54,981 bases of DNA from Deltaproteobacteria bacterium. Its GTDB lineage: Bacteria; Myxococcota; JADLHZ01. Under the pieces are notes generated by a model. The model saw nothing but the letters and a program-made list of their open reading frames with translations, was not told the DNA's origin and did no database searches. Location: NCBI GenBank assembly GCA_020848545.1, contig JADLHZ010000042.1, positions 1 to 54,981 of the forward strand, in the 5' to 3' direction. Made by a program: the position numbers and the translations under genes. Below are positions 1 to 54,981 of the stretch, one piece after another. Numbering within the stretch: position 1 is the stretch's first letter; each line of letters opens with the position of its first letter.

Positions 1-43
1 CACGTATCGTGCGTGGCAGCGGAAGAACAACGGCAAGCGCTGA
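1..43 (+). CDS. 3' end of an unidentified gene (partial)
   Basis: The reading frame that starts at base 2 gives TYRAWQRKNNGKR and then stops with TGA at 41-43. Only these 13 residues lie inside the window. The basic C-terminal tail and the IS-like sequence right after it would fit the end of an IS21-type helper ATPase (IstB), but this is a guess: the tail holds no diagnostic motif. It could equally be the end of any basic protein, or a chance open frame. Confidence 0.25.
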   Translation, partial: TYRAWQRKNNGKR

Positions 44-130
44 TCACGAGGATCAGCTCAACTGCTGATCACGCCCTGGTCCATTCTTGCCGAGCAGAGG
101 TGGACCATTTTTCGCGAGCGCCGAAGTCCA
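44..130. mobile_element. possible right end of an IS21-like element
   Basis: Short repeated words are packed into this stretch. TGATCA occurs at 41-46 and 66-71, TGGTCCATTCTT at 77-88 and TGGACCATTTTT at 101-112. IS21-family elements commonly carry several short internal repeats near their ends, often with a TGGACCA-type core, downstream of istB. No opposite end or target duplication can be seen because the window starts here. Confidence is low. Confidence 0.25.
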
Positions 131-168
131 GGTGTGATCGCGGCGCGACGTGCGCTGCGCAGGAGGAT

Positions 169-285
169 CGAGTTTATTATGTGAAGAACGTCGGCGGTGT
201 TCTCCATGGGAGCGGGCGGAGTCGGCGTCGATCTCCACATATCGCCAGACCGCACATAAAACTCGTTATGTTGCGCGTCACATAA
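169..285. repeat. cluster of TTATGTG/CACATAA inverted repeats
   Basis: CGAGTTTATTATGTG at 169-183 pairs with CACATAAAACTCG at 253-265 as an inverted repeat with a two-base gap. Further copies of the core are CACATAT at 235-241, TTATGTT at 267-273 and CACATAA at 279-285. The cluster ends exactly where homology to ArdA begins. Repeated short inverted cores like these are typical of site-specific recombinase binding sites (tyrosine-recombinase elements). The recombinase itself is not in the window. Confidence 0.4.
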
Positions 286-286
286 G

Positions 287-760
287 GCCTACAACAACGG
301 TCGCCTGATCGGAAAATGGATCCAGCCGAGCGCGTACGCGAGCGCCGACGAGCTGCAGGCTGCGATCACCGAATGCCTGACACACCCGGCGCACGAGGCA
401 GCGATCCACGATCACGAGGGCGTCAAAGTCGGCGAGTACGAGAGTGCGGCGAACCTCATGCACATCAGCGATGCGGTGGACGAGTACGGCGCGGACAAGG
501 TGAACAAGTACCTCGAGCAGGGCCGCACGAGCGACCTCGCGAACCTTCGCGACGAGATCGCCGACGCTGACCAGGGCGAACATGACAACAAGGAGTCCTG
601 GGCTCAGGAGTACATCGATTCGGCCTATGATCTGGAGAAGATGCTGGGCAACCTCGCCTGCTACTTCGACTACGAGTCTTTCGCGCGTGACGCCGAGCTC
701 AGTGGCGACGTCACGTTCATCGAACTTGAGAACGGGCGGGTCTGGGTACTCGGGCGCTGA
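287..760 (+). pseudogene. ardA: ArdA-like antirestriction protein, 5' end lost
   Basis: ArdA is a DNA-mimic protein made by conjugative elements. It binds type I restriction enzymes and protects incoming DNA. The frame reads AYNNGRLIGKWIQ at its start, which is the conserved N-terminal ArdA signature, then AIHDHEG, then FDYESFARDAELSGDV near the end, followed by TGA at 758-760. The region is acidic, as expected of a DNA mimic. Family members begin about ten residues earlier, with a Met, and here no ATG, GTG or TTG exists in frame between the upstream stop at 257 and the internal ATG at 458. The conserved start is therefore missing, replaced by the inverted-repeat cluster that ends at 285. Translation from ATG 458 would give only the last 100 residues. 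I read it as a beheaded gene; a sequencing error or non-standard start cannot be excluded. Confidence 0.7.
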
Positions 761-847
761 CACCGCGCCGCGGGAATCGCGAAGCCATCCTCAATTGCCA
801 ATCGCCGATGCTTTTGACGGCAGAGGTCTTGTTGTATCGCCTCCGGC

Positions 848-1069
848 GTGAGGACCAAATGCGAGCACGATAGTGACACGGGTGAAGTAGGCGACTCGCC
901 GCATGGTTGCAGCCACTGCCGCGCATTCGATGCGGCTGCGGGCACGACTCGCACGGCCCCTGCCCCGGCACGCGAAGCCGACGAGAGCGCTGAGGTCCAA
1001 GCGCTGAAAGAAGAAGAGAGACAGTTCCTCGACTTTTTGCTTTGTCAGACCTTGAAGACGATGCGTTGA
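848..1069 (+). CDS. small unknown protein (doubtful)
   Basis: A GTG-initiated frame of 73 codons sits between the ardA remnant and the leader of the next gene. It begins MRTKCEHDSDTGEV, contains a Cys/His pair cluster (CEH, CSHC) and ends in a charged, probably helical tail (VQALKEEERQFLDFLL). No family is recognised and no convincing ribosome binding site precedes it. It may be a relic or a chance frame. Nothing else that looks like coding sequence was seen between 761 and 1477. Confidence 0.25.
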   Translation: MRTKCEHDSDTGEVGDSPHGCSHCRAFDAAAGTTRTAPAPAREADESAEVQALKEEERQFLDFLLCQTLKTMR

Positions 1070-1346
1070 ACGAGAGCGCGACTGGCTACGAGGTGCAAGG
1101 CGTCGCGATGGCGTGGCTCTTCCCCGGGCGGAGCGACGGCTCCCTGAGCTCGAGCCGCTTGTCAGCAGCCATTCCGAGCGGTGCGGCGCCCCATGCCAAA
1201 CAGCGCATTCGAGCCAGCGGCTACGCAGTAGCGTGAAACTGACGCCTCGCCAGGACATCACCCTCGCCTTCTGAACGTCGTTTCGTCTCGCCGCTTCGGT
1301 TCCTTCCGGCGCCTTCGGCACCTCCTCAAGGCAGGTCCCGTCAGCC

Positions 1347-1403
1347 GAAAATATTTCCTCGCTGCGCTCATGCGCCCCGCTGCGCGGGTCCCCAAATATT
1401 TTC
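1347..1403. promoter_or_regulatory. leader stem-loop upstream of a mobile-element gene
   Basis: GAAAATATTT at 1347-1356 and AAATATTTTC at 1394-1403 are perfect 10-base inverted arms around a 37-base G+C-rich loop. They stand 74 bases before the ATG at 1478. The stretch from 1236 to 1477 has no gene. A second leader of the same layout (perfect arms, G+C-rich loop, 75-base distance, similar tail before the ribosome binding site) precedes the DUF932 gene at 23269. Such leaders recur before accessory genes on broad-host-range plasmids and ICEs; the function here is unproven. Confidence 0.5.
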
Positions 1404-1477
1404 AACTGCCACCCGCCATTCGCGTCCCTCGCCATTGGCGAAACAAAACGCCGCCCAGCGCGGCAAAGGAGACAGTC

Positions 1478-1672
1478 ATGGAAGAGAGCAAGAAAGTTCA
1501 ACGCAAGGCGGCCTACAGCATTCTCGATCGCGGTGAGGGCAAGGAGGCCTACTGGCACCTGATCGGCACGGCGTTCGTCTGCAAAGACGGCTCGCTGAAC
1601 CTGGTGCTGAATTCGCTACCGCTCGACGGCAAAGTCCACATCCGGGACTTCAAAGAGCGCGACGCCCAGTAA
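1478..1672 (+). CDS. small plasmid/ICE-type accessory protein, 64 aa
   Basis: The protein starts MEESKKVQRKAAYSILDR and continues with YWHLIGTAFVCKDGSLNLVL and a LPLDGKVHIRDF ending. This fits a widespread small family, related in form to DUF736-like proteins, found on plasmids and integrative elements: a short beta-rich protein with a SYW-xx-GxAFxxxDGSLN core. Its biochemical role is not known. ATG 1478 is chosen because AAAGGAGA lies just upstream; a longer frame from 1370 would run through the leader hairpin and is rejected. It is followed 63 bases later by another small accessory gene in the same direction, and both probably belong to one transcript. Confidence 0.7.
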   Translation: MEESKKVQRKAAYSILDRGEGKEAYWHLIGTAFVCKDGSLNLVLNSLPLDGKVHIRDFKERDAQ

Positions 1673-1735
1673 CACGCAGCGGCTCGGCGCCGGTCCGATC
1701 CCGGCGCTGCGCTCATTCACCATTCGGAGACATCC

Positions 1736-1942
1736 ATGATTACGCTGACCTTCACGCCCGACGAGTTGAATTTGCTGAAAGAAGCGCTCGATTCGCACAT
1801 CTACTGGCAGCTCTCGGACGAACACTATCGCCACTCGGGGTTCGTCTACGATCCGGGATCCGACGATGCCGAACACGCTGCGGAGATCCAGGCTTGCGAG
1901 CGATTGGATCAGAAGCTCACCTTGGCACCAAACGGCCGTTAG
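1736..1942 (+). CDS. small accessory protein, 68 aa
   Basis: An ATG at 1736 follows CGGAGA (1725-1730) at a normal distance, so this start is well supported. The product begins MITLTFTPDELNLLKEALDSH and is acidic, with two predicted helices (DELNLLKEALDSHIYWQL and AAEIQACERLDQKLTL). Small proteins of this build occur next to DUF736-like genes on plasmids and ICEs, but I cannot assign a function. It lies 63 bases after the preceding accessory gene and 101 bases before the SRPBCC gene. Confidence 0.55.
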   Translation: MITLTFTPDELNLLKEALDSHIYWQLSDEHYRHSGFVYDPGSDDAEHAAEIQACERLDQKLTLAPNGR

Positions 1943-2043
1943 AATCGCCAACCCCCATCGACCGTCAGTCCGTCGCCGCCAGCGAGCGGGGCCCCAATTG
2001 GCGATCCGTTGTCGCCTTCGACGAGTGGGAATAGAAGATCCGC

Positions 2044-2487
2044 ATGGCAGTAGACGTCGTCACCGAAATCGAGATCGACAGGCCTCGCGATGCAGTCGTC
2101 AGTTATGCAGCGGAACCCGACAACGCGCCCGAGTGGTACGTGAACATCAAGAGCATCGAGTGGAAGTCGACGCGGCCGCTGGTCGTCGGATCGCGCGTCG
2201 CCTTCGTGGCGCATTTCCTCGGCAAGAAAATCGCCTACACGTACGAGGTCGCCGAGCTCGCGCCAGGCAGCCGCTTGGTCATGCGAACGGCCGAAGGACC
2301 GTTTCCGATGGAGACGAGCTATCAGTGGGAGAGCCTCAGCAGCGACCGCACGCGGATGACGCTGCGCAACCGCGGTGAACCGAGCGGGTTTTCGCGGCTC
2401 GTCGCCCCGTTCATGTCGGCGGCGATGCGACGCGCAAACAAGAAAGACCTCGCGCGACTGAAGTCCGTGCTGGAAGGGCGCGCGTGA
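2044..2487 (+). CDS. SRPBCC-family ligand-binding protein
   Basis: The 147-residue product fits the START/Bet v1-like SRPBCC fold (polyketide cyclase/dehydrase type): an opening beta strand [20 protein letters not shown], the W in [12 protein letters not shown], a run of strands with alternating hydrophobic residues ([18 protein letters not shown]), and a C-terminal helix ([16 protein letters not shown]). Such proteins bind hydrophobic ligands; the ligand cannot be told from sequence. It is full length for the family. ATG 2044 is taken, with only a weak ribosome binding site (GAAGAT) ahead. It runs toward the remnant of an ATPase gene on the other strand, whose truncation point lies 35 bases beyond this stop. 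Confidence 0.75.
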
Positions 2488-2521
2488 GGAAGTTCCGAAG
2501 AACATGGAGGTGCCCTTGCCG

Positions 2522-2911
2522 AAGAACAACGAGCAAGGGCGCTTCGGCTGCTCGCTCTCGCAAGAAGCGAATCACGTTCGAGAACACCGAAAAGCGCCGC
2601 GCGTGATCATCGCCGCGACCATGGGCGTCGAGCGCGCTCAAGACGGGCGCGGCCTCAGCGCCGAATCCGTCCAACACTTGCCGCCACAACCACCACGGTG
2701 AACGCGCGCTGTCGCCACTTCGAGCCCAACTGACGCGAGCGCCCTGCGGGCGAAGCTCTTCCACGAACGCACGCGCGATCGACGTCTTGCCCGCACCGGG
2801 GACACCGGCCAACAACACGGCCTGACCGGTCGCATTCGCCGCGCGCGCGAGGTGTGTACGCAGTGATCGGAGCTCACGCTCGCGTCCGATCAACACCGAC
2901 GACTGAGTCAT
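2522..2911 (-). pseudogene. N-terminal stump of an AAA/STAND-type ATPase regulator
   Basis: From ATG 2911 the minus strand encodes MTQSSVLIGRERELRSL, then a P-loop (AGVPGAGKTSIARAF, residues 34-48), WWLWRQVLDGFG, and FLRERAAEAPLLVVL. This is the start of the large ATPase domain found in MalT/LuxR-type and BTAD-type signalling ATPases, in which the Walker B strand LLVVLDDLHWAD normally follows. Here homology stops exactly after LLVVL, at base 2522, and a proline-free random tail follows. Hundreds of residues are missing. A 9-base direct repeat, CCGAAGAAC, lies at 2495-2503 and 2519-2527 across the break, which suggests a deletion by short-repeat recombination. Confidence 0.65.
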
Positions 2912-3018
2912 GGATTGGCCACGACCGTAGCACGACGATCGCCGAACACGCCAAGACAGTCCGACGAGAAGGCTTCGTCCCGTCTTGCACCGCTGCCTTG
3001 ACGAATTCTCGTCCAGAT

Positions 3019-3034
3019 AGTTTGATGTCAAACT
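3019..3034. promoter_or_regulatory. MarR-type operator, copy 1
   Basis: AGTTTGATGTCAAACT is a near-perfect palindrome (arms AGTTTGA and TCAAACT). It ends 17 bases before the ATG of the histidine kinase gene, so bound protein would block its promoter or leader. It is the best match among five such sites in the first 19 kb; another covers the start region of the local marR gene. Confidence 0.65.
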
Positions 3035-3051
3035 TACTGAGGACACCCGCA

Positions 3052-4425
3052 ATGGACGTTCGAGTTCGGCGCAGGGGCCTTGCGTCCCTGCACGTCAGAG
3101 CTGTGATTTTCAGCGGTCTCGTCGTATGCGCTGGCATCTTGCTCGGGATCGCGTCCGAACGCACGCTGCACATGATCATCGCGGACAAAGACGAGCTCGT
3201 CGCCGTGCACGCGCGTCAACTCGTTGACGCAACGAGCCTGCTCGCAACGTTCGAGCTGATGTCGACGCGCGCCAGAGGGTATCTGCTGCTCGGCGACGAG
3301 GAATCGCTCGACGCGTTTCGAAGCGCATGCAAAGCGTTCGATGCGCGATTGCAGTCCGCGAAACGTGGGCCGTTCCACTCGAGCGCAAACGCGAATCTCT
3401 CGGCCATCGAAGCGGCGAAGACCGACTATCTGGCCGGCGTTGATACCCTCTTCGCCTCACGCGCCAAGGATGCGAGTGACATACGGGGGCTGTTCGAGAG
3501 CAAGCGACACTTGAAGGAGGGCTTGGAGCGCGCGGTGACAGCGTTCCGTGATCTCGAAGCAAACGAGCTCGACTCGGCCGTCCGCGCGTCGCAGATTGGC
3601 GCCGAGAAGCTCCGTCGCTTTCTCCTCATCTTCGCCGCGTGTTTCGTGGTTTTCTCGACGCTCATCGCGCTCGCCCTCGCCCGCACCATGCAGTTGCTCG
3701 CGAGACAGGAGCGCGCATTGGAGCACGCCAACGCCGATCTCGATGCATTCGCAGGGCGTGTGGCGCACGACATCAAGAACGCCATGTCGCCGCTCGCGCT
3801 CACAGCACGCCGCATCGACTCGCGAGAAGATCCGGCGGTGGCCAAGTTGGGCGACACGCTGCATGCACGCATCGCGCGTTTGACCGAGCTCGTCGACGGT
3901 CTCTTGGCCTTCTCGCGATCGCAGCACTCGAGCAACAATGCCGCAGCGTCGATCAAGCTCGTCGTAAACGAGCTGATCGCCGACTACCGGCCGGACATCA
4001 ACGCAGCCGACATCAGTCTCGATCTCGGAGACAACGATGTCTGGGTTGCCTGCCCGCCTACGCTGCTTCGCATGATCATCGCAAACATCGTCGGTAACGC
4101 CATCAAGTTCCTCAGAGGGCGACCACAACGCCGACTTTCCATTTCTTCACGGCACGACGGAAAGTGGGGCGAGCTGTCAATCGTCGACACTGGGCCAGGA
4201 ATTCCCGAGGAGTGTCGCCAGCGGGTCTTTGAGCCATTCTTCCGCGTTCCGGGCACGCGCGAGCCAGGCCTCGGCATCGGCCTCGCGACCGTGCACAGAA
4301 TCGTCGAGGCACATTGCGGCACGATCGCGCTGGAGTCGGAGATCGAGCAGGGCACTCGTTTTGTCATTCGCCTGCCGCTGGCGCAGCTGCGGCTGGCAAG
4401 CGATGCAGCGGCGCACCTCAACTGA
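3052..4425 (+). CDS. membrane sensor histidine kinase, CHASE3-like
   Basis: A 457-residue orphan histidine kinase. Residues 16-36 form the first membrane helix. A periplasmic region follows that resembles CHASE3 (TRARGYLLLGDEESLDAFR). A second helix (FLLIFAACFVVFSTLIALAL) ends near residue 210. The HisKA box is VAHDIKNAMSPL with the phospho-acceptor at about H239. The catalytic domain shows the N box (IANIVGNAIKF), G1 (VDTGPGIP) and G2 (GLGIGLATV). ATG 3052 is preferred because TGAGGA lies 8 bases upstream; ATG 3025 would fall inside the MarR-type operator. No response regulator is adjacent; a single receiver protein 14 kb downstream has the same operator type and could be its partner. Confidence 0.9.
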   Translation: MDVRVRRRGLASLHVRAVIFSGLVVCAGILLGIASERTLHMIIADKDELVAVHARQLVDATSLLATFELMSTRARGYLLLGDEESLDAFRSACKAFDARLQSAKRGPFHSSANANLSAIEAAKTDYLAGVDTLFASRAKDASDIRGLFESKRHLKEGLERAVTAFRDLEANELDSAVRASQIGAEKLRRFLLIFAACFVVFSTLIALALARTMQLLARQERALEHANADLDAFAGRVAHDIKNAMSPLALTARRIDSREDPAVAKLGDTLHARIARLTELVDGLLAFSRSQHSSNNAAASIKLVVNELIADYRPDINAADISLDLGDNDVWVACPPTLLRMIIANIVGNAIKFLRGRPQRRLSISSRHDGKWGELSIVDTGPGIPEECRQRVFEPFFRVPGTREPGLGIGLATVHRIVEAHCGTIALESEIEQGTRFVIRLPLAQLRLASDAAAHLN

Positions 4426-4430
4426 CGATG

Positions 4431-4967
4431 CTATCGACGTACGGGCTGGTTCGGCGGCCGTGGCGCGGCAGTTGACGACGTCCATTGCCGCGGTAGTCGA
4501 AAATCCGCGCGCCAAGTCATGCGAAAGAGATTGGGGTCGAGCTCCTCCTTCGCGAGATAGTAGAGCTGCCCGCTCCGCTCGATCAGGACCGCATGGCTAA
4601 GGATCGCGAGAACGACGTTCTTGCGTCCGATCTTGTCGTCGACCTTGATCTCGTAGCGACCAGATGAGCAACCGGCAGAGGCCGCGAGTGGAGTCGCAAC
4701 CTGGATCACTGCCGCGCCGCTCGGCAGCACCTCGGCGAGGGTCACATCATGGAATCGGATCGGCCCCGGCACTTTCCAGTCGCCGGAGTAAGTCACATCG
4801 ACGGCGTAGTCGTCTTCGCGAATATGATGCAGCTTCTTCGCTCGGCGGCTCGCGTTCTTCGTCTTTTGCTCAGCCGTTCCGAAGAGCTTCTCGCACGCGC
4901 TGGCGGGACGCTGCCCGCCGCCGAGCGGCACCTGGACCACAATCAATGCTGCAACCAGAGCAATCAC
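4431..4967 (-). CDS. exported protein of unknown function, 178 aa
   Basis: The product starts with a hydrophobic signal-like segment (IALVAALIVVQVPLGGG) and a likely cleavage site near ASA-C. It has a basic lysine-rich stretch after it (KTKNASRRAKKLHH), then a beta-rich region with WKVPGPIRFHDVTLAEVLPSG and YEIKVDDKIGRKNVVLAIL, and a proline-rich basic tail. No family is recognised. GTG 4967 is the only reasonable start. The gene converges on the histidine kinase gene (5 bases apart) and diverges from marR; the MarR-type site at 4988-5007 lies 21-40 bases upstream, so MarR probably represses it as well. Confidence 0.65.
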   Translation of the reverse strand: MIALVAALIVVQVPLGGGQRPASACEKLFGTAEQKTKNASRRAKKLHHIREDDYAVDVTYSGDWKVPGPIRFHDVTLAEVLPSGAAVIQVATPLAASAGCSSGRYEIKVDDKIGRKNVVLAILSHAVLIERSGQLYYLAKEELDPNLFRMTWRADFRLPRQWTSSTAAPRPPNQPVRR

Positions 4968-4987
4968 TCCAGTAAGGTGCCTCTCAA

Positions 4988-5007
4988 TTAGTTTGTAGTC
5001 AAACGAA
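4988..5007. promoter_or_regulatory. MarR-type operator, copy 2 (autoregulatory)
   Basis: TTAGTTTGTAGTCAAACGAA lies between the divergent exported-protein gene and marR and abuts the marR start codon at 5008. Arms AGTTTG and CAAACG match the other copies. A site touching the regulator's own start is the usual arrangement for MarR autorepression and is the main reason to link the motif to this protein. Confidence 0.7.
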
Positions 5008-5535
5008 ATGGCGGTTATGGCATGTGAGTTTAAGTCCGCGAACGATGCTGCTATGAGGGCACCAGTGAAGCCATCTGAAGCAAACCCGTTGGTTGATACG
5101 CCGCCGCCGCTTGGTCACGTGCTCGAGTTCATGCGATCCATCTGGGCGCTCGATCACGCGCTGCAAAAGCGCTCGAAGCGAATGAAACGGGCGCAAGGCA
5201 TCACCGGCCCGCAACGACTCGTACTGCGCATCGTTGGACGTTTTCCCGGGATTTCCGCCGGCCAGCTAGCTGAGCTGCTGCACGTACATAAGAGCACGCT
5301 GACCGGCGTCCTCGATCGATTGGAACGGCGCGGCCTTATCTCCCGCCGTCAGGATCCGCAGGACGGTCGGCGATCCTTCTTTGGGCTTACGAAGAGCGGG
5401 CGCGCGATTGAAACGAAGCACGAGGGGACCGTCGAGGCCACGGTGCGAAAAGTACTGTCCGATCTTCCGCGCGTTCAGGTCGTCACCGCGGAGAACGTGC
5501 TCAGGCGTTTGACCGAGGCGCTCGAGGACGACTGA
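5008..5535 (+). CDS. MarR-family transcriptional regulator
   Basis: A 175-residue winged-helix regulator. The HTH region is FPGISAGQLAELLHVHKSTLTGVLDRLERRGLI in three helices, followed by the MarR wing DPQDGRRSFFGLTKSGR with the conserved D-x-R-x3-LT pattern. Dimerisation helices flank it (EFMRSIWALDHALQKRSKR at the N side and VLRRLTEALEDD at the end). MarR proteins bind palindromes as dimers and let go on binding a small ligand or on oxidation; the signal here is unknown. The start could also be ATG 5017 or ATG 5032. An operator overlaps its start, and related sites stand before the histidine kinase, trehalose, receiver and small exported protein genes. Confidence 0.9.
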   Translation: MAVMACEFKSANDAAMRAPVKPSEANPLVDTPPPLGHVLEFMRSIWALDHALQKRSKRMKRAQGITGPQRLVLRIVGRFPGISAGQLAELLHVHKSTLTGVLDRLERRGLISRRQDPQDGRRSFFGLTKSGRAIETKHEGTVEATVRKVLSDLPRVQVVTAENVLRRLTEALEDD

Positions 5536-5547
5536 CCGCGAAGCTCG

Positions 5548-6921
5548 CTACGGATTGCGCGTGCTCGTGATCCGTGGCGGCGCGACTTGCACGACGATGC
5601 TGACGACGATCGCCTTGAGGCGCACAGAGAGCCACGCCAAGATCTTCTGGCGATCCTTCTCCGCGATGGGCCGCGCTGCATCGACGAGCACGACCAGCGA
5701 CGGCGCGGTCGGCTGACTCGAACCGGTAGTGACGACTTCCGCGACGCGAAGCGAGCTCACCGTCGGATATTGAACACGAAGCTCTTCGGCGATGTCCGAC
5801 AAAGGAAACTCCGGCCGTTTTTGGCGCACGAGCTCCGCCTCGAGCGTCTTGATTCGCTCCTCGCTGACGCGAAGGAGCCCCTGGAGGCTCTCCGCTTTCT
5901 GCGCGATCGCATCCTTCGCGGCGTCGGTCGCTTCCGCGCCTTGATCGATGCGGATGTCGGTTCCTTCCAGACCGTAACGAGCGGCGTGCTGTCGCGCGTT
6001 CTCGATGAGGTTGTCCGGCACCGCCTTCCCGACGAGAAGCACAGTGATCGCTCGCTTCGGCCAGTAGCTCACGTCGCTCGTAATCGTATACACACCCGAG
6101 AACGAGAGCTCCTCGTGCACGAACTGCTTGGCGCCACGGGTGAAGGCGTTCTGCTGAACGATGCGCCAGCCGAGGTAGAGGCTCGGAGCGACGGTCAGCA
6201 CGACGACGGCCGCGATCGTGCGACGGACGCGCGTGCGCTGACCCTCATCGGGCTGACTCACCGGCTTGAAGCGAAGGAAGCGCACGACGAGCGTCGTCGA
6301 CAACGCAATCATCACTGCGTTGATAAAGAAGAGGTACGCAGCGCCGAGAAAGTATGCCCCGTTTCTCGTCGCGAGGCCGTAGCCCGCCGTGCAAAGCGGC
6401 GGCATCAGCGCCGTAGCGATCGCGACGCCGGGTATCGCGTTGCCGCGATCGCGACCTGAGCCCGCGACGATCCCCGCGAGGCCACCGACGAACGCGATTA
6501 GCACGTCCCACAACGTCGGCGTCGTGCGCGCCAGCAGCTCGGACTGCGCGTCGCTCAGCGGCGACAACGAGAAGTAGAGAAAGGACGTCGTCACGCTGAA
6601 CACGACGGCGAGCGCAAGATTGAGGAACGCGCGCTTGACCAGGTCGAAGTCGAAAATCGCGACGCCAAGGCCCACGCCCATAATCGGGCCCATGAGCGGC
6701 GAGATCAGCATCGCGCCGATGATCACGGCGGTCGAGTTGACGTTGAGACCGATCGACGCGATCAACATGGCGAAGATCAGGGTCCACAGATTGATGCCGC
6801 GAAAGTCGACGCCGCGCCGAATCTCCGCGACGATCTCGGCTTCTTTTGCAACGTCCTCGACGAGGCTCAGGCGTTCGCGCAGACGAGACAACGCGAACGT
6901 GGCTAGGTTCTTCTTCGGCAT
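5548..6921 (-). CDS. DUF389-family membrane protein
   Basis: The 457-residue product has the DUF389 core in its N-terminal half: NLWTLIFAMLIASIGLNVNSTAVIIGAMLISPLMGPIMG, then FDFDLVKRAFLNLALAVVFS and GNAIPGVAIATALMPPLCTAGYGLA, giving about six membrane helices up to residue 235. The second half is a soluble region with a heptad-rich coiled coil (KAESLQGLLRVSEERIKTLEAEL) and a mixed alpha/beta end. The family has no firmly established function; members often sit in stress-related clusters. The gene converges on marR with 12 bases between stops and lies 21 bases downstream of the GH15 gene, so the two are probably one transcript from the operator at 8729. Confidence 0.85.
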   Translation of the reverse strand: MPKKNLATFALSRLRERLSLVEDVAKEAEIVAEIRRGVDFRGINLWTLIFAMLIASIGLNVNSTAVIIGAMLISPLMGPIMGVGLGVAIFDFDLVKRAFLNLALAVVFSVTTSFLYFSLSPLSDAQSELLARTTPTLWDVLIAFVGGLAGIVAGSGRDRGNAIPGVAIATALMPPLCTAGYGLATRNGAYFLGAAYLFFINAVMIALSTTLVVRFLRFKPVSQPDEGQRTRVRRTIAAVVVLTVAPSLYLGWRIVQQNAFTRGAKQFVHEELSFSGVYTITSDVSYWPKRAITVLLVGKAVPDNLIENARQHAARYGLEGTDIRIDQGAEATDAAKDAIAQKAESLQGLLRVSEERIKTLEAELVRQKRPEFPLSDIAEELRVQYPTVSSLRVAEVVTTGSSQPTAPSLVVLVDAARPIAEKDRQKILAWLSVRLKAIVVSIVVQVAPPRITSTRNP

Positions 6922-6942
6922 CGGATCAATCTACCGTCTTTC

Positions 6943-8709
6943 CTACAAGATCTCAGACCAGTCGGGCGACGCGGCGAAGGCGGCGTGGATCAACCCGACG
7001 TGCGAATAGGCCTGCGGAAAGTTACCCCACATTCGCTTCGTCTTCACGTCGTAGTCCTCGGCCATGAGACCTAGCGGTGACAATGACGACAGAGCCTGCT
7101 CCATCGCGGCGATCGCCTCTGCGGAGCGCCCGAGAATGGCAAGCGCTTCGATCATCCAGAACGTGCAGATGCGAAAGGCGACGGTCGTATCGCCGAGGCC
7201 GTCGTCCGCGCGATAGCGCATGAGCCATCCCGAGACGCCGAGGTCCTTGTGCATCGCGTCGAGGGAGCGATGTAGCCGCTGGTCTGTCGGCGGCAGAAAC
7301 CGAAGCACCGGCAATTGCATGAGCGACGCGTCGAGATCCTTTCCCTCATACGAACCGACGAAGGACCCAAGCGATTCGCTCCACGCGCTCGTCAAGATCT
7401 GCTCGCGGATCCGATTCGCGGCGTCGCGAAACTCTGTCGCATGCTTGGGCGTCCGCCTCGATGCGACGAGCGCCATACGATCTGCCGCCGCCCAACACAT
7501 CACGGACGAAAAGGTCTGCGGCGTCAGATCTTTTCGATATTCCCAGATCCCGGCATCGGGAACACCGGCGAGCCCAATCGCCTTGCGAGTGAGCCGCTCG
7601 AGAAGCTCGAACGTCTGCGGGGTTTGCTCATGACGGAACCGCTCATCGAGAAAGATGCGGGAGAGCGCGAGCACCATCTCCCCGAAGATGTCGTTCTGGG
7701 TCTGAAATGCAGCGGCGTTGCCGGTGCGCACAGGACCGTGCCCTTCGAAACCGGGCCAATTCGGCAGGATCGCTTCTTCGAGCTCGCGCGCTCCGTCGAT
7801 GCGGTAAAGCGGCCCGAGCGTCAGCTCGTCGGTCGAACCTGCGATGTTCAGCAAGAAGCCGAGAAACTTTTCGCGCTCCTCGAAGTGTCCGAGCAAGCGC
7901 AGCGCAGACAAAGTGTAGTACGCGTCGCGTAGCCAGCAGTAGCGATAGTCCCAGGTGCGGCCACTTTGTGGCGCTTCCGGGATCGACGTCGTCATCGCGG
8001 CGACGATCGCACCGGTATCCTCGAAGCAATGGAGCTTGAGCGCGAGCGCGGAGCGGATCACTTGCTCCTGAAACAAAGGCGGAATGTTGCAGTGCTTCAC
8101 CCAACGTTGCCAGTAGCGGACGGTCTCTCCGAGGTAGCGCTCGCAGAGCGGAATGAGCGGCTCCTCAACAGGGCGACCCCATGACAGGACGAAGTGTTTC
8201 TTTTCGGTGAGGGTCATTGGCTCGCCGTTGAGAAACGCAAGCGGCATGTCCGTCGTCAGGCGCAGCTCGCTGTCGAACCCCTCGAATGAAACGTGGTTCG
8301 AGCCGACGCTTCGACGCGCCGGCTCCTTCGTCCATCCGAGCGTGGGAGCACAGATCACGCGCACGCGTGGCGCGCCTCGCAACGGTTCGACAATGCGCAC
8401 GAGCTGCGTTGGCCGGAAGGAGCGATCGTATTGAAAGAACCGAGGGGCGATGTCGATGACGCGAAACGCTCCGTCGGACGTGTCGAAGACCGTTTCGGTG
8501 ACGTTCGTGTTGACGATGTACTGGAGCACACCGCGTCCGCCGGTCGCCGGCGCGATGGCGAAACGGCCGCCGGCACTCTCGTCGAGCAGCGATGAAAAGA
8601 TAGGCGCAGAGTCGAAACGCGGAAGGCAACACCAGACGATCGAACCATCGCTCGCGTTGAGCGCCGCATACTGACAGTTGCCTACAACGGCGAGATCTTC
8701 GAGCAGCAT
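6943..8709 (-). CDS. glycoside hydrolase family 15 (trehalase/glucoamylase-like)
   Basis: A 588-residue cytosolic enzyme of the GH15 family, which cleaves alpha-glucosidic bonds in trehalose or alpha-glucans. The N-terminal beta-sandwich starts LEDLAVVGNCQYAALNASDGSIVW. The (alpha/alpha)6 barrel shows RTWDYRYCWLRDAYYT, NWPGFEGHGPVRTGNAA and PDAGIWEYR, where the glutamate is the expected acid catalyst. Length and motif order are normal. It is divergent from otsA, 44 or 59 bases away depending on the otsA start, with a MarR-type site between them. Degrading and making trehalose from one control region suggests tuned trehalose turnover. Substrate choice between trehalose and maltodextrin cannot be settled here. 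Confidence 0.88.
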   Translation of the reverse strand: MLLEDLAVVGNCQYAALNASDGSIVWCCLPRFDSAPIFSSLLDESAGGRFAIAPATGGRGVLQYIVNTNVTETVFDTSDGAFRVIDIAPRFFQYDRSFRPTQLVRIVEPLRGAPRVRVICAPTLGWTKEPARRSVGSNHVSFEGFDSELRLTTDMPLAFLNGEPMTLTEKKHFVLSWGRPVEEPLIPLCERYLGETVRYWQRWVKHCNIPPLFQEQVIRSALALKLHCFEDTGAIVAAMTTSIPEAPQSGRTWDYRYCWLRDAYYTLSALRLLGHFEEREKFLGFLLNIAGSTDELTLGPLYRIDGARELEEAILPNWPGFEGHGPVRTGNAAAFQTQNDIFGEMVLALSRIFLDERFRHEQTPQTFELLERLTRKAIGLAGVPDAGIWEYRKDLTPQTFSSVMCWAAADRMALVASRRTPKHATEFRDAANRIREQILTSAWSESLGSFVGSYEGKDLDASLMQLPVLRFLPPTDQRLHRSLDAMHKDLGVSGWLMRYRADDGLGDTTVAFRICTFWMIEALAILGRSAEAIAAMEQALSSLSPLGLMAEDYDVKTKRMWGNFPQAYSHVGLIHAAFAASPDWSEIL

Positions 8710-8728
8710 CCCGTGAAACTATCAGAAA

Positions 8729-8748
8729 TTGGTTTGATTACAAACTAA
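8729..8748. promoter_or_regulatory. MarR-type operator, copy 3
   Basis: TTGGTTTGATTACAAACTAA sits between the divergent GH15 and otsA genes. Its arms GGTTTG and CAAACT match the copies at 3019 and 4988, although the middle differs (ATTA instead of ATGT). Placed here, one bound dimer could repress both directions. Confidence 0.6.
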
Positions 8749-8768
8749 CTTCCGTGTATGGTCCCTCG

Positions 8769-11021
8769 ATGCGTCGAGCGTTGCGCTTCGTCATCGCGCT
8801 GGTGGTCGGGCTCGCCATGCTTGCCGGTATCGCGTCGGTCATCGTGCAGAACACTGCACGCACATGGTTCGAGAAGGACATCGTTTTGCGTTCGCAGCTC
8901 GTGCTCAACGGCGCCCGCCGCGAAGCAGTTTCAATCCTCAAGCAGGATGATCGCGCGGCGCTCAGAGAGCTCCTCGTGGAGATCACCCAGGACGAACGCA
9001 TCATCGCTGCCGCCGCTTGCTCAAAGGACGGCCAGCCGCTCGCCGCCACAGATGACTACCCGACGAATCTGGCCTGCGCCGATATCGTGAAATCGTACAT
9101 CGAAGGCGACTCGAGCTTCGGCAAGCCCTGGACGGCGATCCGTGACGTGCTCGGTGTAGACGTCCATGTCACCGCACTGCCGGTCACGCTCGGCGACGAT
9201 CTCGGCGCGGTCGTCACACTGCTCCACGACATGAGCTTCATCGAGCGGCGCGAAGCAAAGACACGTTACTTCTTGTTTGGGACCTTCGCTCTGCTCGCGT
9301 TCTGTGCCGCCGTCGTCACGATGCTCGCAGCGCGGCTCTCGTGGCGCAGTTGGAACCAAGAGATCAGCCGACTCTTGAACGGCGTGCTCGGCGGCAAGGA
9401 CAGAGAAGAGGCGAGTCCCGAGTTTCAGCCGTTGCTGAAACACGTTCGCGAATTCGCCGCGAGAATCGCCGAACAGGAAGGCGAAGGCGACGGTCGCTGG
9501 ACGAACGAGCGATTGAAGCAGACGCTCAGGAAGCACCTCGAAGGCGAAAAGGTCATCATCGTCGCCAACCGCGAGCCCTACATCCACGAGATGAAAGACG
9601 GGAAAGTCACGGTGCTGCACCCGGCGAGCGGCCTCGTGACGGCTCTCGAGCCGGTGATGCGCGCCTGCTCCGGCGTCTGGGTCGCGCACGGCAGTGGCTC
9701 CGCTGACCGGCAAACCGCCGATCGCCAAGCGCGCCTCAGGGTTCCACCGGGCGAGGAGTCGTACTGGCTTCGACGTGTTTGGCTGAGCAAAGAAGAAGAG
9801 ACCGGCTACTACTACGGATTTTCCAACGAGGGACTTTGGCCGCTCTGCCACGTCGCGCACGCAAGACCGACGTTTCGCTCGTCAGACTGGAAACAGTACG
9901 TCACTGTGAACAAGAAATTCGCCGAGACGGTTTGCCAAGAAGCCGACAGCGACGAACCCATCGTCCTCGTTCAGGACTATCACTTCGCGCTCGCGCCGCA
10001 GATGATCCGTGAGCGCCTACCTCGCGCGACGATCCTGTCGTTTTGGCACATTCCCTGGCCGAACGCCGAGCGCTTTGGCATCTGCCCGTGGCGAGACGAA
10101 GTGCTGCAGGGAATGCTCGGCAGCAGCATCGTTGGCTTCCACACGCAGCAGCACTGCAACAACTTCATCGATTCGGTCGATCACTACCTGGAAGCGCGCA
10201 TTGATCGTGAGCGCTTCGCCGTCGTGCAGCAGCGGCAACAAACGATGATAAAACCCTACCCCATCTCGATCGAGTGGCCGAACCACTGGGTGAAGTCCGC
10301 GGCGCCGCCTGCCGATTGCAAAGCAGCAGTTTTCGCAGAGCTCGGGCTGAAGCCGAACGCACTCCTCGGTGTCGGCGTCGACCGCCTCGACTACACCAAG
10401 GGTGTCGAGGAACGACTGAGCAGCGTCGAGCGGTTGCTCGAGCGGTTCCCGTCCTTTCGCGGCCGGTTCAGCTTCGTGCAGCTCGCGGCGCCGAGCCGCA
10501 CCGTGATCGACCTCTACCGAGAGCTCAACGAGAACGTCGAGAAGCTCGCCGCCCGCATCAACGAGCGCTTCGGCCATGGCGACTACCGACCGATCATCCT
10601 GCTGCGTGCGCATCACGAACCGCCGACAGTCTTTCGATACTATCGCGCAGCGGACGTCTGCTACGTGAGCAGCCTGCATGACGGCATGAACCTCGTCGCC
10701 AAGGAGTTCGTGGCGGCACGCGAAGATGAAAGAGGCGTCCTGGTCCTCAGTCACTTCACCGGCGCGGCGCGCGAGCTGACAGAGGCGCTGATCGTCAATC
10801 CGTACGATCTCGACGAAGCGAGCTCTGCACTCGCGTCGGCCCTGATGATGCCTCCACAAGAGCAGCAAGACCGCATGCGCTCCATGCGAGCGATCGTGTC
10901 CGAGTTCAACGTCTATCGCTGGGCTGGGCGCATGCTCATCGACGCCGCCCGCCTGCGGCGACGGCATCGGCTCACTGGGCGCCTCAGTGAGCGCATCACG
11001 TCCGAGGAGATCGCATCGTGA
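8769..11021 (+). CDS. otsA: membrane-anchored trehalose-6-phosphate synthase with sensor-like N-terminus
   Basis: OtsA joins UDP-glucose and glucose-6-phosphate to give trehalose-6-phosphate (GT20). The catalytic part starts at about residue 255 (KVIIVANREPYIHE) and shows DYHFALAP, FWHIPWPNAERFG, VDRLDYTKGVEERL and SLHDGMNLVAKEF. Before it is an extra 250-residue module: a membrane helix at residues 4-24, a predicted periplasmic region with two Cys (AACSKDG, LACADIV), and a second membrane helix (FGTFALLAFCAAVVTMLAA) followed by a linker. This is the layout of a two-helix sensor, and it makes the enzyme about 750 residues instead of the usual 450-500. ATG 8769 is chosen; GTG 8754, in frame, would add five residues. 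The stop overlaps otsB by four bases. Confidence 0.9.
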   Translation: MRRALRFVIALVVGLAMLAGIASVIVQNTARTWFEKDIVLRSQLVLNGARREAVSILKQDDRAALRELLVEITQDERIIAAAACSKDGQPLAATDDYPTNLACADIVKSYIEGDSSFGKPWTAIRDVLGVDVHVTALPVTLGDDLGAVVTLLHDMSFIERREAKTRYFLFGTFALLAFCAAVVTMLAARLSWRSWNQEISRLLNGVLGGKDREEASPEFQPLLKHVREFAARIAEQEGEGDGRWTNERLKQTLRKHLEGEKVIIVANREPYIHEMKDGKVTVLHPASGLVTALEPVMRACSGVWVAHGSGSADRQTADRQARLRVPPGEESYWLRRVWLSKEEETGYYYGFSNEGLWPLCHVAHARPTFRSSDWKQYVTVNKKFAETVCQEADSDEPIVLVQDYHFALAPQMIRERLPRATILSFWHIPWPNAERFGICPWRDEVLQGMLGSSIVGFHTQQHCNNFIDSVDHYLEARIDRERFAVVQQRQQTMIKPYPISIEWPNHWVKSAAPPADCKAAVFAELGLKPNALLGVGVDRLDYTKGVEERLSSVERLLERFPSFRGRFSFVQLAAPSRTVIDLYRELNENVEKLAARINERFGHGDYRPIILLRAHHEPPTVFRYYRAADVCYVSSLHDGMNLVAKEFVAAREDERGVLVLSHFTGAARELTEALIVNPYDLDEASSALASALMMPPQEQQDRMRSMRAIVSEFNVYRWAGRMLIDAARLRRRHRLTGRLSERITSEEIAS

Positions 11022-11785
11022 GATATTTGTTCGCGAAGGAGAACCTAGAGATCCTCGATCAATTCGCGTGGTCGAACACGCTCGTGGGGCTCGACTTCGA
11101 TGGAACACTGGCTCCGATCGTCGACGACCCGGCGTGGGCCGGAATGCGAACGAGCACGCGACGGCTTCTCGAGAATGTCGCTGCACTCTACCCGTGCGCC
11201 ATCATCTCCGGCCGGGCGCAGAGCGATGTGCGTGTTCGGCTTCGCGGCCTCGAGCTCGATGCGCTGGTTGGCAACCACGGGCTCGAACCTTCTTCAGACA
11301 GCGAGCGCTGCGCGAAGGCGGTCATCAAGTGGTTACCGGTCGTCGAGAAACGCCTCGGGCACCTTCCGGGTGTCATGATCGAAAACAAGACCTATTCCTT
11401 GGCGGTCCACTATCGGCATTCGCGCCGGAAAAAGGACGCCAAACGAGCGATCCTAGACTGCGCCAAGGAGCTCGACGGTGTGCGCCTCATCGGCGGAAAG
11501 CTCGTCGTGAACCTCGTGCCACGCGGCGCCCCGCACAAGGGTCTCGCGTTGGAACGACTGCGAGACAAGCTCCGTTGCGACACGGCGATCTACGTCGGAG
11601 ACGACGAAACGGACGAAGACGTGTTCATGCTTGGGCAGCCGGGGCGGCTTCTGTCGATCCGCGTCGGCGCTAAGGCCGGATCGCACGCCGCCTACTATCT
11701 TAAGGATCAGCTCGAGATTGACCCGTTTTTGCGCTTGCTCGCCGAGCTACGACAAGCGCGAGGACGCCGCGCCGCAGACAAGTAA
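11018..11785 (+). CDS. otsB: trehalose-6-phosphate phosphatase
   Basis: A 255-residue HAD-superfamily phosphatase that removes phosphate from trehalose-6-phosphate. Motif I is GLDFDGTLAPI (nucleophile and acid Asp pair), motif II is CAIISGR, and the metal-binding motif is YVGDDETDEDVF. A cap region with LVGNHGLE and a lysine in PRGAPHKGLALE complete the family pattern. It starts with GTG at 11018, overlapping the otsA stop (GTGA), so the two are translationally coupled and form one pathway. The winged-helix gene follows 11 bases later. Confidence 0.93.
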   Translation: MRYLFAKENLEILDQFAWSNTLVGLDFDGTLAPIVDDPAWAGMRTSTRRLLENVAALYPCAIISGRAQSDVRVRLRGLELDALVGNHGLEPSSDSERCAKAVIKWLPVVEKRLGHLPGVMIENKTYSLAVHYRHSRRKKDAKRAILDCAKELDGVRLIGGKLVVNLVPRGAPHKGLALERLRDKLRCDTAIYVGDDETDEDVFMLGQPGRLLSIRVGAKAGSHAAYYLKDQLEIDPFLRLLAELRQARGRRAADK

Positions 11786-11796
11786 GGAAGGTATGC

Positions 11797-12174
11797 GTGA
11801 CGGAACGTGACGAAAACGCGCTCGAGCGTTTCGTTTGGTCGTACATCGATTCGGTAGGCCTGCTCGATATCCTGCTGCTGCTCCGAAGCAACGAGACCAA
11901 ACATTGGACGCCCCAGAAGGTGGCCATCGAGCTGCGTTCCCAAGTGGAGTCGACCAAGGGTCGCCTAGAGCAGCTTCGCACGAGCGGGCTCGTTCGTGGT
12001 GAGCCTGACGGCTACGTGTACCAGCCAGACAGCGAAGAAAAGCGCGCGCTCGTCACCGCGCTTGCGGAAGCATACAGACAGCGACGCGTTTCACTCATTA
12101 CCCTCATCTTCGAAAGGCCGCGCGATTCGCTCCGCGAGTTCGCCGACGCATTCAAGATTCGGAAGGACCCATGA
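11797..12174 (+). CDS. winged-helix protein, possible regulator, 125 aa
   Basis: The product is soluble and resembles a PadR/MarR-like winged helix: helix ENALERFVWSYIDSVGLLDILLLLRSN, then KHWTPQKVAIELRSQVESTKGRLEQLRTSGLVRGE (an HTH pattern) and a short wing GYVYQPDSEE. A C-terminal helix carries IFERPRDSLREFADAF. GTG 11797 follows AAGGAAGG at a good distance. It lies between otsB and the DUF5985 pair; the next start overlaps its stop (ATGA). It may regulate the downstream membrane genes or sense their partner; no ligand domain is visible. Confidence 0.65.
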   Translation: MTERDENALERFVWSYIDSVGLLDILLLLRSNETKHWTPQKVAIELRSQVESTKGRLEQLRTSGLVRGEPDGYVYQPDSEEKRALVTALAEAYRQRRVSLITLIFERPRDSLREFADAFKIRKDP

Positions 12175-12434
12175 TGGCGGCGATTGTCTACGTTCTCTGC
12201 GCAGCAACGAGCATCGGTTGCGCGATCCTGCTGTACGGCTCGTACAGGAGAAACCGCACGCCGCTGCTGCTCGCGAGCAGCACTTGCTTCGCAGGCCTCG
12301 CCCTCAACAACGGGTTGCTGGTCGTTGACCTCATCCTCGTCCCCAACATCGATTTTTCGCTCGTCCGAGCCGCGACCGGCTTTCTCTCAGTCGCGGTGCT
12401 GCTCATCGCCCTCATTCGCGGGGGCCGCGTATGA
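12171..12434 (+). CDS. small membrane protein, DUF5985-like (first of a pair)
   Basis: Eighty-seven residues with three predicted membrane helices (AAIVYVLCAATSIGCAILLYGS, LLASSTCFAGLALNNGLLVV, RAATGFLSVAVLLIALI). The pattern of a short basic loop (YRRNRTPLL) after helix 1 and FAGLALNNGLL matches the DUF5985 family, which commonly occurs as two adjacent genes. Function is not known. Start and stop overlap the neighbours by four bases each, so the genes are coupled from the winged-helix gene through to clcA. Confidence 0.75.
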   Translation: MMAAIVYVLCAATSIGCAILLYGSYRRNRTPLLLASSTCFAGLALNNGLLVVDLILVPNIDFSLVRAATGFLSVAVLLIALIRGGRV

Positions 12435-12703
12435 TCGAACGACTCGTGACGTTGATCTCGGGCGCGTCCGGCTTGGCCGCGATCGCGATCGCCCTGTACT
12501 TTTTCCGCTTCGGACGCGAGTCGCGTGATCGTCTCTTTCATATCTTCGGGTGGGCGTTCTGCGCGCTCGGCGCCAACTGGTGGCTCGTCGGCGTTCTCTC
12601 GCCGCAAACCGAGGCCAAGGCTTGGCTCTACGTCATTCGACTTTTCGCGTTCGTCCTGATCATCGTCGCGGTCGTCGACAAGAATCGGTCGAGCAAGAAA
12701 TGA
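12431..12703 (+). CDS. small membrane protein, DUF5985-like (second of a pair)
   Basis: Ninety residues with three membrane helices: LVTLISGASGLAAIAIALYFFRF, LFHIFGWAFCALGANWWLVGVL, and AWLYVIRLFAFVLIIVAVV. The FGRESRDRLFHIFGWAFCALG stretch between helices one and two is the typical pattern for this family and resembles the loop of the preceding gene. The two probably form a heteromeric membrane unit, which is inference from pairing and overlap only. It overlaps the clcA start by four bases (ATGA at 12700-12703). Confidence 0.75.
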   Translation: MIERLVTLISGASGLAAIAIALYFFRFGRESRDRLFHIFGWAFCALGANWWLVGVLSPQTEAKAWLYVIRLFAFVLIIVAVVDKNRSSKK

Positions 12704-14097
12704 AACGCGCGGCAGAGCAGGTCGCCAGGGTGCACGCCGCGTTATACGCGTTTGGCAGCGACGTGCTCGCTCGGTGCTCACCTGCGCTGCAACGGTTGCG
12801 GGCGCGCTTGCCGTCCGCCGCCGATTGGCGGTTGCGCGCCGCGCCGATGATCCACTTGTCGTTTTGGGCCGCAGCGGCGTTCGTCGGTATTGGCGCCGTT
12901 CTTTTTGCGCGCCTGATCGAATTGGTTCAAACCAACTATCTTCGCCTTTATGCGGCGCACCCCGTTTGGGCGCTCGCCGCGATGCCGCTTCTGTTTCTCG
13001 GCGCGGCAGCGCTGGTCGTCAAGCTCGCGCCCGAAGCCAAAGGAAGCGGCATTCCGCAGGTGCTGGTCGCGATCGAGCACGCGAGCAAGACCAATGACAT
13101 GAGCGGGGTCTCTGCGCTCGTGTCGTTGCGAACCGCGGCAGTGAAGACCCTTTCCACTACGCTCGCAGTTCTTGGCGGCGCGTCGATCGGGCGCGAAGGA
13201 CCGACGGTTCAGCTCGCGTCATCGGCGTTTGCACAGATCGGCATGATCGCAAGGCGCTACATGCCTCAGATCCAGATGCAGTCGTACTTGGTCGCCGGAG
13301 CGGCGGGCGGCGTCGCCGCCGCGTTCAATACACCGCTCGCCGGCGTCGCCTTCGCGCTCGAGGAAATTGCCGAGGACGTCTTCGGCCAGTTCAAGCAGTT
13401 CGTCATGGTCAGCGTCATCATCGCAGGCGTCGCCGCGCAAGCGCTCGCTGGGAATTATCTCTACTTCGGCCGGCCGAAAACGACCGATCCCAGCGCGACG
13501 ATCGCGCTTGTCGCGATCGTCATCGGATTGGTCGGCGGCTTCGTCGGTGGCTGGTTCGGTCGGCTGCTTGCCTCGCCTCCGAGGCTGCTGGCGCATCAGA
13601 CATGGTGGGCGCGGGCGCTCGCTTGCGGAGTCGCTTGCGCGCTTCTTGCGTGGTGGAGCCACGGCGCCACGATCGGATCCGGCTACGAAATCACGCGTGA
13701 GTTCATGGAGGGCCGCCGGGCGACGCTTCCGAATACGCTCGCACCGGCCAAGCTCGCGGCAACCGTCTTCTCTTACCTTTCGGGAATGGCTGGCGGTATC
13801 TTCGCTCCCTCGTTGTCGATCGGAGCGGGCGTCGGAACGAGCGTGGGAACGCTGTTCGGCGTCGCGAACCTTCGGACCTGCGCGCTGATCGGGATGGTCG
13901 CTTTCTTTACCGGCACTGTGCAGGCGCCGCTCACCGCGATCATCATCGTCACCGAGATGACGGACAAGCATGTGCTGATCTTGCCGCTCATGGCTGCCGC
14001 GCTCGTCGCGAACGGCGTGAGCAAACGGATCATGCCGACCTCGCTCTATCGCCGCCTGGCGCGGGCGACGACACACCCCGAGGCACCTCCCCCTTGA
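12700..14097 (+). CDS. clcA: ClC-family chloride channel/exchanger
   Basis: A 465-residue ClC protein. The anion selectivity signatures are present in order: GSGIPQVLVAIE, GREGPTVQLA with the gating glutamate, and GIFAPSLSIGAG for the third filter motif. Ten or more hydrophobic helices cover residues 50-450, and no CBS domains follow, so it is the short bacterial form. Retention of the gating Glu suggests either a gated channel or a chloride/proton exchanger. ATG 12700 overlaps the preceding stop; a longer frame upstream belongs to the wrong gene. In this setting it probably helps balance charge or volume under acid or osmotic stress together with NhaP downstream. Confidence 0.9.
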   Translation: MKRAAEQVARVHAALYAFGSDVLARCSPALQRLRARLPSAADWRLRAAPMIHLSFWAAAAFVGIGAVLFARLIELVQTNYLRLYAAHPVWALAAMPLLFLGAAALVVKLAPEAKGSGIPQVLVAIEHASKTNDMSGVSALVSLRTAAVKTLSTTLAVLGGASIGREGPTVQLASSAFAQIGMIARRYMPQIQMQSYLVAGAAGGVAAAFNTPLAGVAFALEEIAEDVFGQFKQFVMVSVIIAGVAAQALAGNYLYFGRPKTTDPSATIALVAIVIGLVGGFVGGWFGRLLASPPRLLAHQTWWARALACGVACALLAWWSHGATIGSGYEITREFMEGRRATLPNTLAPAKLAATVFSYLSGMAGGIFAPSLSIGAGVGTSVGTLFGVANLRTCALIGMVAFFTGTVQAPLTAIIIVTEMTDKHVLILPLMAAALVANGVSKRIMPTSLYRRLARATTHPEAPPP

Positions 14098-14127
14098 TCC
14101 ACGTTCGTTCCTCGGCTTGAAGCAAAC

Positions 14128-15684
14128 ATGTCCTCGGCGCTCTCGCTCGTCCTGCTCTTCTCCCTCGCAACCTTCGTGGCGATCGCAACGCGGGTCTTGC
14201 GCGTTCCCTACACGATCGGGCTCGTCGTCGCCGGGCTCGTGGTCGGCACCGCGACGGACTTCGAGCCGCCGCACCTGACGAAAGACCTTCTCTTCGCCGT
14301 GTTCCTCCCAGGTCTTCTCTACGAGGCCGCGTTTCACCTCGAGTTTCGAAAGTTTTGGGAGAACCGCGTCACGATCCACGTCCTCGCAATTCCCGGGCTC
14401 ATCGCGGCCGTTGTGCTCACCGCCCTGCTCTTGACGCCGGCCGCAAACGCCCTCCACTTCATCGACGACTTTACGCTCACCGACGGCTTTCTCTTCGCCG
14501 CGATCATCGCCGCGACCGATCCCGTCGCCGTCGTCAGCATGTTCAAGTCATTCGGAGCGCCAAGACGGCTCACCACCCTCATTGAGGGCGAAAGCCTGTT
14601 CAACGACGGCACTTCGGTCGTCCTTTTCGTTGTCGTCCTTGGCGCGATCTCCGCCGGGGAGGTCTCGTTGTGGAAGAGCGTCGTCGACTTCTTGTTAGTC
14701 GTCGGCATGGGCGTTCTCGTCGGCGCGGCGATCGGTTTCCTCTTGGCTCAAGTGACCCGCTTCCTCGAAGATCCGATGCTCGAGATCACCCTCACGACCA
14801 TCGCCGCGTATGGATCGTTCGTGCTGGCGGAGCACTTTCACTTTTCCGGCGTTATCGCGACCGTCGTCGCCGGCATGCTCGGCGGAAACTACGCGGCTCG
14901 CATCGGCATGAGCCCGGCAACGCGCGTCGCCGTGGAGAGCTTCTGGAGCTACATCGCGTTTGCGCTCAACTCGATCATCTTCTTGTTGATCGGCTTCGAG
15001 GTGAGCGTCTCTTCGCTCCTCTCGCATTGGTCGGCGATCCTCGTCGCGTTCGCGGCAGTGTCACTCGGTCGAGGGTTGATGGTCTTCGCTGCGACCGCGT
15101 TCCTGCGGCGGACGCGCGAGAAGATTCCCTGGAGCTGGGCGACGGTCCTGACCTGGGGCGGGTTGCGAGGCGGATTGTCGATGGTCTTGGCGCTCGGTCT
15201 TCCTCAGGACTTCCCTCACCGGGAGTTTCTCGTCACCGTCACGTTCGGCGTCGTCGTGCTCTCCATCCTCTTACAGGGGCTCACGATGACCGCGCTCCTC
15301 CGTCGCCTCGGTCTCCTCAAGGAGAAAGCTCAACGTTTGACGTACGAGCGGGCGCGCGGCGCCCTCTTGATCGCGCAGGCGGCAAGAGCGGCCATCGATG
15401 CGCTCGCCGGAAAAGGATACGCCGCCAAAGCCGTCATCGACGAGCTGCGCGAGGTTGCGAGCGCGCGCGTCGAGAAGGCGAATGCAGACCTGCATGCGCT
15501 CGGCGGAGAAACGCAGTGGGTTCGTCACGAGCAGCGCTTCGAGATCGAAAGGCACTTGCTCCAAGTCGAGAAGGACGCGGCGCTCGCAGCTCGCCGCGAG
15601 GCAACGCTCGGCGACGAGGCCGCGGACGCGCTCATCGCGGACATCGACGCGCGGCTGCACGCGATCGAGGAACGTGACGCGTGA
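14128..15684 (+). CDS. CPA1-family Na+/H+ antiporter
   Basis: A 518-residue sodium/proton antiporter of the NhaP/NHE type. About twelve membrane helices occupy residues 1-400. Key motifs are AAIIAATDPVAVVSMFK (the ion-binding Asp region) and LIEGESLFNDGTSVVLF (the ND pair). A cytosolic C-terminal tail of about 120 residues is helical and charged (RFEIERHLLQVEKDAALAARR), as in regulatory tails of this family. It begins 30 bases after clcA in the same direction, likely in the same transcript. It converges on the MFS gene with 11 bases between stops, too short for a separate terminator. Confidence 0.9.
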   Translation: MSSALSLVLLFSLATFVAIATRVLRVPYTIGLVVAGLVVGTATDFEPPHLTKDLLFAVFLPGLLYEAAFHLEFRKFWENRVTIHVLAIPGLIAAVVLTALLLTPAANALHFIDDFTLTDGFLFAAIIAATDPVAVVSMFKSFGAPRRLTTLIEGESLFNDGTSVVLFVVVLGAISAGEVSLWKSVVDFLLVVGMGVLVGAAIGFLLAQVTRFLEDPMLEITLTTIAAYGSFVLAEHFHFSGVIATVVAGMLGGNYAARIGMSPATRVAVESFWSYIAFALNSIIFLLIGFEVSVSSLLSHWSAILVAFAAVSLGRGLMVFAATAFLRRTREKIPWSWATVLTWGGLRGGLSMVLALGLPQDFPHREFLVTVTFGVVVLSILLQGLTMTALLRRLGLLKEKAQRLTYERARGALLIAQAARAAIDALAGKGYAAKAVIDELREVASARVEKANADLHALGGETQWVRHEQRFEIERHLLQVEKDAALAARREATLGDEAADALIADIDARLHAIEERDA

Positions 15685-15695
15685 CTGCCCGAAGC

Positions 15696-17114
15696 CTAAT
15701 CGATCGCCAGCTCCTCGAGTGACTTCCCCTCACTCGCGACACCGAGCTTTCGTGCAACAGCAGCCGCACCGAGCATGAGTGCCGCAGCGAAAGCATAGCC
15801 GGCGAAGAGCTCGACCGGCCGGCCGTTCTGAACGATGCGCCCGAAGAGCGACGGTGCCGCGGCACCTACCAGAGTTGCTCCGGCGTAGAAGATCGCGATC
15901 GAAACACCACGGACATGCACCGGAAACAGCTCGCTCACCGTCAGGTACGCCGAGCTCGCGGCCGACGACGCAAAGAAAAATGCGACGCACCAGGCGAGCG
16001 TTTGTGTGACCGCGTTCAGCGAACCCGTCACGAAGAGCAAACCCGTGAGCAACAATGAAAGTCCCGACGCGGCGTACGTGACTGGAATCATGGTCCGGCG
16101 ACCGATCCGATCGAACGATGCACCGAGGATCAGCGGTCCGACGAAGTTTCCGACGGCGAATGGAATCACGTAGAGCCCGACCTTCTCCGGCGGCACCGAG
16201 TGGAAGCGCTCGAGGATGAGCCCGTAGCTAAAGAAGATCGCGTTATAGAAAAACGTCTGCGCCACCATCAGAGCGACACCGAGGATCGCGCGGCGGCGAT
16301 ACTTGCCAATGAGCAGAGGCAGGAGCTCACGCAGCGAAACGCTGGCGGGTAGAGCTGTCCGCTCATGCGCGACCTCCGGCACGCGTTCTCGGCTTCCGTA
16401 AACGGCTTCTTCGATCCGACTGACGACAGCGCCGGCTTCGGCCTCGCGACCGTGCATCAATAGCCATCGCGGGCTCTCGGGGATCGTGCGACGGACGAAG
16501 AGGATCGCCAGCCCGAGAACGGCGCCGAGCACGAATGCCACTCGCCAGCCGATCTCCACCGGAATGCGAGACTCCGTAAACAAGAGCACGGTCAGCAGGG
16601 CGCCGAGCACGACGCCCACCCAATAGCTGCCATTGATGCCGAGGTTGACACGCCCTCTCAGGCTCGCCGGGATCAATTCGTCGATCGCCGAATTGATGGC
16701 CGAGTACTCGCCGCCAATCCCGGCGCCGGCGAAGAACCGAAACACGAGAAACACAGCAAACGATGGGGCGAAGCCGCTCAGCGCGGTGGCGACGAGATAA
16801 AGTCCCAAAGTGACGAAAAACAATCGCTTCCGGCCCGCCCGATCGGTGAGATGACCGAACACGAGGGCGCCAATCACCTGACCCACGAGGTAGACGGTGC
16901 TGGCGAGCCCGACTTGCGTCGCGGTGAGACCGAGCGTTCGCGAATCCTGCAGCATCGGGCCGAGATTCGAGACGAGGCTCGCTTCCAACCCATCGAGAGC
17001 CCAGGTGATCCCGAGTGCTAACACCACGCGACGGTGCCAGCGCGACCATGACAGCGCGTCGAGCCGAGACGGCACTGTGGAGGCTCGGCCTGCGACCTTT
17101 GCCGCCTCGCTCAC
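15696..17114 (-). CDS. MFS transporter (sugar/aromatic-acid porter type)
   Basis: The 472-residue product has twelve predicted membrane helices. The loop 2-3 signature is GHLTDRAGRKRLFFVT, the fourth helix carries FFAGAGIGGEYSAINSAIDELIP with the acidic-residue pattern of the AAHS and sugar-porter branches, and the second repeat has GASFDRIGRRTMIPV. The substrate cannot be determined; in a trehalose and osmolyte island a sugar or compatible solute is plausible. Its start (ATG 17114) overlaps the stop of the upstream antiporter by four bases, so the two are coupled. Confidence 0.85.
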   Translation of the reverse strand: MSEAAKVAGRASTVPSRLDALSWSRWHRRVVLALGITWALDGLEASLVSNLGPMLQDSRTLGLTATQVGLASTVYLVGQVIGALVFGHLTDRAGRKRLFFVTLGLYLVATALSGFAPSFAVFLVFRFFAGAGIGGEYSAINSAIDELIPASLRGRVNLGINGSYWVGVVLGALLTVLLFTESRIPVEIGWRVAFVLGAVLGLAILFVRRTIPESPRWLLMHGREAEAGAVVSRIEEAVYGSRERVPEVAHERTALPASVSLRELLPLLIGKYRRRAILGVALMVAQTFFYNAIFFSYGLILERFHSVPPEKVGLYVIPFAVGNFVGPLILGASFDRIGRRTMIPVTYAASGLSLLLTGLLFVTGSLNAVTQTLAWCVAFFFASSAASSAYLTVSELFPVHVRGVSIAIFYAGATLVGAAAPSLFGRIVQNGRPVELFAGYAFAAALMLGAAAVARKLGVASEGKSLEELAID

Positions 17115-18379
17115 GAACGAGCCCGCATGAGGCTCCAGCGCAGTGCCGGCGGTGTCACAAACGTCGTGAAGATCACCATCAGTACGATCGCGGCGAAGAT
17201 CCGTTGATCAATGATCGGTCGGCCGCCAAGCGTGAGCGTCAGTCCGATGTTCGCGAAGATCAGCCCTACCTCGCCGCGCGGGATCATCCCGATACCGACG
17301 GCCAGGCGACTCACGCCCTTTCCGAGCACGCCGAATGAGCACGCTTGTTTTCCGAGAATCGCAGCAAGCGTGAGCGCCGCCGCGACTCCGAGCGTCGACG
17401 GATCGGCGAACGAGGAAAGATCCGTTCGAGCGCCCATCACGACGAAGAAGACCGGCGCCAAGAAAGAGGAGATCGGGCGAATGAGCTCCTCGAGCCCGTG
17501 CTCACCTCGGCTCACGAAGTCCTTGTAGTGAACGTCTTCGAGAATCAGGCCAGCGGCGAACGCCCCCACAATGGGAGCGAGACCGATCACGCCGGAGAGC
17601 CAAGCAAGAAGGAAGCAGAACCCGAGCCCGGTGGCGAGGAGGACGTTTCTCGCGCGAAGCTTCGATGCCAAATGCATCACCCGGGGCGCGAGCCACACGC
17701 CGAGAGCAATGGCGCCGAAGAGAAACCCCGAAGACTTGGCCACTGTTCCCGCGATCGACAGCGCAGAGAAATCGACGCCACGGTCAGCGGCGCCGACCAT
17801 TCCCGTGACGACAGCCAGCACGACGAGCCCGAGCACGTCATCGACCACCGCGGCGCCGAGAATGATTTTCGCCTCCTGAGTCTGCATTTTCCCGATGTCT
17901 TGCAAGACACGAGCGGTGATCCCGACCGACGTCGCCGACAACGTCGCGCCGATGAATGCGTGCGCGTAGCTCCCCGCCTCCGGCAAGAGCACCATGCCCA
18001 CGAGCCAGCCGAGAGCGAACGGCGCCACGACGCCGAGCACCGCGACGAGAAGCGCCGACCATCCGACGCGCAGCATTTGTCCGACGGTCGACTCGAGGCC
18101 GACCTGAAACAAGAGGATGATCACCCCGAGGTTCGCGAGTGTGCTCACCGCGGCATCGTGGGCGATGGGCTCGAAAATGTTCACCCCGACGAGATCGAGG
18201 TTGCCGATCATCACGCCTGCGAGCAGCTCACCAAGAACCGCCGCCTGGCCGATGCGGACGACGAGATCGGCGCCGGCTTTTGCCGCGAACAAGATCACGG
18301 CGAGGGCGAACGCGACGTACGCCGAATCGTGCCCGTCCGCCGCTGACGTTGCGACCGTGACCAATGTTTCGGGGGTCAT
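17111..18379 (-). CDS. CPA2-family cation/proton antiporter (KefB-like)
   Basis: A 422-residue membrane antiporter with twelve or so helices. The motif GAAVVDDVLGLVVLAVV carries the two aspartates expected in CPA2 exchangers, and LIILLFQVGLESTVGQM, GATLSATSVGITARVL and the late helix GMIPRGEVGLIFANIGL are typical Kef/NapA-like segments. No C-terminal TrkA-N domain is present, so it is the short form and not a classical glutathione-gated Kef. It is first in a two-gene operon with the MFS transporter. Its start region faces the receiver gene; the degenerate MarR-type site at 18431-18446 lies between them. Confidence 0.87.
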   Translation of the reverse strand: MTPETLVTVATSAADGHDSAYVAFALAVILFAAKAGADLVVRIGQAAVLGELLAGVMIGNLDLVGVNIFEPIAHDAAVSTLANLGVIILLFQVGLESTVGQMLRVGWSALLVAVLGVVAPFALGWLVGMVLLPEAGSYAHAFIGATLSATSVGITARVLQDIGKMQTQEAKIILGAAVVDDVLGLVVLAVVTGMVGAADRGVDFSALSIAGTVAKSSGFLFGAIALGVWLAPRVMHLASKLRARNVLLATGLGFCFLLAWLSGVIGLAPIVGAFAAGLILEDVHYKDFVSRGEHGLEELIRPISSFLAPVFFVVMGARTDLSSFADPSTLGVAAALTLAAILGKQACSFGVLGKGVSRLAVGIGMIPRGEVGLIFANIGLTLTLGGRPIIDQRIFAAIVLMVIFTTFVTPPALRWSLMRARS

Positions 18380-18430
18380 GTGCTCTAGCTGTCGCCAACA
18401 GCAGAAAAGGGCAAGGTTCCGCCCACAGAA

Positions 18431-18446
18431 AGTTGGCGTTCAAACT
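18431..18446. promoter_or_regulatory. MarR-type operator, copy 4 (degenerate)
   Basis: AGTTGGCGTTCAAACT agrees with the best copy (AGTTTGATGTCAAACT) at 12 of 16 positions; the right arm is intact and the left arm has changes. It lies between the divergent antiporter and receiver genes. Confidence is lower than for copies 1-3 because of the weak left arm. Confidence 0.45.
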
Positions 18447-18484
18447 TGTTTGTGCTGGATGACCCGCGTAATGATGCTGTCGTA

Positions 18485-18862
18485 GTGGCTGGACCGAACA
18501 TCATGGTCATCGAGAACGACGACGCGCAACGGGCAGCTGTCGAAGAAGTGTTTCAAAACGCCGGCTACTCGACGATCTCCTTCGAGAACGGTAAGCGCGC
18601 GCTCGACCATCTCGTCACGACGGGCAACCGACTGCCGGACCTGATCGTACTCGATCTGGACTTGCCCATTGTGGGTGGCTGGGAGTTCCTAGAAATCGTG
18701 AAGTCGTACGCGCGTCTCTCGCAGATCCCTGTCATCGTGACGGGCGGCGAGCCGCCAATGATCCTCGCGAAAGATCAGCGCGTCCACCAAGCGTTCATCG
18801 CCAAACCACTGTCAGCGTCTGCGTTGCTCGATACCGCTGAAAAACTCGTCGGGAAGCCTTGA
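18485..18862 (+). CDS. single-domain response regulator (receiver)
   Basis: A receiver domain alone, about 125 residues, with no output domain. It shows NIMVIENDDAQ (acidic pocket), LPDLIVLDLDLPIVGGWEFL (the phospho-acceptor Asp in VLDLDLP), IPVIVTGGE (the conserved Thr) and FIAKPLSASALL (the Lys). GTG 18485 is chosen; ATG 18503 would lose the first residues before strand 1, and the TTG at 18446 lies inside the operator. Single receivers act as phospho-relay or protein-interaction switches. The most likely kinase partner is the orphan kinase at 3052, since both have a MarR-type site upstream. A strong hairpin follows the stop. Confidence 0.85.
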   Translation: MAGPNIMVIENDDAQRAAVEEVFQNAGYSTISFENGKRALDHLVTTGNRLPDLIVLDLDLPIVGGWEFLEIVKSYARLSQIPVIVTGGEPPMILAKDQRVHQAFIAKPLSASALLDTAEKLVGKP

Positions 18863-18911
18863 GCAACGATGGTGCCCGCGGCGTGGAGATGCGCCGCGGG
18901 CACCGTTGCTC
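18861..18911 (+). terminator. long hairpin after the receiver gene
   Basis: GAGCAACG plus GTGCCCGCGGCG on the left pairs with the exact complement ending at CGTTGCTC, giving about 20 base pairs interrupted by a short bulge, with an 8-base loop (18884-18891). It begins at the stop codon. There is no T tract after it, so it is not a textbook intrinsic terminator but may stop transcription or protect the transcript end. Confidence 0.55.
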
Positions 18912-18939
18912 GCTGTGACAGTTACAGTAGCCGTGTTAT

Positions 18940-18955
18940 GATTTGAGGTCAAACC
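18940..18955. promoter_or_regulatory. MarR-type operator, copy 5
   Basis: GATTTGAGGTCAAACC matches the best copy at 12 of 16 positions, with TTTGA and GTCAAAC conserved. It lies 27 bases before the ATG of the small exported protein gene, a sensible place for a repressor. Confidence 0.5.
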
Positions 18956-18981
18956 AGTTTGCGAGTTTTCAAGGAAGAGCC

Positions 18982-19164
18982 ATGCACGTCCCGTCGATTC
19001 GCAGTTTGTTGGTGATTCTGGCGATGATCTTCATGGCGCACGTCGCCAGTGCGTCGCTCGATCCGGCGCCCCCGGCGTCCTTACCAGCTCAGCCCAAGGA
19101 GCCACCGAGCAGCCAACCCGCGAAAGCGAAGAAGCCCAGCAAACCCCCGAGCAAGAAGCGCTGA
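18982..19164 (+). CDS. small exported Pro/Lys-rich protein, 60 aa
   Basis: ATG 18982 follows AAGGAAGAG at a good distance. The first 28 residues are a clear signal peptide (IRSLLVILAMIFMAHVASAS, cleavage likely after ASA). The mature part is only about 32 residues and made almost wholly of Pro, Ala, Ser and Lys, ending PSKPPSKKR. It has no enzyme motif. It could coat DNA, peptidoglycan or anionic polymers in the envelope, or be a disordered stress protein; this is inference. A MarR-type site stands just upstream. Confidence 0.65.
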   Translation: MHVPSIRSLLVILAMIFMAHVASASLDPAPPASLPAQPKEPPSSQPAKAKKPSKPPSKKR

Positions 19165-19201
19165 GAACGATGACGGCGAAGCCGGCTCCAAGATGCCAAG
19201 C

Positions 19202-19417
19202 TCAGCGCGGCGGCGAGCCTTCACGACGTTTCTTGGCGATGGCGAATACAGCAAGGACACCAAAGAAACCTCCGAGCCCTCCGCCCACCCATTGCGGAAC
19301 CGGCAAGCCCGCTCCTTCCCGCAGAGCAACGACTGACAAATTGCCGATCACCTGGGCCACAAAGAAGATGAGGAGGATTCGCCAGATCGATAGTGGAGCC
19401 CACAGCGGCTGCGTCAT
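19202..19417 (-). CDS. small membrane protein, 71 aa
   Basis: Two hydrophobic segments are visible: IWRILLIFFVAQVIGNLSVVAL and WVGGGLGGFFGVLAVFAIA, joined by REGAGLPVPQ, with a basic tail KKRREGSPPR. The topology predicts a hairpin membrane protein with both ends in the cytosol. It converges on the small exported protein gene. No family is recognised and no strong ribosome binding site is visible, but the clean two-helix pattern argues for a real gene. The 195 bases between its start and the UbiB gene hold no other convincing gene, only short lysine-rich frames. Confidence 0.55.
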   Translation of the reverse strand: MTQPLWAPLSIWRILLIFFVAQVIGNLSVVALREGAGLPVPQWVGGGLGGFFGVLAVFAIAKKRREGSPPR

Positions 19418-19612
19418 AGATTCAGGCTACACGAAGTGCCGGTGGGCGCCGTCGATATCGGTCGTGGTCTGGCATTGCTTTGCGCAGCGCACGACTCGCA
19501 CTCGAACAAGGAGCTCTCCCTTGCCCCACCTGCGGAAGCCCGAGAGGAGTGACCGACGAAAGGCAAAAAGAAGCCGGCGAACAATGGCAAATCCAAGTAG
19601 CACCGGACGGAC

Positions 19613-20923
19613 ATGGACGACGACGAGCTCAATGACCTGAAGCGCGGTTTCGGTCGGCGCCTGCTCTCCACCGGCAAGATCGCAACCGCTGCAGCACGGC
19701 TCGCAGGTCGCAGGCTCGTCGGGGCGCAGGGCGCGCAAGATCGCGAGATCGGCGAAGCGCTCGCTCGCGAGCTCGATCACATGAAGGGAATGGCGATGAA
19801 GGTGGGGCAAATCCTGTCCTACTTCGACGGCGTTCTCCCGGAAAGCACGCACGACGCGCTGCGCAAGTTGCAGCGAGGCGTGACTCCGATCGCCTTCGAG
19901 CGCATCGTCGAGGTGATCGAAGCGGCGTTCAGCGCGCCACTCGAAACGCTCTTCGAGCAATTCGATCGCAAACCGCTCGCGGCTGCGTCGATCGGTCAGG
20001 TCTATCGCGCCCAATTCGACTCGCGCTCGGTCGCCGTCAAGGTGCAGTACCCGCAGATCCGCGAAACGATGGCCGGCGATTTCTCTCGCCTGTCCGGCAT
20101 CGCTCGTGTCGCGTCGCTCGCGACGGCCGTCGACGGTGCCGCGCTCGTGGAAGAGCTGCGCGCCCGTATCGACGAGGAGTGCGACTATGTCCGCGAAGCG
20201 GCGCACCAGACGGCGTTTCGACGCGCCTTCGCGTCGGATGCGCAGATTCTCATTCCCGAGATCGTCTGGGCGCGCACTCGCCCACAAGTGCTGACAACCG
20301 AATTCTGTCGGGGCGACGACTTCTACTCGTTTGTGCAGACGGCCGAACCGCCAACCCGCAATGCTATGGCGCTCGTCCTTGCGCGCTTTGCGTTCACGTC
20401 GCTCTTCGGCTTGGCAGCGATCAACGCCGATCCACATCCCGGCAACTATCTGTTCACGGACGACCGACGCGTCGTCTTCTTAGACTTTGGCTGCGTCTGC
20501 CGCTTCGACTTCGACTTTCTCGGCGCGCACAAGAAGCTCATCTCGATCGTGGTCGCCGATCAGAAGAGCGCGTTCCGGGACGCGCTCTTGGATACGGGCA
20601 TGGTGGCAAAGCCAAAGGGCTTCGATTTCGACCTCCATTGGCAACTGCTCTGCCATGAATACGCGCCATACCGCTCCGCGAACTTTCGTTTCGACAAGTC
20701 CTGGCTCCAACGCGGGCTGGAGTTCTCGAAGCCCGGCAACCCCAATTTGCGACGGCTCGCGATCTCACCGCAGTGGATCTGGCTCGAGCGGTTGATCTGG
20801 GGACTTCACGCCGTGCTCACGCGGCTGAACGCCGAGGCCGATTTCGCAGCCGTGATGCGCGAGGCTCTCGCGTGTGAGTTGAGACCGCTCGCTGTCGCTA
20901 TGCCTGCACCGACTTTCCCCTGA
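19613..20923 (+). CDS. UbiB/ABC1 (AarF) family atypical kinase
   Basis: A 436-residue member of the UbiB/ABC1 family, ATP-binding proteins linked to isoprenoid-lipid and quinone metabolism. The family-specific KxGQ motif is KVGQ at residues 63-66; the alanine-rich loop AAASIGQVYRA replaces the usual glycine loop; VAVKVQYP gives the ATP Lys; EECDY, NADPHPGNYLF and FLDFGCVCRF supply the catalytic and metal residues. No clear C-terminal membrane helices follow, unlike UbiB itself, so it belongs to the wider ABC1 group. It stands alone, with a weak ribosome binding site, and may be unrelated to the upstream stress operons. Confidence 0.88.
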   Translation: MDDDELNDLKRGFGRRLLSTGKIATAAARLAGRRLVGAQGAQDREIGEALARELDHMKGMAMKVGQILSYFDGVLPESTHDALRKLQRGVTPIAFERIVEVIEAAFSAPLETLFEQFDRKPLAAASIGQVYRAQFDSRSVAVKVQYPQIRETMAGDFSRLSGIARVASLATAVDGAALVEELRARIDEECDYVREAAHQTAFRRAFASDAQILIPEIVWARTRPQVLTTEFCRGDDFYSFVQTAEPPTRNAMALVLARFAFTSLFGLAAINADPHPGNYLFTDDRRVVFLDFGCVCRFDFDFLGAHKKLISIVVADQKSAFRDALLDTGMVAKPKGFDFDLHWQLLCHEYAPYRSANFRFDKSWLQRGLEFSKPGNPNLRRLAISPQWIWLERLIWGLHAVLTRLNAEADFAAVMREALACELRPLAVAMPAPTFP

Positions 20924-20950
20924 TGGGCGGGGAATTCGGTCGGCGCGCAA

Positions 20951-21160
20951 ATGGTCGGCTCGCTCGCGAACGACCACGAGTGGGATGCTTTGGCATCGGC
21001 GTTCTCCGTCTACTCGGGTTACGTCGGGCGTTGGACGACGGATCTGCACGAGTTGGCGAAGAACGAGCACGAGTCGATCGTGTTCCCCGTCGGTCGCACA
21101 CGGTTCTCTTGGCCCGAGAGTGGAGCGCAGCCAGTATCAGGCGTACGTGGAGGCTTGTGA
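20951..21160 (+). CDS. small unknown ORF, 69 aa (doubtful)
   Basis: The frame MVGSLANDHEWDALASAFSV continues with YSGYVGRWTTDLHELAKNEHESIVF and could be a helical acidic protein. It begins 27 bases after the UbiB-family stop and its end overlaps the HTH gene on the other strand by 24 bases. No family or ribosome binding site supports it. It may be a relic or chance frame. Nothing else is seen in this gap. Confidence 0.25.
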   Translation: MVGSLANDHEWDALASAFSVYSGYVGRWTTDLHELAKNEHESIVFPVGRTRFSWPESGAQPVSGVRGGL

Positions 21161-22000
21161 TTCGCCCAACCACAGGTACATCACGACGCCGCCAAAGAAG
21201 ATGAGTCCGGACTCGTCGACGTCCCGAACGCGCGAACGCTCACTCTCGATCTCGGCGAGGCAGTTGATTGGAGTCTGATCGTAGGCCTCTTGCGGTCGGC
21301 GCGTACGCACGAAGGCGCCACTATCGGTCGCCAGCGTCTCAAGGACAACCGCCCTTGTTCCACGGCGGAAATAGAGCGCGACGTGGCCGGTCCTTGCGCC
21401 GAAGAGTCGCGACAGCGCCGGTCGGCCCTCGAGCCCAATGAGCACCTCACGCGGATCAATCGACTCAGGTGTTTGGCGCGCCCGATCGAGCCGACCGATC
21501 CGAACGGTCAGATCGTGCTCGAGATTACGCGGAACCTCGAGCACGAAGTGATCGAAGTGAAACTGCCCGAGGTAGAGCGCCGCCGAGCGTTCGAATCGGC
21601 TTTCGAGCGTGCGGGCGAGGTCGCTGCTCGTCGGCGCTTGGATGCGATGAAGCAGCACCCAGCCCTCGTCGACGGCCTTCCCCCAAAGCCGATGGCCTGT
21701 CGCCTCGAAGCACGCGACCGCCCGCCCTGCGCTGACCAACTCCGCCGGCAACATGCCGCGCCGGTCGATCATATAGATGACGCGACTTCCGTCGGCGAGC
21801 TGCCCGTCGTCGAGATCGCGAGAAGCGGCGATCGGCAGACCCATCGTCTCGCGCAGCGTCTTGATGTCGCGCTGAAGCTGGCGCTCCTCAATGGGATCGC
21901 CCCAGGCTTCGAGTCGGCCGAGCAGCTCCTTCGGAGTGAGGCCCCGCGGCCCGGCGGCTTGCAGCGCTTCGAAGACATGAAACAACCGCACCGCTCGCAT
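21137..22000 (-). CDS. HTH protein encoded with an FHA protein
   Basis: A 287-residue protein. Its first 60 residues are a winged helix of the DeoR/HTH_11 type seen at the front of WYL-domain regulators (VRLFHVFEALQAAGPRGLTPKELLGRLEAW, then RQLQRDIKTLRETMGLPI). The rest is alpha/beta with a helical segment (LLHRIQAPTSSDLARTLESRF) and a beta-rich part (GRPALSRLFGARTGHVALYFRRG), but I see no clear WYL core. Its ATG shares a base with the stop of the FHA gene (TGATG), so the two are co-translated. It may repress its own operon through the palindrome at 22960. Confidence 0.65.
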   Translation of the reverse strand: MRAVRLFHVFEALQAAGPRGLTPKELLGRLEAWGDPIEERQLQRDIKTLRETMGLPIAASRDLDDGQLADGSRVIYMIDRRGMLPAELVSAGRAVACFEATGHRLWGKAVDEGWVLLHRIQAPTSSDLARTLESRFERSAALYLGQFHFDHFVLEVPRNLEHDLTVRIGRLDRARQTPESIDPREVLIGLEGRPALSRLFGARTGHVALYFRRGTRAVVLETLATDSGAFVRTRRPQEAYDQTPINCLAEIESERSRVRDVDESGLIFFGGVVMYLWLGESQASTYA

Positions 22001-22878
22001 CAGCGCACCTCCGCCATCAGCAGCAACCGCAGCTGGGCCGTGAGGCGCACATCCGTGCTTCGCCCGACGCGCACGATCGCCGGCTCGGCCCCTAGCTTCG
22101 CCACCGTGCTGTTCGTGTCGCAGTAGAAGAGGTCACCGTTCGAAGCGCAGATGACGCCGTGCAAGCGTGAGAGGCTGCGAAAACGCTCGCCCACGAACGA
22201 AGGCCAATCGCAACGCCCGGATCGCCCGATGAAGAAGCCTTCGACCAGCGCTTCGCCGGTGATCGTCTCGCCATGGATCCGTCGTCGCGCGCCGGCGAGC
22301 CCGAGCCCAAGCTCAGTGAGGTCGATCGCCTCGGTCGGCTCCGGCCGTCGCGCCAAAGAGAACCCGAGCAACGTCGGCGGCGCCGGAACGAACTCGGTCG
22401 TTCGACTCGCGAGCTCGATGGCTTCGAGCGTCAACGAATGCGCGCACCGCGGCGAGAGCGCGTCGGCACCATTCGCGAAGGCGTCGGCGTCATCGTGCAG
22501 CGCGCCGGGTCTTCCGATCACCGCGAGCGCCCCGCCCAGATCTACGACACACGGAAGCAGAAGACGCGCCGCCACGAAGCGTTCGCCACGCCCGTCCCGA
22601 ACACCAGCATCACTGCGCAGGTCGCGTGCTTCGATTGCGAGCGGGTCGCTTGCGTGCAGCAGGACGAGCAACTGGCGATTGCCCTGCTCGTCGTCCGTGG
22701 AACCGCGGAACGTTCCGGCGCGCCCGATCACGAGTGCTGTCGCGCCGACGCGTGGGTCGATCGCGGGCGCAAGCACCGTCACTGGCGGATCGTCGCGATC
22801 GTCGATGATAGCGATCGCAAACGGAGCCGCGGGCAGATCGGCCAGGGCGTGAAGGGCTCTCTTCAACGATCGTTTCAT
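22000..22878 (-). CDS. double FHA-domain protein, copy 1
   Basis: A 292-residue protein without membrane segments. Residues 47-125 look like a degenerate FHA fold (ALVIGRAGTF and LRSDAGV). Residues 213-290 are a better one: FFIGRSGRCD (217-223), SRLHGVICASNGDL (237-250) and DTNSTV (254-259), the usual Arg, Ser-x-x-His and Asn positions for phosphothreonine binding. It is similar in layout, though weakly in sequence, to the double FHA protein at 27442. FHA domains read phosphothreonine, so a Ser/Thr kinase partner is expected; the kinase at 50036 is a candidate. First gene of an operon with the HTH gene. Confidence 0.6.
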   Translation of the reverse strand: MKRSLKRALHALADLPAAPFAIAIIDDRDDPPVTVLAPAIDPRVGATALVIGRAGTFRGSTDDEQGNRQLLVLLHASDPLAIEARDLRSDAGVRDGRGERFVAARLLLPCVVDLGGALAVIGRPGALHDDADAFANGADALSPRCAHSLTLEAIELASRTTEFVPAPPTLLGFSLARRPEPTEAIDLTELGLGLAGARRRIHGETITGEALVEGFFIGRSGRCDWPSFVGERFRSLSRLHGVICASNGDLFYCDTNSTVAKLGAEPAIVRVGRSTDVRLTAQLRLLLMAEVR

Positions 22879-22959
22879 AGGTGTCAGCCTACCGAGTGGG
22901 AGCGACAGCTTTGGTCGCCAGCGAACCGATGAACAGCGAAAACGACGGACGCGCTGCGC

Positions 22960-22976
22960 CTTAGTCGATGACTAAG
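22960..22976. promoter_or_regulatory. operator-like palindrome before the FHA-HTH operon
   Basis: CTTAGTCGATGACTAAG has perfect 7-base arms around GAT. It lies 82 bases upstream of the FHA gene start (minus strand) and 293 bases before the DUF932 gene (plus strand). The HTH protein of the FHA operon is a natural candidate to bind it. The rest of 22879-23122 shows no gene. Confidence 0.45.
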
Positions 22977-23122
22977 CGGCACTCTGGTCTACCCGTTGTG
23001 CATCATTCGCCCTCGCGCATCTTCGGCGAATTCGTTGTCCGCTGCCTCTGCCTGCCGGTCCTGCGGACCTCCTCACGCCCGCCGCTTCCGCCCCGGCGCT
23101 CCTGCGTCGCGACCGGGGTCAC

Positions 23123-23193
23123 GATGGCGAGTTTCCGAAAAGCGTTTCCGGCTTCGCCGGCGTCGGCCTGCGGCCTTGCACAAACTCGCCATC
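23123..23193. promoter_or_regulatory. leader stem-loop upstream of the DUF932 gene
   Basis: GATGGCGAGTTT at 23123-23134 and AAACTCGCCATC at 23182-23193 are perfect 12-base arms around a 47-base G+C-rich loop. The stem ends 75 bases before the ATG at 23269, nearly the same distance as at the 1.4-kb leader (74). After both stems comes a similar tract with CGAA, ACAA, CCGCCC and GCGGCAAGGAGA before the start codon, although the arms themselves differ in sequence. Confidence 0.55.
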
Positions 23194-23268
23194 GCGCCGT
23201 CGGGAGCTCGCGGCCTTCGGCTGTTCGCGAACAACGAACCCGCCCGAGACGGCGGCAAGGAGATAGCG

Positions 23269-24099
23269 ATGATGCAAACGACGACGACACCCCAGATTCT
23301 TTCGCAAGATCAACTCAAACGGATCGCACCGGCGGTGTTCGCGGCACATGCGGCGCCCAGTACATCGAGCCGATACGCGTTCGTTCCCACCTCCGAGGTC
23401 GTCACGGTTCTCGGTCGCCAAGGATTCGAGCCCGTCGCCGCTCAAGAGAAACGCGTCCGAATCGAAGCGCGTCGCGGGTATCAGTCACACGTGATTCGCT
23501 TCCGACGCACCGCCAGAACGCTGAGCGTCGGCGATTCGATCTACGAGCTCGTTCTCAAGACAGCGCACGACGGCACGTCGGCCTTCGAGTTCTCGGCGGG
23601 ACTGTTCCGGCTGGTTTGCTCGAACGGACTGATAGCGCCTGCAGGCAGCTTCGGCGGGTTCTCGGTGAAGCACGTCGGGTACGCCGCGCGCGACGTGGTC
23701 GAAGGCGTCGAGTCGATGCTGGATTCGCTTCCGGCGATGACCGCGGCGGTTGGCGAGATGCAGACGGTGGAGCTGACTCGCGACGAGCAGACACTGCTAG
23801 CCAAGAGCGCGGCACGGCTTCGGTGGAATGACAGCGTGCCGGTGACGGCGGACCGATTGCTCACACCGCGACGATACGAAGATCGCGGGCAAGACGTTTG
23901 GCGAACGTTCAACGTCATTCAGGAGAATCTCGTGCGAGGCGGCGTACGCGGAGTTGCTGCGAACGGTCGTCGACAACGGACGCGTGCAATGACTGGCGTG
24001 GACTCGAGCAGCCGATTGAACCGCGAGCTGTGGGCACTTGCCGAAGGCATGGCGAAGCTGAAGCGCGGCGAGTCGGTCGCTTCGATCGCGACGGTCTGA
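23269..24099 (+). CDS. DUF932-family mobile-element protein
   Basis: The 276-residue product matches the phage/plasmid DUF932 family in its pattern: SRYAFVPTSEVVTVLGRQGFEPV, then GYQSHVIRFRR, SIYELVLKTAHDGTSAFEFSAGLFRLVCSNGLI and FNVIQENLVRGG near the end. The family is common on plasmids, ICEs and phages. Its role is unknown, though a link to DNA transfer or establishment is often assumed. ATG 23269 follows AAGGAGA at the ideal distance; a longer frame from 22996 would pass through the leader hairpin. It sits before the SOS-controlled SRAP gene with 99 bases between. Confidence 0.85.
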   Translation: MMQTTTTPQILSQDQLKRIAPAVFAAHAAPSTSSRYAFVPTSEVVTVLGRQGFEPVAAQEKRVRIEARRGYQSHVIRFRRTARTLSVGDSIYELVLKTAHDGTSAFEFSAGLFRLVCSNGLIAPAGSFGGFSVKHVGYAARDVVEGVESMLDSLPAMTAAVGEMQTVELTRDEQTLLAKSAARLRWNDSVPVTADRLLTPRRYEDRGQDVWRTFNVIQENLVRGGVRGVAANGRRQRTRAMTGVDSSSRLNRELWALAEGMAKLKRGESVASIATV

Positions 24100-24169
24100 G
24101 CCGTTCACGATCCTGCGGTCCGATCCCGCAGCTCGTGTTTCTCGACCCATCGCACGTTAGGCTTTACAC

Positions 24170-24185
24170 CTGAACATTAGTTCAG
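24170..24185. promoter_or_regulatory. LexA box (SOS operator)
   Basis: CTGAACATTAGTTCAG is an inverted repeat (CTGAAC/GTTCAG) that agrees with the published Myxococcus LexA consensus CTRHAMRYBYGTTCAG at every position but one. It lies 13 bases before the ATG of the SRAP gene, so LexA binding would block it. That gene family is classically SOS-induced, which strengthens the call. Confidence 0.75.
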
Positions 24186-24198
24186 TTACCATGTCCCG

Positions 24199-24888
24199 AT
24201 GTGCGCGAGGTTTACGACAACCCAGGACGCCGAAGCTGTTTTCAGCGAGACGGGACTCTCGCCCCCGGCAGATTGGCGCTGTCATTATAATGTAGCGCCA
24301 TCGCAGGGGGTCCTCGCTGTCCGGCACGGCGACGATGACACGCGGCAACTCGCAACGCTTCGGTGGGGGCTTTTGCCGAGTTGGGCGAACGACAAGTCGC
24401 TCAGCAGCAGATTGATCATGGCCCGGGCGGAGACGGTCGAGGAGAAGCCGGCCTATCGCGATTCGTTTCGCGTCCGCCGTTGCGCGCTCGTTGCCGACGG
24501 CTTCTACGAGTGGCGCCGCGCGCGCGGTGGCAACGTGCCGTTCTACTTCCGCTTCTCGAAGCCGTTGTTCATCGCGGGGATTTGGGATCGGTGGTTCGAG
24601 CAGGGAGAGACGATCGAGAGCTGCGCGGTGCTGACGACGACGGCGAACGCTCTCGTTGCTGGCGTACACGATCGCATGCCGGTCCTGATCGGCGTCGACG
24701 ACTTGGACGTGTGGTTGTCGCCGTCGTCGCCGCGGAACGTGGTGCGCGAGCTCCTCGAACCGTCGCCACCCGAGTACCTGCGCGTGTTCGCCGCCGACCG
24801 GGCCGTGAACAATCCAGCGAACGACTTTCCGCAGCTGCTCGGCGACTACGCGGAAGAGGCCGACTGGTTCGGTCGTGCGCACCCGTGA
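24199..24888 (+). CDS. SRAP-domain (HMCES/YedK) abasic-site shield protein
   Basis: A 229-residue SOS response-associated peptidase family protein. These proteins bind abasic sites in single-stranded DNA and form a covalent thiazolidine link through Cys2, exposed when Met1 is removed. Cys2 is present (MCAR), as are Asn31 in CHYNVAPSQ, the ARAET motif, Glu104 in GFYEWRR and His157 in GVHDRMPVLI, the usual catalytic set. Length is normal. A LexA box sits just upstream, so it should be induced by DNA damage. Its stop overlaps the GTG of the next gene by four bases. Confidence 0.93.
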   Translation: MCARFTTTQDAEAVFSETGLSPPADWRCHYNVAPSQGVLAVRHGDDDTRQLATLRWGLLPSWANDKSLSSRLIMARAETVEEKPAYRDSFRVRRCALVADGFYEWRRARGGNVPFYFRFSKPLFIAGIWDRWFEQGETIESCAVLTTTANALVAGVHDRMPVLIGVDDLDVWLSPSSPRNVVRELLEPSPPEYLRVFAADRAVNNPANDFPQLLGDYAEEADWFGRAHP

Positions 24889-25256
24889 GCGACAGGTCGC
24901 TGCCGCCGTCGCCGGCGTTCATGACGCCGAAGAGCGAGGCGGTTTGCGCTATATGCGGCCAACCTGCGAACCGGGAACCGACGTGGATGATCGATCACCC
25001 GAGTTGGGCGCACGAAAATTGCGTCGATTGGAGTGGCCGCTCGTTCCCGCTCGAATGGAAGCTGCGGACGCTTCGCTCGATCGCACGCGGCCTCGTGCGT
25101 ACTACTCGACGCGTGTTCGCCGCAGGCCGATTTCTCGCGGAGACTCGACGCAATTGGCCCAAGGATGCACGTCGCAAGCTCGCGATGTTCCGCGCGTACG
25201 AGGACGCCGCAAGCTTGGAGTTGCGACGTTTGAGAGAATGGCTTGAGAAGCGCTAA
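24885..25256 (+). CDS. small zinc-finger-like protein coupled to the SRAP gene
   Basis: GTG 24885 overlaps the SRAP stop (GTGA), the same coupling as otsA-otsB, which decides the start. The 123-residue product has a probable metal site, CAICGQPANREPTWMIDH followed by HENC (Cys-x2-Cys, His, His, Cys), then a strongly basic helical part (LRSIARGLVRTTRRVFAAG; RRNWPKDARRKLAMF). It has no known family to me. A basic zinc protein translated with an abasic-site sensor and under LexA control suggests a DNA-binding helper in damage response; that is inference. Confidence 0.65.
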   Translation: MSDRSLPPSPAFMTPKSEAVCAICGQPANREPTWMIDHPSWAHENCVDWSGRSFPLEWKLRTLRSIARGLVRTTRRVFAAGRFLAETRRNWPKDARRKLAMFRAYEDAASLELRRLREWLEKR

Positions 25257-25354
25257 CGGGTCGACGCTGGTCTTGACGAAGCGCTCGAAGTCCAGCGTAT
25301 GTCGCTGCGAATCGTTGTTGTTTGGCGCTCGCCCGATGGGCGCGAGGGGATATT

Positions 25355-27394
25355 GTGACTGAGCCAAGTCGAGTTACTCCTGACGACGGCGATAGCTCGC
25401 ACGCCATGCAGGTCGACGTGCTCGGGTGTATCCGAAGTACACAGGTGCCGCTGCACGCCGCATTTCTTCCTGTCTTCGAGGCCGTAGTGAACGGGATCCA
25501 CTCGACGCAAGATCGCTTCGGCGATCAAGTTGGCAAGCTCGGAACCGTCCACGTCCACATCCGACGAGTCGCGCAGCAGAGCATCCCGGGTTCAGGCAAG
25601 GCACCGCTGGTCGGCATCACGAGCTTTGCCATCGTCGACAACGGGGTTGGCTTTTCAGACGCGAATTTGAAGTCCTTCGAGACTGCATACAGCACGGCGA
25701 AGGCAAGCCGGGGAGGAAAGGGGCTCGGTCGTTTCTCTTGGCTGGTCCTTTGTCGGCAAGCTCGGATCGTAAGTACGTTTGAACATCTTGGCAGCCGACG
25801 CCAGAGATCATTCTTTTTTCGCCCCTCGCCGAGCGGGATCGAGGAGTTTCGCGAGGAGCCTGTGTCGACTGCGGCTGAGCTCTCGACAACCGTGGAACTT
25901 CAAGATGTGAACGATAAATACTTCGAGGCTCTTCGCCGCGGCTCGGAGGTGATCGTCGAGCGGCTTTTCGAGCATTGTTTTGACTATCTCGTGGTGGGGC
26001 GGTGTCCTAAGATCCTGGTCCTCGACGAACGCGCAGACGGAACAGATCGTATTGACGTGAATGGGAAACTTTCCGAGCTATCGATCGGCGAGCCGATCGA
26101 TTTGACGATCGGAAAGAACACCCTGCGCATCCGGCACGTCCGACAGCCGCACAAACAGGACCGCCATCACGAGGCGCATCTTTGCGCTCACCACCGAGTG
26201 GTGACTTCGTTTCCGCTAGCGCAGGTCTCGGAGCTCGGGTCACATCCGATTCGTGCAACTCCGGATGGAGCGGCCGAAGTTCACCATGTGTTTGTGAGCG
26301 GCGAGATCCTCGACGCGAGCGTGGACACCACCCGCACACGGCTCGACCTGGCGGAAGACGAGTCATTGTTTGCACAGGCCGGTGGCCTGGATATGAAGAC
26401 TTTGCGCGCTGCGCTGGGACGGCACGTCAACGAACACCTCGCACCGTTTCTCCGAGCGGAAAGAGAGGAGAACTTCCGGCGCGTCGAGCAACACATTCGC
26501 AAGGTTCAACCTGAATACCAACACCTCTTGCGGCGGAAAGCCGAGCAGCTTGAACGGGTAAAGTGGTCGGATGATGCAACCCAGTTAGATGAGAGCCTCT
26601 ACCGGGTCCAACAAGAGTGGGAGCGCGAGGTCAGACGTCAGCAGGCGGAAGTCGAAAAGCAGCTCAGTGACGAGAAGGTTGATCCAAACAGCGTTGCGGC
26701 AGAGCTCGAGAAGGTCATCCAGGAGGTAAACGAAGTTGGCCGATCGAATCTCGTCCGGTACGTGGCGCGGCGACATGCCGTACTCATCTTCATGCGTCGA
26801 TTGCTCGCAAAAAAGGCGCTCGAAGCGCATGTGCACCGCATCGTTTTTCCGCTTCGAAGTACGACCGACGAGGTTGCTTACGACGACCACAACCTGTGGC
26901 TTCTCGATGATACGCTTGCGTTCTACGACCTCGTAGCGTCGGATGTGCCTCTCAAGGACATCAAGCTATCTCCCGCAGATTCTGAACGCCGTCCTGACAT
27001 TCTTGCGTTCAAGACAGGAGACCCGCCCTTCCACCACATCGCTCTGGTCGAGTTCAAACGTCCGGAGCGCGCGGACGACAACCCAGTGCAGCAACTCGTC
27101 GAGTACGCTGTGCTCCTGCGAGACGGCGGTGCCAAAGGAACGGACGGCACTTCTCTACCGGGCATTCCCAAGAGTGTGCGCATCGACGCCTATGCGGTCG
27201 CCACGCTGACGCCGGAACTCGAGGCAAGGGTGAGAACAGGGCCCGGCAACATGCAAAAGGTTGAAGGCGACTGGCGATGGCACGGAGGCGTGCCCGGAGA
27301 GAACCTCACAATTGAGTTGTTCGACTTCAACGTGTTCGTGAATCGGGCCGAACAACGCAATCGAGCGTTCTTCAGAAAGCTCGGCTTGACGTAG
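25355..27394 (+). CDS. GHKL ATPase with C-terminal PD-(D/E)XK-like nuclease domain
   Basis: A 679-residue soluble protein. The N-terminal Hsp90/HATPase-like domain has the N box with E42 and N46 (PVFEAVVNGIHS), G1 at residues 95-100 (DNGVGF) and G2 at 119-126 (RGGKGLGR). A long coiled coil with many E, K and R follows in the middle (VQQEWEREVRRQQAEVEKQL). Near residues 545-570 RRPDILAF and ALVEFKRP form a D...ExK pattern typical of the restriction-enzyme nuclease fold. GTG 25355 is preferred because GAGGGGA lies four bases upstream; TTG 25322 has none. Similar ATPase-nuclease fusions occur as single-gene antiphage candidates. The position between the SOS genes and DISARM supports that; function is inferred. 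Confidence 0.75.
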   Translation: MTEPSRVTPDDGDSSHAMQVDVLGCIRSTQVPLHAAFLPVFEAVVNGIHSTQDRFGDQVGKLGTVHVHIRRVAQQSIPGSGKAPLVGITSFAIVDNGVGFSDANLKSFETAYSTAKASRGGKGLGRFSWLVLCRQARIVSTFEHLGSRRQRSFFFRPSPSGIEEFREEPVSTAAELSTTVELQDVNDKYFEALRRGSEVIVERLFEHCFDYLVVGRCPKILVLDERADGTDRIDVNGKLSELSIGEPIDLTIGKNTLRIRHVRQPHKQDRHHEAHLCAHHRVVTSFPLAQVSELGSHPIRATPDGAAEVHHVFVSGEILDASVDTTRTRLDLAEDESLFAQAGGLDMKTLRAALGRHVNEHLAPFLRAEREENFRRVEQHIRKVQPEYQHLLRRKAEQLERVKWSDDATQLDESLYRVQQEWEREVRRQQAEVEKQLSDEKVDPNSVAAELEKVIQEVNEVGRSNLVRYVARRHAVLIFMRRLLAKKALEAHVHRIVFPLRSTTDEVAYDDHNLWLLDDTLAFYDLVASDVPLKDIKLSPADSERRPDILAFKTGDPPFHHIALVEFKRPERADDNPVQQLVEYAVLLRDGGAKGTDGTSLPGIPKSVRIDAYAVATLTPELEARVRTGPGNMQKVEGDWRWHGGVPGENLTIELFDFNVFVNRAEQRNRAFFRKLGLT

Positions 27395-27441
27395 CCCCTA
27401 TCGACGACCCGGTGATCCCGCTCAGATCACTCGGAGTCCCG

Positions 27442-28419
27442 TTAGTCGATGATCGAGCAAGCACCGACACGAAGTCGCGTATCGCCGAGCCATAAGACAT
27501 CGCCGTCACACAGATGCTTCAGCCGCACCTCGCCCAGTGTCTCGTGCCGCGTACCGTTCGTGCTGCCGAGATCCGCGATGTAGCTCGCGTCGCCGATCGA
27601 AAAGAGCAGCGCATGCACGCGAGACAAACGCTGCTCCCACTCGAGCGTCCCCGGCGCGCCGCAGCGCTCGTAGCGACCGAGCATGAAGCCGCGAGCGAGC
27701 GCGTCGGCGCTGGGGCGAAATACAATCTGGGGCACGCCACGAACGGCCTGTCGAAGTGGCGACGAGAACGTCTGGTCTTCGCCGATCCTCGGCAGCTGCG
27801 TCCCGGCGGAGCTCGGCTCGCGAATGGACACGTCTTCGAGCGTGTAGACGAACTTCGCCGCGGTCTTTGCCGGCGCGTTTGCTCGAACGAACGACGCACG
27901 ACTCAGCTCTGCAATGCCGAGTGCGCCGAGGTTCGCCTGGTCCGCGGAGAATGCGACGAACAAGTGCGACCCGAGGCGAAGAGCGCAAGGCAGATCGAGC
28001 GTCGCCGAGCCGATCCGACGTCCGGCGAGGTCGCAGGTTCCGTCGTCGCCACCGAGGTCGAACCAGAAGAGCTCGTCGGCACGTTCGGGACGACGCACGA
28101 GCAACGCGTGGCGAAGCGCGAAGTCGTCGGTGGCGCCCCGAAGATCCGCGTGCGAGTGCCGGCCGATGGAAACCGTTTCCACCTTGTCGCGGGCGAGCAT
28201 CGAACCGTGGGACGCGAGACGCCCCGCGTGATCGATCATTCCGTAGTGGACCCCTTCGCCCTCCCTGGTCTTCATGATGAGCTCGCGTGCTCCCCGCTCG
28301 AGGCGCACCGGCTCTGGCTCGACCGGGAAGACGTAGGCGATACACGTCTTGCCGTCCCTCGACGTCCCGTCGATCTCCCTATGCATCCGCTGAACCACGA
28401 TCGTCAGGTCACGCCGCAT
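27442..28419 (-). CDS. double FHA-domain protein, copy 2
   Basis: A 325-residue protein with two FHA-type folds. The first (residues 82-160) shows VSIGRHSHADL, RHALLV and DLGGDDGT; the second (243-323) is near-canonical with FMLGRYERCG, RLSRVHALLF (SRxH at 266-269) and DLGSTNGTRHE (283-293). ATG 28419 is chosen because GGAGG lies just upstream; an upstream in-frame start at 28506 lacks one. It is the better-preserved counterpart of the FHA protein at 22000. It ends 47 bases from the GHKL gene (convergent) and follows the winged-helix gene by 93 bases on the same strand. Confidence 0.85.
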   Translation of the reverse strand: MRRDLTIVVQRMHREIDGTSRDGKTCIAYVFPVEPEPVRLERGARELIMKTREGEGVHYGMIDHAGRLASHGSMLARDKVETVSIGRHSHADLRGATDDFALRHALLVRRPERADELFWFDLGGDDGTCDLAGRRIGSATLDLPCALRLGSHLFVAFSADQANLGALGIAELSRASFVRANAPAKTAAKFVYTLEDVSIREPSSAGTQLPRIGEDQTFSSPLRQAVRGVPQIVFRPSADALARGFMLGRYERCGAPGTLEWEQRLSRVHALLFSIGDASYIADLGSTNGTRHETLGEVRLKHLCDGDVLWLGDTRLRVGACSIID

Positions 28420-28512
28420 CGAGCCTCCGATGACACCAGAGTACAAGAAGCGAGCGTCAGGATTGGTCGCCTCGCGCGCGGTGGCGCCGATGACGCATGA
28501 GCGCAAACGAAG

Positions 28513-29244
28513 TCAGGGTTGCGTGGCTAGTGCTGAGGTACCGCTCGCCGGCGCCGACGCAAACGCGTCGAGATCGAATGCTTGCTGAGGGCTTCCGCCA
28601 AGCCCACGCACAAAATACAAGTTGCTGTCTTCGCGACGTTCGCGACTGTCCATGTGCAGTAGTTCCGATTCCATCAGCAGGCTCAGAGCAGCGCGAATGT
28701 GCCGTCGTTCGATCCCGAGTCGCTGGGTGATTTTGGGATAGGTCACGCGAGAATAGCCGGAGCGGTTCTCTCGCAAGGCGACCAGGAGCAGGAACAACTT
28801 CAGCGCTGCCAACGTGACGCCAGTTCTTTGATGGATCGATCGAAGAAAGCGTCCCGACTCTACCTGGCGCCATGGAAACGGTCCCCATCCCGTACCGGCG
28901 GGGGAAAGGGGCAGCGAGTAGCAGGAGATCATGCTCTTGCGATCGGTCGGCCGCGTAATGAAGTCTCGTGTGACGAGGCCTCGATCTGCGAGCACCTTGG
29001 CTGCAGACATGCCCGCAGATCGGCCGATCGATCCCGCTTCTGCTACATCGTCGAGTGATGCCACGAAGTTGATGCAGCTTCTCCTCGCGTGAAACTCAAG
29101 TTGTCCCTTGAGGATCAGGAGACCGTAGTAGGTCTTCAGCAACGTCACTGCCTCGGAGCCGCTGAACGATGTGATCACCGCTGGTTGCAGGACCCAGTCC
29201 GTCGGCATTTTCACGAACCCGTACATCTTCTTGCTGGTCACCAC
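28513..29244 (-). CDS. double winged-helix protein, possible regulator or replication-type protein
   Basis: The 243-residue product begins VVTSKKMYGFVKMPTDWVLQ. Two winged-helix-like blocks are visible: one near residues 30-100 (FSGSEAVTLLKTYYGLLILKG; AEAGSIGRSAGMSAAKVLADRGLV) and one near 150-215 (TLAALKLFLLLVALRENRSGYSRV; YPKITQRLGIERRHIRAALSLLMESELL). Such pairs occur in plasmid replication initiators and in regulators; I cannot choose. GTG 29244 follows GAGGAGG at the right distance, so the longer frame from 29310 is rejected. It stands between the FHA gene and drmC. The A+T-rich upstream stretch to 29461 holds an inverted repeat that may be its operator. Confidence 0.55.
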   Translation of the reverse strand: MVTSKKMYGFVKMPTDWVLQPAVITSFSGSEAVTLLKTYYGLLILKGQLEFHARRSCINFVASLDDVAEAGSIGRSAGMSAAKVLADRGLVTRDFITRPTDRKSMISCYSLPLSPAGTGWGPFPWRQVESGRFLRSIHQRTGVTLAALKLFLLLVALRENRSGYSRVTYPKITQRLGIERRHIRAALSLLMESELLHMDSRERREDSNLYFVRGLGGSPQQAFDLDAFASAPASGTSALATQP

Positions 29245-29342
29245 GGTGGCCTCCTCGCGCGAACCGGCGCCGGCGGTTCTCTTGGCTGCGGCGCTTGAAT
29301 TCCTCGGCACTGCTCATCGTGCCGGTTTTTCATGTAGTAGTT

Positions 29343-29363
29343 CTTACGTCTAGAAAGCGTAAG
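29343..29363. promoter_or_regulatory. inverted repeat in an A+T-rich promoter region
   Basis: CTTACG and CGTAAG flank nine bases (TCTAGAAAG) about 100 bases upstream of the winged-helix gene. The block 29320-29430 is markedly A+T-richer than its surroundings and contains no gene; it probably holds the minus-strand promoter. The symmetric half-sites suggest an operator, perhaps for the winged-helix protein itself. Confidence 0.4.
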
Positions 29364-29461
29364 GGGCGGCGGATGGAATTATTCGAGTAAAAACGGTGGT
29401 TTATGTAATTTTTTAGCGGTGCTTGGCGAGACGACTTGTTCCGCTTCGCTGAAGGGTCGAG

Positions 29462-30226
29462 TCAGAGCATCGGGTCCGTTCGCACGAGGTAGCCGGCGTG
29501 GATCAGCGCGTCGAACTGGCGCTCGATTCGCGCGGCCAGATCGGGTTCGAAGAGCCGCACCCCAAGCTCGATGTTGAGGTTCATCGCGAAGCCGGTCAGG
29601 TTCGCGCTCGTGATCAACGCCTCTCGCCCATCCGCTGCCGCGCATTTCGCGTGCAGCAGCCCGGCTCTCTGGCGCTCGTCGCGCTCACGCGCGTCAGCTG
29701 GCCAACAATAACATCGCGCGGAGCGGAGGATCTCGGGAGCGAAACCCAAACGCGCATCGACCGAGAGCCGCCCCTCGCTCTCTTCGCTGTGCTCCAACAC
29801 CAGCGAGAGCTGAACCCCTCGGGCCAACGCTGCCGCAAGTGCGTCGCTCAGCGCCTCCAGCCGATATGCAGCGAAAGAGACAAGGAGGACCCGCTCACGT
29901 GCGGCGGTCACGAGATCGACGAGCGCCTCGTCATGACGGCGCAGCGTACTCCCCTGCACCGACGGGCCGGACCATAAGAGCTCCGGTCGGCCGACGCGAG
30001 CGTGCATGGCGACCGCGCCTTCGAGCGCCGCCGCGATGGCCTCACGCGAGAGATTGGGCTCATCGCAACAAATCGCGAGCCGCTTCGCCCATGCAGCGAG
30101 CGACGGCGTGAGCGATTCGGCACCGCCGCGCCTCACCGCGATCGCAACCACTCTCGCCGAAGTGGTCGGCAGCTCGGCCGCACACGTGACCACCTGATTC
30201 AGCACTTCGGCAGGGAGCGCCGTCAT
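29462..30226 (-). CDS. drmC: DISARM phospholipase-D-like protein DrmC
   Basis: A 254-residue protein with one PLD active-site motif, HAKCAAAD (His-x-Lys-x4-Asp), followed by GREALITSANLTGFAMNLNIELGV. DrmC is the PLD-family component of DISARM and is reported to be dispensable for protection in some systems. ATG 30226 overlaps the drmB stop (ATGA), which decides the start; the longer frame to 30343 lies inside drmB. It is the last gene of the operon, with the A+T-rich region and the winged-helix gene after it. Confidence 0.88.
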   Translation of the reverse strand: MTALPAEVLNQVVTCAAELPTTSARVVAIAVRRGGAESLTPSLAAWAKRLAICCDEPNLSREAIAAALEGAVAMHARVGRPELLWSGPSVQGSTLRRHDEALVDLVTAARERVLLVSFAAYRLEALSDALAAALARGVQLSLVLEHSEESEGRLSVDARLGFAPEILRSARCYCWPADARERDERQRAGLLHAKCAAADGREALITSANLTGFAMNLNIELGVRLFEPDLAARIERQFDALIHAGYLVRTDPML

Positions 30227-32052
30227 CGCACGTTGAGCCCGGCAAAGAACGCGAATGCGTCGCGCGCGAGCGTCTGCACGAGCACGCTGCGATCGAGGTA
30301 ACGATTGCCCTTCTCGCACGAGGTCTCCGCCGCGAACAAACACGCATGGCAGGCGGCGCCGTGCAGCGACACGCCGGCGAGATCACTCCCAAAGTGATGC
30401 TCGCCGCAGAGCGGATCCGAGGCGCAGAGCCGCATGTGATCGAGCGCCGCCAGAACGTGACGCTCGAGTTCGGCCGGCTGTCCTTGCTTGACGAGACCGC
30501 CGAGCGTGCCTTCGCTGTCCGGCGCGGCCGTGTACAAAAGAAAGCCAGCCATCGGATCGCCGTCGCCGCCGGGCGCGTTCGAGTAGATCCGTTCGCGGAT
30601 GCTCGCCGAAGAGTAGCCACACTCAAGCGCGAGCTCGCGCATCAACGCGTGCGACAGCGAATGCAGCAGCAGATAGCGCACGCCTGGAAAGCCAATCTCC
30701 GGCTGATCCGCGCCTCGCGCCCTCCTCCAACGCACATGCGCTGCCCGCAGCTCATGCACCAGCGGCTCGACCGCGCGCGAGCTCTCCCACCGCGCAACTG
30801 TTTCCTCGTGGAGCGAAATGAAAATCCCCTCACCGCGCGTCTCCGTCGCGGGCGCGAACGAAGCCGCTCCGCGCGAAAGCCGCATGCGCCGGGTGTCATC
30901 GTACGCGATTCGATAGAAGCCGATGAGAGCTGTAACCGCGCGAAGGCGCTCGACTAGCCCGACGCGTTCGACGAGCCCGACCAAGCGCGCCGGGGTGGGC
31001 GCTCGCGTTAGCTTGAAGTCCGCTTCGATGCGCGACGTCTCGGGGCCGGAGAACACGCGCCATTCGGGCGGTTTCAGGTCCGGTGTCGGCTGATCAGCAG
31101 CCACGCCCTGGCGTTCGGCGAGGACCGCCGCCCAAACGTCCTCCGCTGTCGCGTCGCGAAGTGCCGGCAGCTCACCACGCTGAAGCAGGTAGCGCACCAC
31201 GTCGATGCTCGGTGCCTCGGAGAGCCGTTCCCAGTAGTGTTTCACGGCGTGTGTGAGGGGATCGCTCGCGAGCGGGATCGAGAGCGCCGAGAGCTGATCG
31301 GCAAACCAGAGGTTGGACGCGCCGAGCAAGATCGGCGTCGCGCGCTCCTCGCACGTCTCGAAGTCGCGAAGATGGGGCCGCCTGCCTCGACATTGCGGCA
31401 TCGCAGCCCGCCCTTCCTCTCCGAACACGACCGCGAGCGGCACACTGCGATCGCAAACGCGGCACGCGATGAACACGTCGGCCACTTCGCCTGACACACC
31501 GCCCTCCCGCAGCTCGAGTACGGGGCGCTCACAACGCGGATGATCGCCGTGCACGATCTCCACCCACGGAAAGTCGTCGACATGTCCGTTCTCGCACGCA
31601 ACGAGGAAGCGCGCCGGCAACGCCCGCACCGGCCGGGGGCCACACGTGCGATGAACAAAGTGAGCCTTCTCCGGCCGGATGTCGTTCGCTTGAAAATCAA
31701 AGACGCCCGAGTTGAGCGGACCCAAGAAGTTGCAACGCGGACAGCGGAGCCATCGCGGGAAGATACCGACCGGGAGCCCGCGCTCGACACCGTCCGTATG
31801 CATGGAGCGGTGTGGCCCGTCGTCTTCGCTGATCGGCGGCGAGAGCAAGCGCTGGACATTGGGTCCGAGCAAACCTTGCACCGCGGCGAGTAGGCGTGGC
31901 TCATCGATTGGCGCGCATGCGTCGCGCGGCCAATCATCGAGGCCCATCACCATAACGGATAGGTTGGGCAAGTCGATCACGCAGCCAACGCCGGCCATGT
32001 ACTGGGTCTGGCTTGGCCGCACCGTCCCGAGCTTCGTCTGCGGCAGCGTCAT
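30223..32052 (-). CDS. drmB: DISARM DUF1998 protein DrmB
   Basis: A 609-residue protein. Zinc-type Cys pairs appear at WLRCPRCNFLG and ACRVCDRSVP. The C-terminal third is the DUF1998 region: RYLLLHSLSHALMRELALECG, then LLYTAAPDSEGTLGGLV and the Cys cluster CASDPLCGEHH and GAACHACLFAAETSCEKGN. DrmB forms a complex with DrmA that can sense free DNA ends of incoming phage. ATG 32052 overlaps the drmA stop (ATGA) and has GGAG upstream; GTG 32064 is a less likely start. Confidence 0.92.
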   Translation of the reverse strand: MTLPQTKLGTVRPSQTQYMAGVGCVIDLPNLSVMVMGLDDWPRDACAPIDEPRLLAAVQGLLGPNVQRLLSPPISEDDGPHRSMHTDGVERGLPVGIFPRWLRCPRCNFLGPLNSGVFDFQANDIRPEKAHFVHRTCGPRPVRALPARFLVACENGHVDDFPWVEIVHGDHPRCERPVLELREGGVSGEVADVFIACRVCDRSVPLAVVFGEEGRAAMPQCRGRRPHLRDFETCEERATPILLGASNLWFADQLSALSIPLASDPLTHAVKHYWERLSEAPSIDVVRYLLQRGELPALRDATAEDVWAAVLAERQGVAADQPTPDLKPPEWRVFSGPETSRIEADFKLTRAPTPARLVGLVERVGLVERLRAVTALIGFYRIAYDDTRRMRLSRGAASFAPATETRGEGIFISLHEETVARWESSRAVEPLVHELRAAHVRWRRARGADQPEIGFPGVRYLLLHSLSHALMRELALECGYSSASIRERIYSNAPGGDGDPMAGFLLYTAAPDSEGTLGGLVKQGQPAELERHVLAALDHMRLCASDPLCGEHHFGSDLAGVSLHGAACHACLFAAETSCEKGNRYLDRSVLVQTLARDAFAFFAGLNVR

Positions 32053-35000
32053 TCTTCGCTCCACGGTCGATCGTCATCAAGCGCCGCGTCTTGCAGCACG
32101 AGCGGCACGCTCGGCTCGACATCGCGCAGAGAGTTCAAGCATGCGAATTCGGTCCACGGCCGCTCGCTCGCCGATCGGAGCAAGGCCCGCGTCGGGCCGT
32201 CCGAGTCTTCGCGATAGCCGAGACGAGCGCCCACGTTGCGCCGTCGTTCGGCCGCCCACATGTCGATCCGCCGCTGCAGCAACGCACGGGTTTCATCAGC
32301 GACCGCACGCGATCCGGTAACGGTCTCTGCGCGCCGAACGATCGCGTCGATAGCTTCGGCAACGACCGGAGAGCGCGGGTCGAAATGCTCGGCGCCGCTG
32401 TTCGGATTGAGCGTCTCGTCACAGAGCCTCGTGAGCGCGACGAGGATGCCCGTGAGCCCGCGATCGAGCGCGCGACTCGCAAACGGCGTGAGCGAGAGCG
32501 GTTCGACATGGCGATACAAGCTTTGGTGGTAATGCTCGAAGCGTTCGAAGTGCGAGAGATCGCGCGGCCGCGTCCAGTTGTACACTGTGCAGACGATCCC
32601 GGGCACGCCACGACCTACGCGGCTCGTCGCTTGGATGTACTCGGACGTCGTCTTCGGCTGACCGCACACGAGCATCAACCCGAGGCGCGGCACGTCGACG
32701 CCCACCGAGATCATGTTCGTGGCGAGCACGACGTCGAGCGGCAGCGGCTGGTTAGGTTGGCGCTGCACCTGCGGCGAGAACTTCAGCTCGAGGCGGTCGA
32801 GGATTTTTGGGATGTCATCCGACGAGCGCCGCGAGGTGAGCTCCTCCGGCGAGCGAATCATGCGCCGCGCGAGCCCGTGACGATCCATCCGGCGCAACCG
32901 GGCGCGCACGTCGTCCTCGATCAAGCGGCGCATGCCGGCGAGTTCGCGCATGGCGTTAAAGTAGCCGATGGCGGTCATCCACGGATCGGCGGCTTCGCCC
33001 CAGCGATCGAGGAGCACTTGGCCGGCCGCGAGAAACGCAGCGTAGACGCGAATCAAGATCGCCTTCATGCGCCGGCCGGATGCGCACACACCGAGATAGA
33101 GCCGCCCCGGATGGAAGTCGTCCGTTCGTTCGAGCGAGAAGAAGTTGCTCTTCGCCGACGTGCCGTGCGGTGGGAAGATCGCGACCTTGCGGCCAAAGAG
33201 CGCGTGCACCTGATCGCGTGCGCGACGAATGGTGGCGGTCGACGCGATCACCTTCGGACGCACGCGTCTGCCGTTCGCCTCCCACGTGCATAGTGCGTCG
33301 ACGGCGGTCTCGTAGAGCCCGGTCAAGCTTCCGAGTGGGCCGCTGATCAAATGGAGCTCGTCTTGGATGATGAGATCTGGTGGCCGCAGCGGTGGATGCG
33401 CTTCGAGCCGAACATTTGGCTCTTGTGAATTCGAAACGTGACTCTGCGCGTCCTCGACCTCGGAGGACACGAACCCGTGGCGCGGACATCGGCCGGTGAC
33501 TCGGCCGAAGAGCATCTCCACTTGGCCCTTCCACGGCATCTGCGCGAGCTTATCGACCGTGGCGATCACGAGCGACGGCAAGCGGCGGTAGATCTCTTCG
33601 TCGACGACGACGACCGGCAGGCCTTCTTTCGGCGCCTGGGCTTCCGTGAAGGCGCAACGCCCGTACCGTTCGGCGCAGAACGCGAGCGTCCGCGCGGACC
33701 CCGCCGGATACTTGCTCACGCGATAGGTTACGGCGCTCCCACACCACGGACACGCTGTGAGCTGCTTCGGCGAGCTGATCGCCGCCGTCCACTGAGCGCC
33801 TGCGTCACGGAGCGCTTGATCCGAGTGATCCGTCCAGAGTGGCGTGCTGCGCTCGCCCACCCAGAGGCCAAGGCGAAACGGCTCTTGTCCGTAGCGTGGG
33901 TCCGCAGCGACTTGCTCGCGCCGGATCACCTCGCACGCGCACACGAGAGCCGCCGCCCGCTGAAACTGCTGCAACGTTAGGAGGCGCAATGTGTAGCGCA
34001 TCAGCACCGCGACGCCGCTCGCGCCAGAGTAACCCGACACCGTGCCTTGGAGACGCCGTATCAAGAACGTGTACGCGGCGAGCCCGAGATACGCTTCCGT
34101 CTTGCCACCGCCGGTGGGAAACCAAAGCAAGTGCGCGGGCGACGCCGGATCTTCGCTGCGATCCGGATGATCGAGCAACGTGAGGCCTGGCAGGTTCAGG
34201 AGGATGAAGCCCATTTGAAAAGGACGCCAGGTGCGATCCTTCTCTTGGTCGTGGTCTTCGAGCGTCGTCCCCTTTCCGGCCTTCTTCGCGCGCGCGAAGA
34301 GCGCGTGCACGCGTTGCTGCCACATGGCGCGATTAAGGAAACGGAACGCCTCGAAGGCGTCGACGTTCTCGGCAAGGAGCTCGAGACCGCGGCGCATGCC
34401 CGTGAGCGCGTCCTCACACCTCGCGAGCGCCGCGGTTGCGGGCTCCTCGTGCCCTCCAAGCTCGTCGCGCGGCGCAGCTCTCTCGTCGTCGATCCACGCG
34501 CGATAGGCCCCAAGCAACGGTGCGAGCATCGCCTGCACCGTGGCGGGAGACGGCGCTTCCGCCAGACGCTTCATATCGAGCACTACGCCTGAGAGCGCCG
34601 GCGCGTCCGACACGAGCACCGATCCCATGTCCGGCACAACGGAGGACGGCATCACCACCGTCGCGATCTCCGTCGCACGCTCGGGATCCACCTCGTGCGC
34701 TTCGACGCATGTCGCGACTCCGTGCCCGACGGCGAACTCCGGGCGATGACGGTAGAGCATCGCCATCGCCTGCTGTTCGAGCTCAGCGCCATCGTCGTTC
34801 GCGCTGCGGCGGCAGACGAAGATCGGCCCGTCGCCGCTCACGCGAAGCTCCGGCTGAAAGAGCCAGGCTTCGTCGCGGTTGCGATCCGGCTCCTGTTGGC
34901 CGTTGACGAGAAACAGACTCACGACCCATGCATCCGCGGTCTTGCGGGCGACGCCGTCGACGTAGATGTCCGCGTGACTCTCGACCGGTGAAAAGCGCGC

Positions 35001-35813
35001 GATCGGCCCCTCGGCGAGCGGAACCTGCACGCTCTTTCCAAGCATCGGGCACCGCTTCCACACCATCGGATGTTTGCCATCCCCTCCGGCGCGCGCGCTG
35101 CGAACGCGTTCATAGCGACCCCAAGCGGTGTCCACGACGAACGCGCTCGCCGCTCGATCGACCGCGAACGTCATGCCGATGGACGACGGCAGTAAGCTGT
35201 TCGTCGGCGGTCGCTCCTCGCGGCCTTCTTCGCCGTAACCGCCGCCGTCCTCCACCGCGAGATCGTCATCGTCAGCCGCGTGCATGCGTTGATAGCGCGG
35301 CGCCAGGGCGCCGAGGATGTACCGCTCCGAGACGCGCTGCTCGTCGATCTCCTCCTCAGGGCCGCCGGCGGGGCCGACGAGCTCGCCGGCCACAAGCGTG
35401 TGCAGTTCCGCACGCAGTTGGCGCGATGGCGGCGCCGCGAGCACGCGCGGTGGCGGTGGGTTCGCCGGTGGCGGTGGGTACTCAGCGGCGTCCAATGCTT
35501 CGCGGGAGTCCTCGACGACATCGACGACTTCGATCTCGTCGGCCTTCGGCGCTCGCTTCGCCGTCTTCTTGTTCTTCTTCGCCGGCTTCTTCTTCGCGGT
35601 CTGTGCGGCGACGACCTCGGCCACTTCGTCGCGCATCGTGCCAAGACCGAGCGCCTCGTCGTCGAGCGGCACACCAGCAAAGAGCGCGGCGATGTCAGCG
35701 TCGACCTCGCACACCTCGGTCCAGTCGAGCGTGAGAGTGCCAGCCCGCAGCTCGGCGTTCATCTTCTTCAGTTCCGCGGCGGTGGGCGCGAAGCGTCGTT
35801 CGAGTTTCTTCAT
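32049..35813 (-). CDS. drmA: DISARM helicase DrmA
   Basis: A superfamily 2 helicase of about 1,254 residues. Walker A is LWFPTGGGKTEAYLGL near residue 570, the DEAD-box-like motif is IQDELHLISGPLGSL near 818, motif III is IASTAT, and motif VI is EYIQATSRVGRGVPG near 1063. The large N-terminal part has an Ala/Pro-rich linker (ANPPPPRVLAAPPSR) and a Lys-rich stretch (KKKPAKKNKKTAKR). Together with DrmB it makes the core complex of DISARM. ATG 35813 overlaps the upstream stop by four bases like the other joints in the operon; GTG 35834 would add seven residues. Confidence 0.93.
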   Translation of the reverse strand: MKKLERRFAPTAAELKKMNAELRAGTLTLDWTEVCEVDADIAALFAGVPLDDEALGLGTMRDEVAEVVAAQTAKKKPAKKNKKTAKRAPKADEIEVVDVVEDSREALDAAEYPPPPANPPPPRVLAAPPSRQLRAELHTLVAGELVGPAGGPEEEIDEQRVSERYILGALAPRYQRMHAADDDDLAVEDGGGYGEEGREERPPTNSLLPSSIGMTFAVDRAASAFVVDTAWGRYERVRSARAGGDGKHPMVWKRCPMLGKSVQVPLAEGPIARFSPVESHADIYVDGVARKTADAWVVSLFLVNGQQEPDRNRDEAWLFQPELRVSGDGPIFVCRRSANDDGAELEQQAMAMLYRHRPEFAVGHGVATCVEAHEVDPERATEIATVVMPSSVVPDMGSVLVSDAPALSGVVLDMKRLAEAPSPATVQAMLAPLLGAYRAWIDDERAAPRDELGGHEEPATAALARCEDALTGMRRGLELLAENVDAFEAFRFLNRAMWQQRVHALFARAKKAGKGTTLEDHDQEKDRTWRPFQMGFILLNLPGLTLLDHPDRSEDPASPAHLLWFPTGGGKTEAYLGLAAYTFLIRRLQGTVSGYSGASGVAVLMRYTLRLLTLQQFQRAAALVCACEVIRREQVAADPRYGQEPFRLGLWVGERSTPLWTDHSDQALRDAGAQWTAAISSPKQLTACPWCGSAVTYRVSKYPAGSARTLAFCAERYGRCAFTEAQAPKEGLPVVVVDEEIYRRLPSLVIATVDKLAQMPWKGQVEMLFGRVTGRCPRHGFVSSEVEDAQSHVSNSQEPNVRLEAHPPLRPPDLIIQDELHLISGPLGSLTGLYETAVDALCTWEANGRRVRPKVIASTATIRRARDQVHALFGRKVAIFPPHGTSAKSNFFSLERTDDFHPGRLYLGVCASGRRMKAILIRVYAAFLAAGQVLLDRWGEAADPWMTAIGYFNAMRELAGMRRLIEDDVRARLRRMDRHGLARRMIRSPEELTSRRSSDDIPKILDRLELKFSPQVQRQPNQPLPLDVVLATNMISVGVDVPRLGLMLVCGQPKTTSEYIQATSRVGRGVPGIVCTVYNWTRPRDLSHFERFEHYHQSLYRHVEPLSLTPFASRALDRGLTGILVALTRLCDETLNPNSGAEHFDPRSPVVAEAIDAIVRRAETVTGSRAVADETRALLQRRIDMWAAERRRNVGARLGYREDSDGPTRALLRSASERPWTEFACLNSLRDVEPSVPLVLQDAALDDDRPWSEE

Positions 35814-37888
35814 GCTTTGCTCGTCAAATTCCACTTCTCTTTGTCGAACGGTTGAAACAGCGGGCCCTTATCCGCGGCATCGAGGACCACAAGCAACGCC
35901 CGCATCGCGCGCGTCATCGCGACGAAAATCGTTCGGCGCTCGCGACGAAGAAGCTCGATCTCTTCGTCGTCGCCCGCGCCGCGCAGTTCAGGCGGATAGC
36001 GCTCCTGCACGAAGCCGGCGAGCATCACGACGGGGAACTCGAGGCCTTTGGCGGACTTCATCGTCAGGACCTTCACTTCTGAGGCCTTCAGGTCGAGTTC
36101 CTTTCCCTTCATAAACGCGGCGGGCACTTTGTTTGCATTGAGACCCATTGCGACGCGACGCGCGGAAGCTTCGGTCGGACAGAGTACCGCCGCGCCCCCT
36201 ATGCCGAGGCGAAGCTCACGGGTGGCGTTGCGGATGAAATTCGCCAGCAACGTCTCTTCCTGGCCGGGCGTCTTCACCTTGCGCACGGCGGGCTCGAAGC
36301 CCTCGTGCGCGTGAGGTGTTTCGCTCTCGTCGTCATCGAGCGCGCCGTCTTCGAGGTAGCTCTTCGCAGCGAGCGCGAGCTGCTTCGTTGACCGATAGTT
36401 CACCTTCAATGCGTGTGTGTGGCCCTTGAACGACAGCGTCTCATGCACGTCCGCCCAGCGGAAGGCGCCGCCGTAGATCGACTGGTTCGCGTCCGCGGTG
36501 AGGAAGAGGCGCGCCTTCTGCTTGCATAGGTGCACGAGCATGCGGATAGCGGTGGGCTCGAGATCCTGGGCTTCGTCGATGATGACCGCGTCGTACGTCA
36601 GCGGTGGACCGTGCTCGGCGACTCTCGCGGCCTCGGCGCGAAGCATCTGCCACGTGATCGCTTTTTGGGCGGCGAGCTCATTGTGGAACGTCTGTGTCAC
36701 GGTCCATACGGCACGACGCTGGAGCTTCGACAGCGCGAGCTCTCGGCCGGCGCGTTTGGCAGCGAGGTACGCCGCGAGGGAGTCGAGGTTGCGCGCCTGG
36801 ATCACGGCTGTGATCTCTTCAAGGAGGTAGTCGAGCTGAAGCTTCGCGATCGCCTCGCGTTGCGCCGCTTGCTCCATGGCATTGCCGTCGTAGTCGGCAC
36901 CCTTCACGGCGCGCTCGAGGGTACGCTTGAGATCGATCCCATCAGCGAGCTTCCGCCCGGCGATCCACTGCTCGGCGAGCTGACGCGCCACACTGTCAGC
37001 GGTGCGGACGGTGACGAGGTCCGCGTGCTCGCCGAGCAGCGACTTCAGCAGCTGTTGCGAGTAGGCGACGAGCGCGTTCGTATACGTCGTGAACAGGATC
37101 GACGGCTTCTGCTTCTCCTTCAACGCGCGATCGACGATCGCCTTGCAGCGATAGAGCGCGACCGTGCTCTTTCCAGAACCGGGGCCCCCTTTGAGCAGCG
37201 TTGGTCCGTTACTCGCGAGCCCCCACTTCACCGCCGACTCTTGGACCGGATCGAGGCGCAGGAGGAACGGCACGAGCTCGCCAGCACGAATGCGGAGGAG
37301 ATCGTCCGTGTCGTCGACGATCAGGTCCGGCGCGCGGAGGGCGTCTTCGAGGCGCGCGCCATTCACCATCTCGCAGAGAGCGAGGCGTTGATCCTCGGTG
37401 ATCTTCGCGAACGCGAGAAGCTCTTCTTCGTATTTCAGATCGAGCAACGCTTCGTGGAGCGCATCGGGCACGCGTTGCGCTTTGAGCATGGCTTCGGTCA
37501 GGCGGGAGATGAGCTTCGTCTTCGCCTTTTCTGGTTTCGCGAGAAGTTGCGGCCAGGTCTTTTGCGGCGTGGATGCAGGGAGCTCGGCGTCGAGACCGCC
37601 GAGGTGCTCAGACTCCGGCGGCGAGTCGTAGGTGTCTTCGGCGCGTTTGTCGATCTTGAGGACGCTGACGTACTTGTCATCGAAGAGGTAGAAGATCCGG
37701 TAGTCGCCAGAGCGTAGACGGTAGAGATCTCGGTCCAAGTGTTTGAGCTTCTTCTTCACTTTCGCGTCCGGCATAGGGTCAGCGCAGAGGGCCTTCAGCT
37801 TGTCGAGGATCTGCTTCGTGACCTTGGCGTCGAGCGCGAAGAGTTCGTTCTGCGCGCTCGGCTTCATCGACAGGATGCGATCGGTCAT
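35810..37888 (-). CDS. RelE/ParE-UvrD helicase fusion inside the DISARM operon
   Basis: A 692-residue two-part protein. Residues 1-85 look like a RelE/ParE-family fold (SMKPSAQNELFALDAKVTKQIL and LYRLRSGDYRIFYLFDDKY), the beta-sheet of toxin proteins. A UvrD/Rep superfamily 1 helicase follows: Walker A KGGPGSGKSTVALYR near 236, IIDEAQDLEP near 439, NYRSTKQL, and MKSAKGLEFPVVMLAG near 615, with VAMTRAMRALLVV at the end. The fusion is a known arrangement for some stand-alone helicases, but it is not one of the five classical DISARM genes. It lies 17 bases after drmMI and overlaps drmA by four bases, so it is part of the operon. No antitoxin gene is present. Confidence 0.88.
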   Translation of the reverse strand: MTDRILSMKPSAQNELFALDAKVTKQILDKLKALCADPMPDAKVKKKLKHLDRDLYRLRSGDYRIFYLFDDKYVSVLKIDKRAEDTYDSPPESEHLGGLDAELPASTPQKTWPQLLAKPEKAKTKLISRLTEAMLKAQRVPDALHEALLDLKYEEELLAFAKITEDQRLALCEMVNGARLEDALRAPDLIVDDTDDLLRIRAGELVPFLLRLDPVQESAVKWGLASNGPTLLKGGPGSGKSTVALYRCKAIVDRALKEKQKPSILFTTYTNALVAYSQQLLKSLLGEHADLVTVRTADSVARQLAEQWIAGRKLADGIDLKRTLERAVKGADYDGNAMEQAAQREAIAKLQLDYLLEEITAVIQARNLDSLAAYLAAKRAGRELALSKLQRRAVWTVTQTFHNELAAQKAITWQMLRAEAARVAEHGPPLTYDAVIIDEAQDLEPTAIRMLVHLCKQKARLFLTADANQSIYGGAFRWADVHETLSFKGHTHALKVNYRSTKQLALAAKSYLEDGALDDDESETPHAHEGFEPAVRKVKTPGQEETLLANFIRNATRELRLGIGGAAVLCPTEASARRVAMGLNANKVPAAFMKGKELDLKASEVKVLTMKSAKGLEFPVVMLAGFVQERYPPELRGAGDDEEIELLRRERRTIFVAMTRAMRALLVVLDAADKGPLFQPFDKEKWNLTSKA

Positions 37889-37905
37889 GTCTCCCTCGAG
37901 AGGCG

Positions 37906-40900
37906 TTAGAGCAGCGTGAGCGTCTTTTTGTCCTTCGGCTTGCGCCGAGTCGGCTTCAATGCCGCGGACCTCATCTCGGTGGTCGGCGGCGGATCGGAAT
38001 CTTCGTCAGGCTCGGGGGTGTCGCCCTGGAGACCTTGGCTGGCTTCTTCGGCGTAGCGCTCGTAATTCATAGCGAGGAGTCGATCGAGGATCTCGCGTAG
38101 AATCGAGCCTTCCATCGTGTATCGAACGCCTTCTCGCTGACGAAAGAAACCGTGCTGCGGGTTCAGATCTGTCCAGCCGTACGCCGTCAGAAGCAAGCGA
38201 TCGATTTCCGCATGGACTTCTCGAAGCGACTCAATTTCGGCGCTGCGTTGGCTGCTATCGTGGAAAAGATTGTAGAGGGAGGTTGGCCCCTGATCGCTGG
38301 CAAGCATCAGGCTCTCTCGTGTTTCGTGATACGCGAGAGAGCGCGCGCTCAGCCGTTCGAGCATCACCTGCTCAAGGTGTGGGACGGGAAATGTCGCTGC
38401 ACACCGCTTGGCACTGTAAACAAGATCTCGTTTGCGCCGGAGCCCCCATTTCCACGCCCATTCGACGTGAATCGAGGACTGAAGAATTCCAAATACTCCC
38501 CAGTGCCGAGCTGGAAATAGAACTGCCTTGTGTTTCGGCAAGCAGCGATTCAGATCCACCTTGCGAAACGCTAGGTGGACGGAGGTTTCGCCACACGCGA
38601 AACAAAGCGGGTTCTGCGCTGCCTCTACCCACAGTGCATTCGCCGGCCGTGAGTGCTCGAGGCTCTCCTCATCAGCGATGCCGAGTTCCGAGACTAGGGA
38701 AGCTCTCTTGCGCTCGCTCAAAACAGCCAGTCTGCGGCGATCGATTACCAATGGCGCTTCGTCATACAGATGTACGTATGAATAGAGTTCGTCGCCGCCA
38801 ACGACAGGAATGAGAACCCCTCTCGCCTCGGGCGATAGAGACTTGCACTCCGTTGCCGCGATCGGCCGATTCTGTGGGGAGAGCTTTACGCCCAGCATGG
38901 CGCACAGCGAGCTCTTAACCAATTTGTTCGGGAGCGCGTCAGACGTCGTGCCACCCGCGCGAAACTGGCCATCGATCTCTGCCACCGTCATGTCGTCGAG
39001 CAAGCGTCTGCCGTTCCAATCTTTCGTGAGGCAGAAGGCGACGAACTCAACTTGCGCGGTACCGGGCCACGGGCGGGGGGACCACGCGAATCGCGCAGCG
39101 CATCCGGCCGCTTTCAGCGGAGCAAGACAGCTCTCCGAGGTTTCTCCTCTCAAAATCGAGGAAGTGGAGATAAGTCCGACGTGACCACGCGGCGCGACCT
39201 GCACCCCGCGCTTCACAAAACCAACGACGAGGTCGGCCTTCCCATGCCAGGGCGGAGAGTGCCGCTGGAGCAACGCCATGTAGTCCTCACCCAGACGACT
39301 CGCGGCGATCGTTCCGTATTGAAAGGGAGGGTTGGAAACTACGGCATCAAAACCACCTGCGGCGAACGCCTCCGGAAACTCGAGAAGCCAATGAAACGGC
39401 CGCCACGTACGGGCGTCGCCGCTACCGGCGAGTACTGTGTCGACCTCCGAACGGAGGTGACGAAGCTTCGCCTCGCGATCGTCCTTCGCTCCGAGCGTAG
39501 CGCCGAGCCGAGCCGCCCAAGCCTGCATCGAGCGAGCCTCGACCGCTGCATTGCCTGGGCCCGCGGCGCGAGCTGCCGCGATCAAAGCGTCAGCCACAAG
39601 GTAAGCTTCGCGGAGACCCTCTTCGCACTCGCGCAGCAACTTCGCCTTCGCCTCGGCGTCGTGCAGATCGCGCACGGTGAAGCTCTCGAGCTCGCGGCGC
39701 TTCGCGATCGCGCGAGTCACCGCCGGCCCGAGGCGGCCGCGGAAGTCAAACAGGTCGCGCACATCCGCGGCGCGATCGGGGCTCAAGTGGAAGCGGCGCA
39801 CTTGTTCGAGATCGTGGACACCAAGCAAGGAGTCGCCGCACCGGAGCGCGTGATCGAGAAAGGTAAACGGCCGGTCGCGCTGCATTGTGATCAGCCAGAG
39901 CGACAGCTTCGCCATCTCGACCGCGAGCGGGTTCTTGTCGACACCGAACAAGCAGCGGTCAGCGACTATTCGGCGCGCCACGATGGAGCGCTCCTTCGGA
40001 TCGCGCGGGATCACTTGCTCCGTGAGCGCGCCACGGCCGAGATCGCCCTCCGGCGTCACCACGACTTGCCCGCTCGAGGAAGACTCGGCGCGTTCCCAAG
40101 CTTCTATGAGGCGATCAGCAAGATAGCGACATGCCTGTACCAAAAACGCACCTGAGCCCATCGCAAGATCGCAAATCTTCAACGACAACAGTGCTCGCGC
40201 CGACTTCAACGTCCACTCCGCCGCCGGCTTCCCTTCGCACGGTCCGTCGTAGACGAGCGCTTCGAGAGCATGCCGCACGATCGGCTCGGTGAGCGACTGC
40301 GGCGTGTAGTGCGTGCCGGTGCTTCGCCGCTCCGGACTGTCGGAGACGTAGAGCGTTCCCGCGGGCATCACCATTGGATCGCCGAACGACGTGTGCCGCA
40401 CGAGCAGCGAGAAAGGTCGTACCCGAGCGAGCAGCTTCTTGTCGTTCCCACACGCGGCTAGCCAGCGCGCATCGTCCTCGAGCTCGTCGCCGCTCTTCGT
40501 GAGCAGCTTCTCGACCTTCGCGACAGAAGCGCCCGTCTCCTCCGAGATCCAAGCGGCGAAAGACTCCGCGTCATCCCCGTAGCGTTGCTCAATTTCCTTC
40601 AACCCGAGTTCAGGTTCCTCCCCACCCTTGCCGATGAGCCCGAGCATCGGCGCCTTCGCGCGATACGTCGTGTGGTCGAGCAAACCCTCGTAGACGTGCC
40701 CGATCTGCTCGACGTCGAGCCCCGCAAAGGATAACCGACGCCGCTCGCGCTCACCGTTAGCGCCGCCCTTCATCTGCAAGAATTGGAGCGCTTCGAGCAC
40801 GTGCAGCACAGTGCGGTTGCTGATGTCGAGCGGCTCCGCCTCGCCGATCGCCTGCCCGCGCGTGCGCCCTTCGAGGAACGGAAAGCGGTCCACATCGAAG

Positions 40901-41973
40901 AGCGAGCCTCCGTACGCCGGGAGCCGCATGGCCTCGTGCTCGACGCCGCCGTGCACGGCGCGAAACAACGCCAAGAGGCGACCCCAGGCATCGAAGCTGT
41001 GCTCCAACACTTCCTCGCCATTGCGATCCGCTACCTCGCGCAGGCGCGCCGATAACGTCGACGCTGCGTAGTGCTGGTCATAGAACGGCTCGCCATATGG
41101 CAACTGCTTTCGCTCCTCCGCGCAGAAGAGAAACACGAGGCGCATGAGCACCGTGACGCACGCCTCGTACAGCTCGTTCTCGAAGAAACCCTCGAGCAGC
41201 CCGCGGTTGCGGTCGCGATCGATGTGATCGAGCGCCGCCACGAGCACCTCGATCGCCTGTCGCGCCTGCAAGCCGAGCTGCGCCGTCACCTCGTGCTGCT
41301 CGTTCGCGCTCGCCTCGAACAACGCGTCGAGCGTGTCCGTCTCTGGCACCGAGAAGAAGCGCCGCATTCGCAGCAGGCTCACGAACGCGCGGAGCAACGC
41401 CGGCTCCTCGATGAAGAGCCCGGAGTCGAAGGTGACGAAGCTCGCGCTCGCGCCTCGCGCCGCGAACACGAGCAGCCACTGCACACCGTTCGTCACGAGC
41501 CCGAGGCGCACGTTCTTCGCGAGCAAGAGCTCAAGCATGCGCGTGGCCGGTGATGCGGCGTACGGCGAGCCCGCGACAGGCCCGTCGAGCGCCTGGCCCG
41601 GCGGCATCACCGAGATGAATAGGCGTGGCGTGCCGGCTCCCGCACGTCCGGCCGGGTTCACGAACACGATGTCCGGGCGCAGCTCGACACCGTGCTCGGC
41701 CAAACGCTCGCACCACTCGGGCATCGGACCTTCGCGCCACACTTCGTCGTCGGCTTCGAGCAGCTCGCGGAGCACGAAACGCACCCAGAGCTTCTGCACG
41801 CTCGGATCCGCTTCGCTCTCGTCCCATTCGGAAAGCGCCGTACGCACACGCCCACGCACCTCGACGTTCACTTCGTCGAGTCCCTGGGGAAAGACACGAT
41901 CGAGAACCTTCAGCGACAGGCTAGGCCCGGACGCCTCCACGAGCTTCAACCAGTCGGCGTGTCGCGCGCTCAT
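37906..41973 (-). CDS. drmMI: DISARM adenine methyltransferase DrmMI
   Basis: A 1,355-residue N6-adenine methyltransferase of the type IIG/PglX-like class. The SAM-binding motif is CDLAMGSGAFLVQACRYL near residue 604, and the catalytic motif is VVSNPPFQYGTIAAS near 881. The N-terminal 500 residues are helical with no nuclease motif that I can identify, and the C-terminal 400 residues probably choose the target site. In class 1 DISARM this enzyme modifies host DNA to mark it as self. ATG 41973 overlaps the drmD stop (ATGA). The recognition sequence cannot be read from this protein. Confidence 0.93.
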   Translation of the reverse strand: MSARHADWLKLVEASGPSLSLKVLDRVFPQGLDEVNVEVRGRVRTALSEWDESEADPSVQKLWVRFVLRELLEADDEVWREGPMPEWCERLAEHGVELRPDIVFVNPAGRAGAGTPRLFISVMPPGQALDGPVAGSPYAASPATRMLELLLAKNVRLGLVTNGVQWLLVFAARGASASFVTFDSGLFIEEPALLRAFVSLLRMRRFFSVPETDTLDALFEASANEQHEVTAQLGLQARQAIEVLVAALDHIDRDRNRGLLEGFFENELYEACVTVLMRLVFLFCAEERKQLPYGEPFYDQHYAASTLSARLREVADRNGEEVLEHSFDAWGRLLALFRAVHGGVEHEAMRLPAYGGSLFDVDRFPFLEGRTRGQAIGEAEPLDISNRTVLHVLEALQFLQMKGGANGERERRRLSFAGLDVEQIGHVYEGLLDHTTYRAKAPMLGLIGKGGEEPELGLKEIEQRYGDDAESFAAWISEETGASVAKVEKLLTKSGDELEDDARWLAACGNDKKLLARVRPFSLLVRHTSFGDPMVMPAGTLYVSDSPERRSTGTHYTPQSLTEPIVRHALEALVYDGPCEGKPAAEWTLKSARALLSLKICDLAMGSGAFLVQACRYLADRLIEAWERAESSSSGQVVVTPEGDLGRGALTEQVIPRDPKERSIVARRIVADRCLFGVDKNPLAVEMAKLSLWLITMQRDRPFTFLDHALRCGDSLLGVHDLEQVRRFHLSPDRAADVRDLFDFRGRLGPAVTRAIAKRRELESFTVRDLHDAEAKAKLLRECEEGLREAYLVADALIAAARAAGPGNAAVEARSMQAWAARLGATLGAKDDREAKLRHLRSEVDTVLAGSGDARTWRPFHWLLEFPEAFAAGGFDAVVSNPPFQYGTIAASRLGEDYMALLQRHSPPWHGKADLVVGFVKRGVQVAPRGHVGLISTSSILRGETSESCLAPLKAAGCAARFAWSPRPWPGTAQVEFVAFCLTKDWNGRRLLDDMTVAEIDGQFRAGGTTSDALPNKLVKSSLCAMLGVKLSPQNRPIAATECKSLSPEARGVLIPVVGGDELYSYVHLYDEAPLVIDRRRLAVLSERKRASLVSELGIADEESLEHSRPANALWVEAAQNPLCFACGETSVHLAFRKVDLNRCLPKHKAVLFPARHWGVFGILQSSIHVEWAWKWGLRRKRDLVYSAKRCAATFPVPHLEQVMLERLSARSLAYHETRESLMLASDQGPTSLYNLFHDSSQRSAEIESLREVHAEIDRLLLTAYGWTDLNPQHGFFRQREGVRYTMEGSILREILDRLLAMNYERYAEEASQGLQGDTPEPDEDSDPPPTTEMRSAALKPTRRKPKDKKTLTLL

Positions 41974-44900
41974 GTGAGACCTTCCGGCACGAGGTAGGTC
42001 ACGGCGACCGCGAACAACCGATGCGACGCGCCCGAATAGCGCGCGCGCAGGGCCTTGCTCTCACGCTCAATCTCTCGAGGTATCGCCTGCACACGCGCAG
42101 CGAGCGACTTTCTGTTCCGCTCAAGCTGTTGCCGCTCGTTGTCCGCGAACAAGGGCAATTGCGCCGGCAGATCCTCCGCGAGCGCTGCTTCGATCCGTGC
42201 GCGAAGCTCGGTTAACAGGGCCTCGAGCTGCTCTGCTTCCTTGTTTCCGCGCTCGGCGAGCATTTTCGTGAGGCTCGCGAAGCGGTCTTCCGCGCGCCGC
42301 TCGAGCAGTGTGAACGCCTCGGCCTCGTGTTTTGGCCACAACGTGGCGAGCTTATCGCGGACCGGCGCCGGCGCGTCGTTGTCCGTCGCTGCCGCCAGCG
42401 CTGCGTCCACTTCCTTCGCTGTCGCCTTCGTCAGCTTGCCTTCGCGAACACGCGCACCGGCGGTGAGGATCTCTTCATGTAGGCGATGGTTGTCCGCGCC
42501 GAGGATCAGCAAGCGGCCGTGCAAGACCAGCATCGGTGCATCGAGCACGTGGTTCGGCGCCGTGCGCGTCGTAACTCGTTGCAACGCGCGGCGCTCGTCA
42601 CGCGTCCATACCTGCGCGCGGAGCACGCCCAGGCTCATACGCACGAGCCGATGATTCAAGTGCGCAAGCACCACGTCGTCGCGTTCTTCGGCGAGCGCGG
42701 GGTCGAATACGATCGGACGCTCCTCGCCTGTATGAGGATGCCGCAATCCCTCGCTGCTGCGCGCCCAGGAGCCGTCGAGTTTCGGCAGCCGGTAGCCCTT
42801 ACCGCCGGTCACCGCAACTTCGCGCAGCGGAGGCTTCTTGGCGATCGCGAGCGCCTCTTCGACCACCGCGCGGACGCGATCTGGGGACAAGCTGAGCGTC
42901 GCGCGACTCTCGTCGAGCTTCGCCTTGTGGGCGGCGAGATCCTCTTTCAAGCGACGTTCGAGCTTGAGCAGGCGTTTGATAGGCGCCGTGGCTGACTCTG
43001 CGGCAGCGGTCTCCAGGCGCTTGCGCCTACCAAGCATGGCCTCCGAGACCTGCTGCGAGATAACGGGCCCCACCTTGCCGAGGTCTTCGCGGATCTGCTC
43101 GACCTTCACCGCCGCACGGGCAAGGAACTCGAGATCGCCTTCAAGCGAGCCGGGCGCCACCTCTTTTTCACCGCGAGTCGAGAAGCCGGCGCCGACGAAG
43201 TGAAATATGTCGACCTGCTTCGCGCGCTGGCCGTGCCGATCGATGCGGCCATTGCGCTGCTCGAGGCGGTTCGGGTTCCACGGGATCTCGTAGTGCACAA
43301 GGCGCGAGCAGTGGTTCTGCAGATCGATACCTTCGGACGCGGCATCGGTGGCGAGGAGTAGCCGCGCAACGCTCTGCTTCGGCCCCGCCTGAAACGCCGC
43401 CTTGATCGCCTCGCGGTCGTCTTGCGGCATGCCGCCGTACAGCATGAGCACCCGGTTTTCTCCCGCGAGTCCAGCCGACGCCAGCTGCTCCAAGAGCCAG
43501 TTTTGCGTCGTTCGATACTCCGTGAAGATGATCGCGCGCTCGTCGCCCCACTTCCGCTTCTTGCAGATATTCGCTTCGAGCCACGCGAAAAGCGCGTCGA
43601 GCTTCGCGTCGCCCTTTGCCGTCGCAGAACGGGCCCACTTCGTGAGCTTGTCGACGAGCGTCTTCTCTTCCTGAGACAGCGCCGGCAGATCGCCGCTCGC
43701 CGCGAACAACACCTCGCTCTCGGCCTCGTCGTACTCGTCGTCGAGGAGATCGTCGTCGTCGAAGCGGTCATAGTCGCGCCGCGATGCCGCGTGCCTCTTC
43801 CCTTCAACGGTCGCGCGATGTTTCTCGAGCGTGGACAGAAACGCGGCCGGCGATGAGAACAAGCGCTTCTTCAGCAGCTTCGTCACGAACTCGGCTGCGT
43901 TCACCGCACGCGCGCTCGCGGCGACTTCGCGACGAAGCACGCTGTAGCGTTCGAGCAACGCATGCGCTTCCCGCTCGGCGTCCGGGTACGCGACCTCGAG
44001 GTGCGCGAGTTCCCGCTTCGGAAACCGCGGCGTGTCGTCCCAATTGACGATCTCGCTCTTCAGCCGTCGCACCATCACCGCATGCAGCTGCTCCTTGTTC
44101 GGCTCGACGCCGCGGTGGAAACGCTGGTCGTCAAGAAGCTCGAGCAGTGCGGAGAAGCTCTCGGCATAACCGTTGTGCGGCGTGGCGGAGAGGAACAGCT
44201 TGTGCTCGAAGTGGGGCACTATCGTCCGCACCGCTTGGGTCCGCAACGAATCGATCGCGTACCGACCAACACCGGACGGCGCGACGTGGTGCGCTTCGTC
44301 AACGATCAAGAGGTCGAAGCGCCGGGGGAAGCTCTCCGCCTGGGACGGCAATACCTCCTTCATTAGCCGCAACGGGCGATCGCGCTTCAGGTAGTCGATC
44401 GACACGATGAGCCGAGGGAAGTGCGTCCATGGATTGCAGCGAAGACCGCGTGCGCGCCGAAGCTCGCGCATCAGCTCGGCGTCCACGATGCGAAACTCGA
44501 GGCCGAACTTGTCGCGCATGTGATCGCGCCATTGCAGACACAGCGCGGCCGGACAGACGACCAGCGCCGTGCGAACGCGATGGCGAAGCGTGAGCTCCTG
44601 CAGTACGAGCCCGGACTCGATCGTCTTACCGAGACCGACGTCGTCCGCGAGGAGCAAGCTCACGCGTGGCATCGAGAGCGCACGTACGACAGGTTCGAGC
44701 TGGTAGGTCTCGACTTGAATGCCGCTGCGAAAAGGCGCTTGAAGAACTTTCGCATCCGCGGAGGCGATCGCGCCCCAGCGAACGGCATCGAGGAAGGCCT
44801 GATGTCGACGCGGCGGGTCGAAACCACTTCGCGGATCCGGCAAGCCGGCGTTTTCGTGCACGCGCGCGCCGGGCTCGATCTCCCACACGACTTCGAGCGG

Positions 44901-45050
44901 GCTGCCGAGGTCGACGTCTTCCACCGACGACAGGCCGACGACGTGCTGTGGTTTCTGCTGCGCAGCGAGCGCGAAGGTGCTCTCGCGAACATCCGTCACG
45001 ACGAAGCGACTGCGTCGAACTTCGACAAGTTGTCCCGGAACCGGAATCAC
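41970..45050 (-). CDS. drmD: DISARM SNF2-family helicase DrmD
   Basis: A 1,026-residue SNF2-like helicase, the gene that defines class 1 DISARM. Walker A is LLADDVGLGKTIESGLVL near residue 137, the DEAH motif is LLIVDEAHHVAPSG near 253, LFLSATPHNGY is motif III, IIFTEYRTTQNWLLEQL starts the second lobe near 513, and NRLEQRNGRIDRHGQ is motif VI near 605. The C-terminal 400 residues form long charged helices. GTG 45050 is preceded by GGAGAG. It is the first gene of the operon; its upstream region (45051-45161) carries a palindrome and is then cut by an IS element. Confidence 0.92.
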   Translation of the reverse strand: MIPVPGQLVEVRRSRFVVTDVRESTFALAAQQKPQHVVGLSSVEDVDLGSPLEVVWEIEPGARVHENAGLPDPRSGFDPPRRHQAFLDAVRWGAIASADAKVLQAPFRSGIQVETYQLEPVVRALSMPRVSLLLADDVGLGKTIESGLVLQELTLRHRVRTALVVCPAALCLQWRDHMRDKFGLEFRIVDAELMRELRRARGLRCNPWTHFPRLIVSIDYLKRDRPLRLMKEVLPSQAESFPRRFDLLIVDEAHHVAPSGVGRYAIDSLRTQAVRTIVPHFEHKLFLSATPHNGYAESFSALLELLDDQRFHRGVEPNKEQLHAVMVRRLKSEIVNWDDTPRFPKRELAHLEVAYPDAEREAHALLERYSVLRREVAASARAVNAAEFVTKLLKKRLFSSPAAFLSTLEKHRATVEGKRHAASRRDYDRFDDDDLLDDEYDEAESEVLFAASGDLPALSQEEKTLVDKLTKWARSATAKGDAKLDALFAWLEANICKKRKWGDERAIIFTEYRTTQNWLLEQLASAGLAGENRVLMLYGGMPQDDREAIKAAFQAGPKQSVARLLLATDAASEGIDLQNHCSRLVHYEIPWNPNRLEQRNGRIDRHGQRAKQVDIFHFVGAGFSTRGEKEVAPGSLEGDLEFLARAAVKVEQIREDLGKVGPVISQQVSEAMLGRRKRLETAAAESATAPIKRLLKLERRLKEDLAAHKAKLDESRATLSLSPDRVRAVVEEALAIAKKPPLREVAVTGGKGYRLPKLDGSWARSSEGLRHPHTGEERPIVFDPALAEERDDVVLAHLNHRLVRMSLGVLRAQVWTRDERRALQRVTTRTAPNHVLDAPMLVLHGRLLILGADNHRLHEEILTAGARVREGKLTKATAKEVDAALAAATDNDAPAPVRDKLATLWPKHEAEAFTLLERRAEDRFASLTKMLAERGNKEAEQLEALLTELRARIEAALAEDLPAQLPLFADNERQQLERNRKSLAARVQAIPREIERESKALRARYSGASHRLFAVAVTYLVPEGLT

Positions 45051-45082
45051 AGTTGACTCTCCGCCAAATTACCAAGCGCGAG

Positions 45083-45097
45083 CGTCAGATTCTGACG
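45083..45097. promoter_or_regulatory. operator-like palindrome upstream of the DISARM operon
   Basis: CGTCAGATTCTGACG is a perfect palindrome around a single central T (arms CGTCAGA/TCTGACG). It lies 33-47 bases upstream of the drmD start codon, where a repressor could act. It does not resemble the palindromes before the XRE gene or the winged-helix gene, so the protein that binds it is unknown. Confidence 0.45.
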
Positions 45098-45161
45098 TGA
45101 CGAGTTGCGCGGCTTTCGTATTTTCCATTGATCGCGTCTGGGATCCAGTGGATCTACCTAG

Positions 45162-46431
45162 CAGGTTGTTGAAAAATCCGGAGAACGAGGCGGCGCAACT
45201 CCGCTGACGAAGGTTCTTGTCGAAAGGTCTATCGCAGGCGGCGAAGAGCGTGCCGCCTCGCTGGCGAATCCCTCATGCTGTGGCAGCGGGGAGCAGCTTG
45301 GCGATCCGGATCAGGTTGTACGCCGCACCCACGAAGTATGAAGCGAACTCCGTGCGCGCCAGTCCCTTGAACCGCGTGCGCCTGAAATTGCCGATCGTCT
45401 TCATCCAACCGAAGATCTCCTCGACTCGTTTTCTGATCCGCTGGCTGACGGCGTAACCACCATGCCGAACCGTCCGCCGATCGACCGCTGAGCGTCGCCG
45501 GCTGCAGTTCTGCGCCACGTGCGGCGTCACGTTGCGCGCCCGGCATTGCGCGATGAAGTCGGCGGTGTCGTAGCCCTTGTCGGCGCCGAGTGTGATGCGC
45601 CGCGTGCCGCCGAGCGCGTCGTCCATCATCTCGACAGCGACATCTCGTTCAGCGGTGCCGGTCGCCGGCGCGATCCGCAGTCCGACCAGAAGACCGTTGC
45701 GATTCTCCATGAGCGCGTGTTGCGAGAAGGCGAGCTTCGCTTCCTTGCCGTTGCCCTTGCGCGCGAGCTTTGCCTCTTCATCGGTGGTCGACGCGTGCGT
45801 CTCGTTGCTGCGTTTCTCGCCGTGAAAATTCACCGTCGGATTGCCGGGGTCATCCGGTGGCCGCTGATCGTCGCCCCCGTCCTTCTTCTTGAAGCTCTTC
45901 AGCGACGCCCACGCTTCGATCAGCGTCCCGTCGACCGTGAAGTGATCGTCGCTCATGAGCCCGGCTTTTCGCGCCTGCACCACGATCGTCTCGAAGAACT
46001 GCCAGGCGACCTCGTGCTCCATCAGCCGAGCTCGGTTCTTCGCGAAGCTCGAGTGGTCGAAGCTCTCATCGTCCATGTTCATGTCGAGGAACCAGCGGAA
46101 GAGGAGGTTGTAGTCGAGCTGCTCGCAGAACATCCGCTCGCTTCGCACGGTGTAGAACGCCATCAGCAGCATCGCCTTCAGCAGCCGCTCCGGCGGGATC
46201 GAAGGCCGACCGACCTTGCTGTACATGCCTTCGAGCGTGTGGCCGATCTCCACGAGCGCCGCATCGGCCAGCACCTTCACCTTTCGCAGCGGATGATCCT
46301 TCGGCACCCGGTGCTCCGGCGTGATCAGGCTCAGCATCGTCGCTTGTTTCGTGTCGCTCCCGCGCATCCGTGCACTCTACAGACGGCCGGCTCGAAGTCG
46401 ATCTCTCGACTCCTCTTTTTTCAACAACCTG
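45162..46431 (-). mobile_element. IS5-type insertion sequence, complete, 1,270 bp
   Basis: The left terminal repeat is CAGGTTGTTGAAAAA (45162-45176) and the right end is its complement, TTTTTTCAACAACCTG (46416-46431). A 4-base target duplication, CTAG, flanks the element at 45158-45161 and 46432-46435. One intact transposase gene lies inside, on the minus strand. Perfect ends, an intact gene and an exact duplication point to a recent insertion. The element lies between the divergent drmD and gajA genes, separating them by about 1.4 kb where about 133 bases would remain without it. Confidence 0.93.
45273..46367 (-). CDS. IS5-family transposase
   Basis: A 364-residue DDE transposase. The opening RVPKDHPLRKVKVLADAAL is the usual start of this group, and the N-terminal helical domain has YNLLFRWFLDMNMDD. 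The catalytic acids are in FTVDGTLIEAWAS (first Asp), ITLGADKGYDTADF (second Asp) and RVEEIFGWMKTIGNFR (Glu). All are present and the frame is intact, so the element is probably still mobile. It reads toward drmD. Confidence 0.93.
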   Translation of the reverse strand: MRGSDTKQATMLSLITPEHRVPKDHPLRKVKVLADAALVEIGHTLEGMYSKVGRPSIPPERLLKAMLLMAFYTVRSERMFCEQLDYNLLFRWFLDMNMDDESFDHSSFAKNRARLMEHEVAWQFFETIVVQARKAGLMSDDHFTVDGTLIEAWASLKSFKKKDGGDDQRPPDDPGNPTVNFHGEKRSNETHASTTDEEAKLARKGNGKEAKLAFSQHALMENRNGLLVGLRIAPATGTAERDVAVEMMDDALGGTRRITLGADKGYDTADFIAQCRARNVTPHVAQNCSRRRSAVDRRTVRHGGYAVSQRIRKRVEEIFGWMKTIGNFRRTRFKGLARTEFASYFVGAAYNLIRIAKLLPAATA

Positions 46432-46457
46432 CTAGCTCTCCGACCAAAGGCGAGCGC

Positions 46458-48194
46458 ATGAAGATTCGACGACTGGACGTACGCAACTTTCGCGGAATCA
46501 AGGAACTCGCTTGGACGATCGGCGGCGACTACGTGTGTCTCGTAGGCCCCGGCGACTCGACAAAATCGACGGTGCTCGATGCGATCGAGCTGGTTCTGTC
46601 TCCCCGGTGGAACATCTCGTTCTACGACAGCGACTTCTACCTCGGCGACGTTACGGATCCGTTGGTGATTCGCGCGACGGTCGGTGACATCCCTGACGAG
46701 CTGCTGTCCGAGTCCAAATTTGGCCTGCGCCTTCGTGGTTGGTCAGGCTCCGGCGAGCTCCATGACGAACCCGAGACTGAAGACGAGCCTGTACTGTCAA
46801 TTGAGCTTCGCGTTGACGCCTCGCTCGAACCAGCCTGGTACGTCGTGAACGATCGCGAAGCCTCCGGTGCGCGCATATCTGCGGACGATCGCGCACGCCT
46901 TGGTGTTGGCCGTCTCGGCGCACTGGTCGATAGGCATTTCACCTGGGCGAAGGGTTCCGTGCTCTCTCGCGTGACGGGTAAAGTTGACGACATAAACAGA
47001 ATGCTGGCCGAGGCGGGGCGCGCGGCACGCGTCAGAATGCGAGAAGGGCATCATCCATTGCTCACACTGGCCGCGAAGCGGGCGCAAGAGACCGGTGCAA
47101 GTCTGGGGGTGCGACCTTTGATCGCCTACCAGCCGCATCTCGATGCGGAGGCTATCACCCCTGGGGTTGGGGGCCTCGCGCTGCACGACGGCGATGTTCC
47201 CGTCAGGCGCGCTGGTCTCGGCACCCGAAGGTTGCTCGCCGTTGGCCTTCAGTTCGAAGCGTCTCGTGACCGCGCCACAACACTCATCGACGAAATCGAG
47301 CACGGCCTAGAACCACACCGGATCCGGCAACTGATCCACGTGCTACGAAGCGGATTGACCGTTCACCGAGACGTCGGCGCCAACGCGTCGACAACGGAGG
47401 ACCTGAAACCTTCGCAGGTATTCATGACGACCCATTCGAGAGTTGCGGTCGCGGAGTTGCGGGCGACCGAGCTTCGGGTCGTGAGGAGCGCCGGCGGGAC
47501 CACTTGGATTCTCGACGTTCCGACGCAGCTTCAGGCTTTGGTCAGATCTAATCCCGAAGCATTGCTGGGGCGACGTATTGTGGTCTGCGAAGGTAAGACA
47601 GAACTCGGGCTATGCCGAGCTCTTGACCTCGCGTGGCAGCAGAGTGGCCCGGCGTTCGCTTACGCGGGCGTTGTCTTAGCGGATGGCGGTGGCACGAATG
47701 CGCCTTCGGTAAGCCGGAGTTTTCGAACTCTCGGTTTCGAGGTGTCGCTTTTAGCCGACACCGACGTTCCTCTCGCACCGGACGCGAACGAGTTGTCGCA
47801 AGCCGGAGTACAAACCATCTTGTGGGATGGTGGCGTGGCCGTGGAAGAACGCATCATGTTGGACCTGCCATGGGTGGGCGTCGTGGATGTCGTGAAGTAC
47901 GCCGCTGACCTTCGTGGGTTGGAAAGCGCCCGCGACGCGATCGCGACTAAACTCGGCGTTACTGGCCCGATCCTTGGCAACGACATTGCCGCTTGGTTGC
48001 AAACGGCTGGCAAGACCGAAAGAGAGATCCGCGTCGCCGCAGGCAAGGCAGCAAAGGGGGGAAACTGGTTCAAGCGTGTGGACCTTGCTGAGGAGCTTGG
48101 ACGAATCGTCGTGGTGCACCTCGGCACGGTGCCAACCACCGATCTCGCCACGAAGATCGGGCAACTGAAGACCTGGGCTCATGGCAACAGCTAG
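46458..48194 (+). CDS. gajA: OLD-family nuclease, GajA-like (Gabija)
   Basis: A 578-residue ATPase-nuclease, the same size as the founding GajA. The ATPase part opens MKIRRLDVRNFRGIKEL; the P-loop is CLVGPGDSTKSTVLDAIE (Walker A at residues 30-37, with Thr where the last Gly normally stands); the Walker B region is TTLIDEIEHGLEPH near 275; an ABC-like signature AGLGTRRLLAVG precedes it. The C-terminal TOPRIM nuclease has VVCEGKTELGLCRA near 373 and LLADTDVPL near 432. In Gabija, GajA nicks DNA when nucleotide levels fall. ATG 46458 follows AAAGGCGAG. Only 22 bases separate the IS target repeat from the start, so its native promoter has probably been displaced. Confidence 0.82.
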   Translation: MKIRRLDVRNFRGIKELAWTIGGDYVCLVGPGDSTKSTVLDAIELVLSPRWNISFYDSDFYLGDVTDPLVIRATVGDIPDELLSESKFGLRLRGWSGSGELHDEPETEDEPVLSIELRVDASLEPAWYVVNDREASGARISADDRARLGVGRLGALVDRHFTWAKGSVLSRVTGKVDDINRMLAEAGRAARVRMREGHHPLLTLAAKRAQETGASLGVRPLIAYQPHLDAEAITPGVGGLALHDGDVPVRRAGLGTRRLLAVGLQFEASRDRATTLIDEIEHGLEPHRIRQLIHVLRSGLTVHRDVGANASTTEDLKPSQVFMTTHSRVAVAELRATELRVVRSAGGTTWILDVPTQLQALVRSNPEALLGRRIVVCEGKTELGLCRALDLAWQQSGPAFAYAGVVLADGGGTNAPSVSRSFRTLGFEVSLLADTDVPLAPDANELSQAGVQTILWDGGVAVEERIMLDLPWVGVVDVVKYAADLRGLESARDAIATKLGVTGPILGNDIAAWLQTAGKTEREIRVAAGKAAKGGNWFKRVDLAEELGRIVVVHLGTVPTTDLATKIGQLKTWAHGNS

Positions 48195-49650
48195 CGAAGC
48201 TGCGCGTCTTCTTGCGACGAAACAGCGCGCCGCCATCATCGCTCCAGCCGGCAGTGGGAAAACCCATTTGATTGCAGAGGCGGTGGCCAAACACACCAGT
48301 GGTCGCCAACTCATCCTGACGCACACTCATGCAGGCGTCGCTGCGTTGCGACGCAGATTGAAAAACCTCGGTGCTGCCTCGCATAAATACGAGGTGGAGA
48401 CTATCGCGGGCTGGACACTGCGGTTTGCCACTTCTTTTTCCGCTTCGACTGGGATCACCTCATCGCCGGCCACAGCGCCAGAGTGGCGCGCGCTCTACAG
48501 TCCAACCTGCGCGCTACTCGAGCGCCGGCCACTCATTAAGGTCTTGCGCGCATCGTACGCCGGCGTGTTTGTCGACGAGTACCAAGACTGCACAGTGGAT
48601 CAGCATGCGGTGATCCTCGCTCTGGCAGCATGCCTTCCTTGTCGGGTCGTCGGCGATCCGCTTCAGAGTATTTTTGGCTTCGGGGACAATAAGATCGTGA
48701 GTTGGAGCGAGCACGTCGCTCCATCTTTCGAAACGCTGCCGGAACTCGAGGAGCCGTGGCGCTGGAAGCAGAAGAACGAACCTCTGGGGCATTGGTTGTT
48801 GAACGCCAGGGTCCTACTTCAAACGGGTTCGGCGGTTTCGCTCACCGACGCGCCGGTGACTTGGCACCCGTCTGGAACGAACCCACAAAAAGCGATCGCG
48901 GCGTGCCTGGCGCTTGCGAACGCCACCGAGTCAGTAGTCGCTATCAATCAATGGGCACGTCAGAGTCGCGCCCTCGCGAAGTGTCTATTGGGCCGATACT
49001 CCTGCGTCGAAGCGATCGAGGACAATGAGCTCGAGAAGGCTGCGTCGGCAATCGAGGGATCGCACGGCGTTGATCGGGCTTTGGCGGTGATCGACTTTGT
49101 CGGGGAGTGCTGCACCAAGGTGAGTACGGAAACGAAGACCATTCGGGCAGCGATTCAGAAGGGCAAAGCGTCGACTTCGATGAGAAAACACCTGGACCAA
49201 TATCAAGCGCTCAGAACCGTTGCAGAGAACGCGGACATAGGGTCTGTCGCTGGCGCCGTTCGCTGTTTGACGCAGATCGAGGCGGCGCACGTGTATCGGT
49301 ACGACGCGATCGACGACATGCTTCGGAGCGTGGCCGAGTGTGCCCGAGGATCTTCTGATACTCTTGTCAACGCGATCAAGACAGGCCGTGAACGAAAGCG
49401 ACGGTTAGGCCGCCATCTTCATCCTCGATCCGTGGGGCAGACACTGCTGATAAAGGGTCTCGAATTCGATCACGCAGTTATCTTCGATGCGCATCAATTC
49501 GATCGGGAAAATTTGTACGTCGCGCTTACTCGCGGATGCCGCAGCCTCACCGTGTTCTCGCGTGAAGCCACCTTGGGACCGTTCTCGACGCCATCGACCA
49601 ACAAGCTGGCGCCGGCTGGAACCATCCCAAGGCCACGTTCCGGCGGCTGA
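48181..49650 (+). CDS. gajB: UvrD-like helicase, GajB-like (Gabija)
   Basis: A 489-residue superfamily 1 helicase, close to the usual GajB length. Walker A is IIAPAGSGKTHLIAEA (residues 21-29 carry APAGSGKTH), Walker B is VFVDEYQDCTVDQ near 131, VGDPLQSIFGFGDN follows, and the C-terminal motifs are LLIKGLEFDHAVIFDA and LYVALTRGCRSLTVF. It overlaps the gajA end by 14 bases, so the two are coupled, as expected for the GajA-GajB complex, in which GajB helps activate the nuclease. The sequence ends just before the XRE regulator region. Confidence 0.83.
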   Translation: MATASEAARLLATKQRAAIIAPAGSGKTHLIAEAVAKHTSGRQLILTHTHAGVAALRRRLKNLGAASHKYEVETIAGWTLRFATSFSASTGITSSPATAPEWRALYSPTCALLERRPLIKVLRASYAGVFVDEYQDCTVDQHAVILALAACLPCRVVGDPLQSIFGFGDNKIVSWSEHVAPSFETLPELEEPWRWKQKNEPLGHWLLNARVLLQTGSAVSLTDAPVTWHPSGTNPQKAIAACLALANATESVVAINQWARQSRALAKCLLGRYSCVEAIEDNELEKAASAIEGSHGVDRALAVIDFVGECCTKVSTETKTIRAAIQKGKASTSMRKHLDQYQALRTVAENADIGSVAGAVRCLTQIEAAHVYRYDAIDDMLRSVAECARGSSDTLVNAIKTGRERKRRLGRHLHPRSVGQTLLIKGLEFDHAVIFDAHQFDRENLYVALTRGCRSLTVFSREATLGPFSTPSTNKLAPAGTIPRPRSGG

Positions 49651-49699
49651 GGAGCTGCGTGTCTGGCTCTCGGCTCAGCGGCCAACTCCTTGCACGAGA

Positions 49700-49729
49700 T
49701 AGCGTGTACGCTGTGTAGCGTGCACGCTA
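49700..49729. promoter_or_regulatory. tandem palindromes before the XRE gene
   Basis: TAGCGTGTACGCTG at 49700-49713 and TAGCGTGCACGCTA at 49716-49729 are two near-identical 14-base palindromes (the second perfect) with centres 16 bases apart, about one and a half helical turns. They end 19 bases before the XRE start codon. Such pairs are typical dimer-dimer operators for small XRE repressors, so autoregulation is likely. Confidence 0.7.
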
Positions 49730-49748
49730 GGGACTGTAACCACGATCA

Positions 49749-50039
49749 GTGCGGACGAAGCATGATCGGGAGGTCCACGAGAAAGGCGAATACTGGTCGC
49801 GCCCTGACGCGACCGCCGCCATTCTGCGCGGCCGAAAAATACTCGGCCGCCGGCTGCGCCAACTACGCGTCGCGCGGCACCTGACCCAAGAAAAAGCAGC
49901 AGAAGACATCGGCATTCATCCAGTTCAGCTCACGCGGATCGAGAACGCGGAAGCGAACTTCATGATCTCCACCGCCTACGCGATTGCGTTCGCTTACCAC
50001 GTTCGAATCGAGGAGCTGTTCACCACGGAGGAGCGGTGA
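49749..50039 (+). CDS. XRE-family helix-turn-helix regulator
   Basis: A 96-residue protein. The DNA-binding domain covers residues 30-90: LGRRLRQLRVARHLTQEKAAEDIGIHPVQLTRIENAEANFMISTAYAIAFAYHV, a five-helix Cro/C1 fold with QEKAAEDIGIHPVQLTRIE as helices 2-3. The N-terminal 28 residues are polar and basic. GTG 49749 is the only reasonable start, though no clear ribosome binding site precedes it. Two tandem palindromes lie upstream. Its stop overlaps the GTG of the kinase gene (GTGA), so the regulator is translated with the kinase operon and not with the Gabija pair. Confidence 0.82.
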   Translation: MRTKHDREVHEKGEYWSRPDATAAILRGRKILGRRLRQLRVARHLTQEKAAEDIGIHPVQLTRIENAEANFMISTAYAIAFAYHVRIEELFTTEER

Positions 50040-51526
50040 GCGATTCCGTCGAGCGCTTCGGCAAATACCGGCTCGAACAGCGGCTCGCCGTGGGCGGCAT
50101 GGCCGAGATCTTCCTCGCGAAGCTCGACGGGCCTGTCGGCTTTCAAAAAGAGCTCGTCATCAAGCGCATCCTGCCGAACTTTGCGACCGATCCCGACTTC
50201 GTCTCGATGTTCCTCGACGAAGCGAAGCTCGTTGCCCAGCTCGCGCACCCGAACCTCGTGCAAGTCTTCGAGCTCGGCAGCGTCGGCAACGCCCTGTTCC
50301 TCGCCATGGAGTATGTCGACGGCCTCGATCTGTACACGCTCCTCCGCCGCATGCGGCAGCGAAGCGTGCCAATGCCGCCTGACGTTTCCGTCTCGATCCT
50401 GCTCGCCACGCTCCGCGGTCTCCACTACGCGCACGAGAAGACGGATCAGATGACCGAGACGCCGCTCGGCCTAGTTCATCGCGACGTCTCGCCGAGCAAC
50501 ATCCTCGTCTCGCGCGCCGGCTACGTGAAGGTCACCGACTTCGGCATCGCCAAGGCGGAGACTCGCGCGACGAAGACTCGCACCGGCGTCTTGAAGGGCA
50601 AGTTCGCGTACATGGCGCCCGAACACGCCCAGGGGAAGGCGATCGATCGCCGCGCCGATCTCTTCGCCGTCGGGCTGATCGCCTTCGAGCTGTTTTCGGG
50701 ACGGCAAGCATACGCCGATCCGGACGAGCACGGGCTCTTTCAGCACGCGGTGTCGGGGCTCGTGCCGACGCTCACCGAGGTCATGACGAGCTTCTCCTCC
50801 GACGTGTCTGCCGTCATCGAGAAGGCGCTCGCCTACGATCCGGACGACCGCTTTCCAACCTGCGCCGCCTTCGCCGCCGAGCTCGCCCGCGCTTCGTCAG
50901 CCTTCGGCCCACCAGCGGACGAGGCCGCTCTCTCGGCGCTCGTGCAGGAGCTCGATCAAGTCGACATGCCTCTGCTCTCCGGCACCGACGTCGTCACGCT
51001 CGCAACGAGCGTGCTCGGGCCAAAGCAGGAGGCGAAGTCCTCTCAATTCGAGACCACGGAGAAGGAAAAGGCGCAGCCGAAGCGACCAGGCCGAAAGAGA
51101 ATCGCGGCGGCGCTCGCGGGGAGCGTGGTCGTTGCGGGCATCATCACAATCGGAAAGATACAGGGCGACCGAGCTGGGCTCGTGTCGAAACCCTCGACGC
51201 CAAGCGAGGAAACAAGACCCGCGAGCGAACCCACCTCCGCGGCCGAATCCATTCCCGCGCCGCCGCCGGCTCAGTCCCCGCCTCCCGCGCGCGCGATGAA
51301 GCATGGCTTCCTCACCATCAACGCCAAGCCGTGGGCGAACGTCTTCATCGACGGGCGAGACATGAAGATGACGACGCCGGTCCATGATCTGCGTTTGTTC
51401 GTCGGCAACCATCGCGTGCGACTCGAGAGTCCCGGGGCGAAACGCTCGGAAGAATTCGTCGTCGAGATCCAAGCGAACAAAACCACCACAAAGATCGTGA
51501 ACTTCAATTCCGGAGTCGGCAAATGA
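50036..51526 (+). CDS. Ser/Thr protein kinase with membrane helix and PEGA-like tail
   Basis: A 496-residue Hanks-type kinase. The Gly loop is LAVGGMAEIFLA, the ATP Lys is K43 in ELVIKRIL, the catalytic loop is HRDVSPSNILV near 148-157, DFGIAK follows near 168, and FAYMAPEH is the activation end. A membrane helix is at about 355-375 (IAAALAGSVVVAGIITIG), then a Pro/Ser-rich linker, then a PEGA-like beta domain (HGFLTINAKPWANVFIDGRDMKM). This is a common myxobacterial design, with the sensor domain outside the cell. GTG 50036 overlaps the XRE stop. Its possible readers are the two FHA proteins; targets are unknown. Confidence 0.92.
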   Translation: MSDSVERFGKYRLEQRLAVGGMAEIFLAKLDGPVGFQKELVIKRILPNFATDPDFVSMFLDEAKLVAQLAHPNLVQVFELGSVGNALFLAMEYVDGLDLYTLLRRMRQRSVPMPPDVSVSILLATLRGLHYAHEKTDQMTETPLGLVHRDVSPSNILVSRAGYVKVTDFGIAKAETRATKTRTGVLKGKFAYMAPEHAQGKAIDRRADLFAVGLIAFELFSGRQAYADPDEHGLFQHAVSGLVPTLTEVMTSFSSDVSAVIEKALAYDPDDRFPTCAAFAAELARASSAFGPPADEAALSALVQELDQVDMPLLSGTDVVTLATSVLGPKQEAKSSQFETTEKEKAQPKRPGRKRIAAALAGSVVVAGIITIGKIQGDRAGLVSKPSTPSEETRPASEPTSAAESIPAPPPAQSPPPARAMKHGFLTINAKPWANVFIDGRDMKMTTPVHDLRLFVGNHRVRLESPGAKRSEEFVVEIQANKTTTKIVNFNSGVGK

Positions 51527-53103
51527 GGCCCCGCGGCGCGACGCCTTTCGCGATGACCACCGTCTTGAAGCCAACGTGGCCACGTCTCGCGTGGCTCGCC
51601 GAGCTGTCGCTGACCACCGACCGGCTGCAGCTACTTCACGGGCCATTCGTGGCGGTCGATCCAAGCGCGATTCCACAATGGGCATCCGCATGCGTCTGGG
51701 ATGGCCCATTTGATGACGGCGCATTCCACTCTACCCCACATGTCTTCGGCACCGGCATCAGGAGCACGGCCGACGGCGTTCACTTCGTGCCGTCATGCAC
51801 GACGGTCGATCGCTTGATCTACGTTCGCGAGCCCGGGCGCGTCGTGGTCTCGAACTCGCTGCCGGTCCTGCTCGGCAGCATCGGCGCGCGGCTTTCGATC
51901 GAGCACGACTACGCTGCCTTCAGCGAGAGCGCCGGCCTCGGCGTGAACGAGTACCTTCGCGAGCTGCGAGTCGAGCACCCTTCGCACGACCACGTCTTCC
52001 AAGTCCTCTACGACTCGCTGGTTGTCGATCGCCACGGCCTCGCGTTTCGACGGCGGTATCACCCTCATCGGTTCACGCATGTCGCCGAATATCTTTCGGC
52101 GATCTCGGACATCGTCGGGCGCATGATCACAAACGCCGGCGCCGCTGCTCGCCGACGCCAAACGCGCGTCGTCACGAATGCTTCACGCGGTTACGATTCG
52201 AGCGCCGTCTCCGCGCTCGTTGCCTCGGCCGGCAAGGCGCTTTGCTACAGCGCGGCTCAATCGAACACGCGCATCCCGAAATTGCTCACGCGCTTGATGG
52301 ACGTCGATGTTCACAACGACGACGGCACGGAGATCGCGCGACGGCTCGGCCTCTCGACCAAGTATCTCGATCCAAACGTCCACTCGCTCCCGGGCGACAT
52401 GGAGCGCTGGCTTTGGGCCTCCGGCCAATTGTCACCGGAGCTCATCTTCTGGCGCATGCTGCACGATGCCGAAGCGTCGGACGCCCTGACGCTTTGGTTC
52501 TCCGGTCACTTCGGCGACGGCATCTGGGATACCCATCCGAATCCCCGCGTGCTCGCCGGCTACGTCACGCGCAGCATGCCGAGCGGCTACTCACTCGCGG
52601 AAGCGCGGATCCGCTACGGGCTCATCGACTGCAGCCTTCCCTTTCTCTTCGCCGAGGACGCGGCAGCGATTCACGCGCTGTCGCTGTCGGAGGAGATGAA
52701 ACCATGGCGACTCGACAACGACTATGACCGGCCGATCCCGCGGCGCATTCTCGAAGAGCGCGGGATTCCGCGTGACGCGTTCGGCTTCGGCAAGAAGGCG
52801 GTCGCACAAGACTTCGACTCGCCGCAGGGTCGCGATCTCAGCGCCGAGTTCTATCGCACCAATGGATGGACGACGCTCGGCGCTCACGCGTACCGCGCGG
52901 TCAACTTGGGCATCTACTTGTCGCAGCGCTCCTTGGCGTTCGCGCAGGCCCGCGGCGTCCGCTCGCGCATGTTTCAGCTGCAGCAGAACGCCTCGAAGAA
53001 TCACCTGCGCCGGCTCGGCCCGACTTGGGACATGCGGCGGCAGACGTTCGTCCACTGCGTCAACACGCTCGCGACCCAGTTCACGCGGGAGACGAGCTCC
53101 TGA
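51523..53103 (+). CDS. asparagine-synthase-like enzyme
   Basis: A 526-residue protein of the asparagine synthase C-domain type. Its ATP-binding PP-loop is NASRGYDSSAVSALV near residue 220, where the usual first Gly of SGGxDS is Arg. Other family marks are LWFSGHFGDGIWDTH and LPFLFAEDAAAIHALSL. The N-terminal part is not a classical glutaminase: the start is MRPRG, not MC, so ammonia may come from elsewhere or the reaction may be a different adenylation. The start overlaps the kinase stop (ATGA). It might make a peptide-type product or modify a partner; no precursor peptide is seen nearby. Confidence 0.8.
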   Translation: MRPRGATPFAMTTVLKPTWPRLAWLAELSLTTDRLQLLHGPFVAVDPSAIPQWASACVWDGPFDDGAFHSTPHVFGTGIRSTADGVHFVPSCTTVDRLIYVREPGRVVVSNSLPVLLGSIGARLSIEHDYAAFSESAGLGVNEYLRELRVEHPSHDHVFQVLYDSLVVDRHGLAFRRRYHPHRFTHVAEYLSAISDIVGRMITNAGAAARRRQTRVVTNASRGYDSSAVSALVASAGKALCYSAAQSNTRIPKLLTRLMDVDVHNDDGTEIARRLGLSTKYLDPNVHSLPGDMERWLWASGQLSPELIFWRMLHDAEASDALTLWFSGHFGDGIWDTHPNPRVLAGYVTRSMPSGYSLAEARIRYGLIDCSLPFLFAEDAAAIHALSLSEEMKPWRLDNDYDRPIPRRILEERGIPRDAFGFGKKAVAQDFDSPQGRDLSAEFYRTNGWTTLGAHAYRAVNLGIYLSQRSLAFAQARGVRSRMFQLQQNASKNHLRRLGPTWDMRRQTFVHCVNTLATQFTRETSS

Positions 53104-53123
53104 ACGAGGGGCCACAACTACTC

Positions 53124-54338
53124 ATGATCATTTCTCCACTGCTCTCACTGTTTTTGTTCGCGGCTCCACCCCGCGTGCTCGTCGATGAGAGCGTTCCAGT
53201 CGACGAAGTGAGACGCGTTTGGCCGGATGCGACGGTGACCGTCGTGCGCGCCACGCTACCGAATGACGCGGCGGTCGAAACGGCACGCGCGAGCTGCTCG
53301 CGGGCGCGAGACTCCGCGATGGCGCTCGGTCGGCAGTCGGGCGCGTTGTTCGCTCAGGCGCGAGAAGCCTACGTCCACGCTTTTCCCTATGTCGCGAGCT
53401 TCGGCGAGATCTCTCAGTGCTTGCTCGATCATGCCGCGTACGAGATCGAATCCGGAAGCGCCAAGGTCGGCGCCGAGCTGCTCGCCGAATATCTCACCAT
53501 CGGCGGACCGTCGCCGGACCCTGCCGCCTATTCGCCTCGCGTTCTGAATGCCCTGGAGGGTCAGCGGCAAAGAAGGGGCGAGACGCTGGCATTCTCTGTC
53601 AGCACAGTACCTGCTGGCGCGGAAATTTGGGTGGACGGCGCCCGCATCGATGCGCAAACGCCGCTCACGATCCCATCGCTGCGGGCCGGCTGGCACTGGC
53701 TCTTGGTCAAGAAGGACTACTACAAGCCGTTTGCCTCGCGTGTGTTCGTGACGCCGAACAACGCGGCGATCGCGGCCAAGCTCGAGCCACACTCGCCCGA
53801 AGCCGAATGCCTTCTCCATATTGAAGAGGAGCAGCGCGCGTGTCCGGGCTACGCCGCGGTGCTCGCGACGCGGGTCGCAAGGCTGGCAGTGCGGACGCTC
53901 GAGCAGGGGCGAGTGTCGGTTCGTTTCTTCGCGTCGGTCCGCGAGATCCGCGTGACCGTACCAAGTGACGCCGCGCTTCCCGCGACGGCACCGAGCTCAA
54001 CCAGCAAACCGGTCGTGCTGGCGCTGCCAACACCGGCAGCCCCCGCTCCAGTGCACCCGGCGTTGGCGATTCTACCTCTGGGGATCGGCCAGTTCGCGGA
54101 GAAACGTTACGGCGTCGCCACGTTCTTTCTCGCAAGCCAGGTGCTGTTGCTCGCTCTCCAAACGACGACGTTTGCCATGGCGTACCAAGGTCGAGCTCCT
54201 GACGGGCGCTACGTCGACCAAGCTTCCGCCCGCCGTGCGCAAACGCTTCAGATCATCAATCTCGTCGCCGTCGGCGCACTCGGCGCTGACGTGATCGCCG
54301 GGGGGATCGACGGCCTCGTGCATCGGAGGCCAAAATGA
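53124..54338 (+). CDS. exported PEGA-domain membrane protein
   Basis: A 404-residue protein. A signal peptide is at the front (IISPLLSLFLFAAPP). Residues 20-150 are mostly helical, TPR-like (LFAQAREAYVHAFPYVASFGEI). A PEGA domain comes next (SVSTVPAGAEIWVDGARID, then LTIPSLRAGWHWLLVKKDYY) near 155-215. The C-terminal part has a Pro/Ala linker and about three membrane helices (FFLASQVLLLALQTTTFAMAYQ; INLVAVGALGADVIAGGIDGL). ATG 53124 has GAGGG 15 bases upstream; a longer frame from 52866 belongs to the enzyme gene. PEGA-membrane genes often follow kinases in myxobacteria. It overlaps the next gene by four bases. Confidence 0.75.
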   Translation: MIISPLLSLFLFAAPPRVLVDESVPVDEVRRVWPDATVTVVRATLPNDAAVETARASCSRARDSAMALGRQSGALFAQAREAYVHAFPYVASFGEISQCLLDHAAYEIESGSAKVGAELLAEYLTIGGPSPDPAAYSPRVLNALEGQRQRRGETLAFSVSTVPAGAEIWVDGARIDAQTPLTIPSLRAGWHWLLVKKDYYKPFASRVFVTPNNAAIAAKLEPHSPEAECLLHIEEEQRACPGYAAVLATRVARLAVRTLEQGRVSVRFFASVREIRVTVPSDAALPATAPSSTSKPVVLALPTPAAPAPVHPALAILPLGIGQFAEKRYGVATFFLASQVLLLALQTTTFAMAYQGRAPDGRYVDQASARRAQTLQIINLVAVGALGADVIAGGIDGLVHRRPK

Positions 54339-54981
54339 ACGCGCGCTGGGGGCTGGTGGCGCTGCTTCTTCCCGCTTGCATCGTCTGGAAGATCGAAGTC
54401 GTGCCGCCGGCGGAGCAACCGCCCGAATGCGTCGACGCTTCCTGCGAAACGCCGCCCGGTTGCGTTGGCGGCGAGTGCGAGATGCCGGTTGACCCCGACA
54501 CCTGCTCGGATGGTGAGGTCTCCGGCGACGAAAGCGCCGTTGATTGCGGCGGCAGCTGCAACATGAAGTGCGCCATCGGCCAGGATTGCGGGGGCGCGGC
54601 AGACTGCGCTTCCGGAAACTGCGCGAGCAACAAATGCGCAGGCGTGGTCGTCGTCACGCCGTGCACGAACGGAATGAAGGATGCCGATGAGGCTGACTCC
54701 GATTGCGGCGGAGCCTGCTCGACGAAGTGCGCGAACACGAAGACGTGCGTGCTCTCGAGCGATTGCGAGTCCACCTATTGCTCGCCGGGCCACTTGTGCG
54801 CCGTGGTGCCGACACAGACATGCGCGACCGCGAGCGTCGACAAGGAAGGGCCGGTGATCTTCTTCACCGACTTGAAATCGGGCCCCAACGTCGGCGGCGC
54901 GAATAACGCCGGGGTGTACCTGACAATCTACGGACTGCGCTTCGGAGCTACGCGGGGCACGTCGAGGGTGACGATCGGCGG
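54335..54981 (+). CDS. Cys-rich lipoprotein with TIG-like end (3' end beyond the window)
   Basis: ATG 54335 overlaps the preceding stop (ATGA). The product starts MNARWGLVALLLPAC, a lipobox with Cys15 as the lipid anchor. After it come two repeats of a CxDG...E...DCGGxC...C...DC...C pattern (DCGGSCNMKCAIGQDCGG and DCGGACSTKCANTKTCV), the disulphide-rich module of myxobacterial surface proteins. The last part, VYLTIYGLRFG, is the start of an IPT/TIG-type Ig domain. The frame stays open to the last base, so the rest lies outside the window. It probably sits on the cell surface or periplasmic side, near the PEGA protein. Confidence 0.8.
   Translation, partial: MNARWGLVALLLPACIVWKIEVVPPAEQPPECVDASCETPPGCVGGECEMPVDPDTCSDGEVSGDESAVDCGGSCNMKCAIGQDCGGAADCASGNCASNKCAGVVVVTPCTNGMKDADEADSDCGGACSTKCANTKTCVLSSDCESTYCSPGHLCAVVPTQTCATASVDKEGPVIFFTDLKSGPNVGGANNAGVYLTIYGLRFGATRGTSRVTIG

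What the first reader, a model, noticed from the sequence alone, without database searches (positions are those of the whole stretch)
29462..45050. Complete class 1 DISARM with a RelE-UvrD fusion embedded in the operon
All five class 1 genes are present and nearly all joints overlap by four bases. Between drmMI and drmA is an extra gene: a RelE/ParE-like fold fused to a UvrD helicase, coupled on one side by overlap. It is not one of the classical parts. It may be an accessory effector, for example a switch between restriction and shut-down.
Basis: partly seen in the sequence, partly recalled or inferred. Interest (0 to 1): 0.65.

Follow-up and report, generated by a model that had tools for sequence, protein, structure and literature searches.

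The report
Toxin-helicase gene built into DISARM operon
An anti-phage operon of the known DISARM type carries an extra gene, an RNA-cutting-toxin-like domain fused to a DNA helicase, and the same extra gene recurs at the same place in DISARM operons of several bacterial phyla, so it is probably a working part of those systems rather than a stray passenger.

Summary
The window holds a complete class 1 DISARM operon (drmD-drmMI-X-drmA-drmB-drmC, minus strand, 45050-29462). Gene X (37888-35810, 692 aa) is an intact RelE/ParE-fold domain fused to a UvrD/Rep-type SF1 helicase. Four of five joints are 4-base overlaps; X starts 17 nt after drmMI behind a Shine-Dalgarno-like stretch.

X is not unique. 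Relatives sit at the same place, directly 5' of drmA, in 20 further class 1 operons (window's phylum, Cyanobacteriota, Chloroflexota). In 19 operons X co-diverges with DrmA as tightly as DrmB does (r 0.91 against 0.92). X-bearing operons all fall in one DrmA clade. The RelE basic residues R57/R59/R64/R82 and the Walker A lysine are almost invariant, and no antitoxin gene lies beside X.

The architecture is already known as ArmD of ARMADA Type II (2025 preprint), where it is essential and the defence is non-abortive. X belongs to a sister clade with a more canonical RelE site. The drmMI-drmA joint is also a general cargo slot: filled in 48 of 79 operons, against 1 of 119 at drmA-drmB.

Most likely X is an ArmD-like working partner of DrmA. 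A 'switch to shut-down' is untested.

The parts
41970..45050 (-). drmD, SNF2/RapA-like helicase (1026 aa)
   Evidence: NF038317 1287 bits against cut-off 610; PADLOC DrmD 1342 bits
37906..41973 (-). drmMI, N6-adenine methyltransferase of Eco57I/MmeI kind (1355 aa), with SNPPF motif; 4-base overlap with drmD
   Evidence: PADLOC DrmMI 1348 bits; PF07669; sequence
35810..37888 (-). RelE-UvrD fusion 'RU' (692 aa); starts 17 nt after drmMI; overlaps drmA by ATGA
   Evidence: PF05016, PF00580, PF13361; folds; joints
37625..37888 (-). RelE-fold domain, residues 1-88; basic residues R57, R59, R64, R82
   Evidence: PF05016 E 3.7e-8; Z 12.6 to archaeal RelE 1wmi; conservation
35879..37273 (-). UvrD/Rep-type SF1 helicase core, about residues 206-670; Walker A K240, DEAQD 438-442, motif VI R660
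   Evidence: Pfam; Z 20.0 to Rep 1uaa; invariant residues
32049..35813 (-). drmA, YprA-family SF2 helicase (starts at ATG 35813)
   Evidence: NF038325 1326 bits against cut-off 950; start
30223..32052 (-). drmB, OB/DUF1998 (MZB) protein (starts at ATG 32052)
   Evidence: NF038324 632 bits, PF09369; start
29462..30226 (-). drmC, PLD-fold nuclease with HAKCAAAD (HxKxxxxD) motif (starts at ATG 30226)
   Evidence: NF038319 193 bits against cut-off 133; start; sequence

Best explanation
RU is an ArmD-like working subunit of a clade of class 1 DISARM systems, acting together with the YprA helicase DrmA. Proposed working: DrmAB recognises and opens incoming unmodified DNA; RU, an SF1A-type (by homology 3'-5') translocase, loads on the exposed single strand; and its tethered RelE domain, which has no antitoxin gene, is held silent until the helicase is engaged and then cuts mRNA on ribosomes near the invader, so that phage DNA and phage messages are attacked together. 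Shown here: the domains, intact motifs, recurrence at one place, co-divergence with DrmA, near-invariant RelE basic residues, absence of an antitoxin gene. Inferred: physical contact with DrmA, polarity, RNA cleavage, order of events, and that it is direct rather than abortive defence (carried over from ARMADA).
For: Same place, same strand, 5' of drmA in 21 of 21 class 1 operons that carry RU, including exact 4-base overlaps in cyanobacterial and Chloroflexota loci. RU also sits directly 5' of the YprA gene in nine ARMADA-like loci, and ArmD sits directly 3' of armC in ARMADA II: the constant partner is the YprA helicase. All 21 RU operons fall in one DrmA clade. DrmA-RU distance correlation 0.91 over 19 loci, against 0.92 for DrmA-DrmB; over 14 loci DrmA-RU is 0.91 and DrmA-DrmMI 0.64. 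Window, L159 and L046 group together in both trees. R57, R59, R64 are kept in 21/21 and R82 in 20/21 DISARM-linked RU; Walker A K240 in 21/21. The RelE fold includes Cami1, a RelE effector of CRISPR systems (8phj, Z 9.4). In ARMADA II, ArmD deletion or the K266A Walker A change abolishes defence, and infected cells stay intact (PMC12458937).
Against: RU is missing from most class 1 operons (9 of 82 DrmA-sampled operons with a readable slot), so it is not needed for DISARM in general. Many Chloroflexota RU genes stand alone among ordinary genes, so RU can act without DrmA. RU is in a different clade from ArmD, whose RelE site differs (S/T at 57, H at 82), so carry-over from ARMADA is an analogy. 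Co-divergence can also come from joint transfer of neighbouring genes: DrmB is adjacent too, and with the second RU group removed r falls to 0.82.
Confidence: 0.5

Rival explanations
1. RU is an independent anti-phage gene lodged in a permissive slot of the operon, as the type IV enzyme BrxU is in some BREX loci. It shares DISARM's promoter but not its mechanism.
For: The drmMI-drmA joint is a general cargo slot: filled in 48 of 79 operons, against 9/64 (drmD-drmMI), 1/119 (drmA-drmB) and 1/83 (drmB-drmC). It also holds GmrSD, AAA plus DUF4435 (PARIS-like), HATPase with REase_II and spbK matches, UvrD plus DUF2290, AIPR/AbiU and others. RU also occurs inside a BREX locus and alone.
Against: RU usually lies next to drmA rather than anywhere in the slot, even when other cargo is present (L054, L061, L159, L291, L309, L312). 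It co-diverges with DrmA as DrmB does. It pairs with the YprA gene in ARMADA-like loci as well.
Confidence: 0.25
2. RU is a fail-safe (guard): silent while DISARM works, it releases the RelE toxin and stops translation when a phage inhibits DISARM, as PrrC does inside EcoprrI.
For: An antitoxin-free RelE domain with a conserved site; precedents of effectors embedded in restriction loci (PMC12707154); translational coupling to drmA.
Against: ARMADA with ArmD is non-abortive and ArmD is needed for defence itself (PMC12458937). Stand-alone RU copies have no restriction system nearby to guard.
Confidence: 0.15
3. RU is mainly a DNA-processing helicase; the RelE fold is only a docking module (to ribosome, RNA or DrmA) without toxin activity.
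For: In the ArmD clade two of the four RelE basic positions are replaced (S/T57, H82), yet ArmD is needed. The RelE-like domain diverges more than the helicase (40% against 50% mean identity).
Against: In the RU clade the four arginines are nearly invariant across phyla, which docking alone would not obviously require.
Confidence: 0.1

Closest known systems
ArmD of ARMADA Type II (PMC12458937, bioRxiv 2025)
   Same: RelE-like domain fused to a GajB-like UvrD helicase; in an operon with an SNF2 helicase, a PglX-like methylase and a YprA helicase; adjacent to the YprA gene
   Different: 25-28% identity to E. coli ArmD; separate clade; lies 5' of the YprA gene, not 3'; keeps R57 and R82, where ArmD has S/T and H; partner is DrmA with separate DrmB and DrmC
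Class 1 DISARM
   Same: All five genes in canonical order
   Different: Sixth gene between drmMI and drmA
GajB of Gabija
   Same: UvrD-type helicase in a defence locus; PADLOC GajB models match (E 4e-30)
   Different: No GajA partner for RU; carries a RelE domain. A separate Gabija pair lies next door at about 46458-49650 and its GajB shows almost no similarity to RU
Cami1 (CRISPR-associated RelE effector)
   Same: RelE domain used as an effector in a larger protein in a defence setting; fold match Z 9.4
   Different: Cami1 is switched by cyclic oligoadenylate through a CARF domain (own knowledge; the cA4-bound entry is listed); RU has a helicase instead
Effectors embedded in restriction loci (BrxU in BREX, PrrC in EcoprrI)
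   Same: Extra effector gene inside a restriction-type operon (PMC12373910, PMC12707154)
   Different: RU co-diverges with DrmA and recurs at one fixed place

Membership tests
Class 1 DISARM | drmD, drmMI, drmA, drmB, drmC present in order on one strand | tested here: met
Class 1 DISARM | Catalytic motifs of the core genes intact | tested here: met
   GLGKT/DEAHH in DrmD, SNPPF in DrmMI, GGGKTE in DrmA, HxKxxxxD in DrmC
Class 1 DISARM | Anti-phage activity | not testable with these tools
   no experiment
ARMADA Type II | YprA helicase of the ARMADA lineage with fused canopy and nuclease domains, followed by ArmD | tested here: not met
   The window helicase is a DrmAS equivalog with separate DrmB and DrmC; RU lies 5' of it
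ArmD family | N-terminal RelE-like domain fused to a UvrD helicase | tested here: met
ArmD family | Placement within the ArmD clade | tested here: not met
   RU and ArmD lie in separate, well supported halves of the tree (root drawn at the midpoint)
RelE/ParE toxins | RelE fold with conserved basic catalytic residues | tested here: met
   Z 12.6 to aRelE, 11.7 to E. coli RelE; R57, R59, R64, R82. The correspondence to E. coli RelE K52, K54, R61, R81 is from memory
RelE/ParE toxins | Cognate antitoxin gene adjacent | tested here: not met
   17 nt from drmMI, 4-base overlap with drmA; no room for a same-strand gene on either side
RelE/ParE toxins | Ribosome-dependent mRNA cleavage or gyrase poisoning | not testable with these tools
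   needs biochemistry
Gabija (GajB) | Adjacent GajA partner | tested here: not met
   Neighbours are drmMI and drmA; the local GajA pairs with its own GajB
Embedded guard (PrrC-like) | Toxicity triggered by inhibition of the host restriction system | not testable with these tools
   needs infection experiments

The most novel reading that the evidence does not exclude
A whole clade of class 1 DISARM systems is a two-pronged machine: DrmAB plus a helicase-borne, antitoxin-free RelE that attacks phage messages as well as phage DNA. More widely, the RelE-UvrD/YprA gene pair would be an ancient effector unit shared by DISARM, ARMADA and related systems, with the drmMI-drmA joint as a standing slot for exchangeable effectors.
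Probability: 0.25. Interest if true: 0.8.

Novelty: new variant of a known kind. Interest (0 to 1): 0.55.

Why it matters
How DISARM destroys DNA is open: its nuclease DrmC is dispensable and how degradation is achieved is described as a mystery (PMC9142583). A conserved partner with its own motor and a nuclease-like toxin domain, co-diverging with DrmA, is a concrete candidate for a missing effector in one clade, and it links DISARM to ARMADA. The RU clade also offers the better test of whether the RelE domain of such fusions cuts RNA: ARMADA's ArmD has lost two of the four basic positions, and the preprint's main text describes no change made in its RelE domain. The drmMI-drmA cargo slot is a simple rule for finding further effectors.

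Tried and rejected
Single-protein scan of genome contigs with RU found nothing; the scan with a DrmA alignment worked. Rejected: GajB membership (no GajA partner; separate Gabija next door). Rejected: a recent fusion, frame accident or foreign insert peculiar to this genome (the same architecture in dozens of genomes, no stop, similar GC3). Rejected: RU as a normal ArmD (separate clade). Considered: RU as random slot cargo. As a yardstick the commonest other cargo (HATPase of the HATPase plus Methyltransf_35 pair, 10 loci) correlates with DrmA at 0.69, lower than RU, but on fewer and closer loci, so this is only a weak contrast. The whole-protein model (pLDDT 70) is too poor between domains to say how the RelE domain is held. 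Literature searches for DISARM with a RelE-UvrD gene found only the ARMADA preprint on this point; subscription papers and supplementary files could not be read. Promoter scan gave nothing useful.

Full report
Observation. The minus strand from 45050 to 29462 encodes drmD, drmMI, an extra gene (here RU), drmA, drmB and drmC. NCBIfam equivalogs name DrmD, DrmA and DrmC, its subfamily model names DrmB, and PADLOC names DrmMI. RU has Pfam ParE_toxin (PF05016) at residues 8-85 and UvrD N- and C-terminal domains at 215-668, all above cut-off. Joints: drmD/drmMI 4 bases; RU/drmA, drmA/drmB and drmB/drmC are ATGA once the in-frame ATG starts are used; drmMI to RU 17 nt with GAGGGAG before the ATG.

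Structure. An AlphaFold2 model of the N-terminal 95 residues (pLDDT 79) matches RelE toxins: archaeal RelE Z 12.6, M. tuberculosis RelE about 12.4, E. coli RelE 11.7, RelE on the ribosome 9.9, and Cami1, the CRISPR-associated RelE effector, 9.4. The C-terminal part matches Rep, PcrA and UvrD, Z 18-20. The whole model has low confidence between domains.

Recurrence. A scan of 84,980 species genomes with a DrmA alignment gave 80 DrmA loci; 195 genomes of the window's phylum gave more. Profiles built in Python from window and plasmid genes annotated all of them. RU lies between drmMI and drmA, or directly 5' of drmA where drmMI is not in hand, in nine of 82 DrmA-sampled operons with a readable slot, the window included. 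These include a deltaproteobacterial MAG, Oculatella and other Leptolyngbyaceae, Nostoc, Coleofasciculus, Ktedonobacter racemifer and a genome of the window's phylum. Searching by RU itself found it (E up to 1e-60 or 1e-100) in 13 of 193 genomes of the window's phylum, of which only 4 are full RU-type matches from the N-terminus, in 10 of 339 of the phylum of the cyanobacterium G198 and in 40 of 350 of the phylum of the Chloroflexota genome G203. Reading the surroundings brought the DISARM-linked set with a full drmA to 21. The samples are biased: the 80 loci are those most like the window's DrmA, and the later ones were found through RU.

What it partners. In the 21 DISARM operons RU is always on the same strand, 5' of drmA, usually touching or within 150 bases; 0.8-1.9 kb intervene in four. 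In nine ARMADA-like loci RU is directly 5' of a YprA helicase gene, and in ARMADA II proper the ArmD gene is directly 3' of armC. RU also occurs in a Deinococcus BREX locus between brxC and the methylase and, often in Chloroflexota, alone among ordinary genes.

Trees. RU and ArmD proteins form two well separated halves of one tree (79 rows); the DISARM label needs 10 changes against a shuffled mean of 22.6. On the DrmA tree all 21 RU operons lie in one clade of 44-47 rows. Among DrmA-sampled loci of that clade with a readable slot, 9 have RU, 9 other cargo and 1 is empty; outside it none of 63 has RU. Window, L159 and L046 group together in both trees. Pairwise distances of DrmA and RU correlate at 0.91 over 19 loci, DrmA and DrmB at 0.92; over 14 loci DrmA-RU is 0.91 and DrmA-DrmMI 0.64. 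Without the second RU group and one near-duplicate, r is 0.82. Joint transfer of adjacent genes contributes to such values, so this is support, not proof, of functional coupling.

Residues. In DISARM-linked RU, R57, R59 and R64 are kept in 21 of 21, R82 in 20 of 21, and the Walker A lysine K240, DEAQ E439 and motif VI R660 in all. By position these match the basic active-site residues of E. coli RelE (K52, K54, R61, R81; from memory). The ArmD clade has S or T at 57 and H at 82. Y87 is common but shifts in the alignment.

The slot. The drmMI-drmA joint holds more than 300 bases in 48 of 79 operons, against 9/64, 1/119 and 1/83 at the other joints (Fisher p 8e-9 and 1e-23, not corrected for relatedness). 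Other cargo: an HATPase plus putative O-methyltransferase pair (10 loci), GmrSD, AAA ATPase plus DUF4435 (PARIS-like), HATPase with REase_II and spbK matches, UvrD plus DUF2290 (a PADLOC helicase model), AIPR/AbiU, a DEDDh exonuclease protein, Schlafen AlbA, KAP NTPase. I found no description of this slot in the papers that could be searched.

What is known. [quoted passage not shown] All four genes are needed, ArmD K266A abolishes protection, and the defence is non-abortive. The main text that I read does not mention ArmD-like genes in DISARM and describes no RelE mutants. In DISARM, DrmAB is the DNA sensor and motor, DrmC is dispensable, and how DNA is destroyed is open (PMC9142583).

Verdict. 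RU is most likely an ArmD-like working partner of DrmA in one clade of class 1 DISARM (0.5). An independent lodger in a cargo slot (0.25), a fail-safe toxin (0.15) and a docking-only RelE fold (0.1) remain. It is a new variant of a known kind: known architecture, known system, a combination and a recurrence that I did not find described.

Noticed in passing
window 45519-49650 (+): A Gabija pair (GajA 585 bits, matching from residue 314, about 46458; GajB 483 bits) lies divergently beside the DISARM operon: a defence island.
   Followed up: partly
window 45273-46367 (-): IS5-family transposase (NF033581, 260 bits) between drmD and gajA, antisense to the unmatched N-terminal part of the gajA frame.
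   Followed up: no
window 50036-51526 (+): Ser/Thr kinase resembling PD-T4-6 (225 bits) directly after the Gabija pair.
   Followed up: no
L093:7181-9601 and about nine other loci: The commonest cargo of the drmMI-drmA slot is an HATPase_c_3 protein followed by a Methyltransf_35 protein; no PADLOC match for the HATPase.
   Followed up: partly
L042:6880-8863: AAA ATPase plus DUF4435 (PARIS-like, weak AriB match) inside the class 1 DISARM operon of Trichormus variabilis.
   Followed up: partly
L007:14980-17001: RelE-UvrD inside a Deinococcus BREX locus between brxC and the methylase gene.
   Followed up: partly
L113, L124 (divergent beside drmA); L110, L112, L116 (downstream of drmC): Actinobacterial DISARM loci carry an ArmD-clade UvrD gene next to the operon.
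   Followed up: partly
L046:352-11060: Operon with drmD, RelE-UvrD, drmA and drmB but no drmMI between.
   Followed up: no
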